A stretch of DNA of 55,268 nucleotides from Actinomycetota bacterium (GTDB taxonomy: Bacteria > Actinomycetota > Acidimicrobiia > Acidimicrobiales > RAAP-2): assembly GCA_021324045.1 (NCBI GenBank), contig JAJPJV010000041.1, forward strand, positions 1 to 55,268, read 5' to 3'. Below, piece after piece: positions 1 to 55,268 of the stretch. The number at the start of each line of letters is the position of its first letter. Positions within the stretch are counted from its first letter, which is position 1. Under the pieces are notes generated by a model that was given only the letters and a program-made list of their open reading frames with translations, did not search any database and was not told where the DNA came from. A program made the position numbers and the translations under genes.

Positions 1-373
1 ACCAACGGTTCGTGAGTGGGAGACCGCAGAGGCGACCGGCGATGAGCGCCAGGAGAGATCGCCGTCTTGGGGGGTGGGCTGGTCGCGCCCTCAGCGTGAG
101 ATCGGTGGTCTGTGACGGGTTGGGTCAGAGCATCAGAGAAGACGTCCCGCACTCGAGGCATCTCCGCTGGAGCCCTGATCGCAGCCCCGCGAGTGCCACG
201 ATCGGTTGGGCGTGACGTTCGGCGAAGCGGGCGTTGAGCGCCTGACATCGAGGCGCTTTGTAAGAAGGGCCGAGACCTCGGGCCGATGCTCGCGCCCTGG
301 TGGTCGCTATGGGGCACGTCCGGTTCAGAGGGTACACATGGATGGAAGTCGTGATGAGGGTATGGTCTGGCGC
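1..373. other. Gene-free left edge upstream of birA
   Basis: No convincing gene is seen here. Short open frames exist on both strands, including a 67-codon forward frame, but they show no recognisable motif, and the long reverse frame is the antisense of birA. The forward frame open from base 2 to about 115 could be the tail of a gene outside the window, but nothing in it is recognisable. The only functional signal I can support is the birA -10 box at the right end. Confidence 0.4.
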
Positions 374-374
374 A
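361..374 (+). promoter_or_regulatory. Leaderless promoter -10 of birA
   Basis: TATGGT at 361-366 is followed by 7 bases and then ATG at 374. This spacing puts the transcription start at or next to the start codon, and it recurs throughout the window. No clear -35 is visible. Confidence 0.5.
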
Positions 375-1141
375 TGTCTCGTGGTCCGGGCCGGACGCTC
401 TTCACCGATGTCCGGCTCTTCGATGAGCTCGACTCGACCAACGACTGGCTCCTCGGCGAAGCGCGCCGCGGGGCGCCGGAGGGATTGGTCGTCGTGACCC
501 TCCATCAGCGAGCCGGACGAGGGAGGCTGGGGCGCCGTTGGGAGGCGCAACCTGGATCGAGCCTGTTGATGTCGGCCCTGATGCGTCCCGTCCTGGCACC
601 TGGCGATCTCCACCTCGTCACAGCGCTCGCGGCACTGGCCGCAGTCGCGGCTTGCACCGAGCACGGCGGGGTCGAGGTAGGGATCAAGTGGCCGAACGAC
701 CTCGTGGTAAATGATCGCAAGCTGGGGGGGATCCTCGCGGAGGCTGAACCTTCGGGTCCCGAAGGTCCGCCGGGGTCCACGATCGTCGTTGTCGGGATCG
801 GCATCAACGTGCGGTGGCCCGGTCCCGCCGCAGACGAGGTGGGCGCGACGTTCCTCGAAGAGGCGGGACGCGTCGAGGTCGATCGTGACGCGCTCCTCGA
901 GACGCTGCTCGACGAGATGGCCCGGAGGCGGCCGCAGCTTGACGATCCTGTCGGGCGGAGAGCGCTCGCCGCGGACTTCGCGGCCCATTGCACCACGATC
1001 GGGCGTGAGGTGCGCGTCGTGCTGCCGCAGGAGACCTTCACCGGTCGAGCTACGGGCCTCACCGAATCGGGTGCGTTGCGGGTGGTCGTCGCGGGGAGCG
1101 AGCGAACGGTGACGGCCGGGGATGTCGTCCATGTTCGCTGA
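374..1141 (+). CDS. birA: Biotin--[acetyl-CoA-carboxylase] ligase
   Basis: This enzyme activates biotin with ATP and attaches it to the lysine of biotin carboxyl carrier proteins. The protein (255 aa from the ATG at 374) contains the glycine/arginine-rich biotinyl-AMP loop GRGRLGRRW at about residues 49-57, the KWPNDLV motif, and a C-terminal beta domain. It lacks the N-terminal helix-turn-helix of E. coli BirA, so it is a mono-functional ligase rather than a repressor. The frame is open further upstream (ATG at 338 and 362), but a TATGGT box 7 bases before 374 and the point where family similarity begins favour 374. rmlB starts 68 bases downstream from its own promoter. Confidence 0.88.
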   Translation: MSRGPGRTLFTDVRLFDELDSTNDWLLGEARRGAPEGLVVVTLHQRAGRGRLGRRWEAQPGSSLLMSALMRPVLAPGDLHLVTALAALAAVAACTEHGGVEVGIKWPNDLVVNDRKLGGILAEAEPSGPEGPPGSTIVVVGIGINVRWPGPAADEVGATFLEEAGRVEVDRDALLETLLDEMARRRPQLDDPVGRRALAADFAAHCTTIGREVRVVLPQETFTGRATGLTESGALRVVVAGSERTVTAGDVVHVR

Positions 1142-1196
1142 AGGCATGAGGTGTGCCCTCTCCCCTCGTCATTCTCTTGCGCAGAGCCGTCACCGA

Positions 1197-1210
1197 TAGG
1201 CTGCCCCACG
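1197..1210 (+). promoter_or_regulatory. Leaderless promoter -10 of rmlB
   Basis: TAGGCT at 1197-1202, 7 bases, then GTG at 1210. It decides the start codon: the upstream in-frame GTG at 1153 lies before the promoter and adds residues absent from the family. Confidence 0.55.
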
Positions 1211-2229
1211 TGCGGCTGTTGGTGACCGGTGGCGCCGGGTTCATCGGCTCGAGCTTCGTTCGCTACTGGACCAACCAGCATCCCGATGATGTTGTCGTCG
1301 TCTACGACGTGCTCACGTACGCCGGCAACAGGGCAAACCTGGAGTCGGTGGAGGATCGCGTCGAGTTCATCCGGGCCGACGTCTGCGACCTCGATGCTGC
1401 GCAAACGGCGATCACTGAGCACCGGATCGATGTGGTCGTGCACTTCGCCGCGGAGTCCCACAACAGTCTGGCCGCCGTCGATCCGGCTCGGTTCTTCCGA
1501 ACGAACGTGCTCGGCACCCAGACCATGCTCGAAGCCGCTCGCCGTTGCGGTTGTCAACGCTTCCATCACATCTCCACCTGCGAGGTCTACGGCGACCTCC
1601 CACTCGACAGCCGTGAGGCATTCCGAGAGGACAGCCCTTACCGGCCGAGAACTCCGTACAACGCGTCGAAGGCAGCTGCCGATCATGCGGTTCGCGCCTA
1701 CTTCGAGACCTTCGGCGTCCCGGCGACCATCTCGAATGCCTGCAACAACTACGGGCCGTACCAATTCCCCGAGAAGGTCGTCCCGCTCTTCATCACCCGC
1801 GCGCTCCAGGACCGACCCCTACCGCTGTATGCGTCGATCGGTCATCGACGCGAGTGGCTCCACGTTGACGACCACTGCCGAGCGATCGAGGCGGTGCTGC
1901 TGCGCGGGGTGGTCGGGGAGACCTACAACGTGGGCAGCGGGGTCGAGCTCACGATCGATCAACTTGCCGACCTGATCCTCGCGGCGCTGGGGAAGCCGGC
2001 GAGCTTGAAGGAGATCGTGGCGGACCGGCCGGGTCACGACCGGCGTTACCTGCTTGACTCCTCGAAGATCCGTCACGAGCTCGGCTGGGAGCCCCAGATC
2101 GCCCTGACCGAGGGCTTGCGTGCGACCGCGGCCTGGTATGCGCGCAATCCCACCTGGTGGGCACCCCTTTTGGAGAGAGCGCTCGTCGACGAGGAGCGAT
2201 GGGCTGAGCTGCTCGAGAGCCGCAGCTGA
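1210..2229 (+). CDS. rmlB: dTDP-glucose 4,6-dehydratase (RmlB-like), TCE active-site variant
   Basis: An extended short-chain dehydrogenase (339 aa) of the kind that converts dTDP-glucose to dTDP-4-keto-6-deoxyglucose, the second step of dTDP-rhamnose synthesis. The NAD-binding GGAGFIGS begins at residue 7, the catalytic YNASK follows the usual spacing, and NNYGPYQFPEK and ADRPGHDRRY are classic for RmlB. Two motifs deviate. The dehydration motif, normally T-D-E, reads T-C-E (HISTCEVYG), and the usual ESHVDRSI reads ESHNSLAA. The substrate could therefore be a related nucleotide sugar. It is followed by rmlD and a glycosyltransferase in an apparent operon, which supports a deoxysugar role. 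Confidence 0.82.
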   Translation: MRLLVTGGAGFIGSSFVRYWTNQHPDDVVVVYDVLTYAGNRANLESVEDRVEFIRADVCDLDAAQTAITEHRIDVVVHFAAESHNSLAAVDPARFFRTNVLGTQTMLEAARRCGCQRFHHISTCEVYGDLPLDSREAFREDSPYRPRTPYNASKAAADHAVRAYFETFGVPATISNACNNYGPYQFPEKVVPLFITRALQDRPLPLYASIGHRREWLHVDDHCRAIEAVLLRGVVGETYNVGSGVELTIDQLADLILAALGKPASLKEIVADRPGHDRRYLLDSSKIRHELGWEPQIALTEGLRATAAWYARNPTWWAPLLERALVDEERWAELLESRS

Positions 2230-2242
2230 CGGCCTTGGCGCA

Positions 2243-3172
2243 ATGAAGGTATTGCTGACCGGAGGGCGGGGACAGCTGGGCCGCGATATCGCGCTGGCCC
2301 TGTCCGGTCGGATCCCCCCTGGTGGGACACGGGCGAGCCTCCATCGCCCACCAGGGCTCGATCGACAAACGGGGGTGGAGCTCGTGGCGCCTGACCACGC
2401 GACGATGCCCGTCGACAACCGGCTGGCGGTCCTGACCCTCGTGAGCGAGCTGCGCCCGGACGTGATCATCCATTCCGCGGCGATGACCGCGGTCGATGCG
2501 TGCGAGAGCGCTCCCGATACGGCGTTCCAGGTCAATGCCCTGGGCACCCGCCATCTCGCCGAGGCGGCGTCGCGGGTCGGCGCGCACCTTGTGTACATCT
2601 CCACCGATTATGTCTTCGACGGGCGCTCCCGGCGTCCCTACCGCGAATGGGACGATCCTGGCCCCCTCTCCGTCTACGGTCGTTCGAAGCTTGCTGGGGA
2701 GCGGGAGTGTCCGTTCGGGGCGACGATCGTGCGCACGGCATGGCTGGCCGGGGTGTCCGGAGCCAACCTGGTGAAGGCAACCTTGGAACAGGGGACCGGG
2801 TCCACGCCGCTGCGCTTCGTCGACGATCAGCGCGGGTCGCCGACCTTCACTGCCGACCTCGCGCCGGCGGTCTGCACCCTGGCACTGGAGCGACTGCCAG
2901 GGGTTTTCCACGTGACCAACGGCGGCGAGGCGACGAGGTTCGAGGTTGCTCGGGAGACGCTCGCGCTCAGTGGTGGCGATCCCGACCGTGTGGTGCCCAT
3001 CACGACGGCCGAGCTCGACCCTCCACGCGCGGCGCAAAGACCGGAGTACTCGGTCCTCGACAACGCGGCACTGCGGCTCTCGGGTCTTCCGCTGCTCCCC
3101 GACTGGCACGAAGGCCTCGAGCGCCTGATCGCTGCGCTGGGATCTCCGAGTGTGGAAGGCGGCACTCGGTGA
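2243..3172 (+). CDS. rmlD: dTDP-4-dehydrorhamnose reductase
   Basis: RmlD reduces dTDP-4-keto-rhamnose with NAD(P)H to dTDP-L-rhamnose. The protein (309 aa) begins with the Rossmann motif TGGRGQLG. It then has about 20 extra residues before the first helix region resumes, STDYVFDG near the active site, and the catalytic YGRSK. The ATG at 2243 lies 13 bases after the rmlB stop and starts exactly at the family N-terminus; the open frame upstream is antisense-free overlap with rmlB and was excluded. The next gene starts inside its stop codon. rmlA is at 17.7 kb and rmlC is not in the window. Confidence 0.88.
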   Translation: MKVLLTGGRGQLGRDIALALSGRIPPGGTRASLHRPPGLDRQTGVELVAPDHATMPVDNRLAVLTLVSELRPDVIIHSAAMTAVDACESAPDTAFQVNALGTRHLAEAASRVGAHLVYISTDYVFDGRSRRPYREWDDPGPLSVYGRSKLAGERECPFGATIVRTAWLAGVSGANLVKATLEQGTGSTPLRFVDDQRGSPTFTADLAPAVCTLALERLPGVFHVTNGGEATRFEVARETLALSGGDPDRVVPITTAELDPPRAAQRPEYSVLDNAALRLSGLPLLPDWHEGLERLIAALGSPSVEGGTR

Positions 3173-4179
3173 AGGCGGGTCGCGGCGTTTCCCGTCGCAC
3201 TGGCGCGGGGGGCGCATCCGCGCCGCGGGTCCCAGTCGACGGTCGGGCGTCCACTGCCTTGGCAGTGGGGGAGGTCGCGGCCGTGGTCGTCGACTACGAG
3301 ACCGGGCGGGTGCTGGCGGATTGCGTGCGCTCGGTGCTCGCCGAAGGCGTTGGCCAGGTCGTCGTCGTCGAGAACGGAGCACCTGGTTCCAGCCGGGAAG
3401 CGCTCACCGACCTGGGCGACGCCGAGGCACGCGACGTCGGGCTCGGTGGTTCCGGGCATGCTCGCCTCGAGGCGGCAAGGCGATTGGCCATCGTTTCTCC
3501 AGGGCGCAACCTCGGCTTTGGGGCTGGAGCCAACCGCGGGGTAGCGGCTTCTCGATGCGGCGACTTCGTGCTCGTCTGCAACCCTGACGTGCGGTTGCAC
3601 CCCGGAGCGGTCGCCGCGCTCGTCGCAGCGCTCGCACGGCACCCCGAGTGGGCGATCGTCGGCCCCCGGATCCTGACCGTCGAAGGGGATCCGTATCCTT
3701 CCGCTCGGCGCTTCCCCTCGGCCATCGATGCGGCAGGCCACGCACTGTTGGGGATCGTGCACCCAACCAATCGCTTCACCCGCCGTTACCGCACGCCGGA
3801 GTTGGCGAGCTCGGGAGTCGCCACCGTGGACTGGGTGTCCGGCGCGTGCTTCTTGGTCCGCAGGGCGGTCTTCGAGGAGCTCGGGGGTTTCGACGAGCGC
3901 TACTTCATGTTCGCCGAGGACCTGGACCTCTGTTGGCGAGCGAGGCAAGCAGGGTGGGGGGTGGGATTCGAGCCTGCGGCTGTGGTGACCCATATCGGAG
4001 GTGTCGCGCGCCGACGCAACCCCTACCGGATGGAGGTGGCGCACCACCGCTCTGCCCTTCGTTTCGCCGTGCGGACCTCGACCGGTTGGCGCCGGCTGTT
4101 GCTCCCCTTTGCCCTGTTGGTCCTGGGCGCTCGCTTGGTCCTCGCCTGTGTGCGCATCGCAACGGGTCGCCCGGTCTGA
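3169..4179 (+). CDS. Glycosyltransferase family 2, rhamnosyltransferase-like
   Basis: A GT-A fold glycosyltransferase (336 aa), probably using the dTDP-rhamnose made by its neighbours, for example in cell-wall linker or exopolysaccharide synthesis. The GTG start overlaps the rmlD stop (GTGA), implying translational coupling. Visible features are NLGFGAGANRG, the NPDV stretch in place of the DxD nucleotide-binding motif, WVSGACFLVRR, and the catalytic FAEDLDLCWR segment typical of WbbL/GlfT1-like enzymes. The C-terminus has one hydrophobic stretch (LLLPFALLVLGARLVL) that may hold it at the membrane. The first 35 residues are basic and low in complexity. The acceptor cannot be told from sequence. 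Confidence 0.8.
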   Translation: MKAGRGVSRRTGAGGASAPRVPVDGRASTALAVGEVAAVVVDYETGRVLADCVRSVLAEGVGQVVVVENGAPGSSREALTDLGDAEARDVGLGGSGHARLEAARRLAIVSPGRNLGFGAGANRGVAASRCGDFVLVCNPDVRLHPGAVAALVAALARHPEWAIVGPRILTVEGDPYPSARRFPSAIDAAGHALLGIVHPTNRFTRRYRTPELASSGVATVDWVSGACFLVRRAVFEELGGFDERYFMFAEDLDLCWRARQAGWGVGFEPAAVVTHIGGVARRRNPYRMEVAHHRSALRFAVRTSTGWRRLLLPFALLVLGARLVLACVRIATGRPV

Positions 4180-4571
4180 GCCGAAGTCAGCGTGTCGCGT
4201 TTCGTACGCAGGGCGCGTCCTTGCGTTCGTCGGCGCGGACTATGGTTCCTTTTCGGCTGCGCACGGGTCTGTGGTTGAAAGTCGAAGCCAGTCGCAGGCG
4301 AAACGACCCACGTAAGGCAACATCTGGTTGCTGATCATGGTGCGACTTAGATGTAAGACCTGCCTGCCTGCTTCCGATGAGCGGGAACGGGCAGCGACGA
4401 GGGGAAACGGCCGGTTGTCGCGCTGCAGGGTCACCTGACCACCGGCGCGAGGCCGTCAACCTTGCTGCAGGCGGGTGTGGGGCCAAAGACCAGGTCAGCC
4501 GTGCGCAGCCCCGGTGCTGGCCTCCGAGGACGGGCCAGGCTGGGCATCCCGACCGGTAGGATCGTGTAGTC
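4180..4571. other. Long intergenic region upstream of secA
   Basis: No gene is supported in these 392 bases. Small inverted repeats are present: ACATCT at 4320-4325 with AGATGT at 4349-4354, and a near-palindrome GGTCAccTGACC at 4429-4440. Neither matches a riboswitch or tRNA that I can recognise. The right end carries the secA promoter. The hpf gene often found upstream of secA in actinobacteria is absent here. Confidence 0.4.

Positions 4572-4572
<1 letters not shown>
4557..4572 (+). promoter_or_regulatory. Near-leaderless promoter -10 of secA
   Basis: TAGGAT at 4557-4562 is followed by 9 bases and then ATG at 4572, leaving at most about two bases of leader. No Shine-Dalgarno sequence precedes the start. 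Confidence 0.5.
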
Positions 4573-7452
<2,880 letters not shown>

Positions 7453-7466
<14 letters not shown>

Positions 7467-8616
7467 TGGTGAGCGCGGCGGTGAACGGCGCGACTTTCGG
7501 ACCGAGCTCGCAGAGCTGACGAAGAGGCTGGACGAAGCTGAGCGCTACCTCCAGATCGAGTCGCGGCGCGCCCAGCGCCAGGAGCTCGAACAGGAGGCGG
7601 CCCGTCCGGACCTGTGGGACGACCCGGCGCGAGCGAGGACCGTGACGACCGAGCTCGGCCGGGTCAGCGACGACATCGCGCGTTTCGATGACCTCGTTGC
7701 CGCCCTCGAAGACGCTCGCGTGCTCGACGAGCTGGTCGAGGAGGCAGACCGTTCCGGTGCACCAGAGGAAGCCCTCGAGGAGGAGCTCGGGCATGCGGTC
7801 GACGACCTTCATCGCCGCATCGCACAGTTGGAGCTGCAATCGTTGCTCTCGGGCGAGTACGACGACCGCGACGCCGTGGCCGAGATCCATGCTGGCGCTG
7901 GCGGCACGGATGCGCAGGATTGGGCCGAGATGCTGCTACGGATGTACGAGCGATGGGCCGAGCGACGCGGCTTCTCGGTGGAGCTCGACGAGGTCACCCC
8001 TGGAGGGGAAGCCGGCATCCTGTCGGCAACGTTCATTGTGCGGGGGCGCTTTGCCTACGGACTGCTGGCTGCTGAACGCGGCGTCCACCGCCTCGTGCGA
8101 ATATCGCCCTTCGACGCCCAGCATCGTCGTCACACTAGTTTCGCTTCCTTCGACGTGATTCCGTTCCTCGAGGATGTCGGTGATGAGGTCGAGATCGACG
8201 AGAAGGACCTTCGGATCGATACGTATCGCTCTTCGGGTGCGGGCGGGCAACACGTCAACAAGACTGATTCCGCTGTGCGGATCACGCACCTTCCGACGGG
8301 GTTGGTCGTCTCGTGCCAGAACGAGCGCAGCCAGCACCAGAACAAAGCCAGGGCCATGCAGATCCTTGCGGCGAAACTCGCCGAGCGCAACAGGCAGGAA
8401 CGCCGTGCGGAGCTCGAGTCGCTGTCGGGGGAGCGGGCCGAAGCCGCGTGGGGGAACCAGATTCGGTCCTATGTGCTCGCCCCGTACCAGATCGTCAAGG
8501 ACGTGCGCACGAATCTCGAGACCGGCAACGTCGACGCCGTGCTCGACGGCGACCTTGATCGCTTCATGGAGGCAGAGCTGCGCCGTCGGCGTTCAGCCGC
8601 AACTGCGACCGCTTGA
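7453..8616 (+). CDS. prfB: Peptide chain release factor 2
   Basis: RF2 terminates translation at UGA and UAA. The 387-residue protein carries the SPF anticodon tripeptide within RISPFDAQHRRH, which identifies RF2 rather than RF1, and the GGQ hydrolysis motif at residues 264-266 (GAGGQHVNKTDSAVR). The frame is uninterrupted from ATG 7453, so the autoregulatory +1 frameshift found in many bacterial prfB genes is absent here. The start overlaps the end of secA by 14 bases. In many actinobacteria prfB precedes ftsE-ftsX, as here. Confidence 0.95.
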
Positions 8617-8641
8617 TCTCGAAACCACCAAATTGGCCCAA

Positions 8642-8674
8642 GATCGCAGGCCCGACGGCTTTTTGGGTGCGATC
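8642..8674 (+). terminator. Possible terminator after prfB
   Basis: Inverted repeat GATCGCA (8642-8648) with TGCGATC (8668-8674), extended by CCC/GGG on the inside across a two-base bulge. The T-run lies within the loop, not after the stem, so termination is only a possibility. The rest of the 198-base gap up to ftsE holds a TAATCT box at 8710-8715. Confidence 0.3.
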
Positions 8675-8814
8675 ACATGAGCGTTCCTGCGAAGGGCGCG
8701 GAAATTCGCTAATCTGTGGCTCACCCGCGACGACGCTTGGGTGACCCGCGAGGTTTCGAATCCACAAGTTTTCCAAGTATCCAATGAACGAATGGTGCTG
8801 GTAGCCCTGATCGC

Positions 8815-9567
8815 ATGATCCGTTTCAGTTCGGTCACGAAGACCTACAAGAACTCGACGGTCGCGTTGCGCGATGTCTCCCTTGACATCGAAAAAGGGGA
8901 GTTCGTCTTCCTGGTCGGCCCATCCGGATCAGGCAAGACGACGTTCATCAGGCTCCTGCTTCGTGAGGAGCTCCCAGATCGCGGGAAGATCTGGGAGGCC
9001 GGACGCGAGATCGTCCACCTTCCCAGCTGGCGGGTCCCGTATCTCCGCCGCAACATCGGGTGTGTCTTCCAGGATTTCCGCCTCCTTCCCAACAAGACGG
9101 TCTTCCAGAACGTGGCGTTCGCACTGGAAGTGATCGGACGACCCAAGCACGTGGTCAATGCACAGGTTCCCCAGGTTCTCGAGCTGGTTGGCTTGAGCAA
9201 GAAACACGACAACCTGCCGAGCGAGCTCTCGGGTGGAGAGCAGCAACGGGTCGCCATCGCGCGGGCCTTCGTCAACCGGCCATTGATCCTCCTCGCGGAC
9301 GAGCCAACCGGCAACCTCGACCCCGCGACCAGTCAAGGGATCATGCAGCTCCTCGATCGGATCAATCGCACGGGGACCACGGTGGTGGTTGCCACCCATG
9401 ACGCAGCATTGGTCGACTGGATGCGCCGCCGCGTGGTCGAGCTCGATCAGGGTGTGATCGTGCGAGACCAGTCGCGAGGCGTTTACGGCATCGATCCGGT
9501 CACTGGTCCGATCCCCAGGACGACCGGACCCGTTCCGAGGACTCGGGTCGCGGCGCGAGGGCGCTGA
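8815..9567 (+). CDS. ftsE: Cell division ATP-binding protein FtsE
   Basis: The cytoplasmic ATPase of the FtsEX complex, which couples ATP hydrolysis to activation of peptidoglycan hydrolases at the septum. At 250 aa it has Walker A GPSGSGKT at residues 35-42, ABC signature LSGGEQQR, Walker [15 protein letters not shown], and the H-loop ATHD. A TAGCCC element lies 7 bases before the ATG and no Shine-Dalgarno is seen, so the mRNA may be leaderless. The last 20 residues are Pro/Arg-rich and lie beyond the usual end. ftsX begins 18 bases after the stop. Confidence 0.95.
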
Positions 9568-9585
9568 GCACGAGGGGTTTTCGCA

Positions 9586-10470
9586 GTGCCAATCAAAGCC
9601 GACTACGTCGCACGGGAAACGGCAACTAACCTCTGGCGGAACCGGTTGATGACGATCGCCGCGGTGCTGACGGTCACCGTGTCGTTGGCACTCGTCGGCG
9701 CGGCACTCCTGTTGCGCCAGGGGGCAGCCAATGCCGAAGCGTACTGGCAGCGCGGCGTCCAGGTCACGGTGTGGATGAACGCCAACGCCAGTGCAAGCGA
9801 GATCCACGCAGTCAAGATGCAGCTTGCGGAGTATCCCTACGTCCACGGGTGCTTCTACCGCACGAGAGCCCAGGACTACCAAGAGGCTCAGCATCTCTTG
9901 GCGGCAGATGTGGCGAGCGCCCTGTCGCCCTCCACGACGCCATCGTCGTTCCGGTGCATCCCCAATCGACCGCAGGACGCCAACAGCGTCTTCCAGCGCT
10001 TCGAAGGGCAGCCGGGCGTGGCCAAGGTGACGGCGCCACTGCAGCAGATCCACACGATGGAGGAGACCATCACGGTGTTGCAGTGGGTCTTCGTCGCCGT
10101 GGCCCTCGTGCTCCTGCTGTCGGCCGCGGTCCTGATCTTGAACACGATCCGGATGGCCATCTATGCGCGCCGCCGCGAGGTCTCGGTGATGAAGCTCGTG
10201 GGAGCGACGAACTGGTTCATTCGGCTCCCCTTCATGTCCGAAGGGCTCGTCCAGGGGCTCGTCGGTTCATTGTTCGCCGCAGCGGTGGTGTTCGGGCTGC
10301 ACGCGGTCTTGAACGCCATTGGGAACCCCAACAACCCCGGATCGGTCCTCACGCAGATGCGCCTCTCGGGTTGGGAGGTCTTCGGCACCGAGGCGGTCGT
10401 GGTCTGCATCGGCATGCTCATCGGTTCTGCCGGCTCGGCGATCGCTATCCGTCGGTTCCTCGACGTCTGA
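9586..10470 (+). CDS. ftsX: Cell division permease-like protein FtsX
   Basis: The membrane partner of FtsE. The 294-residue protein has the expected topology: a first membrane segment (about residues 22-44), an extracellular domain of roughly 130 residues with two cysteines that could form a disulphide, then three C-terminal membrane segments containing the conserved ARRREVSVMKLVGATNWF loop of the family. The extracellular domain presents to a wall hydrolase of the RipC type in mycobacteria; the partner is not in this window. GTG start with a weak purine-rich element (GAGGGG) 8-13 bases upstream. Confidence 0.93.
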   Translation: MPIKADYVARETATNLWRNRLMTIAAVLTVTVSLALVGAALLLRQGAANAEAYWQRGVQVTVWMNANASASEIHAVKMQLAEYPYVHGCFYRTRAQDYQEAQHLLAADVASALSPSTTPSSFRCIPNRPQDANSVFQRFEGQPGVAKVTAPLQQIHTMEETITVLQWVFVAVALVLLLSAAVLILNTIRMAIYARRREVSVMKLVGATNWFIRLPFMSEGLVQGLVGSLFAAAVVFGLHAVLNAIGNPNNPGSVLTQMRLSGWEVFGTEAVVVCIGMLIGSAGSAIAIRRFLDV

Positions 10471-10790
10471 GGTCACGCTCGGCGACAGCTGAGCCAGTCC
10501 TCTTGGCGCGAACACCGTTGTGGTACCCGGCAGGACCCGGTCCGATGATCTGAGCCCATGGCTTCGCATCGTCCGACCGTTCCCTGTTATGGGCGTGGCT
10601 GACGCTGCGACGCAGGCATCGGCCTGGCGGCTGCTGGAGTATCCACCGTTCGAGGCTTGCCAACGCGTAGCGTTGTCAGCCAGCGCGGAGCTCTGTGCGC
10701 GTCCAGGGAGCAGGGTGATTTCCCGCCCGTCACGACAGCGAGTTCGACCAGTCGTAGGGATTCGAAGGGAATTCAGCAGAAGGGAGCACA
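10471..10790. other. Intergenic region after ftsX
   Basis: No gene is supported here. smpB, which often follows ftsX in actinobacteria, is absent, and no tmRNA is recognised. The last 30 bases hold the purine-rich ribosome-binding site (AAGGGAG) of the next gene. Confidence 0.4.
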
Positions 10791-13085
10791 ATGGTGAGAG
10801 GGCGACTGTCTGGCATTGCGCGGTGCCTCCTGGCGACCGCCGCCGGCGCCTTGGCCTTCGGTGGTGTGGGGTTGCTGTCGAGCGGGACGGCGAACGCGGC
10901 GACCGACACGGCGATGGAGAACCTTTCCGGGTGGGCGATCTCGCCTTCCCAGGCTCCGGTGATCGCGCAAGGGACGAGCAGTGGTGCCGGCGCCAACCTC
11001 TCGTTCACCATGCCCAACACCTTCGCCAGCGGTGACACCATCGTGCTCCAAGTCCAACCGCATGCGAGCGCGAACTGCGCGACAACCAACGACTTCGTCG
11101 GCTTCGCCGGAATCCCCACCGTGAGCGCGGTCCGAACATCGGGCTCCAACGCGAGCGACACGACGCCGAGCTTCGCCACGCCAGTCCTCGCCAGCTCAGG
11201 CGCATGCACCAGCGCAACGGTGGAGGACAAGTTGACCCTGAGCATCACGAACACCGCCACGGGCACCTCCACCGACGTGTACACCGTCACGCTGAGCGGG
11301 ATCACCTACGACGTGGGCAGTGCGGCAGATTTCGGCACCGTGGACCTCGCGGTGTCGGCGACGCCGGGAACGGGGAGCCCGACCACGCAGTACTTCGTGC
11401 TCAATCCACCGAACACCACGTGCACAGCAACCTGCGGGACCCTTTCGCCCCCGAGCAACGCCGTCGTCGGGGCGAACGCCTCCGCCACAGGCAACAACCC
11501 GGCGGTCGTGATCAACAGCAGTCTGAGCGCGACCCATTCGGGGTCGGTGAGCAACATCTCGGTGACCGAAGGGGCTGCTGGTGTCGTGACCGGTTCCATC
11601 TGCATCACGCCGAACAGCTCCGTCAGTAGGCCGTCGTTCAACTTCACGGGCACGCCCACGGCCTCGGCGTCCTCCTCGGGCACCGCTGGCACGCCAGGGA
11701 CGCCGAGCATCTCCGGAGGCGTGGTGCTCGTGCCGATCACGACGGCATCTTCCGGGAGCGGGAACGCCACGACCTATACGATCAGCGGCCTCTCGGTCTC
11801 TGACACCAACGCGGTGACCGGGGTGGCAACGGCGACGGTGACGACTGGCGGAACGACCACGACATGTGGCACGACGGTGATCTCAGAATCCCTCCCGGTC
11901 TTCGATGCTGCTCCGCTACTCGACAACGCGATCGCGGGCCAAGATGCCGACGGCACCGCCATCGCCGAGCTGGAGACCGCCTACCCTCCGTCGGGCAATA
12001 CCTGCGTCGCCAACCAGACGGTGATCATCGCGACGGACCAGAACTTCCCGGACGCGCTCGCAGCCAGCTACCTCGCGTCCTACCTCAAGACCGGCATCTT
12101 GCTCACCCCCACCGACAACCTCTCCAGCGAGACCCAGGCGGCACTCCAGGCCGAAGGAGTGACCAACGTCGAAGTAGTTGGAGGGCCACTTGCGGTCAGC
12201 CAGAACACGATCAACCAGATCGAGGCGACCCCCGCGTACACCTGCGGTGGCCCCGCGGGCGGTGGTCATCCGACGGGCGGTGACATTCGGGTGACCGGTC
12301 CGATCTTTGGACAAACCCAGTACGACACCGCGGAAGCGATCGACACGACCCCACCGAGCTCCTTCGTCGGCACAGCCGATCTCTCGGGCGCCTACAGCGG
12401 TGCCTACAATCACACGAGCGGTGCCGAGTCCAGCGCGCCGTCTGCGAGCGGGAGCCTGAGGACCGCGATCGTCGCCACAGGGGCCAACTTCCCTGACGCC
12501 ATCGCGGGCAGCGTCCTGGCCTACAACAACCATTTCCCGATCGTCCTCACCGATCCGAGCACGCTCTCCTCCCAGGCGAGCACGGTGCTGCAGGCGCTGG
12601 GGATCCAGCAGGTGATCCTCCTCGGTGGACCGCTCGCCGTGTCCGATACGGTCGTCTCCTCGATCCAGGCACTGGGCATCTCGGTGATCCGGGTGGCCGG
12701 TGTCGACCAGACCGACACCGCCCAGGAACTTGCCAGCCTTGAGCTGAACTCCCAGACCACCGACGTGGGGCTTGGCTGGAGCGCGACATGGGGCAACACG
12801 ATCCTCGTCGCACGCGGGGACTTCTACTCTGACGCACTCGCCGGCTGCGTGCTCATTGCCCACTACGGCGGGGGCGTGCCACTGCTCGAGACGCTCAACC
12901 CCTCGACCGTCGGGCAGTACCTCACGGGCTTCCTCAATGCCGGTGGGAGTGCGGCGGGGATCGACGGTCTGAATGCCACGACGCCCAACAGCGGGAACAT
13001 CCAGACCATCCAGCCACTTGGTGGGCCACTGGCGCTCAACGCCACGACCCTGACCACGATGGCGAACGCCGTCGCCGCCGGATGA
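10791..13085 (+). CDS. Exported protein with C-terminal cell-wall-binding (CWB2) repeats
   Basis: A large surface protein (764 aa). Residues 1-36 are a signal peptide ending AATANA-like at SGTANA. Residues 37-370 are Thr/Ser/Gly/Ala-rich beta-type sequence without recognised catalytic residues. Residues about 400-760 contain three copies resembling cell wall binding repeat 2, each with a D-x-x-F-[PS]-D-A-[IL]-A phrase (NFPDALAASY, NFPDAIAGSV, FYSDALAGCV) and a downstream GGPLA[VL]. In Firmicutes CWB2 repeats anchor S-layer and adhesin proteins to wall polymers, so wall anchoring with an exposed N-terminal domain is the likely arrangement. It has a good Shine-Dalgarno (AAGGGAG). The ligand is unknown. 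It converges on the next exported protein. Confidence 0.8.
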   Translation: MVRGRLSGIARCLLATAAGALAFGGVGLLSSGTANAATDTAMENLSGWAISPSQAPVIAQGTSSGAGANLSFTMPNTFASGDTIVLQVQPHASANCATTNDFVGFAGIPTVSAVRTSGSNASDTTPSFATPVLASSGACTSATVEDKLTLSITNTATGTSTDVYTVTLSGITYDVGSAADFGTVDLAVSATPGTGSPTTQYFVLNPPNTTCTATCGTLSPPSNAVVGANASATGNNPAVVINSSLSATHSGSVSNISVTEGAAGVVTGSICITPNSSVSRPSFNFTGTPTASASSSGTAGTPGTPSISGGVVLVPITTASSGSGNATTYTISGLSVSDTNAVTGVATATVTTGGTTTTCGTTVISESLPVFDAAPLLDNAIAGQDADGTAIAELETAYPPSGNTCVANQTVIIATDQNFPDALAASYLASYLKTGILLTPTDNLSSETQAALQAEGVTNVEVVGGPLAVSQNTINQIEATPAYTCGGPAGGGHPTGGDIRVTGPIFGQTQYDTAEAIDTTPPSSFVGTADLSGAYSGAYNHTSGAESSAPSASGSLRTAIVATGANFPDAIAGSVLAYNNHFPIVLTDPSTLSSQASTVLQALGIQQVILLGGPLAVSDTVVSSIQALGISVIRVAGVDQTDTAQELASLELNSQTTDVGLGWSATWGNTILVARGDFYSDALAGCVLIAHYGGGVPLLETLNPSTVGQYLTGFLNAGGSAAGIDGLNATTPNSGNIQTIQPLGGPLALNATTLTTMANAVAAG

Positions 13086-13110
13086 CGCTGTGACGGCTCC
13101 GTCGTCGGCC

Positions 13111-13127
13111 ACCCTGCCCCACAGGGT
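13111..13127. terminator. Small hairpin between convergent genes
   Basis: ACCCTG (13111-13116) and CAGGGT (13122-13127) form a 6-bp stem with a 5-base loop, 26 bases after the CWB2-gene stop and before the end of the reverse gene. It has no T-run; a weak bidirectional terminator is possible. Confidence 0.25.
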
Positions 13128-13169
13128 CCGTCGGTGCACGAAGGCTTGGAAGGCTTGCGGCCCTCGCCC

Positions 13170-14885
13170 TTAGGACCCTGCGGGCACGACGGTCTGCAGG
13201 TTGGCGATCGAGGGGTGCCGTTTGCCTGCCGGGCCCTGGCCGAAGAGATGGAGCAGGTTCCCGGTGACCTTTTGGAGCGTCGCAGCGGCTGCTGGGCCCT
13301 GCGCGCACAGCGATAAGGCGCAGATCCAGTTCGTCGTGCCCGTGTCGAGGACGCCCGCTCCCGAGGTCGGATCCGTGTAATAGGTCATGTCCGAGTAGGT
13401 GTCGCTTCCCCACTGCCCTTGGTTGGTGTACGCGATCCGCAGCGGCACCGGAGAGTGACCGAGCACCTGGAGGTCCTGCGGCGTCGGTTCGCCGGCCGCA
13501 ACGTGGTCGATGTCGGAGTCAACCACTCCGGGAATCGATGAGCCGGCGGTCAGACCCGTCCCCTTGAACAGCCAATGGACCGGGTCCCACACGACGAAGG
13601 GCACGGGGCCGGCTCCCGGATCGAAGTACCCCGAGTACGCCTCGCCGACGAAGCTGCTCTCGGGCCAATTCGTGGGTGGGGATGCCCAGGTGTTCCCCGT
13701 GACATCCCATGGGCTCCCATGGCCGTCGAGCGGGTCGAGGGCCGAATCCCGGTAGTCGACGACCTCGGTGTCCGGGCCCATGGGGGAGGACTGCAGGCGA
13801 GCATGGCGCACGAGCGCCGCCGCCCCGAAGAAGACGACGTTGATCCCGCGCGCGACGGCGTTCTCGACGGCGAAGAGCTCTGGCGCCGTCCACGTCTCGT
13901 CGTGGCCGAGCGAGAGCACGGCGCGGTGGTCCAGCACCGTGTTGGGGTGCTGGTCGAGGACGACGTCGGTCGTATAGGTCACGTCCAAGCCGTGACGTTC
14001 GGCGAACTCGACCAGGGGGAACTCGTTGGAGAGGAAATCGGAGCTCCCGTTGCCGCTGGCATAGGGGCGGTCGAAGGAGACCACGAGGGCCCGGTTGCAC
14101 GGGGGGTAGCTGGGCGCCCCCGGTGGACAGGCGCCGGTGCCTTGGTAGAAGTCGTAACCGCCGTAGCTGTTCCAACCCTCCTCGGTCATCGAGCGGGCGA
14201 CGAGGAGGTACGTGGCGTGGCTCGCGGGGTCCCAGACGGTGAGCAGGACGTAGCTCCGCTGGCCCCCGCTGCCGACCAGCTCGAGCAGGTAGTCACCGGG
14301 GAACCAGCGCTTGGTGACCTTGAGCCTGAGAGAGGCGGACCAGTTGTCGCAGATGACCGTCCGGGTCGCCGAGATGACCGGACATGGTGGCTGCACGCGG
14401 CCCGGCACCGATGGCGAGCGCCAGACGAGCCGAGCCCCGTCACCGCCATACCACCCCATCCGGAAGGCGTCCACCCGGAACCTCGCGGCGTTCGTGGAGA
14501 CGTAGAGGGTCACGTCCTGGCCGGCGCGAGCGGCCGTGACGTTGGCGAACCCTTCGATGAACCCGGGGGGCGTGCCGACGATGCGCCAGGCCGTCGTCCC
14601 TGGCAAACGGTTCTGGGCGATCACGGCGGATGATTCGACGCCATAGGGCCCCAAGAACGTGTGAACCCGCGCAGGTCGGCCCGACCGCTTCGGGCTGTGC
14701 GAGCCCTGGGTCGCCGCCTCGCTCGTCCGATCGTGGGCCCTTTCCGACGCCGATGCCACGGGCGCCGAGACCGCCACCGCCACGATCGCCGACGCCAAGG
14801 CGACGGCGATCGGCGACAGCGCGCGCAGAGGGCGGGCTCCGAACGATGGCGAGCGTCGTCGCTGACCCCTCCTCACCAGCGTCAT
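13170..14885 (-). CDS. Exported N,N-dimethylformamidase large-subunit-like protein
   Basis: A 571-residue protein with an arginine-rich N-terminus and a hydrophobic export signal (about residues 24-46, ending VASASE). The mature part resembles the C-terminal domain of the N,N-dimethylformamidase beta subunit: MGWYGGDGARLVW near the start, the conserved YGGYDFY and SFDRPY segments, LGHDETWT, and a late cysteine pair. Known relatives include hydrolases and many uncharacterised secreted actinobacterial proteins; real amidase activity on formamides should not be assumed. The start is supported by a purine stretch (GAGGTAGGAA) just upstream. It is convergent with the CWB2 protein, and both are exported. 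Confidence 0.72.
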   Translation of the reverse strand: MTLVRRGQRRRSPSFGARPLRALSPIAVALASAIVAVAVSAPVASASERAHDRTSEAATQGSHSPKRSGRPARVHTFLGPYGVESSAVIAQNRLPGTTAWRIVGTPPGFIEGFANVTAARAGQDVTLYVSTNAARFRVDAFRMGWYGGDGARLVWRSPSVPGRVQPPCPVISATRTVICDNWSASLRLKVTKRWFPGDYLLELVGSGGQRSYVLLTVWDPASHATYLLVARSMTEEGWNSYGGYDFYQGTGACPPGAPSYPPCNRALVVSFDRPYASGNGSSDFLSNEFPLVEFAERHGLDVTYTTDVVLDQHPNTVLDHRAVLSLGHDETWTAPELFAVENAVARGINVVFFGAAALVRHARLQSSPMGPDTEVVDYRDSALDPLDGHGSPWDVTGNTWASPPTNWPESSFVGEAYSGYFDPGAGPVPFVVWDPVHWLFKGTGLTAGSSIPGVVDSDIDHVAAGEPTPQDLQVLGHSPVPLRIAYTNQGQWGSDTYSDMTYYTDPTSGAGVLDTGTTNWICALSLCAQGPAAAATLQKVTGNLLHLFGQGPAGKRHPSIANLQTVVPAGS

Positions 14886-14897
14886 GGGAAGTTCCTA

Positions 14898-14919
14898 CCT
14901 CACCCAGCAGCAGGTGAGG
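14898..14919. promoter_or_regulatory. Stem-loop in the divergent region upstream of ssb
   Basis: CCTCACC (14898-14904) and GGTGAGG (14913-14919) form a 7-bp perfect stem, 13 bases upstream of the start of the reverse exported-protein gene. It would lie in that gene's leader next to its ribosome-binding site, so a role in translation control is conceivable. This is inference only. Confidence 0.25.
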
Positions 14920-15080
14920 GCTTCGCGTGTGTGGGGGCGCAGAGACTGCCCTGTGGACGGTTCCTCGGATCGCACCGGCTGCAAGGTTCCCTGCGAGGTT
15001 TCGACCAGGGGGCTTGGGCATCGTGGCTCTCGGCGGCCTGTCCGCCCCGGTCACCCAAGACCCGACACCAAGGAGCAACG

Positions 15081-15674
15081 ATGGCGACCACGATCACCCT
15101 GATCGGGAACCTCACCCGTGACCCAGAGCTGCGCATCACCCGAGACGGTCAGTCGACGACCACTCTTGGCGTCGCTGTCAACCGGCGTTGGCAGGATGCC
15201 GAGACCCACGAATGGGAGGAGTCGACCTCGTACTTCGACGTCGTCTGCTGGCGATCGCTGGCCGAGAACGCCGTGGTGAGCCTGACCCGAGGCGTGCGAG
15301 TGGTCGTGACGGGGCGCCTCGAGCAGCGCGCCTGGGAAGCCGCAGATGGCGAGCGACGAACCAAAGTGGAGGTCGTCGCCGAAGATCTGGGCCCGAGCCT
15401 GCGGTTCGCCACGACGGAGGTCCAGCGGGTCGAGCGAGTGGGGACGTCGCGCATCGGGTCTCGGGCAGGCGAGACGCTGGCCCCCGACACCGATGGTGAG
15501 GCTCCAGGTGACGAGCGACCTGCGCGTTCTCGGGGCGGGGACCAGCGCAGCGGCGATCGGAGCGGCCGGCGGCGCCAGTCGGGGCACCAGGGCGCTGAGG
15601 GCGAAGGTTCGAGGATCGATGGAGAACCCGAAGTGCCAGCGACCGGCGAAGCGAGTGCGAGATCGGCGCCGTAG
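15081..15674 (+). CDS. ssb: Single-stranded DNA-binding protein, paralogue lacking the acidic tip
   Basis: An OB-fold SSB (197 aa). Residues 1-110 show the family pattern: ITLIGNLTRDPELR, GVAVNRRW, YFDVVCWRSLAENA and VVVTGRLEQRAWE. From about residue 125 onward the sequence is a disordered Gly/Arg/Asp/Glu-rich tail. The C-terminus reads EASARSAP and lacks the acidic, phenylalanine-ending tip (such as DDIPF) by which SSBs recruit repair and replication proteins. It is therefore likely an accessory SSB rather than the replicative one, which normally sits next to rpsF. ATG 15081 has a clear Shine-Dalgarno (AAGGAG). Confidence 0.85.
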   Translation: MATTITLIGNLTRDPELRITRDGQSTTTLGVAVNRRWQDAETHEWEESTSYFDVVCWRSLAENAVVSLTRGVRVVVTGRLEQRAWEAADGERRTKVEVVAEDLGPSLRFATTEVQRVERVGTSRIGSRAGETLAPDTDGEAPGDERPARSRGGDQRSGDRSGRRRQSGHQGAEGEGSRIDGEPEVPATGEASARSAP

Positions 15675-15710
15675 CTTCGGGATCGCCCCTCGGAGCCGAA
15701 GACGCCAGGC

Positions 15711-16130
15711 TCAGGGCGCCCGGGGAGTGTCGCCTTCGCTCGGTTCGAACTCGAGGGAGAGGGAGTTGACGCAGTAGCGCAGACCGGTCTCAGTCGGGCC
15801 GTCGGGGAAGACGTGACCGAGATGACCCCCGCAGCGGGCACAGGTGATCTCGGTCCGGACCATGCCCAGTGAACGATCCTCGCGCTCCTCGATGGTCCCG
15901 GGAGCCACTGCGCGGTCGAAGCTGGGCCACCCGCTGCCGGAGTCGAACTTGGCGTCGGTCGAAAAGAGGACCGTCCCGCAGCCAGCGCAACGAAAGACCC
16001 CAGGTGCAGCGACGTGGAGGTACCTCCCGGACCAGGGGGGCTCGGTCGCACCTCTGCGCAGGACTTGGTATTGCTCGGGCGACAAACGCTCGCGCCACTC
16101 CTGGTCGGTGAGCTCGACGTCCTTCACCAT
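15711..16130 (-). CDS. msrB: Peptide-methionine (R)-S-oxide reductase MsrB
   Basis: MsrB reduces methionine-R-sulfoxide in oxidised proteins. The 139-residue protein has two zinc-binding CxxC pairs (CAGC and CARC), the GSGWPSF motif, GHLGHVFPDGP, and the catalytic RYCVNSLSL, so it is the selenium-free cysteine enzyme. The ATG at 16130 is chosen because a TAGGAT box sits 6 bases upstream on the same strand; the GTG at 16136 abuts the box and cannot be transcribed from it. Length fits the family. It is convergent with ssb, whose stop lies 36 bases away. Confidence 0.93.
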   Translation of the reverse strand: MVKDVELTDQEWRERLSPEQYQVLRRGATEPPWSGRYLHVAAPGVFRCAGCGTVLFSTDAKFDSGSGWPSFDRAVAPGTIEEREDRSLGMVRTEITCARCGGHLGHVFPDGPTETGLRYCVNSLSLEFEPSEGDTPRAP

Positions 16131-16142
16131 CAGCACATCCTA
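16130..16142 (-). promoter_or_regulatory. Leaderless promoter -10 of msrB
   Basis: On the reverse strand TAGGAT (16142-16137), 6 bases, then ATG at 16130. Confidence 0.5.
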
Positions 16143-16281
16143 TGGCGGTGCCTGGCGGGGTCCTGGCGCTCGTCGGCGCCGGCCCGGTTTGGCGAGGACG
16201 AGCCGGTGTGAAAGGCTGGGCGATCGTCGATCCAGCGGCGGCCATGACGACGGCGGTCGCGAGCGGGAAGGAGCGTTGGCA

Positions 16282-17538
16282 ATGAGCGGACCCGGCGAGG
16301 ATTTCATCTATGTGCGGGAGCGGCGCCTTCCCTACACGACCTTCGATGCGGACAACCACCTCTACGAGACCCGGGACGCACTGACGAAGTTCCTGCCTCG
16401 TGAGTACGAGGGGGTCATCAAGTACGTCGAGGTCAATGGCCGGACGAAGCTCGCGATCCGGGACAAGATCAGCGAGTACATCCCGAACCCGACCTTCGCC
16501 AAGGTCGCGGTGCCCGGTGGGTATGGACGTGACATCACCAAGGGGAGCGGGAAGCCCACCGCAGGTGACCCGAGGCTCGGCCTGGCAAAGGTACGCGCGA
16601 TGCCGGGGATCGACGCGTTCTTCGACCCCGAGCCTCGCCTGGCCCTCATGAAGGACATGGGCATCGACCGCACGCTGTTGTGGCCCACGCTGGCCAGTGT
16701 GCTCGAGGGACGGGTCGCCGACGATCCGGATGTGGCGGTCGCGGTGGTCCACGCCCTCAACCAATGGATGCACGAGCACTGGTCCTTCGTCTACTCCGAT
16801 GCGATCTACGCGACGCCGATCATCAGCTTGGCTGCGGGGAACGACCGTGCCATCGAAGAGCTCGAGTACGTCTCCGAGCGAGGGGCCAAGATCTTCTTGC
16901 TCCGGATTGCACCGGTGCCGACCTGGAAGGGTCGCAAATCGTTCGCGCTGGCCGAGTTCGACCCGTTCTGGGAACGCGTCCAGGAGCTCGATCTCGTCGT
17001 CGGCATGCACTCCGGGGACGGTGACGACCCCCAGCGCTACATGAACGAGTGGGACGGCATCGGCTCGGACCCCCTCCCGTTCGCCCACCCGGGCAGTCCC
17101 GCCTTCTCGAAACTGGCGGTCGAGCGCAGCCTCGTCCAAGACGGGGTCGCCTCGATCATCGGCCACGGGTTGGCCACGCGCTTCCCGAAGCTCAAGTTCA
17201 TGCCCGTCGAGTTCCAGGCCACCTGGATCCGGCCGTTCGTCCAGCGTCTGCGTGCCGCGTACGAGGAATCCCCGGTGCTCTTCGACGAAGATCCCTTCGA
17301 GGTCTTCACTCGGAACATCTATGTGCACACGTTCCACGAGCCGGACCCCAAGGGGCTCTTGGACATGGGCATCCCCGCCGACCGCCTCATGTTCGGCTCG
17401 GACTTCCCGCATCCGGAGGGGATGGCAGATCCCCTTGCGTACTCCGAGGTGGTGGCAGACCTGCCGGAGGAGACGCAAGCGTTGATCATGGGCGGCACCA
17501 TCGAAAAGGCCATGAACGTCGGGAAGTACGCCGCCTGA
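16282..17538 (+). CDS. Amidohydrolase family 2 protein
   Basis: A TIM-barrel metal-dependent hydrolase or decarboxylase of the COG2159 type (418 aa). FDADNHLYE near the N-terminus holds the early metal-ligand region, with D-x-N-H replacing the usual D-x-H-x-H order. GMHSGDG and a late MFGSDFPHPEG motif supply the later histidine and the catalytic aspartate. Relatives in actinobacteria and terrestrial metagenomes are annotated as 2-amino-3-carboxymuconate-semialdehyde-decarboxylase-like, but the substrate is not predictable. ATG 16282 has a Shine-Dalgarno (AAGGAG) 10 bases upstream. No metabolic operon surrounds it. Confidence 0.8.
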   Translation: MSGPGEDFIYVRERRLPYTTFDADNHLYETRDALTKFLPREYEGVIKYVEVNGRTKLAIRDKISEYIPNPTFAKVAVPGGYGRDITKGSGKPTAGDPRLGLAKVRAMPGIDAFFDPEPRLALMKDMGIDRTLLWPTLASVLEGRVADDPDVAVAVVHALNQWMHEHWSFVYSDAIYATPIISLAAGNDRAIEELEYVSERGAKIFLLRIAPVPTWKGRKSFALAEFDPFWERVQELDLVVGMHSGDGDDPQRYMNEWDGIGSDPLPFAHPGSPAFSKLAVERSLVQDGVASIIGHGLATRFPKLKFMPVEFQATWIRPFVQRLRAAYEESPVLFDEDPFEVFTRNIYVHTFHEPDPKGLLDMGIPADRLMFGSDFPHPEGMADPLAYSEVVADLPEETQALIMGGTIEKAMNVGKYAA

Positions 17539-17637
17539 CCGCCGGGCAGCCGTCGCGGGGCGCAGCGTCGTCGATCGCAAGGACGGGGAAGCAGCGCTCA
17601 GGCGGCACGGACTCGCCGGAACGCTTCGGCAACCTTT

Positions 17638-17663
17638 AGGGTGATCCAGCGGTGCAGGAGCAA
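17638..17663 (+). promoter_or_regulatory. -10 box and ribosome-binding site of rmlA
   Basis: TAGGGT at 17638-17643 would start a leader of about 20 bases that carries AGGAGC before the GTG at 17669. This gene therefore has a conventional leader, unlike many neighbours. Confidence 0.4.
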
Positions 17664-17668
17664 CCACG

Positions 17669-18412
17669 GTGAAAGGCGTCCTGTTGGCCGGCGGGAGCGG
17701 GTCGCGTCTGTACCCGCTCACCAGGATCACCAACAAGCACTTGCTGCCGATCTACGACCGCCCCATGGTGCAGTGGGCCATCGAGGCGTTGGTCCGTGCC
17801 GGGATCGACGAGGTGATGGTGGTCACCGGTGGCACCCATGCGGGCGAGTTCCTCCGACTCCTAGGGAACGGACACGACTTCGGCCTGGACCGGCTGCTGT
17901 ACGCCTACCAAGACCAGCCCGGCGGGATCGCAGAGGCGCTCGGCCTGGCGGAGCGTTTCGCCGACGACCAACCGATCACCGTGATGCTCGCCGACAACAT
18001 CCTCGAACGATCGATCAAGCCGTTCGTGCAAGCCTTCGCGGAGCACCCGCACGGGGCGCGGGTGCTCCTCAGCGAGGTTTCGGACCCCCAGCACCTGGCC
18101 CATCTCGGGGTACCCGAGCTCGACGAGCAAGGCCGAATCGTGCGGATCGTCGAGAAGCCCGAGGTTCCGCCGAGCCGGTTCGCGGTGACCGGGATCTACT
18201 GCTACGACAGCGAGGTCTTCAGCATCATCGCGTCCCTCGTTCCCTCCGGTCGTGGCGAGCTCGAGATCACGGACGTGAACAACCACTACGCCGACAAGGG
18301 TGCACTGCACTACGACATCTTGGAGGGCTTCTGGGGCGACGCTGGCGAGTCGATCGACGCGTACTACGCGGTCAACGACTTCGTGCGTGCGCATGGAGCG
18401 AACCGTCCCTGA
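17669..18412 (+). CDS. rmlA: Glucose-1-phosphate thymidylyltransferase (short form)
   Basis: Transfers dTMP from dTTP to glucose 1-phosphate, the first step toward dTDP-rhamnose used by the rmlB-rmlD genes 15 kb away. The 247-residue protein begins with the nucleotidyltransferase signature LLAGGSGSRLYPLT at residues 5-18, then NKHLLPIYDRPM, the metal-binding LADNI in place of LGDN, IVEKPEVPPSRFAVTGIYCYD, and ITDVNNHY. It lacks about 40 C-terminal residues relative to the long enterobacterial RmlA and so resembles the short archaeal/actinobacterial form. Stands alone, convergent with dxs. Confidence 0.88.
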   Translation: MKGVLLAGGSGSRLYPLTRITNKHLLPIYDRPMVQWAIEALVRAGIDEVMVVTGGTHAGEFLRLLGNGHDFGLDRLLYAYQDQPGGIAEALGLAERFADDQPITVMLADNILERSIKPFVQAFAEHPHGARVLLSEVSDPQHLAHLGVPELDEQGRIVRIVEKPEVPPSRFAVTGIYCYDSEVFSIIASLVPSGRGELEITDVNNHYADKGALHYDILEGFWGDAGESIDAYYAVNDFVRAHGANRP

Positions 18413-18547
18413 CGCAGGGAAGCAGGCGGTGCTGCTGCGCAGTTCGGGAGCAAGACCGAGCCGAACCTGACGTCACGGACACCGTGGCGCTTCGCGCTCG
18501 GCAGCGGCCGACCAGGTTCGATGTGTCACCCAGGGGAGGGTCCAGGG

Positions 18548-20575
18548 TCAAGGGGAGAAGGGCGCCCGGGCTTCCTCGAACGAGGCCCCTGGTGGCTCTG
18601 CCCCGGTCTGACCCCGATGGACGCCGAGCGCCGAGCGGGTGGCCGCGGCGATCCCCGGCCCGTCGAGCCCGAGCTCGCTCAACAGGTCGTCGAGCCTTCC
18701 CTGGGGAATGTAGCGGCGTGGGACACCAAGGGTGGAGATCGTCTTGGGCATCGGCCGCCCGTCATCGGCCAGCTGCCTCATCGCATCGACCAGGAACATG
18801 CCCGCCCCGCCGAATCGGAAGGCATCCTCGGCAGTGATGACCACCTCGTGACGTGAAGCATCGTCGAGCATCTCTGGGTCAGGGGGACTGACGACCCGCA
18901 CATCCCAGAGCGTCACGTCGATGCCGGAACGTGCGAGCTCGTCTGCCGCCGCCTCGCAGGCACCGACGAGCTTCCCCACGCCCAGCAGGCACACCCTCCC
19001 GTCGCCGCGGCGGAGCAGGCGGGCGTGCAATCCGTGGCCGACTGCCTCGGGTGGCACCTGGCGAGCGGGGCGCTGGGCAACCTTGGGAAAACGGATCACC
19101 GAGGGTCCTGGGAGCGCGAGCGCCTGCTCGAGCATGACGTCCACCTCTTGAGGGGACGAGGGGGCGAAGACCGTCATCCCCGGGATCGACAGGGTCAAGG
19201 TGAAGTCGAGGAGGCCGTGGTGGCTCGGGCCGTCGTCGCCGGTGATCCCAGCGCGGTCGAGCACGAAGACCACGGGGAGGCCGTGGAGACCGACGTCGAG
19301 GTTGGCCTGGTCGAAGGCCCGGGTGAAGAACGTCGAGTAGACGGCGACGATCGGGCGAAGACCGCCCATGGCCATGCCGGCGGCTGCGGTGACGGCGTGC
19401 TGCTCGGCGATCCCCACGTCGATGCAGCGGTCCGGGAAGCGGGACTCCATGGGGAGCAGGCCGGTCGGGCCGGGCATCGCGGCCGTCAGCGCGACGACCT
19501 CTTTGCGGAGCTCGGCTTGGCGAAGCAGCGCACGCGTGAAGGCCTCGGTATAGGTGAGCTGCTGGGACTCCACGCCGGTGGCGGCGTGCGCTGCCTCAGC
19601 GTCGTCTCCGGTCGCGTGGTCGTTGCTCGGCAAGCGAACCTTGACGTCGTGGAGATGCTGCACGTAGTCCTGCTCTGCAGGGGCGTACCCGCGGCCCTTG
19701 TGGGTGATGCAGTGCACAACGATCGGACCGTCCCACTCCGCGGCGTTCCGGAATGCATGCTCCATCTGGGCGATGTCGTGCCCGTCGATCGGGCCCGCGT
19801 AGCGGATGCCCAGTGCCTCGAAGAAGGTGTGCGGGGCAACGATCTCCCGCAGGGCCCCGACCAGGCCTCGGACGCTCGAGTAGGCAAGACCGCCGACGCC
19901 GGGCACGTCCCGGAGGGCTTGACGGATCCGTTCTCGTGCCTGCACGTACCTCGGGTTCAGTCGCAGGCTGGTCAGGCTCTGGGTGAGCAAGGACACCGTT
20001 GGCGCATACGAACGCCCGTTGTCGTTCAGCACGATCACCACACGGCTCCGGGAGTGACCGAGATTGTTGAGCGCTTCGTAGGCCATGCCGCCGGTGAGGG
20101 CCCCATCCCCGACGACGGCCACGACGCGGCGACGGGGCGTGGCGGGCTCCGAGCCCTGCGATGCCGCGCGTCGCGCCTCGGCCATCTCGAAGGCCGTGGA
20201 GAGGCCGTGGGCGTAGGACAGCGCCGTCGAGGCGTGGCTGTTCTCGATCCAGTCGTGGTCGGATTCGCTCCGGTTCGGGTAGCCCGACAGGCCCCCACGC
20301 CGCCGCAGGTCACCGAAGCGGTATCGCCTGCCCGTCACGAGCTTGTGCACGTACGCCTGGTGCCCGGTGTCCCAGAGGATGGCGTCGGTCGGCGAGTTGA
20401 AGACCCGATGCAGTGCAAGCGTGAGCTCGACGGCTCCGAGGTTCGAACCGAGGTGCCCACCGGTGGTCGTCACGGTCTCCACCAGGAAACTGCGGATCTC
20501 CTCTGCCAGCTGGTTGAGCTGGTCATAGTCGAGGAGCCGAAGATCAGCAGGCGTCTCGATTGTCTGAAGGATCAT
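18548..20575 (-). CDS. dxs: 1-deoxy-D-xylulose-5-phosphate synthase
   Basis: DXS condenses pyruvate and glyceraldehyde 3-phosphate to start the MEP pathway to isoprenoids, and its product also feeds thiamine and pyridoxal synthesis. At 675 aa it shows GGHLGSNLGAVELTLALH near residue 40, the thiamine-diphosphate motif GDGALTGGMAYEALNNLG, the catalytic-glutamate segment DVGIAEQHAVT, and the C-terminal transketolase domain. The C-terminal 40 residues are longer than usual and Gly/Pro-rich. A TAGGTT box (20609-20604, reverse) and GAGG element lie upstream of the ATG, giving a short leader. Diverges from tldD. Confidence 0.96.
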   Translation of the reverse strand: MILQTIETPADLRLLDYDQLNQLAEEIRSFLVETVTTTGGHLGSNLGAVELTLALHRVFNSPTDAILWDTGHQAYVHKLVTGRRYRFGDLRRRGGLSGYPNRSESDHDWIENSHASTALSYAHGLSTAFEMAEARRAASQGSEPATPRRRVVAVVGDGALTGGMAYEALNNLGHSRSRVVIVLNDNGRSYAPTVSLLTQSLTSLRLNPRYVQARERIRQALRDVPGVGGLAYSSVRGLVGALREIVAPHTFFEALGIRYAGPIDGHDIAQMEHAFRNAAEWDGPIVVHCITHKGRGYAPAEQDYVQHLHDVKVRLPSNDHATGDDAEAAHAATGVESQQLTYTEAFTRALLRQAELRKEVVALTAAMPGPTGLLPMESRFPDRCIDVGIAEQHAVTAAAGMAMGGLRPIVAVYSTFFTRAFDQANLDVGLHGLPVVFVLDRAGITGDDGPSHHGLLDFTLTLSIPGMTVFAPSSPQEVDVMLEQALALPGPSVIRFPKVAQRPARQVPPEAVGHGLHARLLRRGDGRVCLLGVGKLVGACEAAADELARSGIDVTLWDVRVVSPPDPEMLDDASRHEVVITAEDAFRFGGAGMFLVDAMRQLADDGRPMPKTISTLGVPRRYIPQGRLDDLLSELGLDGPGIAAATRSALGVHRGQTGAEPPGASFEEARAPFSP

Positions 20576-20738
20576 CTGGCAAGACCTCGGATCGACTCAC
20601 CACAACCTATCCTCGATCCACTCCCGAGGGCTGGCACGGCCCTGGTCCCGGCGTGCCATGGTCCGCACCGCCGGCCCTGAGTGCGCCGCTCTTCGGTGCT
20701 CGACCCGGCGCAGGTCGAAGGACCAGCGGTCGCCCCGG

Positions 20739-20754
20739 TACGCTACGACCTGCA
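20739..20754 (+). promoter_or_regulatory. Near-leaderless promoter -10 of tldD
   Basis: TACGCT at 20739-20744, 9 bases, then ATG at 20754. It selects this start over the upstream in-frame start at 20658, which lies before the promoter. Confidence 0.5.
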
Positions 20755-22154
20755 TGGTCGAATCACCCCTGATCGAACCGCCGGTCCTCGAGCGCGTCCT
20801 GCGCGTGGCCTTGGCACGCGGCGGCGACATGGCCGAGGTCTTTGCCGAGGATCGCCAGAGCTCCTCGGCGCTCCTCGACGACCGGCGCATCGAAGAACTG
20901 GCCTCCGGGAGGGAGCGTGGTGCGGGGATCCGGGTGGTCGTGGGCGAGACGACCGGCTTCGCCCACACCGCCGACCTGAGCGAGCCAGGGCTGCTCGCAG
21001 CTGCGGAGGCCGCGGCATCGGTGGCGCGCGAAGGCGGCGGAGGGGTCAGGACGGTCGCGTTGTCGCCACGTCGATCGAGGCCCGCACGCCAGTTCCGCCT
21101 CCCGTCCACTGTCGCCAAGGCAGAGAAGCTCGAGCTCCTCGCCAGGGCCGACGATGCGGCGCGTTCCAGTGGTGGTGCGATCACCCAGGTCCAAGTCGGT
21201 TACGCAGACAGCTTCCGGCGGATCCTGATCGCCTCCTCCGACGGCGTGCTGGCCGAGGACGAGCAGGTTCGAACCCGCCTCGGCGTCTCGTGCGTGGCCA
21301 ACGGGGACACCGGGATGCAAACGGGTTACGAGACGCTGGCGCGCACCGAAGGATTCGAGGTCTTCGATCGCGTCGACGTCGAGGAGCTCGCCCGCGTCGC
21401 AGCGAGGCGTGCCCTCACCAAGCTGGCTGCGCGGCCGGCGCCCACGGGCGAGCTGCCTGTCGTCCTGGCGCACGGGAGCGGTGGGATCCTCTTCCACGAA
21501 GCCTGTGGGCACGGGCTGGAGGCCGACCACATCGTGAAAGACGCCTCCGTGTACGTCGGGCAGATCGGCAAGCAGGTGGCGAGCCCGCTCGTCACCCTCG
21601 TCGATGACGGCACCGTCACTGGCGAGTGGGGCAACTTCGCGGTCGACGACGAAGGGCACCCTGCGTCACGCAACGTCCTCATCGACCACGGGGTCCTCAC
21701 CGATTACCTCTGGGACTGGCTGCGAGCCCGAAAGGAGGGGCGGCGCTCCTCGGGCAACGGCAGGCGTCAGAGCTACCAGCACCTTCCAATGGTCCGGATG
21801 ACCAACACGTTCCTGCTCGCCGGGGAGGATGACCCCGAGGAGATCATCGCCCAGACCCCCAGAGGGGTCTACGTCGCCAAGCTCGGCGGGGGACAGGTCA
21901 ACACGACGACCGGGGACTTCGTGTTCGGCACCTCGGAGGCATACCTGATCGAAGACGGCAGGGTGACCGAGCCGCTTCGTGACGCGAACCTGATCGGCAA
22001 CGGCCCGGAGATCCTTCGACGAATCGACGCGCTCGGAACGGACTTCGAGATGACCCCGGGCACCTGTGGCAAGGACGGCCAGTCCGTTCCGGTCGGGTGT
22101 GGCCAGGCGACCTTGCGGCTCACCGGCATCACCATCGGGGGGACCTCAGGGTGA
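20754..22154 (+). CDS. tldD: Metallopeptidase TldD
   Basis: The catalytic subunit of the TldD-TldE protease, which in E. coli cleaves unfolded peptides and matures microcin precursors. The 466-residue protein has the hallmark zinc-binding HEACGH (HExxxH) within ILFHEACGHGLEAD, a downstream C-terminal cysteine (PVGCGQATLRLTGI) where the third ligand is expected, and NTTTGDFVFG. tldE starts inside its stop codon, so both subunits are made together. The natural substrate is unknown; no bacteriocin-like precursor was seen nearby. Confidence 0.93.
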   Translation: MVESPLIEPPVLERVLRVALARGGDMAEVFAEDRQSSSALLDDRRIEELASGRERGAGIRVVVGETTGFAHTADLSEPGLLAAAEAAASVAREGGGGVRTVALSPRRSRPARQFRLPSTVAKAEKLELLARADDAARSSGGAITQVQVGYADSFRRILIASSDGVLAEDEQVRTRLGVSCVANGDTGMQTGYETLARTEGFEVFDRVDVEELARVAARRALTKLAARPAPTGELPVVLAHGSGGILFHEACGHGLEADHIVKDASVYVGQIGKQVASPLVTLVDDGTVTGEWGNFAVDDEGHPASRNVLIDHGVLTDYLWDWLRARKEGRRSSGNGRRQSYQHLPMVRMTNTFLLAGEDDPEEIIAQTPRGVYVAKLGGGQVNTTTGDFVFGTSEAYLIEDGRVTEPLRDANLIGNGPEILRRIDALGTDFEMTPGTCGKDGQSVPVGCGQATLRLTGITIGGTSG

Positions 22155-23509
22155 GCGATCTGCTCGAGCTCGCCGAGGCCGTGGCGTCACGAGCACGGCC
22201 CGGCGAGGAAGTCGAGGCCTATGTCGCCCGAGGCCACGAAACCGAGATCCGGGTCTTCGAAGGGGAGATCGAGTCGCTGTCGTCGGCGACGACCTCGGGA
22301 ATCGGGATCCGTGTGCTCGTCGGCGGTGATGGGGCCGGATCGCGTCTGGGCTTTGCCTGGGCTGGTTCCCTCGATCCTGACGTCGTGTCCGCCACGCTGG
22401 AGGAGGCACGCGACAACGCGGCGTTTGCGACCCCGGACCCTGAGGTCGACTTCGCTCGCTTCGACGGCGTCGCGCCCGTGGCGCTCGACCTGTGGGACCC
22501 CGAGCTAACGGACACCCCGACCGACCGGAAGGTCTCGATGGCGCTCGAGCTCGAGCGGCGAGTGCGAGCAGGCGATCGACGCATCCGCCAGGTCGCCTCG
22601 GCCGACTACGGGGACGACCGTGTGGAGGTCGCGCTTGCCTCGAGCGTCGGCCTGCGCGCCGAGATGTGCCGGACCAGCGCCGTCGTGTCGGTGTCGGCCA
22701 TCGCTGGTGAAGGTCCCGACAGCCAGACCGGGACGGGCTTCAGCGCAGCGAGGGGTCCCGGCGGTCTCGACCTCGACGCGGCGGTCAACGACGCGCTGAC
22801 CCGATCGACGCGCCTGCTCGGCGCGGTCAAGCCGCGCTCAGGTCGGGTGACGGTCGTCTTCGACCCCCGCGTGACCTCGTCGTTGCTGGCGATCGTCGCC
22901 AGCGCCTTGTCGGGCGAAGCCGTGGTGAAGGGGCGCTCGTTCTTCGCCGAGCGCCTCGGTGAGGTCGTTGCGACACCCGAGGTGACCCTGGTCGACGACC
23001 CGACGGACCGGCGCGCGCTCTCTGCAGCGACCCATGACGCCGAAGGCCTCGCCTGTCGCCGGAACGTATTGATCGAAGGTGGGCGTCTGCGGGGCTTCGT
23101 CTACGACACCGTCTCGGCGAACCGGGCCGGAACGACATCGACGGGCTCGGCGGTCCGGGGAGGGTACGCGGGGACCCCTGGGGCCGGGTGCCGGGCAGTG
23201 GTGCTGAACCCGGGCGAGCTCGACGGCGACGGCGTGCTGGCAGCGGTGGGCGAGGGCCTCTACGTGCAATCGGTGTCGGGTCTGCACTCCGGGGTGAGCC
23301 CGGTGAGCGGGGATTTCTCCGTTGGTGCCGAAGGCCTCATGATCCGAGGGGGTGCGCTCGCAGAGCCGGTGCGCGAGATGACCATCGCCTCCACCCTCCA
23401 GCGCATGCTGCAGTCGGTGGTCTGCGTGGGTGGGGACCTTGAGTGGCTGCCCGGGATTGCGGCGGGGCAGACCCTCGCCGTGGGCGACATGCAGCTGAGC
23501 GGACGCTGA
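22151..23509 (+). CDS. tldE: TldE/PmbA family protein
   Basis: The non-catalytic partner of TldD (452 aa). It shares the fold but lacks the HExxxH motif, as expected: the corresponding region reads SLLAIVASALSGEAV. Conserved PmbA phrases include VFEGEIESLSS, TFxSANRAGTTSTGSAVRG-like sequence, and FSVGAEGLMIRGG near the C-terminus. The GTG start at 22151 overlaps the tldD stop by four bases (GTGA); the upstream in-frame residues belong to tldD. It is convergent with the cation-efflux gene, leaving only 5 bases between stops. Confidence 0.92.
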   Translation: MSDLLELAEAVASRARPGEEVEAYVARGHETEIRVFEGEIESLSSATTSGIGIRVLVGGDGAGSRLGFAWAGSLDPDVVSATLEEARDNAAFATPDPEVDFARFDGVAPVALDLWDPELTDTPTDRKVSMALELERRVRAGDRRIRQVASADYGDDRVEVALASSVGLRAEMCRTSAVVSVSAIAGEGPDSQTGTGFSAARGPGGLDLDAAVNDALTRSTRLLGAVKPRSGRVTVVFDPRVTSSLLAIVASALSGEAVVKGRSFFAERLGEVVATPEVTLVDDPTDRRALSAATHDAEGLACRRNVLIEGGRLRGFVYDTVSANRAGTTSTGSAVRGGYAGTPGAGCRAVVLNPGELDGDGVLAAVGEGLYVQSVSGLHSGVSPVSGDFSVGAEGLMIRGGALAEPVREMTIASTLQRMLQSVVCVGGDLEWLPGIAAGQTLAVGDMQLSGR

Positions 23510-23514
23510 TCGGC

Positions 23515-24447
23515 TCAACGCGCCGACGTGGTGCTCGTCGGCTGGGAGGGCCCCGAAGGCACGGGACGGCCGTTGACGGCATGGAGGTTCGGGGTGGCGC
23601 AGACCTCGCACTCGGCGTCGAGCGTGGCGTGCTCGATCCCAAAGCGTGAGGCGAGGCGGGCCTTCACCGCGGCCGTGACCGCCTGGGCCTCTTCCAGCGT
23701 GGGGTGCCCGGCGAGGATGACGTGTGCGGACAGAAGGAGGACCTCCGAGGACAGGCTCCAGATGTGCAGGTCGTGCACCTCGGTGACGTCCCCGCCTTCG
23801 AGCATCGCCGCTTCGACCTGGTGGACGTCGAGCCCCTTCGGGCTCGATTCGAGGAGCACGTCGGCCACTTCACGCAGGAGTCCCACCGCGCGGTACCCGA
23901 TGACGATCGCCACCGCCAGCGCCACGGCTGGGTCGAGCCAGAACAGGCCTCCGGTCGTCAGGATGACGATGCCGGTGACGGTGACGCACGCAGCCGTCGC
24001 CGCGTCGGCGACGGTGTCCAACAGGACCGATCGCATGTTGAGGTCCTGGTCCCCGCGCAACACGAGCGCGCCCGCGAGCATCCCCACGGCGGCGATCGCG
24101 CTGATGACCACCACCGCGACGCCGTGGACACGAGGCGCGCCGCTGACCAGGCGTTCGATGCTGGCCACCACCACGGCAGCCATCACCGCCACGACCAGCG
24201 AAGCGTTGGCGAGCGCAGCCAAGATGGTGGTGCGCTCGTAGCCGTAGGAGCGCTTCGCCGTCGGGGCCCGCTTGGCGAGCCGGATACTCAAAAGTGACAA
24301 CCCGATGGCCAGGGCGTCGGTGAGGTAGTCCCCGGCAGCGGAGAGCACGGCCAGGGAGTGCGCGACCGCCCCTACGACGGCGAGGGCTGCGAGCAGCACA
24401 GCGTTCAGGACGAAGACGAAGGCCAGACGGCTCTGGCGTGACCTCAC
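23515..24447 (-). CDS. Cation diffusion facilitator family transporter
   Basis: A membrane antiporter that exports divalent metal such as zinc in exchange for protons. The 310-residue protein has six predicted membrane segments. The metal-site motif of segment 2 reads GDYLTDA and that of segment 5 reads DTVADA, so aspartates replace the common histidines. The C-terminal cytoplasmic domain (VTEVHDLHIWSLSSEV) is followed by a Cys-rich tail. The GTG at 24447 is set by a TAGGCT box exactly 7 bases upstream; the long basic extension before it is unlikely to be translated. Metal specificity is uncertain, since the D/D arrangement departs from the Zn-type H/D pattern. Confidence 0.88.
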   Translation of the reverse strand: MRSRQSRLAFVFVLNAVLLAALAVVGAVAHSLAVLSAAGDYLTDALAIGLSLLSIRLAKRAPTAKRSYGYERTTILAALANASLVVAVMAAVVVASIERLVSGAPRVHGVAVVVISAIAAVGMLAGALVLRGDQDLNMRSVLLDTVADAATAACVTVTGIVILTTGGLFWLDPAVALAVAIVIGYRAVGLLREVADVLLESSPKGLDVHQVEAAMLEGGDVTEVHDLHIWSLSSEVLLLSAHVILAGHPTLEEAQAVTAAVKARLASRFGIEHATLDAECEVCATPNLHAVNGRPVPSGPSQPTSTTSAR

Positions 24448-24460
24448 CACGTCGAGCCTA
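24447..24460 (-). promoter_or_regulatory. Leaderless promoter -10 of the cation-efflux gene
   Basis: Reverse-strand TAGGCT (24460-24455), 7 bases, then GTG at 24447. Confidence 0.5.
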
Positions 24461-24526
24461 TGGCGAAGCGGGCGGGGTCTTCGAGGTCTGCAGGCGTCGG
24501 ACGAGCGCCCGAGATGGCGACGACCG

Positions 24527-24859
24527 CTACGGCGCGGTGGCCGCCGTGGACGTGTTCCCGGACCCCGAAGAGGCGCTGCCGGCGGAACTTCCCCCCGACG
24601 CACCGTTCGATCCCGCGCCGTGGTCCGTGCTCCCGTCCTTCGCGCCGTCGCGTGCGCGAGCGTCACCGTTGGCGCGCGAGGTCGAGCGGTTGTCGGTCCG
24701 GTAGAAGCCGCTCCCCTTCAAGACGATGCCCACGGACCCGAAGACCTTGCGGAGGGTGCCCCCGCACGTCGGGCAGACCTGGAGGGGGGCGTCGGAGAAG
24801 GACTGGACGGCCTCGAGCCTTCGCCCGCAGGCCGTGCACGAATACTCATAGGTCGGCAT
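24527..24859 (-). CDS. FmdB-type zinc-ribbon protein
   Basis: A small protein (110 aa) whose first 50 residues are the FmdB/CxxC zinc ribbon: MPTYEYSCTACGRRLE followed by VCPTCGG. The phrase FGSVGIVLKGSGFYRTD after the ribbon is typical of the family. The remainder is a Gly/Ser/Thr-rich disordered tail. Some relatives were linked to regulation of formamidase genes, but the function is not established. ATG 24859 is preceded by GGGAGGG, a good ribosome-binding site; the open frame upstream was excluded for that reason. Diverges from moaC. Confidence 0.82.
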   Translation of the reverse strand: MPTYEYSCTACGRRLEAVQSFSDAPLQVCPTCGGTLRKVFGSVGIVLKGSGFYRTDNRSTSRANGDARARDGAKDGSTDHGAGSNGASGGSSAGSASSGSGNTSTAATAP

Positions 24860-24950
24860 GCGCCCTCCCGGTCCGGTTAGCACTCTCAGCCTTTGACTGC
24901 TAATCCTAACGTGTCGCTGCTGTTCGCACGGCCCGACGTGCAATTCGTCC

Positions 24951-24963
24951 TAGACTCTGGGTG
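24951..24963 (+). promoter_or_regulatory. Leaderless promoter -10 of moaC
   Basis: TAGACT at 24951-24956, 6 bases, then GTG at 24963. Confidence 0.5.
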
Positions 24964-25454
24964 TGCCGGACCGCAGCTTGGCGCATCTCGATCCTCTTGG
25001 TGGCGCCAGAGTCGTCGACGCCGGTCCCCGCGAACCAACGCATCGCCGGGCGCTGGCACGATCGCGAGTGAAGATGCGTCCTGAGACGACGGCCAAGGTC
25101 GCCAACAATGCCATGACCAAAGGCGACGTGCTGGCCGCGGCCCGGATCGCCGGCATCCAGGCGGCCAAGCGAACGGCGGACCTGCTGCCCATGTGCCACC
25201 CCGTGCTCGTCGGCACCGTGGCGATCAATTTCTCGATCGGTGACGATTGGGTCGAGGTCGAGGCCCAGGTCGAGACGGTAGACCGCACCGGGGTGGAGAT
25301 GGAGGCCATGACCGCCAGCGCGGTGGCGGCGCTCACCATCTACGACATGTGCAAGTCCGTCGATCGGACCATGACGATCGAGCAGGTCGCACTTTGGGAG
25401 AAGCTCGGCGGGCGATCGGGCCACTGGCAGCGCAACGCCCTCGCTGAGCCCTGA
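24963..25454 (+). CDS. moaC: Cyclic pyranopterin monophosphate synthase MoaC
   Basis: MoaC converts the MoaA product 3',8-cyclo-7,8-dihydro-GTP to cyclic pyranopterin monophosphate in molybdenum-cofactor synthesis. At 163 aa it is full length: LAHLDPLGGARVVD at the N-terminus, KGDVLAAARIAGIQAAKRT, the active-site MCHPV, and EMEAMTASAVAALTIYDMCK. The GTG start matches both the family N-terminus and the TAGACT box. No other moa or moe gene is in the window. Convergent with the proline-rich gene, separated by a hairpin. Confidence 0.94.
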   Translation: MPDRSLAHLDPLGGARVVDAGPREPTHRRALARSRVKMRPETTAKVANNAMTKGDVLAAARIAGIQAAKRTADLLPMCHPVLVGTVAINFSIGDDWVEVEAQVETVDRTGVEMEAMTASAVAALTIYDMCKSVDRTMTIEQVALWEKLGGRSGHWQRNALAEP

Positions 25455-25480
25455 CCGCCGGAGCGGAGGGTTCCGGTCAG
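25451..25480. terminator. Hairpin between moaC and the convergent proline-rich gene
   Basis: CTGACCG (25451-25457) pairs perfectly with CGGTCAG (25474-25480), spanning the moaC stop and the end of the reverse gene. It lacks a T-run. A bidirectional terminator of the actinobacterial stem-only type is plausible. Confidence 0.35.
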
Positions 25481-26862
25481 GATCGACGGCGCCCTGAGCG
25501 GGTGAAGAAGTCCGGGGTGATCGGCGGCGCCTGGAGCGGCTCGCGGTCCTTCCCGGCCGTCGATCCGACGACGCGTGGAGGGGTGGTGAGCTCGCCACCA
25601 GCGACCGTTCCGGCGACGACCCGAGCTGGGGGTTGGGTCGGCTCGTCCTGAACGAACGCATCGGTGCCGGATCGACCGCCCCCGGCGGGGTGGTCGGCCA
25701 CGGTGGTGTAGCCGGGAGGAGGAGGCGGCGGTTCGGCGGCCCCTGCGCCCGGGGTTCCGATCCCGGGCGTTCCCTCGAGGTGGCGCCCATCTCCTGGGGG
25801 TTGGGACGGGTCATCCCGCCTCGGGGCGAACCCCGGCGGGGGTGCCGGCACGGATCCCGTGCCGACCGCATACCCCGGTGGTGGAGCGGGGACGGCGGGT
25901 GTCGCCTCGGAGGGCGACCCGGGGTCTTCGTCCCACTGCCACCCCTGAGTGAGGTCCCCCAACGAGGACGTTCTGGTGTCGAAGGGTGCGAGCTCGTTCA
26001 GCGGGGCAACCGTACCGTTGGCTGCCGTGGCGATCGATGCGCCGGCCGGTCCTTCGAAGCGATCCGTGCGGACGCCACTTTCGACGCCGCTCGGAGAGCT
26101 CCCGGGTTTGGCCATTGAGGAGCTGAACCCCGCCGGAGGGGGTGGGACCGGAGCACCGGTTTCCCCACGGTCGGCCTCGGCCGAAGGGGTGCTGGGCGGT
26201 CCCGGCGGAGGGCTGTCCGGGGCCCACGAAAACCCGACCGGCGGAGGGGGGAGCGGGCCCGAGGATGCCGGAGGAGCCGTCGGGGGAAGTGGTCCCTCCT
26301 CGAGCAGCGCGGCGAGCGCTGCCTCTTCGCGTTCCCTCGAGCGCCTGCCGAACAGGCGCCGCCGCCGTGGCCGTTGCTCGAGAAGATCCTGGGGGAGGAC
26401 GGGCGGGACCGCGGGCGACGAGGCCGGTGGTGCGCCCGGCGGAGGAGTCGTGGTTCCCGCCAGCAGCAATGGCGATCCTACTCCCGCTGCCTGCGGGTGC
26501 TCCGCCGGTGGCGATGCCGTGCCGGAAGGGTCGGCGGACCTGCGCTGCCGTCGATCTGGCCCTGCAGCGATGCTCCGGGGCGGTGGCACACCGATGATCG
26601 GTGGGGGGGTTCCTGGCAGGGAACCCACGGCGTCGATGGGCGAACCCAACGCGATCCCTCTTCCGGTCGCGACCCCGCCGACTGCCGGGAGGGCTTCGTG
26701 GATCTGCAGCACCATCCGGGCGATCTCGGCTTGCGTCTTTTCTATGCGGTCCAAGCGATGGAGGACGTCCTCCCAGTCCGGCAGCGGACTGACCGGCATC
26801 GACCGGACGAGCTCGGAGTGGTCTTCACGACGCCTCCCGCTGGGAACTCCCTCGAGGGTCAT
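25477..26862 (-). CDS. Proline-rich protein with five PPPxG[FY] modules
   Basis: I do not recognise a family. The 461-residue protein starts with a basic/acidic segment, then a short coiled-coil-like helix (WEDVLHRLDRIEKTQAEIA, about residues 30-55), and continues as disordered Pro/Gly/Ser/Thr-rich sequence. Within it the motif P-P-P-x-G-[FY] occurs five times (PPPPVGF, PPPPAGF, PAPPPGY, PAPPPGF, PPPPPPGY), and a basic patch RPRRRRLFGRRSRERE lies in the first half. No signal peptide or membrane segment is seen. That it is real is supported by a TACGCT box 8 bases before ATG 26862 and by the orderly repeats. It diverges from the pilin gene, so a scaffold for pilus or polar proteins is a guess. 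Confidence 0.62.
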   Translation of the reverse strand: MTLEGVPSGRRREDHSELVRSMPVSPLPDWEDVLHRLDRIEKTQAEIARMVLQIHEALPAVGGVATGRGIALGSPIDAVGSLPGTPPPIIGVPPPRSIAAGPDRRQRRSADPSGTASPPAEHPQAAGVGSPLLLAGTTTPPPGAPPASSPAVPPVLPQDLLEQRPRRRRLFGRRSREREEAALAALLEEGPLPPTAPPASSGPLPPPPVGFSWAPDSPPPGPPSTPSAEADRGETGAPVPPPPAGFSSSMAKPGSSPSGVESGVRTDRFEGPAGASIATAANGTVAPLNELAPFDTRTSSLGDLTQGWQWDEDPGSPSEATPAVPAPPPGYAVGTGSVPAPPPGFAPRRDDPSQPPGDGRHLEGTPGIGTPGAGAAEPPPPPPGYTTVADHPAGGGRSGTDAFVQDEPTQPPARVVAGTVAGGELTTPPRVVGSTAGKDREPLQAPPITPDFFTRSGRRRS

Positions 26863-26876
26863 GCGCGGCCAGCGTA
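26862..26876 (-). promoter_or_regulatory. Leaderless promoter -10 of the proline-rich gene
   Basis: Reverse-strand TACGCT (26876-26871), 8 bases, then ATG at 26862. Confidence 0.45.
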
Positions 26877-27050
26877 CTTGAGGCAGGGTCGGAATTCGCG
26901 GTTCTCACTGCCGCGGGGCGGCACGCCGAGCACCGCAGCCCCGGCGCTGGCGCGGTCGGGACCGGGATCCCAGGGCACCCGTCGCCGATTGCGATGAACA
27001 CTCTCCGTAACCAGATGGTGACCATCCGCGACATTGGTGGACCCGCGGGC

Positions 27051-27077
27051 TACCCTTCGGCGGCGGGCCTCGGCCCG
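27051..27077 (+). promoter_or_regulatory. Candidate pilA promoter with a 5'-terminal stem-loop
   Basis: TACCCT at 27051-27056 would place the transcription start near 27063. The next bases, 27064-27077, form a perfect 6-bp GC stem (CGGGCC-TC-GGCCCG) at the very 5' end of a leader of about 64 bases, which also carries GGAAAGG before the ATG. Such a hairpin could stabilise an abundant pilin mRNA. The promoter assignment is inference. Confidence 0.35.
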
Positions 27078-27126
27078 TCATGCATTGACCCATATCGGAG
27101 GACAATTCCGGAAAGGAACCACCACC

Positions 27127-27756
27127 ATGCAAGCAAGCAAGATGCCAGGGATCTTGCGCGCCGTCGCAGAATCCTTGAACCGGCGCCGTCGTGGCGGCGA
27201 GGAGGTTGCGGAGGGGGAGACCGACGCGGGGTTCACCCTCATCGAGCTCATGGTCGTGTTGCTCATCATGGCCATCCTGCTCGCGATCGCCATCCCCACC
27301 TTCCTCGGGGTGAAAGGCGGTGCCCAAGACAAGGCGGCGCAGAGCAACCTGAACACCGCGCTCACCTCGGCCAAGGCCCTCTATGCCAACAACGGGAGCT
27401 ACCTGCCCGCCACAGCGATGGTGACCACGCTGGGCTCCCAGGAGCCGGAGCTCACCTTCAGCACCGGTGCGGTCACCCCGGGCGCCAACATCTCGGTGTG
27501 GACGAGCAGCGACGGCAACGTCCTCGTGCTCGTCGCAGCCTCGCAGTCGGGGGCGTGCTGGGCGGTCGTCGACAACAGCAGCACGAGCGCCGAGACCAAC
27601 GTGGCCGGCGTGGCCTCGCTCAACCCGGGCGATTCCTACACGGGCTGGAAGGATGCCAATACCTGTAATGCCTCGGCCCTCGGAGCGGCCACGACCGGCG
27701 CGCAATACCAGGCTGGTCCTGGCTTCCCGGCGACTCCGTACACCACGGGGTACTGA
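27127..27756 (+). CDS. pilA: Type IV pilin, major-pilin candidate
   Basis: A prepilin (209 aa) with the class III signal: a 35-residue charged leader ending in DAG, then the processed N-terminus FTLIELMVVLLIMAILLAIA, with glycine at -1, phenylalanine at +1 and glutamate at +5. The hydrophobic helix continues to about residue 60 and is followed by an exposed domain with two cysteines (ACWAV and NTCNA) spaced to form a disulphide, and a Tyr-rich end. The leader is much longer than the 6-10 residues of Gram-negative PilA. It is processed by a prepilin peptidase, assembled by PilB/PilC and retracted by PilT, all encoded downstream. A strong hairpin follows. Confidence 0.92.
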   Translation: MQASKMPGILRAVAESLNRRRRGGEEVAEGETDAGFTLIELMVVLLIMAILLAIAIPTFLGVKGGAQDKAAQSNLNTALTSAKALYANNGSYLPATAMVTTLGSQEPELTFSTGAVTPGANISVWTSSDGNVLVLVAASQSGACWAVVDNSSTSAETNVAGVASLNPGDSYTGWKDANTCNASALGAATTGAQYQAGPGFPATPYTTGY

Positions 27757-27796
27757 TCCCAACTCGCTCCGCAACTCCTTGAGCGAATGAGCGGTG

Positions 27797-27829
27797 CGCT
27801 CGACGCGACGAAGGCCGTCGCTTCGAGCG
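27797..27829 (+). terminator. Strong hairpin after pilA
   Basis: A 14-position stem (27797-27810 with 27816-27829, one internal mismatch) and a 5-base loop lie 40 bases after the pilA stop. It could end most pilin transcripts and limit read-through into the membrane-protein gene, giving the high pilin-to-machine ratio a pilus needs. There is no T-run. Confidence 0.5.
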
Positions 27830-27921
27830 GGTTCGGAGGGGAGTCCTGCCAGTTCGGTGGGGCTCCCCTCGCCACCGCCTCGGTGACCTGAGCTCGGAGC
27901 ATTCGAGGAAGGCGTTCGATC

Positions 27922-29310
27922 ATGGCTTCGATCGCGTGGCGCGTGCGGCCGAGAACGGATCAGGTCGGGAGGGCCGAGATCAGCGCTTGGATCCGCTCGC
28001 GACGATGGCCGCTCGTCGCGAGCGCCCTCGTCGTGGTCAGCGCGCTGGTCTACAGCGTGGCATGGGGACCGCTGGTCCAGCACCTTTCCTACTGGATCGT
28101 CCCGGCCGACCTGTGGGGAACGTTCCGTTCCGCGCACTACGTCGCCTGGGGCGACATCGGGGATGTCTACGCGGTGCAGACGGGCCTCGTGACCTTCCCG
28201 GGGATCAGCGTGCTCCTGGCGCCGGTGGCGTGGCTGTCCTCACACTTCGCCTTGACCGAGGCGATCCCACCGTTCCCCGTCCCGCACCCCCAAGCGTGGC
28301 TCTTGCTCGGACCGGTGGAGCTCCTGGCGGGCTCGGTCGTGCTGTTCCCCCTCGACCGCATCGCCGGGGAGCTCGGGGTGCGGGGCCGCCAGCGGGCGCT
28401 GCTCTGCGTGCTCGAGGGTGCCCTCCTCTGGCCGGTGCTCGCGATCTGGGGGCATCCGGAGGATCCCCTGGCGATGGCGTTCGGAGCCTGGGGTCTGCTT
28501 GCGGCGCAGCGCGGCTCGTGGCGCTCGTGCGGATGGCTGCTGGGAGTGGCGCTGGCCATCCAGCCGCTCGTCGTCGTGGTGTTCCCCATCGTCTTCGCGC
28601 TGGCGCCCATCAGGCAGTGGTTGCCGTTGTCGGTGCGCGCGGTGCTGCCTTCTGGCGCGCTCCTGACGATCCCCCTTGTCCAGGAATGGGGCCTCACGAC
28701 GAGAGCGCTGTTCAAGCAGCCGAACTACCCGAGCCTTGATCACGCCACCCCATGGCTGGCATTGGCCCCGGTGCTGAGCAAGCCCGGGCGGGCGATCAGC
28801 CAGCGCGTCGCCCGCATCCGCACTCATGGGCTCACCCACTTCACCGTCGTGACGAGACATGTGGTCGTGGGGCCGGTCGTCGCTGCCGGTCCGGGACGCT
28901 TGATCGCCGTGGGGCTCGCGCTCGGCGTCGGGTTGTGGGTCTGGCGCCGGAAGCCCTCGATGCCCCAGGTGATCTGGGCTGCAGGGGTTGCCCTCAGCCT
29001 TCGGTGCTTCTTCGAGGCGGTCATGGATCCCTTCTATCTCTGGCCGCCGCTTGCGTTCCTGGCGATCGTGGCGATCGGAGGTCGCCGGCGCTTTGCGATC
29101 ACGCTCGCCGGGAGTGGCTTCGTGACCTGGTGGAGCTATCACCACATCGGTCCGTGGGCATGGTGGGGACCGATCGCCGGCGTGCTCGTTGTGCTCGTCG
29201 TGGCCGCACGGCCGACGAAGGACGCGCTGCGGGCAGCGCAGGAGCCGGCCCCGGGCGCCGTCGAGCACTGCGACGGTCCTGCCATGGTTCCCGTGCTGGT
29301 GGGTCCCTGA
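27922..29310 (+). CDS. Polytopic membrane protein in the pilus locus
   Basis: A 462-residue integral membrane protein with about ten hydrophobic segments. The general layout (first segment at residues 30-50, then a long external loop with conserved-looking WGPLVQHLSYWIVPADLW and DVYAVQTGLVTFPG, then multiple segments) is like GT-C fold glycosyltransferases or their relatives. The catalytic aspartates of such enzymes cannot be identified with confidence. GAGGAAGG precedes the ATG. Its place between pilA and the pilMNO operon suggests a link to pilin or envelope glycosylation, but this is inference only. Confidence 0.65.
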   Translation: MASIAWRVRPRTDQVGRAEISAWIRSRRWPLVASALVVVSALVYSVAWGPLVQHLSYWIVPADLWGTFRSAHYVAWGDIGDVYAVQTGLVTFPGISVLLAPVAWLSSHFALTEAIPPFPVPHPQAWLLLGPVELLAGSVVLFPLDRIAGELGVRGRQRALLCVLEGALLWPVLAIWGHPEDPLAMAFGAWGLLAAQRGSWRSCGWLLGVALAIQPLVVVVFPIVFALAPIRQWLPLSVRAVLPSGALLTIPLVQEWGLTTRALFKQPNYPSLDHATPWLALAPVLSKPGRAISQRVARIRTHGLTHFTVVTRHVVVGPVVAAGPGRLIAVGLALGVGLWVWRRKPSMPQVIWAAGVALSLRCFFEAVMDPFYLWPPLAFLAIVAIGGRRRFAITLAGSGFVTWWSYHHIGPWAWWGPIAGVLVVLVVAARPTKDALRAAQEPAPGAVEHCDGPAMVPVLVGP

Positions 29311-29487
29311 GCGGCGCGGCTCGACCATCGCTGGCGACGGCCGGTCTTCTGTGCCAACGACGGCGCGCGCACGCGAGACGAGGCTGGTGACCAGGGCTTC
29401 CGAGCAGGCTTCCGATTAGCGAAGCGCGATGTCGCCACTTCGGGTCCTAAGGACGCCGGCGTGGCCGGGTCGCGGCGCGGTGTGCGG

Positions 29488-29874
29488 TCAGCAGATCGCC
29501 GGTGAGCCCGCGGGCGGCCGAGCCGCCGTGGGATCGAGCGGATCCCGCATCGAGCCACAATCCGGGAGCGGGGCGGTCGCCGTCGATTGCGCAGGCGTGG
29601 TCGCCGTCGACCCGCTCCCCGTGACGGCGGCGCCAGCCGTCGTCGGCGTCGCGCTCGAGCTCGGGGGCGCGGTTGTGCTGGTCCTTGGGGGAGCGGCGCT
29701 TGGGGTCGAAGCGCCACACGCGGCCAGGAGCACGCCGGCGGTCGCGATCGTCGCCGTGCCGATCAACGCGCGTGCTCGGCGGAGGCGACGGGGAGGCGGA
29801 CAGGCGACGCTGGGCTCGCCCGGTTCGGGCGCCTGCGGGCTCACGACCCCGGCACGCATCCTCCCGCCATCCAT
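29488..29874 (-). CDS. Small lipoprotein in the pilMN-pilO operon
   Basis: A 128-residue predicted lipoprotein. After about 30 N-terminal residues, an export signal ends in the lipobox LLAAC (Cys at about residue 53). The mature part is a Thr/Ser/Pro/Ala-rich spacer closing with a small domain that has two cysteines (PDCGSM and PAIC). It begins 4 bases after the pilO stop on the same strand, so it is the last gene of the PilM-N-O operon. That is the position of pilP, also a lipoprotein, in Gram-negative pilus operons, but there is no sequence resemblance to PilP. Confidence 0.62.
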   Translation of the reverse strand: MDGGRMRAGVVSPQAPEPGEPSVACPPPRRLRRARALIGTATIATAGVLLAACGASTPSAAPPRTSTTAPPSSSATPTTAGAAVTGSGSTATTPAQSTATAPLPDCGSMRDPLDPTAARPPAGSPAIC

Positions 29875-29878
29875 TTTC

Positions 29879-30490
29879 CTACCCCGTGCCGGTCGTGGGC
29901 GCGCTCGTGGTGCCGTTGGTGGGCGCGCCAGTCGTCAGGATCTCGAGCGAGAAGTTCTCGTCGAGCGCCGTGGCGCGATTGGTACCGGTCCCACCACCGG
30001 TGATCCCGATCGAGCTGATGATGGTGAGCCTGGGGAGTGCGTAGAGCGCCTTGATGAAGGAGAGCATCTGGTCGTAGGTGCCCGTTGTGGTCACCGTCAC
30101 CGGGATGATGGTGACACCGCCGGAGCTCGATCCCGCGCCGGGACTCAGGCTCTGCACCTTGACGCCCGTCGCGCTCGCGGCATTGGAGATCGCGGTGACG
30201 TAATCGTAGATGTCGCTCGTCGGCGGAAGGGCGGCGTTCAGGCGTTGCTGCAAGGCTTGCAGTGCTGACGCATTGTGCGAGTAGGCCCTCAGGCGAGCGA
30301 GTTGGGCCTGGAGCTGGGCTTGCTCGAGCTGGGCTTGCTGAACCTTGGATCGGATCCCACCCAGCTTGTGGCTCTGGGGCTCGAAGAAGGCGACGACCCA
30401 CAGCAAGAGCACCGCCAAGGTGACGGTGATGACGATCATCGTCGGCCGGCTCTTCAAGGCTCGCAAGAGCCGAACGCGCTCGTCGCTCAT
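29879..30490 (-). CDS. pilO: Type IV pilus alignment protein PilO-like
   Basis: PilO pairs with PilN to link the cytoplasmic PilM ring to the outside of the membrane. The 203-residue protein has a short cytoplasmic N-terminus, one membrane segment (MIVITVTLAVLLLWVVAFF, about residues 18-36), a coiled coil with repeated LEQAQLQAQL heptads, and a ferredoxin-like domain (GGVTIIPVTVTTTGTYDQML and ALPRLTIISSIGI). The tail is Thr/Gly-rich. Its ATG overlaps the stop of the PilM-PilN gene (ATGA), indicating coupled translation of the complex. Confidence 0.85.
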   Translation of the reverse strand: MSDERVRLLRALKSRPTMIVITVTLAVLLLWVVAFFEPQSHKLGGIRSKVQQAQLEQAQLQAQLARLRAYSHNASALQALQQRLNAALPPTSDIYDYVTAISNAASATGVKVQSLSPGAGSSSGGVTIIPVTVTTTGTYDQMLSFIKALYALPRLTIISSIGITGGGTGTNRATALDENFSLEILTTGAPTNGTTSAPTTGTG

Positions 30491-32253
30491 TTCGTCGGCA
30501 CCGAGTATTCCGCGACCCGCTGGCCATGGGCGCGGCCTTCGATCTGCAGCGTGGCACCGAAGGTGACGGTGCTGCCCGAGCTGATCCCACCGCTGAGGTC
30601 GACGTTGGTGAAGATCGGCGACTGGCTCATCGACTGCCCCCAAGTCGTGACGGCCGAGAGGGTGGTGGTGATCACGGAGGTCGTGATGTTGCCGATCACC
30701 GTCGTGGGCGTCGGTGGTCCTGATCCCGACGGGTGGCCACTGCTGACGCCGGGGCTCGACCCCGACGCGCTGACGCCGGTGGTCGCGGTCATCGTGAGGT
30801 TCGACAACGTTGCCGTCGGCGGGATGTACTGACTGATCTGGTTGAGGACAACCAGCCAGTCGACCTCCTCGGTGAGCAGTGGCACGACGAGCGCGGACTG
30901 GGCCGCAACCGCGTTGCGCAGCGCGACCACCTTGTCGTACTTGGGGATGTCGACCGTCTTGATGGCGGTGTTCTGGCTGTTCAAGGTGGCGAGTTGTTGC
31001 TCTGCGTCGTGGACCTGGAGCAGGCGCCAACCGGTCAGTCCCGCCAGGACGATCCCGAGCCCCAGGGCCCCGGTGAGGACTCGGCGTCGCATGCGATCGG
31101 CCGCTGCCTGGTCGACGACGGACTGGGGCAACAGGTTGAAGGATTCGCCGTCGAGATCCGGCAACGCCAACCCGATCGCGACGGCGCCGATCGCGTCGAT
31201 CTCGCTTGCTTGCTCCGGCGTGAGCGGCAGGCGGCTGGCGTCGATCGCCGCCAAGGGAGAACCGACGACCACCTGGAGGCCGGTCTCGGAGCGCAAGCGA
31301 TCGAACAGCCCGACCGCACGCGCACCGGCTCCGGTCAGCTGGATGCGGCTGACCGGTCCGCGTCCTGGAAGAGACGAGAAAAAGCGGATCGAGCTCGAGA
31401 TCTGCTCGACGAGCTCCCCCACGGCCCGGTCGCAGGCCGAGCGAGCCCGGTCGTCGGCTGCCCCAGGAATGCCGAGCCGGTGCTTGATCAGCTCGGCGTC
31501 CATATAGGGGACGTCGAGCGCGCTCGCGATGGACCTCGTGATCGAGCCACCGCCGAGGTCGATCGTCCGGACGAACTGTAGGACCCCGTTGTCGTGCACC
31601 ACGATGGAGGTGAGTCCCGTCCCCACCGCTACCACTGCCTCGGGCTGGCCTGCGATCCTCGGGTCGCACAACGCCCGCACGAGGGCTGCCGTCGTCAGGT
31701 CGATGCTGACCAGCTCGAGCCCTGCTCCTTGCACCGCGCCGATGAGCGCGTCGATGAGCGCTTGATGCGCGCCTGCGACGAGTACCCGGAGGCGTGGGGG
31801 TTGTTCGGGTTCGGCGATCTGCCCGACGACCTTGAAGGAGAGCGCGGTCTGTTCGAACGGGAACGGCAGCACCTCGTCGGCTTGGAAGCGCACCGCGCTC
31901 TGGAGCTCGTCAGGAGGGAGGAGCGGCATCTCGACTTCACGCACGATCGCCCGCAAGCCCGCCACGCCGACGCGGACGCGTCGATCGCCGAAGCCACCCT
32001 CCCGCCACAGCCGTTGCAGGGCTTGGGACAGCTGTCCACCGTCGACGACTTCTCCGGCGTCGATCGTCCCGGGGCGCAGGCCCACCTGACCGAAGGCCTC
32101 GAGGACCGGAGGCGAGCCGGGGTGCATGCTGAGCTCGGCTGCGCGGACCGCGCTCGTACCGACATCCAATCCGATCAACCGATGTGGCGGCACCAGATCC
32201 CCGTTTGCGCTGCTCGCCGCGATCTGCGACGCAGGAAAATTTACCGGGCGCAC
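30487..32253 (-). CDS. PilM-PilN fusion protein of the type IV pilus
   Basis: One 588-residue chain carries two normally separate proteins. Residues about 24-368 are PilM, an actin/FtsA-like ATPase domain: LIGLDVGTSAVRAAEL is the phosphate-1 motif, IDLGGGSITRSIA the second phosphate motif, and LTGAGA the adenosine motif. Residues 369-588 are PilN: SFNLLPQ at 371-377 matches the N-terminal INLLP peptide by which PilN docks into PilM, followed by a membrane segment (about 391-412), a coiled coil, and a periplasm-side domain with a Gly/Ser/Pro/Thr-rich insert. The frame is continuous, with no sign of an internal stop or frameshift. The GTG at 32253 is the furthest start; a later start near residue 20 is possible. 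Confidence 0.85.
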   Translation of the reverse strand: MRPVNFPASQIAASSANGDLVPPHRLIGLDVGTSAVRAAELSMHPGSPPVLEAFGQVGLRPGTIDAGEVVDGGQLSQALQRLWREGGFGDRRVRVGVAGLRAIVREVEMPLLPPDELQSAVRFQADEVLPFPFEQTALSFKVVGQIAEPEQPPRLRVLVAGAHQALIDALIGAVQGAGLELVSIDLTTAALVRALCDPRIAGQPEAVVAVGTGLTSIVVHDNGVLQFVRTIDLGGGSITRSIASALDVPYMDAELIKHRLGIPGAADDRARSACDRAVGELVEQISSSIRFFSSLPGRGPVSRIQLTGAGARAVGLFDRLRSETGLQVVVGSPLAAIDASRLPLTPEQASEIDAIGAVAIGLALPDLDGESFNLLPQSVVDQAAADRMRRRVLTGALGLGIVLAGLTGWRLLQVHDAEQQLATLNSQNTAIKTVDIPKYDKVVALRNAVAAQSALVVPLLTEEVDWLVVLNQISQYIPPTATLSNLTMTATTGVSASGSSPGVSSGHPSGSGPPTPTTVIGNITTSVITTTLSAVTTWGQSMSQSPIFTNVDLSGGISSGSTVTFGATLQIEGRAHGQRVAEYSVPTK

Positions 32254-32893
32254 CCGTGCATATCGCGAATGCTCGCGCGCTCCGGCATGACCGCCTGAGC
32301 ATCGGGGCGCGGTGGATCGCCGTTCCCCTCGGCGCGCAGGTCGGTCCTTATTGCCATGGCGGCGTCCCCGAGAACCTGTGGAGGAGTGTGCGGTTGACCG
32401 GATCTATGCAGCGTCGATCGGCCCGACGTGGTGGAGGTCGCCTCGATCCCTGAGTCCGCTCGCAAGCGACTGTGCGATGCCCTCATCCAGCTCGATGCGC
32501 TGCGGAGCGCTCACCTTGGTTCGGCGGTGGAGGCGGTTGTGGGTCGGACGATCCCCGCAACGTCGACGTTCCCGGTCGCAGTCCATTGGAAGTCCGCATT
32601 CAACTCGACCACGGCGAAGTGACCAGCTCCTTCAGGAGGACGGCACGCCGGCCTGGAAGGTTCGAGGACTCTCCCAATGTCCGACCGGACCGCAACGGCG
32701 GCCAGCATCGCGATGCCGACCGGTTGCCCGATGCCTGGGACGTGCATGACCGCCCGGGCAGGGCTCAGTGACGTTCCTGACGATCGTCGAGCCCATGCAC
32801 GGCCTGCCTCGCTGACCTGGGAATATGGAGACCGTCATCGAACCGTAATGTTCCTGCGGCGGATTCGCAGGTCTGCTGGGGAAAGATGGTGCA
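32254..32893. other. 640-base region without a convincing gene
   Basis: This gap separates the reverse pilMN operon from the forward genes. A 64-codon forward frame (32428-32622) has GC-rich third positions but no promoter box, ribosome-binding site or recognisable motif. Overlapping frames in the same stretch look no better. A TAATGT box at 32846-32851 and GGGGAAAG at about 32879 serve the next small gene. The region could hold regulatory DNA for the pilus locus or an unrecognised small RNA. Confidence 0.4.
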
Positions 32894-33205
32894 GTGAGAC
32901 TTTCCCCTGAGGAGACACCGTTGGTCATCGAGTCGTGCCACAGCACGTGGGTCTTCGACTCGAGTCGCATGCGATTCCGCAGGATCTTGAAGGGTCTCGA
33001 TCTCGATGCCCGGGATGCCTCTACTGCGTGGCGACCCTATTTCGGCTTGGAGCTCGACCCCTACTCCGAGTCGTTCGTCGTCATGTTGAATCCCGAGGGC
33101 ACCCGCCTGCTCCGGTCGTGGCGCCACATCGAGCACTGTCCCCAGTGTGGCGGCGAGACGACGGGGGAGCTCTCGGTTGACGACCTGCGGGCGGCGCTGA
33201 GCTGA
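32894..33205 (+). CDS. Small conserved-looking protein upstream of pilT
   Basis: I do not recognise the family. The 103-residue soluble protein begins at a GTG with GGGGAAAG about 8 bases upstream. Distinct features are an early ESCHSTWVFDSSRMRFRRI segment with a cysteine-histidine pair, and a later CPQCGGE that looks like half of a zinc ribbon. It has no membrane segment. Its position directly before pilT, 64 bases away and on the same strand, suggests a linked role, but pilT has its own promoter box. Confidence 0.6.
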   Translation: MRLSPEETPLVIESCHSTWVFDSSRMRFRRILKGLDLDARDASTAWRPYFGLELDPYSESFVVMLNPEGTRLLRSWRHIEHCPQCGGETTGELSVDDLRAALS

Positions 33206-33255
33206 ACCTGCTCGCGGGCGAACCAACGGTCCCTCGCTCTCCGATCGACCCCTCC

Positions 33256-33270
33256 TATGCTCGCGCGTCG
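33256..33270 (+). promoter_or_regulatory. Leaderless promoter -10 of pilT
   Basis: TATGCT at 33256-33261, 8 bases, then GTG at 33270. Confidence 0.5.
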
Positions 33271-34367
33271 TGGACACGGCAGGCCTCGACCGGCTGCTCA
33301 AGAACCTCCAGCAGTGGGATGCCTCTGACCTCCACCTGAAGGCAGGCTCGGCTCCCCACGTCCGCATCGACGGGGATCTGAGGACCCTCAGCAACGAGCC
33401 TCAGCTCACCCCTGAGGACACGGCAGGGATTGCTCGAGCGATTCTGCCCACATGGCTTGTCGACGCTTTCGACCGGCACCACGAGGCGGACTTTGCGTAC
33501 TCGGTCCCCGGCGTGGGTCGATTCCGCGTCAACGCCTACTACCAGCGCAGCACCGTCGCGCTCGCGTTCCGCCGGGTCCGAGACGACGTACCTTCGGCGG
33601 ACGAGCTCGGGCTCCCCCAGGTCGTCTTCGAGCTTGCCAACGAACGGCGCGGCCTCGTCCTCGTCACCGGTCCAACCGGGTCCGGAAAGACGACCACCCT
33701 GGCCGCGATGATCCAACACGTGAACCGAACCAGGCCCTGTTCGATCGTGACCATCGAAGACCCGATCGAGTACCTCCACCGTGACGAGCTGGCGACCATC
33801 GCGCAGCGCGAGGTGGGGTTCGACACCGAGTCCTTCGCCAGTGCGATGCGTGTGGTCCTGCGACAAGACCCCGATGTCATCATGGTCGGGGAGATGCGGG
33901 ACACAGAAACCGCGTTCGCCGCGCTGACGGCAGCAGAGACCGGTCACCTGGTGTTCACGACGCTGCACACGATCGATGCGACCGAGACCATCACTCGGAT
34001 CATCGACCTCTTCCCCCAGTACCAGCATCGCCAGATCCGCTCGTCGCTCGCTGGATGCTTGCGAGGCACCATCGCACAACGCCTCGTTCGCCGTGCTGAT
34101 GGCGTCGGTCGGGCCGCTGCCCTCGAGGTGATGGTGGCCAACGGCCGCATTCGTCAATGCATCATGGATCCAGAGCTCACCTCTGACATCGCGAGCATCA
34201 TCGCCGAGGGTGAGTACTACGGGATGAGGACGTTCGACCAGAGCCTTGCCGAGCTGCTCGAGGCAGGAGCGATCACCTTGCAGGACGCGCTGGACGCTGC
34301 CTCCAACCCTCATGACCTGCGGGTGACCCTCGAGCGTCGAGGTCTGGTCAGGACCGGGAGCTGGTAA
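33270..34367 (+). CDS. pilT: Type IV pilus retraction ATPase PilT
   Basis: A hexameric ATPase that depolymerises pili to drive twitching motility. The 365-residue protein shows ASDLHLKAGSAPHVRIDG at residues 18-35, Walker A GPTGSGKTTT, the aspartate box TIEDPIEYLH, Walker B DPDVIMVGEMRDTET and the histidine box HLVFTTLHT, all in the normal order and spacing. The C-terminal AIRNLIRE-like retraction helix reads NGRIRQCIMDPE. Length is normal for PilT. It is the simple form, in contrast with the extended PilT-like ATPase encoded 4 kb downstream. Convergent with pilD. Confidence 0.94.
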   Translation: MDTAGLDRLLKNLQQWDASDLHLKAGSAPHVRIDGDLRTLSNEPQLTPEDTAGIARAILPTWLVDAFDRHHEADFAYSVPGVGRFRVNAYYQRSTVALAFRRVRDDVPSADELGLPQVVFELANERRGLVLVTGPTGSGKTTTLAAMIQHVNRTRPCSIVTIEDPIEYLHRDELATIAQREVGFDTESFASAMRVVLRQDPDVIMVGEMRDTETAFAALTAAETGHLVFTTLHTIDATETITRIIDLFPQYQHRQIRSSLAGCLRGTIAQRLVRRADGVGRAAALEVMVANGRIRQCIMDPELTSDIASIIAEGEYYGMRTFDQSLAELLEAGAITLQDALDAASNPHDLRVTLERRGLVRTGSW

Positions 34368-34376
34368 CCGATCGCC

Positions 34377-35180
34377 TCAGGCCCCACCGAGGCGGGCACC
34401 GGCGAGGATCAGCACGAGCCCGACACCCGAGCAGACCACCATCGGGTGCGACCTGACGAGCGCTCCGTGGTTGGGGCGCCTTGCCCGCCGTGAGCTCGAG
34501 CATCCGATGCCGACCAGCGTGACCAGGGCAGCCGATCCGGCGAAGATGATGCCGCCGGGAGGCCAGAGCCACCCTGCGCCGAACGCCAGGCCGGTCACCA
34601 CGATGCCAGCCGTCCACGATGCCGGGAGCGTTCGGCAGCGGAGCTTGGCTGCCAGAGCCGAGCTGCCCGCCAGCACCAGCGGCATCGCCAGGGCCCCGGC
34701 GAGAGCCCAACCGAGGCGGCCAATCCCCCCTTCGGCCACAGTCACCAGGAGCAAGGACGCGACGGCTCCACCGCTGGCAAACCCCAGACCCCGAGGAACC
34801 GCGAGATCGTCGAGCTCGATGGCCGCGGCAGCAATCGCGATTGCTTCGAGGATCCCAAGCGAGGCGAGCGGGGCGAGTGCACCGAGCGCGAGCACGGTTG
34901 CCACGAAGCACAGCGCGGTGATCAGCTCGACGATCGGGTACCTGGCAGAGATCCGTGCGCTGCAGGAACGGCAACGCCCGCGAAGGATCAACCACGACAG
35001 CACCGGAACGTTGTCCAGGGCACCGAGCCGCGCCTTGCAAGAGGGGCAATGCGACCGCGGGTGGGCGAGGGACAGGCCCCGTGGCATCCGGTAGATGACC
35101 ACGTTCAGGAAAGAACCGATGGACAGGCCGACGATGCCCGTCATGGCCACAGCCAGAGGGCGAGCGGCACCGGCCAGCAT
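34377..35180 (-). CDS. Prepilin peptidase-like protein lacking the GxGD motif
   Basis: A membrane protein (267 aa) of the PilD/type IV prepilin peptidase family. The N-terminus GSFLNVVIYRMPRG and the four-cysteine zinc region (HCPSCKA and CRSCSA) with DNVPVLSWL and ARYPIVELITA are unmistakable. The first catalytic-aspartate region reads IELDDLAVP, close to the family DLDxxxLPD. The second catalytic motif, GxGDxKL, cannot be found; the expected region reads ALAMPLVLAGSSALAAKL, and no Gly-Asp pair occurs in the C-terminal half. The frame is intact. It may be an inactive paralogue or use a different second acid residue. ATG 35180 follows a TACAGT box by 9 bases. Confidence 0.8.
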   Translation of the reverse strand: MLAGAARPLAVAMTGIVGLSIGSFLNVVIYRMPRGLSLAHPRSHCPSCKARLGALDNVPVLSWLILRGRCRSCSARISARYPIVELITALCFVATVLALGALAPLASLGILEAIAIAAAAIELDDLAVPRGLGFASGGAVASLLLVTVAEGGIGRLGWALAGALAMPLVLAGSSALAAKLRCRTLPASWTAGIVVTGLAFGAGWLWPPGGIIFAGSAALVTLVGIGCSSSRRARRPNHGALVRSHPMVVCSGVGLVLILAGARLGGA

Positions 35181-35195
35181 CGAAGAGCGACTGTA
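35180..35195 (-). promoter_or_regulatory. Near-leaderless promoter -10 of the pilD-like gene
   Basis: Reverse-strand TACAGT (35195-35190), 9 bases, then ATG at 35180. It supports this start over the longer upstream frame. Confidence 0.45.
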
Positions 35196-35231
35196 GCGTC
35201 GCGGGTCCCCCAATTCGGGGAGTGCCCACAG

Positions 35232-35237
35232 TACGCT
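35232..35237 (+). promoter_or_regulatory. Candidate -10 box for pilB
   Basis: TACGCT at 35232-35237 would give pilB a leader of about 58 bases with GAGGGG before ATG 35302. It diverges from the pilD-like promoter 37 bases away. Confidence 0.35.
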
Positions 35238-35301
35238 TCGGCGAGGCAGGTGGTCCTGGCGCCAGGGACCAGGTCCAGCTTGCCATCGAGGGGCTGTATT
35301 C

Positions 35302-37680
35302 ATGAGTGAAACAACAGTGTCGGTTGCACCCCTCAACGCTCCGGGTGCTGGTCGACGGTCGGTTGCGCCGTCTTCCGGCGATCGTGGCGCGAGTGCTCCA
35401 GTGGATGGTGGCGCACGCGATCTCGCAGCGGAGCACGGTCTTCCCTTCGTCGACCTCACCCGGATGACGTTCGGGCCGGGTGCTGCGGACCTGCTGCCCG
35501 AGCCCGTGGCTCGCCGATACGGCGTCGTGCCGATGGGGAGGCGGTTGGGCACACCGGTCCTTGCGGTGTCGAATCCGTCCGATCAGTTCGCAATGGACAT
35601 GCTCCGCGCCACCCTTGGTCGCGATTTCTTGGCCGTCGTGGCGAGCAGCGAGCAGATCGCCCGCGCGCTCGACCAGCTCTACGGCTCACCGGGCTCTGGG
35701 ACGGGGAGCGCCCCCGTGTCGGAGAAGGAGGTTTTGGGGAAGAAGGGCGGCGCCGCGCCAGCCGCTGCGGGGGTGGGCCCGCAAGCGGCACGGAGCGCCG
35801 ACGCCCAGGGGCAGGGCGACCAAGCTCACGTCGACGAGCGATCGTCCGCGCAGGCCCAGCCAGGCCAGGACATCCCTGCCGTTCCCGCCGGATGGTCTAC
35901 CGCCGGTTCGGCGGATCGCAGCGCTCGACCAGGGCTTCCCGACGGGCCAAGTGGTCCCGAGACCCTGGAGGATGAGCTCCCTGAGATCATCCGTTCGGGG
36001 CCGTCCCTCGCGCGCTCGCTCGTCGCCTCGGGTCGTGTGAGCGCCGAGGCGATGGTGGCCGCGCTCCGTGCGTACCCGCAGACCGGCGAGTCGCTTGCCC
36101 GTTACCTCTTCGACAACAAAGTGGCGAAGGAGGAGGACCTGGTCTGGGCCATGGCTCAGGAGATGGGCCTCCAGTTCGTCGACCTCAACCATGCCAACAT
36201 CGATCGGGCTGCCCTCGCTCTGGTTCCGTTGGCGACCGCGACGCGCCACACGGTGTTACCCATCGGGTTCGACAACGGTATGCCCGTCATTGCCATGGCC
36301 AACCCGACCGACGTGGTGGCCATGGACGACCTTCGCTCGATCATCGGGCGGTCGTTCAAGCCCGTCGTGGCGACTCGTTCCCAGCTCCTGACCTTCACTC
36401 GCATCCTGTATCGTCCCGACGCCGAGGTGGCCGAGGTGGCCGAGGATGCCGCTGATGTCGCCGAGTCGCAGAGCGGCGGCGTCGAGATCGCCGACCTCCA
36501 GGCGGTGGTGGAGAATGCGCCGATCGTTCGCTACGTGAACCTGCTCATCATGCAGGCCTTGAACGAGCGAGCCTCGGACATCCACATCGAGCCGGCCGCG
36601 GATCGTCTTCGCATCCGCTTTCGCATCGACGGCGTCATGCACGAAACGACCTCGGCCTCGTCGGCGATCACCGCTGCGGTCGTCAGCCGGTTGAAGGTCC
36701 TCGGGGACATGGACATCGCCGAGCATCGCATTCCCCAGGAGGGCCGGGTCTCGCTGTCGATGAGCGACCGCAAGATCGACTTGCGGCTCGCGACGTTGCC
36801 GTCGACCTTCGGTGAGACGGTCGTGATGCGAATCCTCGACAAGTCCGCGAGCCTCCGCACGCTCCCGGAGCTCGGCTTCATGCCGGACACGCTCGATCGA
36901 TATGCCAAGTCCTACAAGCAGCCCTACGGCGTGATCATGGTCACCGGGCCCACTGGAGCCGGGAAGACGACAACCCTGTACGCGACGTTGGCCGAGGTCC
37001 TCACGCCGGAGAAATGCGTGGTGACCGTGGAGGACCCGGTCGAGTACCAGATCGACGGTGTCACACAGGTGCAGATCAACCCCAAGGCAGGGTTGTACTT
37101 CTCCAACGCGTTGCGGTCGATCCTTCGTGCCGACCCCGACATCGTTCTGATCGGCGAGATCCGAGATCGCGAAACGGCCACCATCGCGATGGAGGCAGCG
37201 CTCAGCGGCCACCTCGTTCTCACCACGCTGCACACGAACAACGCTTCGTCGACACCGCTGCGGCTCACCGAGATGGGCATCGAACCGTTCCTCGTGACCT
37301 CGGCCGTGGGGTCGGTTTTGACCCAGCGTCTTGCGCGGGTGCTGTGCTCGGCGTGCAAGGAGCCATACGAGGCCTCCGAGAAGGATTTCTACGCGGCGGG
37401 TTACTCCGATGCCGACATCGAGGGTCTCGAAACCAACGTGCTCTACCGTGCCGTTGGGTGCCGGACTTGTGGCCACACCGGTTACTTCGGGCGCGTTGCC
37501 CTCGCTGAGGTGATGAACGTGAGCGAGGAGATCGAGCGAATGATCATCGAACAGGCGTCGGTGGTCGACATCGAGCGCAAAGCCTGCGAGCAGGGGATGC
37601 GCACACTTCGCCAAGACGGGCTCCTCCGCGTCGTCCAAGGGACGACGACGCTCGAAGAGGTCCTGCGGGTGGTCGTATGA
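35302..37680 (+). CDS. pilB: Type IV pilus extension ATPase PilB
   Basis: A GspE/PilB ATPase (792 aa) powering pilus assembly. Two N-terminal MshEN-type domains (about 38-128 and 225-365), the second with ARSLVASGRVSAEAMVAALR and ESLARYLFDNKVAKEEDLVWAMAQ, are separated by a Gly/Ala/Pro-rich linker. MshEN domains in some relatives bind cyclic di-GMP, so control by this messenger is possible. The ATPase half has SDIHIEP, Walker A GPTGAGKT at about residue 549, the aspartate box TVEDPVEYQ, Walker B DPDIVLIGEIRDRET, the histidine box, and a zinc clip of two CxxC pairs (CSAC and CRTC). The next ATPase gene starts in its stop (ATGA). Confidence 0.95.
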   Translation: MSETTVSVAPLNAPGAGRRSVAPSSGDRGASAPVDGGARDLAAEHGLPFVDLTRMTFGPGAADLLPEPVARRYGVVPMGRRLGTPVLAVSNPSDQFAMDMLRATLGRDFLAVVASSEQIARALDQLYGSPGSGTGSAPVSEKEVLGKKGGAAPAAAGVGPQAARSADAQGQGDQAHVDERSSAQAQPGQDIPAVPAGWSTAGSADRSARPGLPDGPSGPETLEDELPEIIRSGPSLARSLVASGRVSAEAMVAALRAYPQTGESLARYLFDNKVAKEEDLVWAMAQEMGLQFVDLNHANIDRAALALVPLATATRHTVLPIGFDNGMPVIAMANPTDVVAMDDLRSIIGRSFKPVVATRSQLLTFTRILYRPDAEVAEVAEDAADVAESQSGGVEIADLQAVVENAPIVRYVNLLIMQALNERASDIHIEPAADRLRIRFRIDGVMHETTSASSAITAAVVSRLKVLGDMDIAEHRIPQEGRVSLSMSDRKIDLRLATLPSTFGETVVMRILDKSASLRTLPELGFMPDTLDRYAKSYKQPYGVIMVTGPTGAGKTTTLYATLAEVLTPEKCVVTVEDPVEYQIDGVTQVQINPKAGLYFSNALRSILRADPDIVLIGEIRDRETATIAMEAALSGHLVLTTLHTNNASSTPLRLTEMGIEPFLVTSAVGSVLTQRLARVLCSACKEPYEASEKDFYAAGYSDADIEGLETNVLYRAVGCRTCGHTGYFGRVALAEVMNVSEEIERMIIEQASVVDIERKACEQGMRTLRQDGLLRVVQGTTTLEEVLRVVV

Positions 37681-39548
37681 GCCCAACTTCGACGGTTGCC
37701 CGTACGGAGTGGTCACGGCGCTTGGCGCAAGCGCTCGCTTCGGGGGGCTTCGTGTCCGAGGACGCGATCTCCTCGCTGTTGGTCCAGTCCACCGAAGCCG
37801 ATGTGCCGCTCGCAACGGTTCTCATTCTTCGTGATCAACGGTTGGGGCCCGTCGTGCTCGAGACCCTCGGACAGCTGGCACGGCTGCCGGTCGCTGATCT
37901 TGAAGCAGAGCCGCCCGTCGAAGAGGCGCTCGATGCAGTTCCACGCGAGCTGTGGCGGGAGTATCACGCCATCCCCGTTCGCTTCAGTGGTCCGAACCTC
38001 GTCGTTGCCTTCAGCGAGCCACCCGATCCGGCCGACGTCCAAGCATTCGCCGAACGTGTCGGCATGCAGGTCGTTCCAGTGCTTGCCAATCCCTTGGTGA
38101 TCGAGGGGCTCTTTTCGACCGTGCGCACGAACGGCTCGAACCCCCCGACGGTGCCTCCTCTCCCGCTCGCCCCGCCACCACCTTCCACGTTGTGGGCGAC
38201 AGCACCGCCACCCCCGCCTTCGCCATCACCTCCACCTCCATCTCAATCGCCACCGCCACCGCCGTCGTCGCTACTGTGGGCGACCCCGCCGGCGCCGACC
38301 AGGGTGCCAGCAACCGACGTCCTGTCGTCTCCGGGGGTGTCGACACTCCCACGATCGGCTGCAGCGACGGCGGACCCCGCGTCGGCGCAGCGACCACCGG
38401 AGCCCAAGCTCGCAGCGACGGAATCACCGGCGAGGCCGGCCACAGCACGCTCGGAGCCCCAGCCCATCGCCAGGAGTGCTCCCACCCACCTCGACGACCT
38501 GCTGCGCTACGGCGTCGCGGCTCGAGCGTCAGACATCCATCTCATCGCTGGCGTTCCGCCCACGATTCGCGTCGATGGCGCGCTGCATCCAATTCCGGAC
38601 CTTCCGCCGCTCGACGCCGACAGGGTGAGAGATCTCGTCTTCGCCGTGCTGCCGCAGAGCCAACGGGAGCGGTTCGAGAGCGAGCACGAGCTCGACACCT
38701 CGCACTCGGTGGCGGACCTCGGACGATTCCGGGTCAACGTCTCCTATCAGCGAGAGAGCGTGGCGGTGGCGATCAGGCCGATCCCGCACGAGATTCCACC
38801 CTTCGACAGCCTGGGGATTCCTGACTCGGTTCGCAATTTCACCGAGCTTCGTCGAGGCCTGGTGCTCGTCACCGGCCCGACCGGGTCAGGGAAGTCGACG
38901 ACGTTGGCATCGTTGATCGACATCATCAACGAGTCCAAGCCGCTCCACATCGTCACGATCGAAGACCCCATCGAGTTCCTCCACCGGCACAAGCGATCCG
39001 TGTTGAGCCAGCGCGAGCTCGGCACGGACACCTTCTCGTTTTCCGAGGCGATCCGCCGGGCACTGCGTCAGGACCCGGACGTGATCCTGGTCGGCGAGAT
39101 GCGCGACCTCGAGACGATCGCGGTCGCGCTCACTGCCGCCGAGACCGGGCACCTCGTTTTCGCAACCCTGCACACCCAGGACGCGCCGTCGACGATCGAT
39201 CGGATCATCGACGTGTTCCCGCCGAGCCAGCAGGAGCAGATCCGGATCCAGCTCGCTTCGACCCTCCAAGGCGTCGTGACCCAGCAGTTGCTTCCACGCA
39301 GTGACGGTGGCGGTCGTTGCGTCGCCACCGAGGTCCTCGTGTGCACGCCGGGCGTCCAGAACCTGATCCGCGCGGCGAAGACCCACCAGATCTACTCGGT
39401 GATGCAGACCGGGGCGCAATTCGGCATGCAGACGATGGACCAGAGTTTGGCGTCCCTGGTGCGCCAACGACTCGTCTCTGTCGGTGTTGCCATGGATCGC
39501 TGCCGTGACGAAGAGGACTTCCGGAGCCATATCGAGGGGTTCGAATGA
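37677..39548 (+). CDS. PilT-like ATPase with N-terminal MshEN-like domain and proline-rich linker
   Basis: A composite ATPase (623 aa). Residues about 10-150 resemble the MshEN/GspE N-terminal domain found in PilB but not in ordinary PilT. Residues 155-265 form a disordered linker with long proline runs and the repeated phrase LWAT[AP]P. Residues 270-623 are a complete PilT motor: ASDIHLIAGVPPTIRVDG, Walker A GPTGSGKS at 400-407, TIEDPIEFLH, DPDVILVGEMRDLET, and HLVFATLHT. No zinc-clip cysteines are present, which argues against PilB. It is coupled by ATGA overlaps to pilB and pilC, so it may act as a second retraction or modulatory motor (PilU-like) controlled through its N-terminal domain. 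Confidence 0.85.
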   Translation: MSPTSTVARTEWSRRLAQALASGGFVSEDAISSLLVQSTEADVPLATVLILRDQRLGPVVLETLGQLARLPVADLEAEPPVEEALDAVPRELWREYHAIPVRFSGPNLVVAFSEPPDPADVQAFAERVGMQVVPVLANPLVIEGLFSTVRTNGSNPPTVPPLPLAPPPPSTLWATAPPPPPSPSPPPPSQSPPPPPSSLLWATPPAPTRVPATDVLSSPGVSTLPRSAAATADPASAQRPPEPKLAATESPARPATARSEPQPIARSAPTHLDDLLRYGVAARASDIHLIAGVPPTIRVDGALHPIPDLPPLDADRVRDLVFAVLPQSQRERFESEHELDTSHSVADLGRFRVNVSYQRESVAVAIRPIPHEIPPFDSLGIPDSVRNFTELRRGLVLVTGPTGSGKSTTLASLIDIINESKPLHIVTIEDPIEFLHRHKRSVLSQRELGTDTFSFSEAIRRALRQDPDVILVGEMRDLETIAVALTAAETGHLVFATLHTQDAPSTIDRIIDVFPPSQQEQIRIQLASTLQGVVTQQLLPRSDGGGRCVATEVLVCTPGVQNLIRAAKTHQIYSVMQTGAQFGMQTMDQSLASLVRQRLVSVGVAMDRCRDEEDFRSHIEGFE

Positions 39549-40771
39549 CGACGACGTTCGAGTACAAGGTCCGCGATCAGATGGGGAACCTTGTCGAGGG
39601 GACGCTGGTCGGCGACAGCTTGCCGATGGTCGTCGGGCATCTTCGCCGATTGGGGTACTTGCCCGTCGCCGTCACGCCCGCGCGCGGCGCGGGGCTCAAG
39701 ACCGAGGTCGTCATTCCCGGCGTCAGCGACCGCGTCAAGCCCAAAGAAGTCGCGCTCTTCGCTCGCCAGTTCGCGACCATGGTCGACTCCGGCCTGTCGA
39801 TCAACCGTGCCCTGACCGTGATCATCTCGCAGACCGAGAACAAGCACTTCGCTGCGCGGCTGCGCCAGGTCCACGATGACGTCGAGAAGGGGACGTCGCT
39901 GTCGAGAGCCCTGGCGAAGCATCCCAAGGTCTTCGACACCCTCTTCGTGTCGATGGTCGCGGCCGGAGAGGTCAGTGGAAACATCGACGTCGTCCTCAAG
40001 GAGGTCGCGGACACCCTCGAGAAGTCCGTCGAGCTCCGACGCAAGGTCCGCGGTGCCATGGCGTATCCGATCGTCGTCGTCTCGGTGATCGCCGTGATCG
40101 TCACGATCATGCTGACGGTGATCGTTCCGATCTTCAAGAAGCTCTTCGCGAGCCTGGGGGGGAAGCTGCCGTACCCGACGCGGGTCCTCATCTCGATCTC
40201 GAGCACCGTTGCCAGCTGGCGCGTGCTGATCGTCCTGCTCGTCATCGCGGGCTGCGCGATCGCCCTGAATCGCTGGATCCGGACCGACGCAGGGCGTCAC
40301 GCCTGGGACATGCTCAAGCTGCGGCTACCGATCTTTGGTGCCCTCTCGCACAAGACGGCACTCAGTCGCCTCACCGCCACGCTCTCGTCGCTTCTCAGTG
40401 CGGGGGTTCCTGCACTGGAGGCACTCGAGATCGTCAGCCGCACCAGTGGGAACGCGATCGTCTCCGACGCCGTGCTCGAGATCCGCCAGCGCGTGCGCGA
40501 GGGCAGCTCGTTCTCGGAGCCGATGCGGAACGCGCCCAGCGTCTTCCCGCCACTGGTGGTGCAGATGACCGAGGTAGGCGAACAGACCGGGGCACTGGAC
40601 GACATGTTGAAGAGGGTCTCGGCCTTCTACGGGGGAGAGGTGGAGCAAACGGTGAACAACCTGACCTCGATCCTCGAACCGGTGCTGATCGTCATCATGG
40701 GCGTGGTGATCGGGGCCATCATCATCAGCCTCTACCTCCCGATGTTCGACTACATCAAGCTCGTGCACTGA
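39545..40771 (+). CDS. pilC: Type IV pilus inner-membrane platform protein PilC
   Basis: The membrane platform on which PilB and PilT act. The 408-residue protein begins TTTFEYKVRDQMGN, a normal PilC N-terminus, and has two homologous GspF domains. Each starts with a ...FARQFATMVDSGLSI or SRLTATLSSLLSAGVP phrase, the first followed by VFDTLFVSMVAAGE, the second by VFPPLVVQMTEVGE. Three membrane segments are visible, the last closing the protein (VLIVIMGVVIGAIIISLYLPMF). The ATG overlaps the preceding ATPase stop, placing pilB, the hybrid ATPase and pilC in one transcription unit. Confidence 0.95.
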   Translation: MTTTFEYKVRDQMGNLVEGTLVGDSLPMVVGHLRRLGYLPVAVTPARGAGLKTEVVIPGVSDRVKPKEVALFARQFATMVDSGLSINRALTVIISQTENKHFAARLRQVHDDVEKGTSLSRALAKHPKVFDTLFVSMVAAGEVSGNIDVVLKEVADTLEKSVELRRKVRGAMAYPIVVVSVIAVIVTIMLTVIVPIFKKLFASLGGKLPYPTRVLISISSTVASWRVLIVLLVIAGCAIALNRWIRTDAGRHAWDMLKLRLPIFGALSHKTALSRLTATLSSLLSAGVPALEALEIVSRTSGNAIVSDAVLEIRQRVREGSSFSEPMRNAPSVFPPLVVQMTEVGEQTGALDDMLKRVSAFYGGEVEQTVNNLTSILEPVLIVIMGVVIGAIIISLYLPMFDYIKLVH

Positions 40772-40863
40772 TCCGGCGCAGCGGCTCGCGGACTCGAGCA
40801 GGCTCTGTAGCACCTGCTCGCACGCCACTCGGATCTGACCCACCACGACCCTCCTTCGGGCTT

Positions 40864-40878
40864 TAGGGTTCCCGGTGA
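40864..40878 (+). promoter_or_regulatory. Leaderless promoter -10 after pilC
   Basis: TAGGGT at 40864-40869, 8 bases, then ATG at 40878. A GTG three bases earlier (40875) is less likely. Confidence 0.4.
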
Positions 40879-42287
40879 TGTCGTTCCCCGAGGGCGATCC
40901 GCCGGAGGTCCCGCTGGAGCAGCGAGAGGAGATCCGCGGTGCGAGCGCGCCGGTCGGGAGCCGAAACGACATCGGTGCCCCCAGCCTTTCCTTCTCCGAG
41001 GTGCCACCCGGCGACCCCGTGCTCGACGGCGCCGCGACGGCTGGTGCAAACCGCCGAGAAGGGCTCCCTCCCCATCGCGTGCGTGAGATGGCGATCGAGC
41101 TCGGGCCCCAACCCGCTTCGTCGCGCCGTCCGAGCCTGTTGCGTGCCGCGCTCGCCGCGTGCGTCCGAGCGATCGTGCTGGCAGCTCGCCTCGTGCGGCG
41201 CGGGTGGCCCGTCCTCCGGTACCTGATCGGGTTGGCGATCGCCGCGCTCGTCATCTGGGTTCTCAGTGGCCACACCGACGAGCTCACCGGGATCGACGGC
41301 ATCTTCTCCCACTTGCGCTGGCCGTGGCTCATTCCAGCACTCGTGGTCGAAACGGGGTCACTCGGGGCGTTCGCGTTGCTCCAACACCGCCTTCTCCGTG
41401 CTGGTGGCCTGGAGGTTCCCGAGCAGACGTTGTTCACGATCACCTGGGCGGCACAGGCGGTCACCAACTCGCTCCCCGCCGGTTCTGCAGTCGCCGCGCT
41501 CTACGGGTTCCGTTGGTTCCGGCGCCTCGGGGCGAGTGACTCCCTGGCCATCTGGGCACTGATCGGGACCCTGGTCGGCTCGGCGATCTCGCTGGCGCTC
41601 GTGGCCACGGCAGGGTTGTCACTCGCAGAAGGCGAGGGGGCGTCGCTCGGCTTGATCCCGGTGATCGTCGGGGTCCTCGGCGTCACGGTCGGCGCGGGTG
41701 CGCTCTACCTCTACCGCAGGCCACAGCAGGCTGTGGTCAGGTGGTGGTTGGGGCTGTGGGATCGGCTCTCGCGGCGCTCCAACGGCGACGTGGGAACGAG
41801 GAGCAGCGCGATTGTCGCCCGGGCGACGGCGTATCGCCTCCATTGGCGAGACGTTGTCGTTGGGCTGGGTTGGGGGATCGCGACCTGGCTGTTGGACTGT
41901 GCCTGCTTTGTCATTGCGTTCGTCGCCGTGGGCGCGGCCATTCCGTGGAAGGCCCTGATGCTCGCCTATGGTGCTGGGCAGCTGGCGGCCAACCTCCCCG
42001 TCACGCCCGGGGGCCTCGGGGCCGTGGAGGGCAGCATCACGATCGCCCTCGTTGCTTTTGGTGGCGCTCGGGCTGGAACGGTGGATGCCGTCCTGATCTA
42101 TCGGCTCATCAGCTTCTGGTGGGTGTTGGCCGCAGGGTGGGTTTGCGCGGGGCTGCTCGCACTCGGCGTGCGGAGGGGTCGGTGGCCTCGAAGTGTCCTG
42201 GAGGGCGACCCGGCGGCTGCAGCACTGGTTTCGGTCGTGCTCCATCATCAGAATCCTGACGTCAGCGACCAGAGGGTGGATCCGTGA
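40878..42287 (+). CDS. Lysylphosphatidylglycerol synthase-type (YbhN/UPF0104) membrane protein
   Basis: A polytopic membrane protein (469 aa) of the LPG_synthase_TM superfamily, which includes the flippase half of MprF and many YbhN-like proteins of unknown substrate. After a soluble N-terminal region of about 100 residues come some eight membrane segments. The C-terminal part contains the family signature NLPVTPGGLGAVEGSI and an IYRLISFWW motif. There is no aminoacyl-transferase domain, so it would flip or transport a lipid rather than synthesise one. It is coupled (GTGA) to the lipoprotein gene downstream. Confidence 0.82.
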   Translation: MSFPEGDPPEVPLEQREEIRGASAPVGSRNDIGAPSLSFSEVPPGDPVLDGAATAGANRREGLPPHRVREMAIELGPQPASSRRPSLLRAALAACVRAIVLAARLVRRGWPVLRYLIGLAIAALVIWVLSGHTDELTGIDGIFSHLRWPWLIPALVVETGSLGAFALLQHRLLRAGGLEVPEQTLFTITWAAQAVTNSLPAGSAVAALYGFRWFRRLGASDSLAIWALIGTLVGSAISLALVATAGLSLAEGEGASLGLIPVIVGVLGVTVGAGALYLYRRPQQAVVRWWLGLWDRLSRRSNGDVGTRSSAIVARATAYRLHWRDVVVGLGWGIATWLLDCACFVIAFVAVGAAIPWKALMLAYGAGQLAANLPVTPGGLGAVEGSITIALVAFGGARAGTVDAVLIYRLISFWWVLAAGWVCAGLLALGVRRGRWPRSVLEGDPAAAALVSVVLHHQNPDVSDQRVDP

Positions 42288-42859
42288 TCGTTCGTCGCCA
42301 TCGGTCAGCGACCATGCACCCAGAACGGGGGTGTTGGGTGCGCCTGAGGCCCCTTCGCCACGCGGGCCGGGGGCGTCTCGAGCGCGGCGCACCATTCCTC
42401 AACGGGGGCAGGGTCCGTCGCAGCGTGGTCGTCACCACTGCGCTCGGTCTTTGCGCTGCGCTGCTCGCCGGGTGCTCGTCTGCTCGCAACGCCCTCGGGA
42501 CCATCAACAGCCCGTGTTACGTGGCGCTCCCGGCTGCTGAGGCCGCGGTCCACGGCAGGGGACATCTCGCCGGGGTGCGCTTAGTCCGGGTCAGCGCATT
42601 GCCCACCTTCGGCCTGTTGCACCGTGCGGCCACCCGGCCGAAGGCACGTGCGCGCCGCGTGTGTCTCGTCGCGTTCAACGGACGGTTCTCGGCGACCGGC
42701 GTCCAGCGTCCCATGGGCAGGCTTCGGGGAACGGTCGCAGTGGTGGTGTTGCGCTACCCGGACAACCGTGTCCTCGCCACCGTCATCCTCCGGCGCCCCG
42801 AGATCCATTTCGGCCATCCGCACTTGCTGTCGTTGGCCGCCAGGAGCGGTCCTGCGTAG
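42284..42859 (+). CDS. Putative lipoprotein of unknown function
   Basis: A 191-residue protein from a GTG that overlaps the previous stop (GTGA). The basic N-terminus of about 45 residues is followed by a hydrophobic export signal and lipobox ALLAGCSS, with the lipid-bearing cysteine near residue 63; the ATG at 42314 would shorten the leader. The mature domain holds two further cysteines (SPCYVAL and ARRVCLVAF), suggesting a disulphide, and a VAVVVLRYPDNRVLATVI stretch. I recognise no family. Co-expression with the membrane protein suggests a shared envelope role. Confidence 0.6.
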   Translation: MIVRRHRSATMHPERGCWVRLRPLRHAGRGRLERGAPFLNGGRVRRSVVVTTALGLCAALLAGCSSARNALGTINSPCYVALPAAEAAVHGRGHLAGVRLVRVSALPTFGLLHRAATRPKARARRVCLVAFNGRFSATGVQRPMGRLRGTVAVVVLRYPDNRVLATVILRRPEIHFGHPHLLSLAARSGPA

Positions 42860-42907
42860 TGCGCCGGATGGTTCCAGGGCGCAGAGCCCTCTTCGGTCCC
42901 GAGGTTC

Positions 42908-43831
42908 TCAGATGCCCGAAGCGTCCATCCCGCCACCGTGATCATCATCGGGGAGCTTGGAGTCGTCGACCCCGTGGCGCCTCCCCCCGGTTCTCGTTCG
43001 GCGGGTCGCGCGCTCGATCCGCTCAAGCTCACGCTCCACGTCCGACCACAGCAGCGGATCCGGATCTCCCCCCACTGCGGTGACGCGCTGCGCGCGCGCC
43101 AGTGTGACGAACGCAACGCTCCACAGGACGCCGATCGTCGCGAGCTTTGCCACGAACCCCGCCAACTGCTGATCGAGCACCGCAGAGACGCCGAAGATCG
43201 GGGGGGTGCGCGCGAAGACCGGGTAGAGGGGGTGCCGGGCGAAGATCCAGACCACTGCGAGGAAGCTGGGGACGATCGACTGCACGACGAGGTAGCCCGC
43301 GCGCCCCAGTGACGAAGGGCGCGGGCCGGGGAATCGCGTGAGCACGGGCATCCACAGAACGAAGCCAGCAAAGAGCAACGCCCCGTCGCACACTGCCCTG
43401 ACCGCCAACGACGACGCCTGCGCGTCGACCGCAGGGGTGCTCAATGTCGCCACCGCAATGACCGTCACGATGGCCGTGGCGATCGCCGGCTTCCTGCAAA
43501 TCCGGAGCAAGCTGTCCACGACGAGCGGGCGGGTGAACGACGCAATGGCGGGTTGCGGGAGGCCGGTCACGAGCAGCGGCGGTGCCGCGAGCACGAGGAG
43601 CAGACGCTGGCAGACGAGGCCGGTCAGCGACCAGTGCATCGCTATGTCCGCCAAGGGCCAGGTCAACGCGACGAAGAGGACGGCGAGACCGCCGGAGAAG
43701 CTGGCCAACTGGGTGCGGCTGACCACCCACGAAGGTCGCCGAACGATCACCGCGTAGGCGATTCCGGTTGCAGCCACCAATACCCAGGTGATGACGTGCG
43801 GCTCGAAGCTCCAAGGCGAGGCGTGGCTCAT
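42908..43831 (-). CDS. ctaG: Cytochrome c oxidase assembly protein, caa3-type CtaG family
   Basis: A membrane protein (307 aa) of the caa3_CtaG family, found in Gram-positive bacteria and linked to assembly or copper loading of haem-copper oxidases. Seven hydrophobic segments are visible; conserved phrases include WPLADIAMHWSLTGLVCQRLLLVLAAPPLL and the short ARHPLYPVF loop. The last 55 residues are a charged His/Gly/Asp-rich cytoplasmic tail. No oxidase gene is in the window. The reverse-strand -10 (TAGGGT, 43867-43862) overlaps the pafBC box by two bases and would give a 25-base leader. Confidence 0.85.
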   Translation of the reverse strand: MSHASPWSFEPHVITWVLVAATGIAYAVIVRRPSWVVSRTQLASFSGGLAVLFVALTWPLADIAMHWSLTGLVCQRLLLVLAAPPLLVTGLPQPAIASFTRPLVVDSLLRICRKPAIATAIVTVIAVATLSTPAVDAQASSLAVRAVCDGALLFAGFVLWMPVLTRFPGPRPSSLGRAGYLVVQSIVPSFLAVVWIFARHPLYPVFARTPPIFGVSAVLDQQLAGFVAKLATIGVLWSVAFVTLARAQRVTAVGGDPDPLLWSDVERELERIERATRRTRTGGRRHGVDDSKLPDDDHGGGMDASGI

Positions 43832-43861
43832 GGGCTGACCTGTTCCCAGGAAGAGATCGGC

Positions 43862-43879
43862 ACCCTACGCTCTGCGCAG
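43862..43879. promoter_or_regulatory. Overlapping divergent -10 boxes of ctaG and pafBC
   Basis: The 10 bases ACCCTACGCT contain TAGGGT on the reverse strand (43867-43862) and TACGCT on the forward strand (43866-43871), sharing the TA. The forward box is followed by 7 bases and the GTG start of pafBC at 43879 (leaderless). RNA polymerase could not occupy both at once. Confidence 0.4.
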
Positions 43880-45870
43880 TGGCGCCGCTTGATCGCCTTG
43901 AACGCCTGACGGACCTGGTGCTGGTCCTCCTCAACACCTCGCGACCGCTCACCCTCGAGGAGCTCGCGCGAGACGTCCCTGGCTACCCCGAGACGCGCGA
44001 TGCGCGGCGCCAGGCCTTCGAGCGGGATAAGCGGTTGCTGCGGGAGGAGGGCATTCCGATCGCCACGACCCCGGTCGAGGGACCAGAGCAGTATGGCTAC
44101 TGGATCGATCCCGAGGCCTTCTACCTCCCAGACCTTGCACTGACTCCCGAGGAGCAAGCAGCACTGCATCTCGCCGTTGCCGGCGTTCATCTCGGCGATC
44201 CTAGCGGTCGTGATGCGCTCCTGAAGTTGGGTGCGAGTGGTCTGGCGGAGACGCAACCGCTGGCCTTGTTCTCCCCGCCAGCGGCGCTCGCAGCGCTCTT
44301 CGAGGCCATTCGGGAGCGCTGCACCGCCGAGTTCAGCTACCGGGAACAACGGCGCTTCACGACGCCGGCTCGGCTGTGGTTCGGTCGAGGGCATTGGTAC
44401 CTGATCGCGTGGGACCACGATCGTGGTGCGGCCCGCACCTTTCGCGTCGATCGGATCGGTGGGATCCCGACGATCGGCGAACCAGGGAGCGGGATCCTCC
44501 CCCAGGGTTTCGATCCGGAGAAAGAGGCTCCCGAAGAGCCGTGGCGAGTTGTCAGCGCCGCAGACGAGGCCGAAGTGTGGTTGCTCGTCGACGCCATCGA
44601 GGCGAATCGGGTGATCGCAGAGGTCGGCGAGCAGGCGTTGCAAGCGCGTCACGAGGATGGGTCGGTGTTGCTTCGGCTCGGGATCACGAGCCTGGAGGCG
44701 ATGCGCTCATGGGTGCTCGGCTTGCTCGATCACGCGGAGGTCACGGCTCCGGCTTCGATCCGATCGGTGATCATCGACTGGCTCGAGGCCATCGCCGCCG
44801 GTGAGCCCCCTCCTGGCGCGCCCGCAGGGCACCTCGACCCCGCCGTCAACCCCGCACCCACCGAGCCCCGAGGGCGATCGCGAGCCGATGACATGGACCT
44901 GGGTGGGCCCCGTGGCCAGCGGCGAGATGCGCGTCAGCGGCTCCGCCGATTGCTGGCAATCGTCGGTTGGCTCGCCAGAGCCGGTCGGGCCCAAATTCCC
45001 GAGGTCGCGCAGCGGTTCGGACTCTCCGAGAGAGAGCTCGTGTCCGAGCTCGAGCTGGCTGCCTGCTGCGGGTTGCCGCCGTATACCCCGGACGCGCTGA
45101 TGGAGATCGTGATCACCGGCGAGACCGTGGAAGCGTCGCTCCCGGAGGGACTGGCGCGACCTCGCCGGCTGACGGCCGCCGAAGGGCTTGCCCTAGCGAC
45201 TGCCGCTCGGACGATCCTCGCGGTTCCGGGTGCCGATGCCAATGGTGACCTCGCCCGTGCCCTCGACAAGCTTGAAGCGGCGCTGGGTGCCCGACGCGGG
45301 TTGGTGATCGATCTCAACAACCCTCCGATGCTCGGGGCGGTGCGGCGCGCCTGCGAGGAGGGGTCGGTGGTCGAGATCGAGTATCACTCCGCTTCCAGCG
45401 ACGAGGTCACCCAACGGGTGGTAGAGCCGTACAAGGTGATCTCGCTCGAAGGGCGCTGGTACCTCGATGCGTACTGTCACCGGGCACAGGCGACGCGACG
45501 TTTCCGGGTCGACCGTATTCGCGATGTGAACGTCGTTGAGGGCCAGGCGCGCGTGAGCGGAGACGTCGCGACGCCGCGCTCAGACGACGTCTTGGCGACC
45601 GAGGCCTTCGTTCCCGGACCTGGCGCCACGACGGTGCGCCTCGTGGTCGACCGGACGGCGTCGTGGTTGCTCGAAGCGGTACCTGTGCTCGAGGTTGCCC
45701 AGCGAGGCGAGCACTTCGAGGCCGTCCTGGCGGTCGGTGGCGTCGCGTGGTTGGAGCGCACGCTGCTCCAGGCGGGGGCAGGAGCCCGCGTTGTCGATCC
45801 TCCCGAGTGGAGAAGGATCGGCCCCCGCGCAGCTCGGCGGATTCTCGCCAAGTACCGCGACCGTTCTTGA
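43879..45870 (+). CDS. pafBC: Fused PafB-PafC WYL-domain transcriptional regulator
   Basis: PafBC is the LexA-independent DNA-damage activator of actinobacteria, encoded as two proteins in mycobacteria and as one fusion in some other lineages. This 663-residue chain holds two homologous halves. Each has an N-terminal winged helix-turn-helix (residues 5-60 and about 360-410), a WYL domain (the first around ARLWFGRGHWYLIAWDHDRGAARTFRVDRI-like sequence, the second around EPYKVISLEGRWYLDAYCH with RRFRVDRIRDV), and a WCX domain. A Pro/Gly linker joins the halves near residue 325. A TACGCT box 7 bases before the GTG indicates a leaderless mRNA. The relaxase gene starts one base after the stop. Confidence 0.88.
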   Translation: MAPLDRLERLTDLVLVLLNTSRPLTLEELARDVPGYPETRDARRQAFERDKRLLREEGIPIATTPVEGPEQYGYWIDPEAFYLPDLALTPEEQAALHLAVAGVHLGDPSGRDALLKLGASGLAETQPLALFSPPAALAALFEAIRERCTAEFSYREQRRFTTPARLWFGRGHWYLIAWDHDRGAARTFRVDRIGGIPTIGEPGSGILPQGFDPEKEAPEEPWRVVSAADEAEVWLLVDAIEANRVIAEVGEQALQARHEDGSVLLRLGITSLEAMRSWVLGLLDHAEVTAPASIRSVIIDWLEAIAAGEPPPGAPAGHLDPAVNPAPTEPRGRSRADDMDLGGPRGQRRDARQRLRRLLAIVGWLARAGRAQIPEVAQRFGLSERELVSELELAACCGLPPYTPDALMEIVITGETVEASLPEGLARPRRLTAAEGLALATAARTILAVPGADANGDLARALDKLEAALGARRGLVIDLNNPPMLGAVRRACEEGSVVEIEYHSASSDEVTQRVVEPYKVISLEGRWYLDAYCHRAQATRRFRVDRIRDVNVVEGQARVSGDVATPRSDDVLATEAFVPGPGATTVRLVVDRTASWLLEAVPVLEVAQRGEHFEAVLAVGGVAWLERTLLQAGAGARVVDPPEWRRIGPRAARRILAKYRDRS

Positions 45871-45871
45871 C

Positions 45872-47281
45872 GTGCTTGGCGTGAGCCGCGTGAGGGACGG
45901 CACGGGGAGGTATTACCTCGCCGGTCTCGACACCGATGTTCCTCTCGGGGGTCCGCAACCCGACGCCGTCGGCGGATGGTGGGTGGGCACTGGCGCGTTC
46001 GCGCTCGGGCTCCACGGGCGGATCCGCGCCGGATCCTTCCAAGCGGTCCTCGAGGGGCGGAACCCGTCGTCTCGGTGTTCCTTGGCCCTTCGACGGGGGG
46101 CGAGCGTGATGGGCTACGACCTGACGTTCAGCGCCCCCAAGGGGGTCAGCGCACTTTTTGCCCTCGGTCAAGCGAGCATGGCCGACCAGGTGCTCGAAGC
46201 TCATCATCAAGCTGTCCGAGCTGCGACCTCCTACATCGAACGTTTTGCCGCCGCGGTCCGCCGCGGGCCGAGCGACGACGTCCGCGTGGTCCGCACCGAC
46301 GGTCTGATCGGTGCGGCGTTCACACACTTCGCGAGTCGAGCATCGGACCCACATCTCCATACCCATGTGGTGCTCGCGAACCTGGCCCACGGAGAGGACC
46401 GCTGGTCGGCACTCGATGGTCGTGGGCTGTTCGCGCATGCCGCTGCCGCCGGCGAGCTCTACGAAGCGCACCTCCGCCACGGGTTGGCGAGCTCCTCGTC
46501 CATCGAGTGGGAGCGAGGGCGCCAGGGTCGGCCCCAGATCGCCGGGCTCGATCCCGTGGTGATCGGAATCTTCTCGAACCGCTCGGCAGAGATTCGCATG
46601 CACCTCGACGAGCGGGGTCTCCGCTCGCGGCGAGCACGCCGCATCGCCTGGGCGACAACGCGCGACCCGGCGGTCGCTGGGCCTGGCGTTGCCGAGCTGC
46701 GCATGTGCTGGGCCGAGCGCGCCAGGCGGCACGGGGTCGGGCCCCTGGAGCTTCGATGGGGTAGCGATCGGGGCCATCCATTGCCACGAGGGCTCGACGA
46801 GCATCGCTTCGCAGCGGAGCTCTACCGGAGCCCGCACGGCGTGCGCCGGCGTGATGTGATCCGGGCATGGAGTCGATCCCTCCTGCAGGGCGCCCCAGCT
46901 CGGGAGATCCAAGGCGCGGTCGAGCACTGGCTCCCTGGCGTCGAAGGGATCGGCGTTGCGGAACCGCTTTCGGCGATCGGACCATTGATCCCGGGGAGTC
47001 ACCTCCTTCGGGCTCTCGGCCCGCGTCCGCTGCAAGCCGCTCAACAACCGCTCTGGCGAGCCGGGGCCGAGGCGATCGAGGCATACCGGTCGCGTTGGGG
47101 GATCGGCGTGCGCGATCCGTTGCTCGATCTCGCTGATCGACGACCCCTCAGGGATCTGCCCGCGCGGCAGGTTGCTGACCACCTCACGCTGTGCCGTCAC
47201 CTTGGTGAGCTGCGCGCCCAACTCGGCAGAGCGCGAGATCCGACCACTGGCCGGGGCGGCCTGGAGCTCGGTCATCGATGA
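45872..47281 (+). CDS. MobF/TrwC-type relaxase without helicase domain
   Basis: A conjugative relaxase-like protein (469 aa) expected to nick one strand at an origin of transfer and stay bound to the 5' end. Near the N-terminus GRYYL supplies the catalytic tyrosine pair (residues 14-15); YDLTFSAPKGVSALFAL is the signature of the TrwC family; and DPHLHTHVVLANL holds the three metal-binding histidines (161, 163 and 165). The TraI/TrwC helicase half is absent: the protein stops after an Arg/Pro-rich region. The GTG at 45872 is one base past the pafBC stop and fits the family N-terminus; the frame remains open upstream only in antiframe of pafBC. It overlaps the T4CP gene tail to tail. Confidence 0.82.
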   Translation: MLGVSRVRDGTGRYYLAGLDTDVPLGGPQPDAVGGWWVGTGAFALGLHGRIRAGSFQAVLEGRNPSSRCSLALRRGASVMGYDLTFSAPKGVSALFALGQASMADQVLEAHHQAVRAATSYIERFAAAVRRGPSDDVRVVRTDGLIGAAFTHFASRASDPHLHTHVVLANLAHGEDRWSALDGRGLFAHAAAAGELYEAHLRHGLASSSSIEWERGRQGRPQIAGLDPVVIGIFSNRSAEIRMHLDERGLRSRRARRIAWATTRDPAVAGPGVAELRMCWAERARRHGVGPLELRWGSDRGHPLPRGLDEHRFAAELYRSPHGVRRRDVIRAWSRSLLQGAPAREIQGAVEHWLPGVEGIGVAEPLSAIGPLIPGSHLLRALGPRPLQAAQQPLWRAGAEAIEAYRSRWGIGVRDPLLDLADRRPLRDLPARQVADHLTLCRHLGELRAQLGRARDPTTGRGGLELGHR

Positions 47282-48756
47282 TCCGTTCGCTCCAGCCAGT
47301 GGGCCCTCGTCTCCCGGGACTGCCCCCCAGGGTGCAGCGCATGATCGAGTGATCGCACCGGTTCACGGTCGCTGACGAGCTCTCGCCACGGGGAGAAGGC
47401 ATACGACGGTGTGAGTTGCACCCACCCGATTTGATTCCGAGCATCGATCGCAAGGGCCATCCCGGACCGACCCCGCGCGACGACGTCGACCGGCAATCGC
47501 GGCCGGAAGATCGAAGAGGTGCTGACTGACCCGTGAAGCCGTCTGTCGGGTCCTTGTGCGGTCGCGACTGTTCGCGACAGGAGCTCGGCCTCACCTGCCA
47601 ACAACGACACCGTGCGCAGCGTCGGCAGATCGGCGATCCCTCCGAGGACCATCGTGGAGCCGAACAACGACAGGAAGCTCTCTGCTTCCCGGCCCCACCG
47701 ATTCCGGGCCTGCGAGAGATCTTGAAGGCAAGCCAGGGTCAGCAATCCCTGCCCGGCACCTTCGCTGACGATCGCTGGTAGGTCGGGAAGGGGCGCGATG
47801 TTCGCGACTTCGTCCAGCGCGAACAGCACCGGAGGGTTGGTCGTCGCTTCGAGCGCTCGCCTGTAGGCGGCGTCACGGACGTCGGAGAGGATGCCGACGA
47901 TCAATGGAGCGAACAGCTGCTGGTGACGCCCCGCGGCACAGATGTACAACGTGTGGGGCCCGCTGCAGAAGGATTCGGTGTCCAAGAACGGAGGCTCCGT
48001 CGAAGCCAGAGCGGAGACGGATCGATACGCGGCGAGCACGCCGGATGCCGTCGACCAGATGCTGGATTGCTCGCGCTCCTCTGTGGTGAGGATGCCTGCC
48101 AGCACGTCGGTGGCCGGCTGGCGATCCCCGATCTTGTTGGTCAGCACGTCGAGCGCGCTGGTGCCCTCGTGGCGATCGACCCACGAAAGGACCGTGCGCA
48201 TCGATTGGCCCGAGAGCGCCGCAGCATGCAACAAGGGGGCGAGCAATGCGGCGGCCCGCTCGCTCCAGTGGTCCGTCGTCGCGGGCGTCCATGATCCGCC
48301 GCCGCTGTGCGTGGCGCGCACCATGGCATGAGCAACTCCGAGGGCACCGTCCCAGGCGCGGCTCGCGTTGACGGGAGACCATCCGACTCGCAGTGCCTGG
48401 GAGGTCTCCTCGACGGTGCCGCTCGGATCGTAGAGGAGCGTCCAGCCGCGGCGCGCACGCGCCCGAGCCGTGGCCATGAGGACGTCTGGCTTCGTCGAGG
48501 TACTGACGACCGCTCCGTCAGCTGCGAGCACGTTGGGGATGACGATGGAGGACGTCTTTCCAGAGCGCGACGGTCCGAGGATCAAGGTGGAACGTTCTGG
48601 ACCTGACCAGGCCCAACCGCCATCGCCGAGTCCCAGGTAAATACCCCTTTTCCCGTTGCCTGGCATCTCCGTCACGTCCTTTGGGACCCATCGTCGTTCT
48701 CGGGCATTCGGATCGCTTGCCGAGCGTCCGAAGCGATGTCGGGCATGCGCCAACAT
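47272..48756 (-). CDS. VirD4/TraG-like type IV coupling ATPase without membrane anchor
   Basis: A conjugation coupling-protein homologue that would bring relaxosome DNA to a secretion channel. Walker A is ILGPSRSGKTSSIVIPNVL and Walker B is PVLFALDEVANIAPLP; VSTSTKPDVL after Walker A and QDLSQARNRWG are also typical of the VirD4 group. No N-terminal transmembrane segments are seen. The start is uncertain: a TTG at 48807, the ATG at 48756 chosen here, and an ATG at 48666 with AAAGGA upstream are all possible. Its last 10 bases overlap those of the convergent relaxase. No pilus or channel genes of a type IV secretion system are in the window, so transfer competence is unproven. Confidence 0.8.
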   Translation of the reverse strand: MLAHARHRFGRSASDPNARERRWVPKDVTEMPGNGKRGIYLGLGDGGWAWSGPERSTLILGPSRSGKTSSIVIPNVLAADGAVVSTSTKPDVLMATARARARRGWTLLYDPSGTVEETSQALRVGWSPVNASRAWDGALGVAHAMVRATHSGGGSWTPATTDHWSERAAALLAPLLHAAALSGQSMRTVLSWVDRHEGTSALDVLTNKIGDRQPATDVLAGILTTEEREQSSIWSTASGVLAAYRSVSALASTEPPFLDTESFCSGPHTLYICAAGRHQQLFAPLIVGILSDVRDAAYRRALEATTNPPVLFALDEVANIAPLPDLPAIVSEGAGQGLLTLACLQDLSQARNRWGREAESFLSLFGSTMVLGGIADLPTLRTVSLLAGEAELLSRTVATAQGPDRRLHGSVSTSSIFRPRLPVDVVARGRSGMALAIDARNQIGWVQLTPSYAFSPWRELVSDREPVRSLDHALHPGGQSRETRAHWLERTDHR

Positions 48757-49299
48757 TGCGGTCGTCGCGACACAGAAGGGTCTTGGCCATCGGCGGTCGG
48801 CGTGCAAACGGCCTCCAACGCTCGACCACCGGCCCCCTTCGAAAGCTCACGATCGTCGCCGACGGGGTGATCGTCGCCAAGTCAACGCGGACGGGTCGCG
48901 CCTCGTGCGCGCCAGATGCTCGGTGGTGCGCGCACGCCGACGCAACGATCTGCCGACCACAGTTAGTGGTAGTTGAGTGCCGCATTATGCAGCTGATGAT
49001 CGAACCGTCATCGCTACGGGCGTCGATCGAAGAGCATGAGGTCGGGTAGGTGAGCAACACATGGTGCTCGTTGCTATGTTGCATTACTGGGTATCCACAT
49101 CGTTGTGCAACATGGAGAGTATCTTTTGGCGGCATGCACGCACGGTTGTGGACGAGCGTGCAGCCACCAAGACGTAATGCGTCATTGGGGTGATCAAGCA
49201 ATAGCCGGTGCAGCAATGCGGAAGCCGGAGTTCGTCGGTCTCCGGTGCCTCGCAGGCTTCACCTACAACCAAAGTTGAAGTTCAAAGGGAGGTGCACCT
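48757..49299. other. Gene-poor region with nested inverted repeats
   Basis: No gene is supported. The stretch has several inverted repeats: GAGCA/TGCTC (49052-49056 and 49065-49069), AGCAAC/GTTGCT (49053-49058 and 49070-49075), and ATGTTGCA/TGCAACAT (49076-49083 and 49106-49113, 22 bases apart). It is less GC-rich than its flanks. It could contain the promoters of the coupling-ATPase and histone-like genes, an operator, or an origin of transfer. At the right end AGGGAGGTG is a very strong ribosome-binding site for the next gene. Confidence 0.4.
49052..49113. repeat. Cluster of three inverted repeats, candidate oriT or operator
   Basis: Within 62 bases there are three perfect inverted repeats of 5, 6 and 8 bp sharing the word GCAAC or its complement. 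Inverted repeats flank nick sites in many origins of transfer, and a relaxase and coupling protein are encoded nearby, but no known nic sequence is recognised. Confidence 0.35.
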
Positions 49300-49992
49300 G
49301 TGGCGCCAGCCGCAAACAAGCGGGCCCCGGCAAGGAAGACCGCCAAGCGGGCCCCGGCAAGGAAGACCGCCGCTCGGAGGAGCACGGCACGAGCGACGGC
49401 TCGAAAGAGCACCGCGCGGCGGGTGGTTGCGAGAAAGAGCACGGCGCGTAAAGCGACGGCTCGAAAGAGCACAGTTCGGAAGCGGACAACAACCCGAGTC
49501 GGCGCTCGCAAGACGACGGCTCGCAAGACGACCGCCCGCAAGGCCCCGGCGCGCAAGCGGACGACGAAGAAGGCCGCGGCTCGCAAGACGACGGCTCGTA
49601 AGACGACCGCTCGCAAGACGACCGCTCGCAAGACGACCGCTCGCAAGACGACGGCCCGCAAGGCCCCGGCGCACAAGCGGACGACGAAGAAGGCCGCGGC
49701 TCGTAAGACGACCGCTCGCAAGACGACCGCCCGCAAGACGACGGCCCGCAAGGCCCCGGCGCGCAAGCGGACGACGAAGAAGGCCGCGGCTCGTAAGACG
49801 ACCGCTCGCAAGACGACCGCCCGCAAGACGACCGCCCGCAAGGCCCCGGCGCGCAAGCGGACGACGAAGAAGGCCGCGCCGACAAAAGCCCCCGCGCGCA
49901 AACGAGTCGTCAAGAAGGCACCAGCACCAGCACCGGCACCAGTACCGGCCGTGGAGGAGACTCCTCCGCCGATCTCCGATATGCCGTTCTGA
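49300..49992 (+). CDS. Histone H1-like repeat protein (KTTARK repeats)
   Basis: A 230-residue, extremely basic protein made almost wholly of five-residue RKTTA-type repeats, interrupted by a KAPARKRTTKKAAA module that recurs four times. It resembles the lysine/arginine-alanine tail of mycobacterial HupB and eukaryotic H1, so binding and compaction of DNA is the probable role. No HU core is present here or directly upstream. A Pro/Ala hinge leads to a C-terminal VEETPPPISDMPF, whose acidic, Pro-Phe ending resembles an SSB tip. The GTG start has the strong Shine-Dalgarno AGGGAGGTG, so it is probably highly expressed. Confidence 0.85.
   Translation: MAPAANKRAPARKTAKRAPARKTAARRSTARATARKSTARRVVARKSTARKATARKSTVRKRTTTRVGARKTTARKTTARKAPARKRTTKKAAARKTTARKTTARKTTARKTTARKTTARKAPAHKRTTKKAAARKTTARKTTARKTTARKAPARKRTTKKAAARKTTARKTTARKTTARKAPARKRTTKKAAPTKAPARKRVVKKAPAPAPAPVPAVEETPPPISDMPF
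49495..49880 (+). repeat. Tandem DNA repeats inside the histone-like gene
   Basis: A 15-bp unit (CGCAAGACGACCGCT and variants) is repeated many times and nested in a larger unit that starts with AAGGCCCCGGCGCGCAAGCG. Copies of the larger unit begin at 49540, 49660, 49750 and 49840, so periods are 120, 90 and 90 bp; the first is two 15-mers longer. Such near-identical arrays expand and contract by slippage or recombination. Confidence 0.85.
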
Positions 49993-50023
49993 GCAGTTCG
50001 TTGCCACCCAGCCTGAAGGTGGC

Positions 50024-50059
50024 GCGAGATGGGCGGGGGTTCTCCTCCGCCCATCTCGC
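50024..50059. terminator. Strong bidirectional terminator hairpin
   Basis: A perfect 13-bp stem GCGAGATGGGCGG / CCGCCCATCTCGC, extended inward by three more pairs including one G-U, closes on a four-base TTCT loop. It sits 32 bases after the histone-like gene and between convergent genes. There is no T-run, as is common for actinobacterial terminators. Confidence 0.7.
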
Positions 50060-50171
50060 TGGGTCACGAAGGAGGCGTGTGATCGGGTGGATCAGCCGCT
50101 CGCCATGCAGCGTCCTTGCTGCACACCCTCAGGCAACGGGCAAGGAGCGGGTCGGTCGGCCTGTGACTGCC

Positions 50172-51020
50172 TCACAACGTGAGCGCATGGAAGCTCTCGC
50201 CTCGGGAGACTCCTGCGATCGCGCCGTGGCGCTCGAGCTGAGCGATGAGCTGACGGCTGAAGTCCGTCTCGGTGGTTTCGGCTCCGATTCCCATGGCATT
50301 GCGGTGCTGGCTTCGATGCGCCAGGAGCGCAGCGAGCTTCAACTGCTCGAAGCCGCGAACGGACTCGACATGGTTCGGGACGTCGGCCTCCCAGAGGAGC
50401 AAGATTGCGGGTCTGTGCGGGGTGAGGCCTTCCTCGGGGAAGAAGAGGGGGTCTCCTGCGGCCACGATCGCGTCGGTCACGATGAAGCCCGCGTTGCGGT
50501 GGTCGGGATGCAACCGATAGCGGCGCCATGGGTCGTGGCTAAGCACGACATCGGGGCGAATGCGTCGGATCGCGCGGCAGACCGCGCGCCGTTCCTCGGG
50601 GCCGTTGCGCAGCTCTCCGTCCGTGCGACCGAGGAACTCCACGCTTTGGCTTCCAAGGAGCCCTGCGGCCTCGGTGGCCTCGTGCATCCTGACCGCGGCG
50701 AGCTGTGCAGTGTCCATACCTGGGTCCCAGCTCCCTTTGGACCCGTCGGTGAGCACGAGATGGTGTACCGCACAGCCGGCCCTTGACCACTTGGCCAGCG
50801 TGGCACCGCAACCGAACTCGATGTCGTCAGGGTGCGCACCGATGGCTAGCGCCACCGCGGGAATGGAGAGGTTTGTCGTCGGCGGTCCGACTTCTGGGAG
50901 CTCGTTGACCGGCCGGACCGGTGGCGTCGGCCTGGGCGATGCTGCGGAGCCAAGGGTCAGTGACTCCGCTGCCGAGGCTCCGGTACTGGCGATGTCGGAG
51001 GAGGGATCCGGTGGCCTCAC
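50172..51020 (-). CDS. PIG-L family deacetylase
   Basis: A zinc-dependent N-deacetylase of the LmbE/MshB type (282 aa). After about 50 Pro/Ser-rich residues, AIGAHPDDIEFGCGATLAKW carries the His-Pro-Asp-Asp metal and catalytic motif, and RRYRLHPDHRNAG provides the third zinc ligand. FPEEG and the late VRGFEQLKLAALLAHRSQ are as in uncharacterised actinobacterial members. The substrate could be a GlcNAc conjugate. The GTG at 51020 has AGGGGA 8 bases upstream and lies 16 bases after the cofC stop, which favours it over starts inside cofC. Confidence 0.85.
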   Translation of the reverse strand: MRPPDPSSDIASTGASAAESLTLGSAASPRPTPPVRPVNELPEVGPPTTNLSIPAVALAIGAHPDDIEFGCGATLAKWSRAGCAVHHLVLTDGSKGSWDPGMDTAQLAAVRMHEATEAAGLLGSQSVEFLGRTDGELRNGPEERRAVCRAIRRIRPDVVLSHDPWRRYRLHPDHRNAGFIVTDAIVAAGDPLFFPEEGLTPHRPAILLLWEADVPNHVESVRGFEQLKLAALLAHRSQHRNAMGIGAETTETDFSRQLIAQLERHGAIAGVSRGESFHALTL

Positions 51021-51036
51021 GCGTGAAGTCCCCTGT

Positions 51037-51714
51037 TCACTGCTGAGGGGCCGAAGCGAGATCAATCGGTCGGTGTGTGTGACGGACCGGGTCGATTGAG
51101 GCGAGATCCGCGGGCACGTCCACGTCGAAGGCCAGTGCAGGCTCCTCCAGAACCCATGCCGGAAGGCCAATGCGCTCGCATTCGTCGAGATGCCGGCGAA
51201 ACGACCCAGGGCCATAGGAGAAGCGGAACCCAGAGCGCGTCGGAACCCTCACGATGTTGGTGCCGTTGTGGTGCCGGTCGGGAACGAGGGTGACCCCGGG
51301 AAAGGCGCGCAACCTGCCAATTCCCCTGGCTCGGGGAAGATCGCTGTGGGCGACGGTCACCTGCTGGACGCCCATCGCGGCCAGCTGGTCGACGCCGGCT
51401 TCGACCGCCCCGTTGAGCCCGCGCCCAGGCTCCCATACGACGAGGGCATGAAGATGACGGGCCCAGTCGGCAACCTCGGGGTCGTCGCAGACCACGGCGA
51501 CCGGTAGTGGACGAGCTGCAGCTACGACGCGTTCGGCCATCGCCCGAGCAAGGCGACGGCGCTCTGCAAGGCTCAGTACCCCACCCAGGCGTCGTTTGGC
51601 TTCTGCGAAGGACTTCACTGGGATGAGGACTGCAAGCGGACCCAGCTCGAACCGAGGACCTGATACAGCAGGCGAACCAGGCTCGAGGGGCAGGGCCGAT
51701 CGATCCCCGGTCAT
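51037..51714 (-). CDS. cofC: Phospholactate/PEP guanylyltransferase for coenzyme F420
   Basis: CofC (FbiD) activates 2-phospholactate or phosphoenolpyruvate with GTP for F420 synthesis. The 225-residue protein starts its domain at LAVLIPVKSFAEAKRRLGG and has LPVAVVCDDPEVADWA, GLNGAVEAGVDQL, VAHSDLPRA for metal binding, and VPDRHHNGTNIVRV, typical of the family. The ATG is 7 bases after a TAAACT box. It diverges from gpsA with about 40 bases between them, the same cofC-gpsA neighbourhood seen in mycobacteria. F420 implies F420-dependent oxidoreductases elsewhere in the genome. Confidence 0.9.
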   Translation of the reverse strand: MTGDRSALPLEPGSPAVSGPRFELGPLAVLIPVKSFAEAKRRLGGVLSLAERRRLARAMAERVVAAARPLPVAVVCDDPEVADWARHLHALVVWEPGRGLNGAVEAGVDQLAAMGVQQVTVAHSDLPRARGIGRLRAFPGVTLVPDRHHNGTNIVRVPTRSGFRFSYGPGSFRRHLDECERIGLPAWVLEEPALAFDVDVPADLASIDPVRHTHRPIDLASAPQQ

Positions 51715-51727
51715 TCAACGAAGTTTA
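51714..51727 (-). promoter_or_regulatory. Leaderless promoter -10 of cofC
   Basis: Reverse-strand TAAACT (51727-51722), 7 bases, then ATG at 51714. Confidence 0.5.
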
Positions 51728-51742
51728 TGGGTGGCCAGGCCA

Positions 51743-51755
51743 TAGGCTCAGGTGA
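51743..51755 (+). promoter_or_regulatory. Leaderless promoter -10 of gpsA
   Basis: TAGGCT at 51743-51748, 6 bases, then ATG at 51755. The GTG at 51752 would be only three bases from the box. Confidence 0.5.
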
Positions 51756-52771
51756 TGCGGCGAGCGAGTGTTGCAGTGGTCGGTGCCGGATCCTGGGGAA
51801 CGACGATTGCCTCGCTCATCGGTCGACGGGCGAGCGCGAACCTGTGGGCTCGCTCTCCGAGCCTCGCTGCCACGATCGCCGAGACTCGCCAGAACGCGCG
51901 CTACCTGCCGGGCATCACGGTACCGGACACGGTGCGGGTCACCTCCGACATCGAAGATGCGATGGCTGAGGTCGGTCTCGTGCTGGTGGCGGTCCCCTCG
52001 CACGGGTTCCGAGCCGTGCTCGAGGCGATGGCACCCTACGTGGAGACCGGCATGCCCGTTGTGAGCCTGGCGAAAGGTCTCGAGCCCGGGACGGACGTCC
52101 GGATGACCGAGATCATCGCCGAGATCGCACCCAGGGCTTCCTACGGCGTGCTCACCGGTCCGAACCTCGCGCAAGAGGTTGCCGAGGGTCGCCCAGCCGC
52201 GGCAGTGGTGGCGGCGCGTGATCGCGAGGTCGCTCGTTGCGTTCAGGAGCTGCTGCACAGCAGCAGCTACCGTGTGTACACGAGCAGCGACGTCATTGGA
52301 TGCGAGATTGCCGGCGCCGCCAAGAACGTCACGGCGATCGCTGCGGGCATGAGTGACGGTGCTGGGCTCGGGGAGAACACGCGCGCGGCCCTCATCACTC
52401 GAGGGTTGGCTGAGCTTGTGCGGATCGGCATGGCCCTTGGTGCCGATCCGATGACCTTCAGCGGTCTCGCCGGGGTCGGAGATCTCGTCGCGACCTGTAC
52501 GAGCCCGCGCTCTCGCAATCGCAGTGTCGGGGTCGAACTCGGACGCGGTCGCCGATTGGCCGATGTGCTCCTTGGCATGCGCATGGTTGCCGAAGGCGTT
52601 CAGACAGCCGCGCCGCTGCTACGCCTTGCTGAGCGCCACGGGGTGGAGATGCCGATCGTGCAGCAGGTGGCTGCGATCGTGAGCGGTGCCACATCTGTCT
52701 CCAAAGCACTCGCGGCGCTGATGGAGCGACCAGCTCGTCCCGAGGTCGATGAGCGCCTGCGCACGCGCTAA
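51755..52771 (+). CDS. gpsA: Glycerol-3-phosphate dehydrogenase [NAD(P)+]
   Basis: Reduces dihydroxyacetone phosphate to sn-glycerol 3-phosphate for phospholipid synthesis. The 338-residue protein shows the cofactor motif VVGAGSWGTT at residues 6-15, NLWARS, YLPGITVPDTV, SLAKGLEPGT, GPNLAQEVAEG, and the catalytic-lysine segment GAAKNVTAIAAGMSDG. TFSGLAGVGDLVATCTSPRSRN is another hallmark. Its TAA stop overlaps the stop of the convergent mannosidase by two bases. Confidence 0.96.
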   Translation: MRRASVAVVGAGSWGTTIASLIGRRASANLWARSPSLAATIAETRQNARYLPGITVPDTVRVTSDIEDAMAEVGLVLVAVPSHGFRAVLEAMAPYVETGMPVVSLAKGLEPGTDVRMTEIIAEIAPRASYGVLTGPNLAQEVAEGRPAAAVVAARDREVARCVQELLHSSSYRVYTSSDVIGCEIAGAAKNVTAIAAGMSDGAGLGENTRAALITRGLAELVRIGMALGADPMTFSGLAGVGDLVATCTSPRSRNRSVGVELGRGRRLADVLLGMRMVAEGVQTAAPLLRLAERHGVEMPIVQQVAAIVSGATSVSKALAALMERPARPEVDERLRTR

Positions 52772-55268
52772 CCAGCGGCCGGCCGGGCAGCGCTGGAAAG
52801 CCGAACGGTCGCGATGCCGAACGGTCGGAGGACGAAAGAGGAGTCGAAGCGTTCCAGTGGTCGACCCCTCAGGTCGACGAGCCAACCCGACGCGTCGTCG
52901 AATTCCACCGTGGCTGCATGATCGGTGGGATTGAAGACGCGCACCTCGAGCATGCCGTGTTCTCGGCGAACGGCGGTCACCTCCGCGCCACGAACCCCGA
53001 GCGCACCCCCCACCGGCGGTCGCCAGCCACCGCCGAGCGATGTGACGGTTTCGAAACCGAGGAAGACCTCGTCGCACATCGCCCACGGGTCGACGTCGCC
53101 GAGCGCGAGGGCATAGTCGGCCTCGATGACCTTGCCGACGAGCTGCAATCCCTCTACTGGCACGAGCGGCCCGGCCGGAACCGGGCGGTAGGCCATGCCG
53201 ATCCGGGAGAGCATGCCAGTCGACCGCAGGAGCGTGAGCGCGAGGGCGTGCGCCCGCTGCTGCCCATGGACCTCGGAGCAGTCGACGAGCTCGTATTCGT
53301 TCAGGCCCACGTGGCACACGGTCAAGTTCCCGGCACGAACGAAGCGCCGGGAAGGGAAGGTCGGGAGACCGTACTCCTCGGCGCGCCCTTCGGCACTCAG
53401 TCCTCTGGTGACCGTGCCGAACGCGCATTCGGCAACGGAGGCCTCGGCAGGGTCCGGCAGGGGAAGATGCACCCGGACGCGGTGATCGCGGCTCGGGTTG
53501 ACGAAGCGCGTCTGCACGCGAACGATCGGCTCATCCGCGTGCAAGCTGAGCTTCGTCGACACCTCGACGAACTGTTCCCCGGTGCGCTGGCCGCTTCGGG
53601 GGTCGATGTGATCGGGCCAGCGATACCGGGCAGCGATGACGGCGCTCGCCCGGACTGGACCACGCTCGGCGACGGTTACCGTGACAGAATCGGGGGTGTC
53701 GACGACCGAGTCGTGGGGAGGCGGCGAGTAGTTGTATGAGTCGCCCAGGTCTCCGCCGTCGACCAGTCGCCCGTACCCAGGGATGCCGTCGATGGCGAAG
53801 GTTCCGTCTGCGGAATCGATCGCGACCGTTACGAGGCCGTTCGTAAGGACGACCTCGTTGGAGCGTTCCTGGCGGTCGGAGGGTTCAGATGCCGTCGCGT
53901 CGGCACCGCCGACAACCGCCGATGCCGGGTTGCTCAACGGAGCCGGTGCGTAGGTCTTCCATCCGAAACCCGGCACGTCGGCGACCCTGGCCGCTACTCG
54001 GCGGACGGGAGGCTGGTCGAGGCGCACCTGCACCTCTGCATCGGGTCGAGCATCGAGTCGAGCGATGAGGTTCTCCTTCAGCGCGTCGATCGGCACGCCG
54101 GGGCGCTCCGTATCGCTGACGGTGACGGTGACGATGATCCGTGACGGATCTTCGTCGATGCGTACGTCGGTCACCCACGCCTCGTCGGCAATGCGCGTTC
54201 CCTGCAACATGGCGAGCACCATGCGGACGCTGGCGGCATCGAGGTTGAGCGAGCCGGGGAGGCCAGTGCGTTCCGAGAGCACCTGTTCGTTGGCATCGGG
54301 AAGGCGATCGCCGACGATCACCAGTTCCGCGACACCGCTGCGGCACCGATGGGAGGGATTGACGATCACCGGCCCCGGATCGCTCATCGAGGCGGCGAGG
54401 TCACCCAGAGCTCGGCGGGCGACGGCGTCGGCGATCTGTCTCGCCTCGACGTAGCGGCCAAGCACGGCGTCGGTAACCTCGTCGACCGAGCACGCACAGA
54501 TGGAGTCGTGTGCGGCGTTTCGGACGACGGACCGCCAGGCGATCCCCAGTGCCTCACCGGGCCAGTGCGGTGGTGGGCTGAAGAGCGCGGCATAGGGTTC
54601 GGCTCGCCGTTCGAGTGCGAGTGCAGCCCGTGCTGCTGCGCGCTTGACGTCGACACGACTGGAGGTGACGCCCATCAAGATGTTGGCGCGTGCCCCAGAG
54701 CGCAGCTCACCTCGCCAGCGCGGGAGTCCGACCGTCGGCGCGCGCTCGAGGTACTCGGTGAGCGAGGACATCGAGAAGCGGAACGCATCCTGGAGCTCGT
54801 TGGCTTCCTCGAGCACGCGGCCGACGAAGGGTTGGGCCGGCAGGTGGTCCGAGCCGTTCATCCACAGAATCTCGTCGATCAGGTAGTCGGCGATCTCCCG
54901 CTCATGGGCTGCAGCCCGCTTGACGAGGGCCTTCGCGTCGTCGGGGAGCGTTGCGCCGTTGCCGTAGCCGCGGGGGAGGTATTCCGCACGGACGGTCGAT
55001 CCGTCCGGCGCTTCCCACCAGAATCCCGTGCTCTTGATTGCCTGGGGTACGCCGCGCCAAACCACGGCGTGCTCGATCCCCGCCTGCCGGAGGATCTGGG
55101 GCATCTGGGCGATGTGCCCGAACATGTCGGGCAGGTACCCCACCAGCATGGCCCCCCCGAACGCGCCGGCGCGGGCCATCCCCATCTGAAGGTTCCGGAC
55201 GATCGTCTCAGCCGAGACGAGGAACTCGTCCATGAGGATGTACCAGGGTCCCACCGAAAGACGTCCGG
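52768..55268 (-). CDS. Alpha-mannosidase, glycoside hydrolase family 38 (5' end outside window)
   Basis: A large glycosidase releasing mannose from alpha-mannosides; at least 833 residues lie in the window and the frame continues past its right edge. The visible part starts near RLSVGPWYILMDEFLVS, which in the family follows the histidine-rich N-terminal motif by about 70 residues, so that metal-binding part is missing here. YLPDMFGHIAQMPQIL carries the catalytic aspartate, NGSDH and NAAHDSICACSVDEV are family motifs, and beta-sandwich domains fill the C-terminal half. No signal peptide can be judged. A role in recycling mannose-containing glycans is plausible. Confidence 0.88.
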   Translation of the reverse strand, partial: GRLSVGPWYILMDEFLVSAETIVRNLQMGMARAGAFGGAMLVGYLPDMFGHIAQMPQILRQAGIEHAVVWRGVPQAIKSTGFWWEAPDGSTVRAEYLPRGYGNGATLPDDAKALVKRAAAHEREIADYLIDEILWMNGSDHLPAQPFVGRVLEEANELQDAFRFSMSSLTEYLERAPTVGLPRWRGELRSGARANILMGVTSSRVDVKRAAARAALALERRAEPYAALFSPPPHWPGEALGIAWRSVVRNAAHDSICACSVDEVTDAVLGRYVEARQIADAVARRALGDLAASMSDPGPVIVNPSHRCRSGVAELVIVGDRLPDANEQVLSERTGLPGSLNLDAASVRMVLAMLQGTRIADEAWVTDVRIDEDPSRIIVTVTVSDTERPGVPIDALKENLIARLDARPDAEVQVRLDQPPVRRVAARVADVPGFGWKTYAPAPLSNPASAVVGGADATASEPSDRQERSNEVVLTNGLVTVAIDSADGTFAIDGIPGYGRLVDGGDLGDSYNYSPPPHDSVVDTPDSVTVTVAERGPVRASAVIAARYRWPDHIDPRSGQRTGEQFVEVSTKLSLHADEPIVRVQTRFVNPSRDHRVRVHLPLPDPAEASVAECAFGTVTRGLSAEGRAEEYGLPTFPSRRFVRAGNLTVCHVGLNEYELVDCSEVHGQQRAHALALTLLRSTGMLSRIGMAYRPVPAGPLVPVEGLQLVGKVIEADYALALGDVDPWAMCDEVFLGFETVTSLGGGWRPPVGGALGVRGAEVTAVRREHGMLEVRVFNPTDHAATVEFDDASGWLVDLRGRPLERFDSSFVLRPFGIATVRLSSAARPAAG

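Follow-up and report, generated by a model that had tools for sequence, protein, structure and literature searches.

Several bacteria are already described as carrying PilM and PilN in one protein. A PilM-PilN fusion is reported for the type IV pilus (T4P) of C. difficile (PMC6916266, citing Melville and Craig 2013), and pilM and pilN are stated to be fused in most of the T4P clusters of Campylobacterota (PMC11870540). In the type II secretion system (T2SS), PulL is said to correspond to PilM and PilN fused (PMC10191384), and GspL is likewise called a PilM-PilN fusion by structure (PMC4471445, PMC3815138). The arrangement has also been engineered in a chimera of P. aeruginosa PilM with PilN(1-12) (5EOU; PMC5805733). 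Regarding function, the PilMNO proteins of monoderms are argued to act in assembly (PMC6916266), and PilM-PilN interactions are said to modulate the association of PilB and PilT (PMC5424180). The original prediction for the locus described here held that PilM and PilN are separate proteins in characterised systems, which is incorrect in light of C. difficile, most Campylobacterota and the PulL/GspL proteins. A search of the open-licence literature returned no paper linking Acidimicrobi- with PilM. The Acidimicrobiia fusion is real and conserved, and PilM-PilN fusion as such has already been reported in other bacteria.

The window, that is, the whole stretch of DNA analysed, comprises 55,268 nucleotides from a member of the Acidimicrobiales (class Acidimicrobiia). 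A type IVa set lies together within it (PilB, PilC, PilT, PilM, PilN, PilO and a pilin), PilB and PilC scoring below their equivalog cut-offs:

27034-27756, plus strand: pilin-like protein (N_methyl PF07963, 31.3 bits, cut-off 21.2)
29879-30490, minus strand: pilO (PF04350, 53.2 bits, cut-off 22), overlapping the pilMN stop
30487-32253, minus strand: fused pilMN gene of 588 codons, with the GTG at 32193 (568 aa) as its probable start
33270-34367, plus strand: PilT/PilU-family ATPase (TIGR01420, 441 bits, cut-off 319.1)
35302-37680, plus strand: PilB-type extension ATPase with MshEN domains (TIGR02538, 608 bits, just below the cut-off of 675.65; PF00437, PF05157)
37677-39548, plus strand: another PilT/PilU-family ATPase, long at its N-terminus (TIGR01420, 475.1 bits)
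39545-40771, plus strand: PilC platform protein (PF00482, 229.6 bits; NF052607, 382 bits, below the cut-off of 700)

The continuous 588-codon PilM-PilN frame of the original prediction was borne out at 30487-32253, with a GTG start and no internal stop; the prediction gave no strand, which is the minus one. Its TGA stop overlaps the ATG of pilO (ATGA). The true start is probably the GTG at 32193, which yields a protein of 568 aa and ~59 kDa. This assignment draws on the starts of relatives, on a GGGG just upstream, and on the first 19 residues of the 588-codon reading, which are disordered or of low confidence in the AlphaFold2 model. The N-terminal part of the second PilT-family ATPase, whose gene sits beside that of PilB, is proline-rich. 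Secretin (PF00263) gave no matches at E≤0.001 in the 96%-complete window genome, in a search whose control was positive in 6 of 14. Given the pilus gene cluster and this absence of a detected secretin, the system is a monoderm-type IVa pilus, and the earlier wording of an "alignment complex" does not fit it. The C. difficile pilus resembles it as reported, being a monoderm type IVa pilus with PilM and PilN in one protein. By the description in PMC6916266, the PilN of monoderms may use another, C-terminal motif, whereas the Acidimicrobiia fusion keeps NLLP. Compared likewise by description, the Campylobacterota clusters share the single pilM-pilN gene followed by pilO (PMC11870540), but these are diderms with pilP and pilQ.

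The product of pilMN is organized as follows:

31162-32172, minus strand: PilM (actin-like) domain, residues 28-364 (PF11104; AlphaFold2 model compared with 2YCH)
31141-31161, minus strand: linker, residues 365-371 (sequence poorly conserved; length of 7-10 before the motif in relatives)
31123-31143, minus strand: docking motif SFNLLPQ at the N-terminus of PilN, residues 371-377 (Leu374 conserved in 34/34)
31018-31089, minus strand: putative transmembrane segment, residues ~389-412 (alignment to relatives)
30538-30864, minus strand: extracytoplasmic ferredoxin-like (PilN) domain, residues ~464-572 (structure comparison)

The first half is beyond doubt PilM. It exceeded the cut-offs of both PF11104 (126.2 bits, cut-off 27) and TIGR01175 (pilM; 163.5 bits, cut-off 133), and the AlphaFold2 PilM domain superposed on 2YCH with a Z of 38.9 and an rmsd of 2.5 Å over 330 residues. 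The second half fared unevenly in the same kind of search, which had been suggested along with the original prediction. PF05137 (PilN) reached 13 bits on the window protein, below its cut-off of 22.8, so a plain Pfam scan would miss this half. A profile that we built from the 26 separate (freestanding) PilN of Acidimicrobiia matched it from the docking motif onward with 64.9 bits (E 2.5e-19; residues 373-545, profile 2-153). This profile also matched 36 of the 37 fused proteins found in the class and none of 185 shuffled tails; the sole protein missed (L062) is broken by a frameshift, and two matches were weak (L049, 15.6 bits; L061, 18.1 bits). PF05137 itself matches 24 of the 34 aligned fused proteins at E≤0.01, and up to E 1 the PilN half of pilMN is the only PilN-like match in the window genome.

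Folded alone, the PilN half consists of a long helix and a ferredoxin-like domain. The latter compared best with PulL (5HL8, Z 11.4), XcpY (5N7L, 11.1) and EpsL (2W7V, 11.0), followed by PilO (2RJZ, 10.2) and Thermus PilN (4BHQ, 8.0); Foldseek alone gave no match for the half at E≤0.001. In the AlphaFold2 model a helix spans residues 377-461 and begins with the putative transmembrane segment, which we placed by the most hydrophobic 19-residue stretch of relatives, another stretch scoring higher in the window protein. The second half thus reads, in order, NLLP motif, membrane helix (inferred from relatives), coiled coil and ferredoxin-like domain, with pilO adjoining. Its identity as PilN follows from the class PilN profile, the PF05137 matches in fused relatives and the fold of the isolated half.

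The original prediction had placed SFNLLPQ at the junction, at residues 371-377, and this position proved exact. The distance from the end of the PilM domain to the motif is 7-10 residues in all 36 fused proteins measured (8 in 27 of them and 7 in the window protein). These lengths came from a motif pattern search, the window value being set by hand because the pattern caught PDLDG, not FNLLP. The same pattern also went wrong on a row of the outgroup (L084) and failed to pick up 12 of 57 separate PilN; the profile search recovered all 26 of the class. The information per column is 3.25 bits for the motif, 2.89 for the PilM domain, 1.85 for the linker and 1.36 for the 12 residues after the motif. 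Leu374, the first leucine of the motif, occurs in every one of the 34 aligned fused proteins; it is one of 12 invariant columns and one of the four within the PilN half. The motif proline is retained in 23 of 36 fused proteins, compared to 26 of 26 freestanding PilN (p 3e-4, a value that ignores relatedness); the tree of the fused clade implies four or more losses. NLLP is changed to NLLG or similar in the other 13 (for example L021, L026, L030, L057 and L064). On sequence grounds, then, the docking motif is kept yet relaxed after fusion, and the proline losses suggest that docking may matter less in some fused members.

The whole-chain AlphaFold2 model has a pLDDT of 86 overall and of 92 at residues 371-380. 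When the PilN half was folded without PilM, the motif block reached only 56. Residues 24-377 superposed on chain B of 5EOU with an rmsd of 2.9 Å (346 of 352 residues), the motif taking the same position as in the chimera. The likeness to this chimera extends to the order of PilM, short linker and NLLP, and the alignment through the junction scored 98.1 bits; 5EOU is, however, hand-made, ends at PilN residue 12, and has 10 residues from GLAL to INLLP, compared to 7 in the window protein. The model lies closer to PilN-bound 2YCH (2.5 Å) than to the PilN-free PilM structures 5EOX, 5EOY and 5EQ6 (4.7-4.8 Å). Considering that the FtsA structures 7Q6I and 7Q6F, which lack PilN, also fit the model (2.4-2.9 Å), the PilN-bound conformation is suggestive only. 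Docking in cis, with the motif in the PilM groove of the same chain, is the likeliest arrangement in this model, and the fixed linker length, the motif conservation and the superposition on 5EOU support it. The intramolecular docking of the original prediction is therefore plausible, as a reading of a single-chain model from a program that probably saw 5EOU and 2YCH in training.

The motif might instead enter the groove of a neighbouring chain, so that PilMN subunits are chained as a ring. PilM-PilN rings have been proposed in work on M. xanthus (PMC8389850), and our model covered the monomer only. We consider such docking in trans unlikely in view of a linker of just 7-10 residues throughout the fused proteins and of a confident motif placement in the monomer that superposes on the 5EOU chain. 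Far less probable still is that the protein is the GspL of a type II secretion system. The extracytoplasmic fold does fit the GspL family best, PulL, XcpY and EpsL all scoring above Thermus PilN; the domain order is the same, and the pilO product also weakly matches GspM-type models. Against this stand a PilM-type sequence above the TIGR01175 cut-off, two PilT-family ATPases beside pilMN, the lack of a detected secretin in the genome, and a tree in which pilMN falls among Actinomycetota PilM with separate pilN. The T2SS model PF05134 (T2SSL) matched one of the 34 fused proteins (E 0.0044), and this was not the window protein, for which none was listed up to E 10 (HMMER filters drop most matches above 0.1). 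We thus rejected GspL identity on the profiles, PilT and the secretin search, the best fit of the extracytoplasmic fold to GspL notwithstanding. Functionally, PilMN is the T4P counterpart of GspL/PulL.

A last alternative is an assembly error, or a chain that is cut or started internally to give two proteins. The window genome is a draft of 52 contigs, and cutting of the chain after translation would be invisible in DNA. However, the fusion is common to 37 genomes, one of them complete by its title and in a single contig (IMCC26256, L123), which rules out the sequencing error at the junction that the original prediction had raised as a possible flaw. An internal start or stop had been raised as well: there is no stop, and no internal start preceded by a Shine-Dalgarno-like word is conserved across the 37 fused genes. 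Between 8 residues before and 22 after the PilM domain end, an in-frame ATG, GTG or TTG is absent in 12 of the 37, and in this stretch a Shine-Dalgarno-like word precedes such a codon in L002 alone, at a site past the motif. An internal start giving a separate PilN was rejected accordingly, and an assembly error or a product divided into two proteins is very improbable. With a single frame, the PilM:PilN ratio in the fusion is 1:1.

A survey of Acidimicrobiia had been proposed along with the original prediction, and in it the fusion recurred. PilM was present in 64 of 198 genomes of the class, and 63 of these genes could be placed (37 fused and 26 separate). The gene of one genome was omitted (G062), its PilM being split across two contigs (L060, L065) with an end that looks separate. 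Two genes were scored as fused by hand (L049, which runs off its contig, and L062, with the frameshift inside PilM); the window itself is L001, and one alignment row (L063) is truncated at the N-terminus. When 31 separate genes from other parts of the phylum were added to the 63, the tree grouped the 37 fused genes in a single clade (SH-aLRT 98), which requires one change of state. The clade received 100/99 in a careful tree of 79 rows including 32 fused genes, from which 5 fused rows that were long or partial and 10 outgroup rows that were redundant had been omitted, and 94 in a tree of 84 rows. Two long branches, L011 and L061, join each other in the tree with all 37. The fusion apparently arose once within Acidimicrobiia and has been conserved since. 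A fused gene of unusual length, L061 (G040:C37, frame 3743-6695, minus, in its locus), encodes 984 aa, its PilM and PilN parts lying several hundred residues further apart, and the PilN profile matches it weakly at residues 796-940. Contigs titled as a Bifidobacterium breve MAG (L125, L136) encode the Acidimicrobiia-type fused gene; these titles are probably wrong.

The setting of the gene is shared as well. A PilO-type ORF lies near it in 36 of the 37 fused loci, as found with an iterated PilO profile that matches PilN too; L049 ends at a contig edge and L061 is weak. The PilT family is over cut-off in 34 of the 37 fused genomes, and in the other three the matches are truncated or weak; PilMN in its fused form therefore serves pili that retract. 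In the order of the window, 82 of 248 genomes match PilM, 78 of them over the cut-off. By frame length alone, 72 of the 78 have a frame of at least 541 aa, the domains having been checked for some of these genomes. In the remaining six the gene is truncated by the end of its contig; three of them have the motif in frame, one has PilN in frame, and two break off inside PilM. PilM is absent from all 12 other genomes listed of the window's own family, and the system is therefore patchy. One genome of the order (G575) holds both a fused gene (L162) and a separate pilM-pilN pair (L154). Fission back to separate genes was considered for this pair; a foreign or contaminating copy is likelier, as L154 groups, on a long branch, with unfused PilM from a different family of Actinomycetota (f70; SH-aLRT 95).

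Outside Acidimicrobiia, none of the 39 Actinomycetota loci examined carried a PilN fusion; these were the 30 best-scoring loci and the 9 with the longest frames among those listed, in a phylum sample with PilM in 240 of 396 genomes. Some frames are long for other reasons, namely inserts inside PilM in one family (f66) and N-terminal extensions in another (f83) and in L104, and none of these is a PilN fusion. The f66 insert (L096-L101) is of low complexity and covers ~70-100 residues near profile position 240. A gene from Patescibacteria (L152) was left out, as its translation points to an actin-like protein, with an FtsZ-like gene nearby. Because relatives within the phylum keep the two genes separate, we infer that the Acidimicrobiia fusion is independent of those of C. 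difficile and Campylobacterota. The Amuc_1101 family model NF045709 (Akkermansia, 608 positions) matches the window protein across the junction (protein 25-477, model 6-461) and matches 34 of 34 fused proteins. The window protein is not a member of that family (95.1 bits against a cut-off of 650), and the match across the junction suggests a further PilM-PilN fusion in Akkermansia.

Taken together, PilM and PilN of this type IVa pilus are encoded as one polypeptide, which is probably docked in cis, held at 1:1 and tied to the membrane, with the PilB and PilT motors working on a PilMN-PilO platform. The chain runs from a cytoplasmic actin-like PilM through a linker of 7 residues, the docking motif, one membrane helix and a coiled coil to an extracytoplasmic ferredoxin-like domain that would pair with PilO. 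Docking of the motif into its own PilM groove would keep PilM and PilN in equal number and would tie PilM to the membrane, and both motors would still act on the platform. A further possibility, which we put forward tentatively and regard as rather doubtful, is that the short covalent tether keeps PilM permanently bound to PilN and that motors are exchanged without PilM releasing PilN. If so, release of PilN would not be a general requirement for the switch between extension and retraction, PilT being retained in most fused genomes, and the motif relaxation in some members would show docking to be partly redundant. As fused systems retain PilT, motors can be exchanged without a PilN that comes free as a protein of its own. 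Fused systems limit, and do not refute, models in which PilN leaves PilM for retraction, since a tethered motif may undock. An apparently single and stable fusion in one monoderm class, with close relatives that keep the genes separate, offers a clean natural comparison for the PilM-PilN contact.

Two other frames of the window, judged by their translations alone, resemble a conjugative relaxase (45695-47281, plus) and a coupling protein of the TraG/VirD4 type (47272-48807, minus). A third, at 49300-49992 (plus), is similar to histone H1 tails in its high content of lysine, alanine and arginine and its KTTARK-type repeats.
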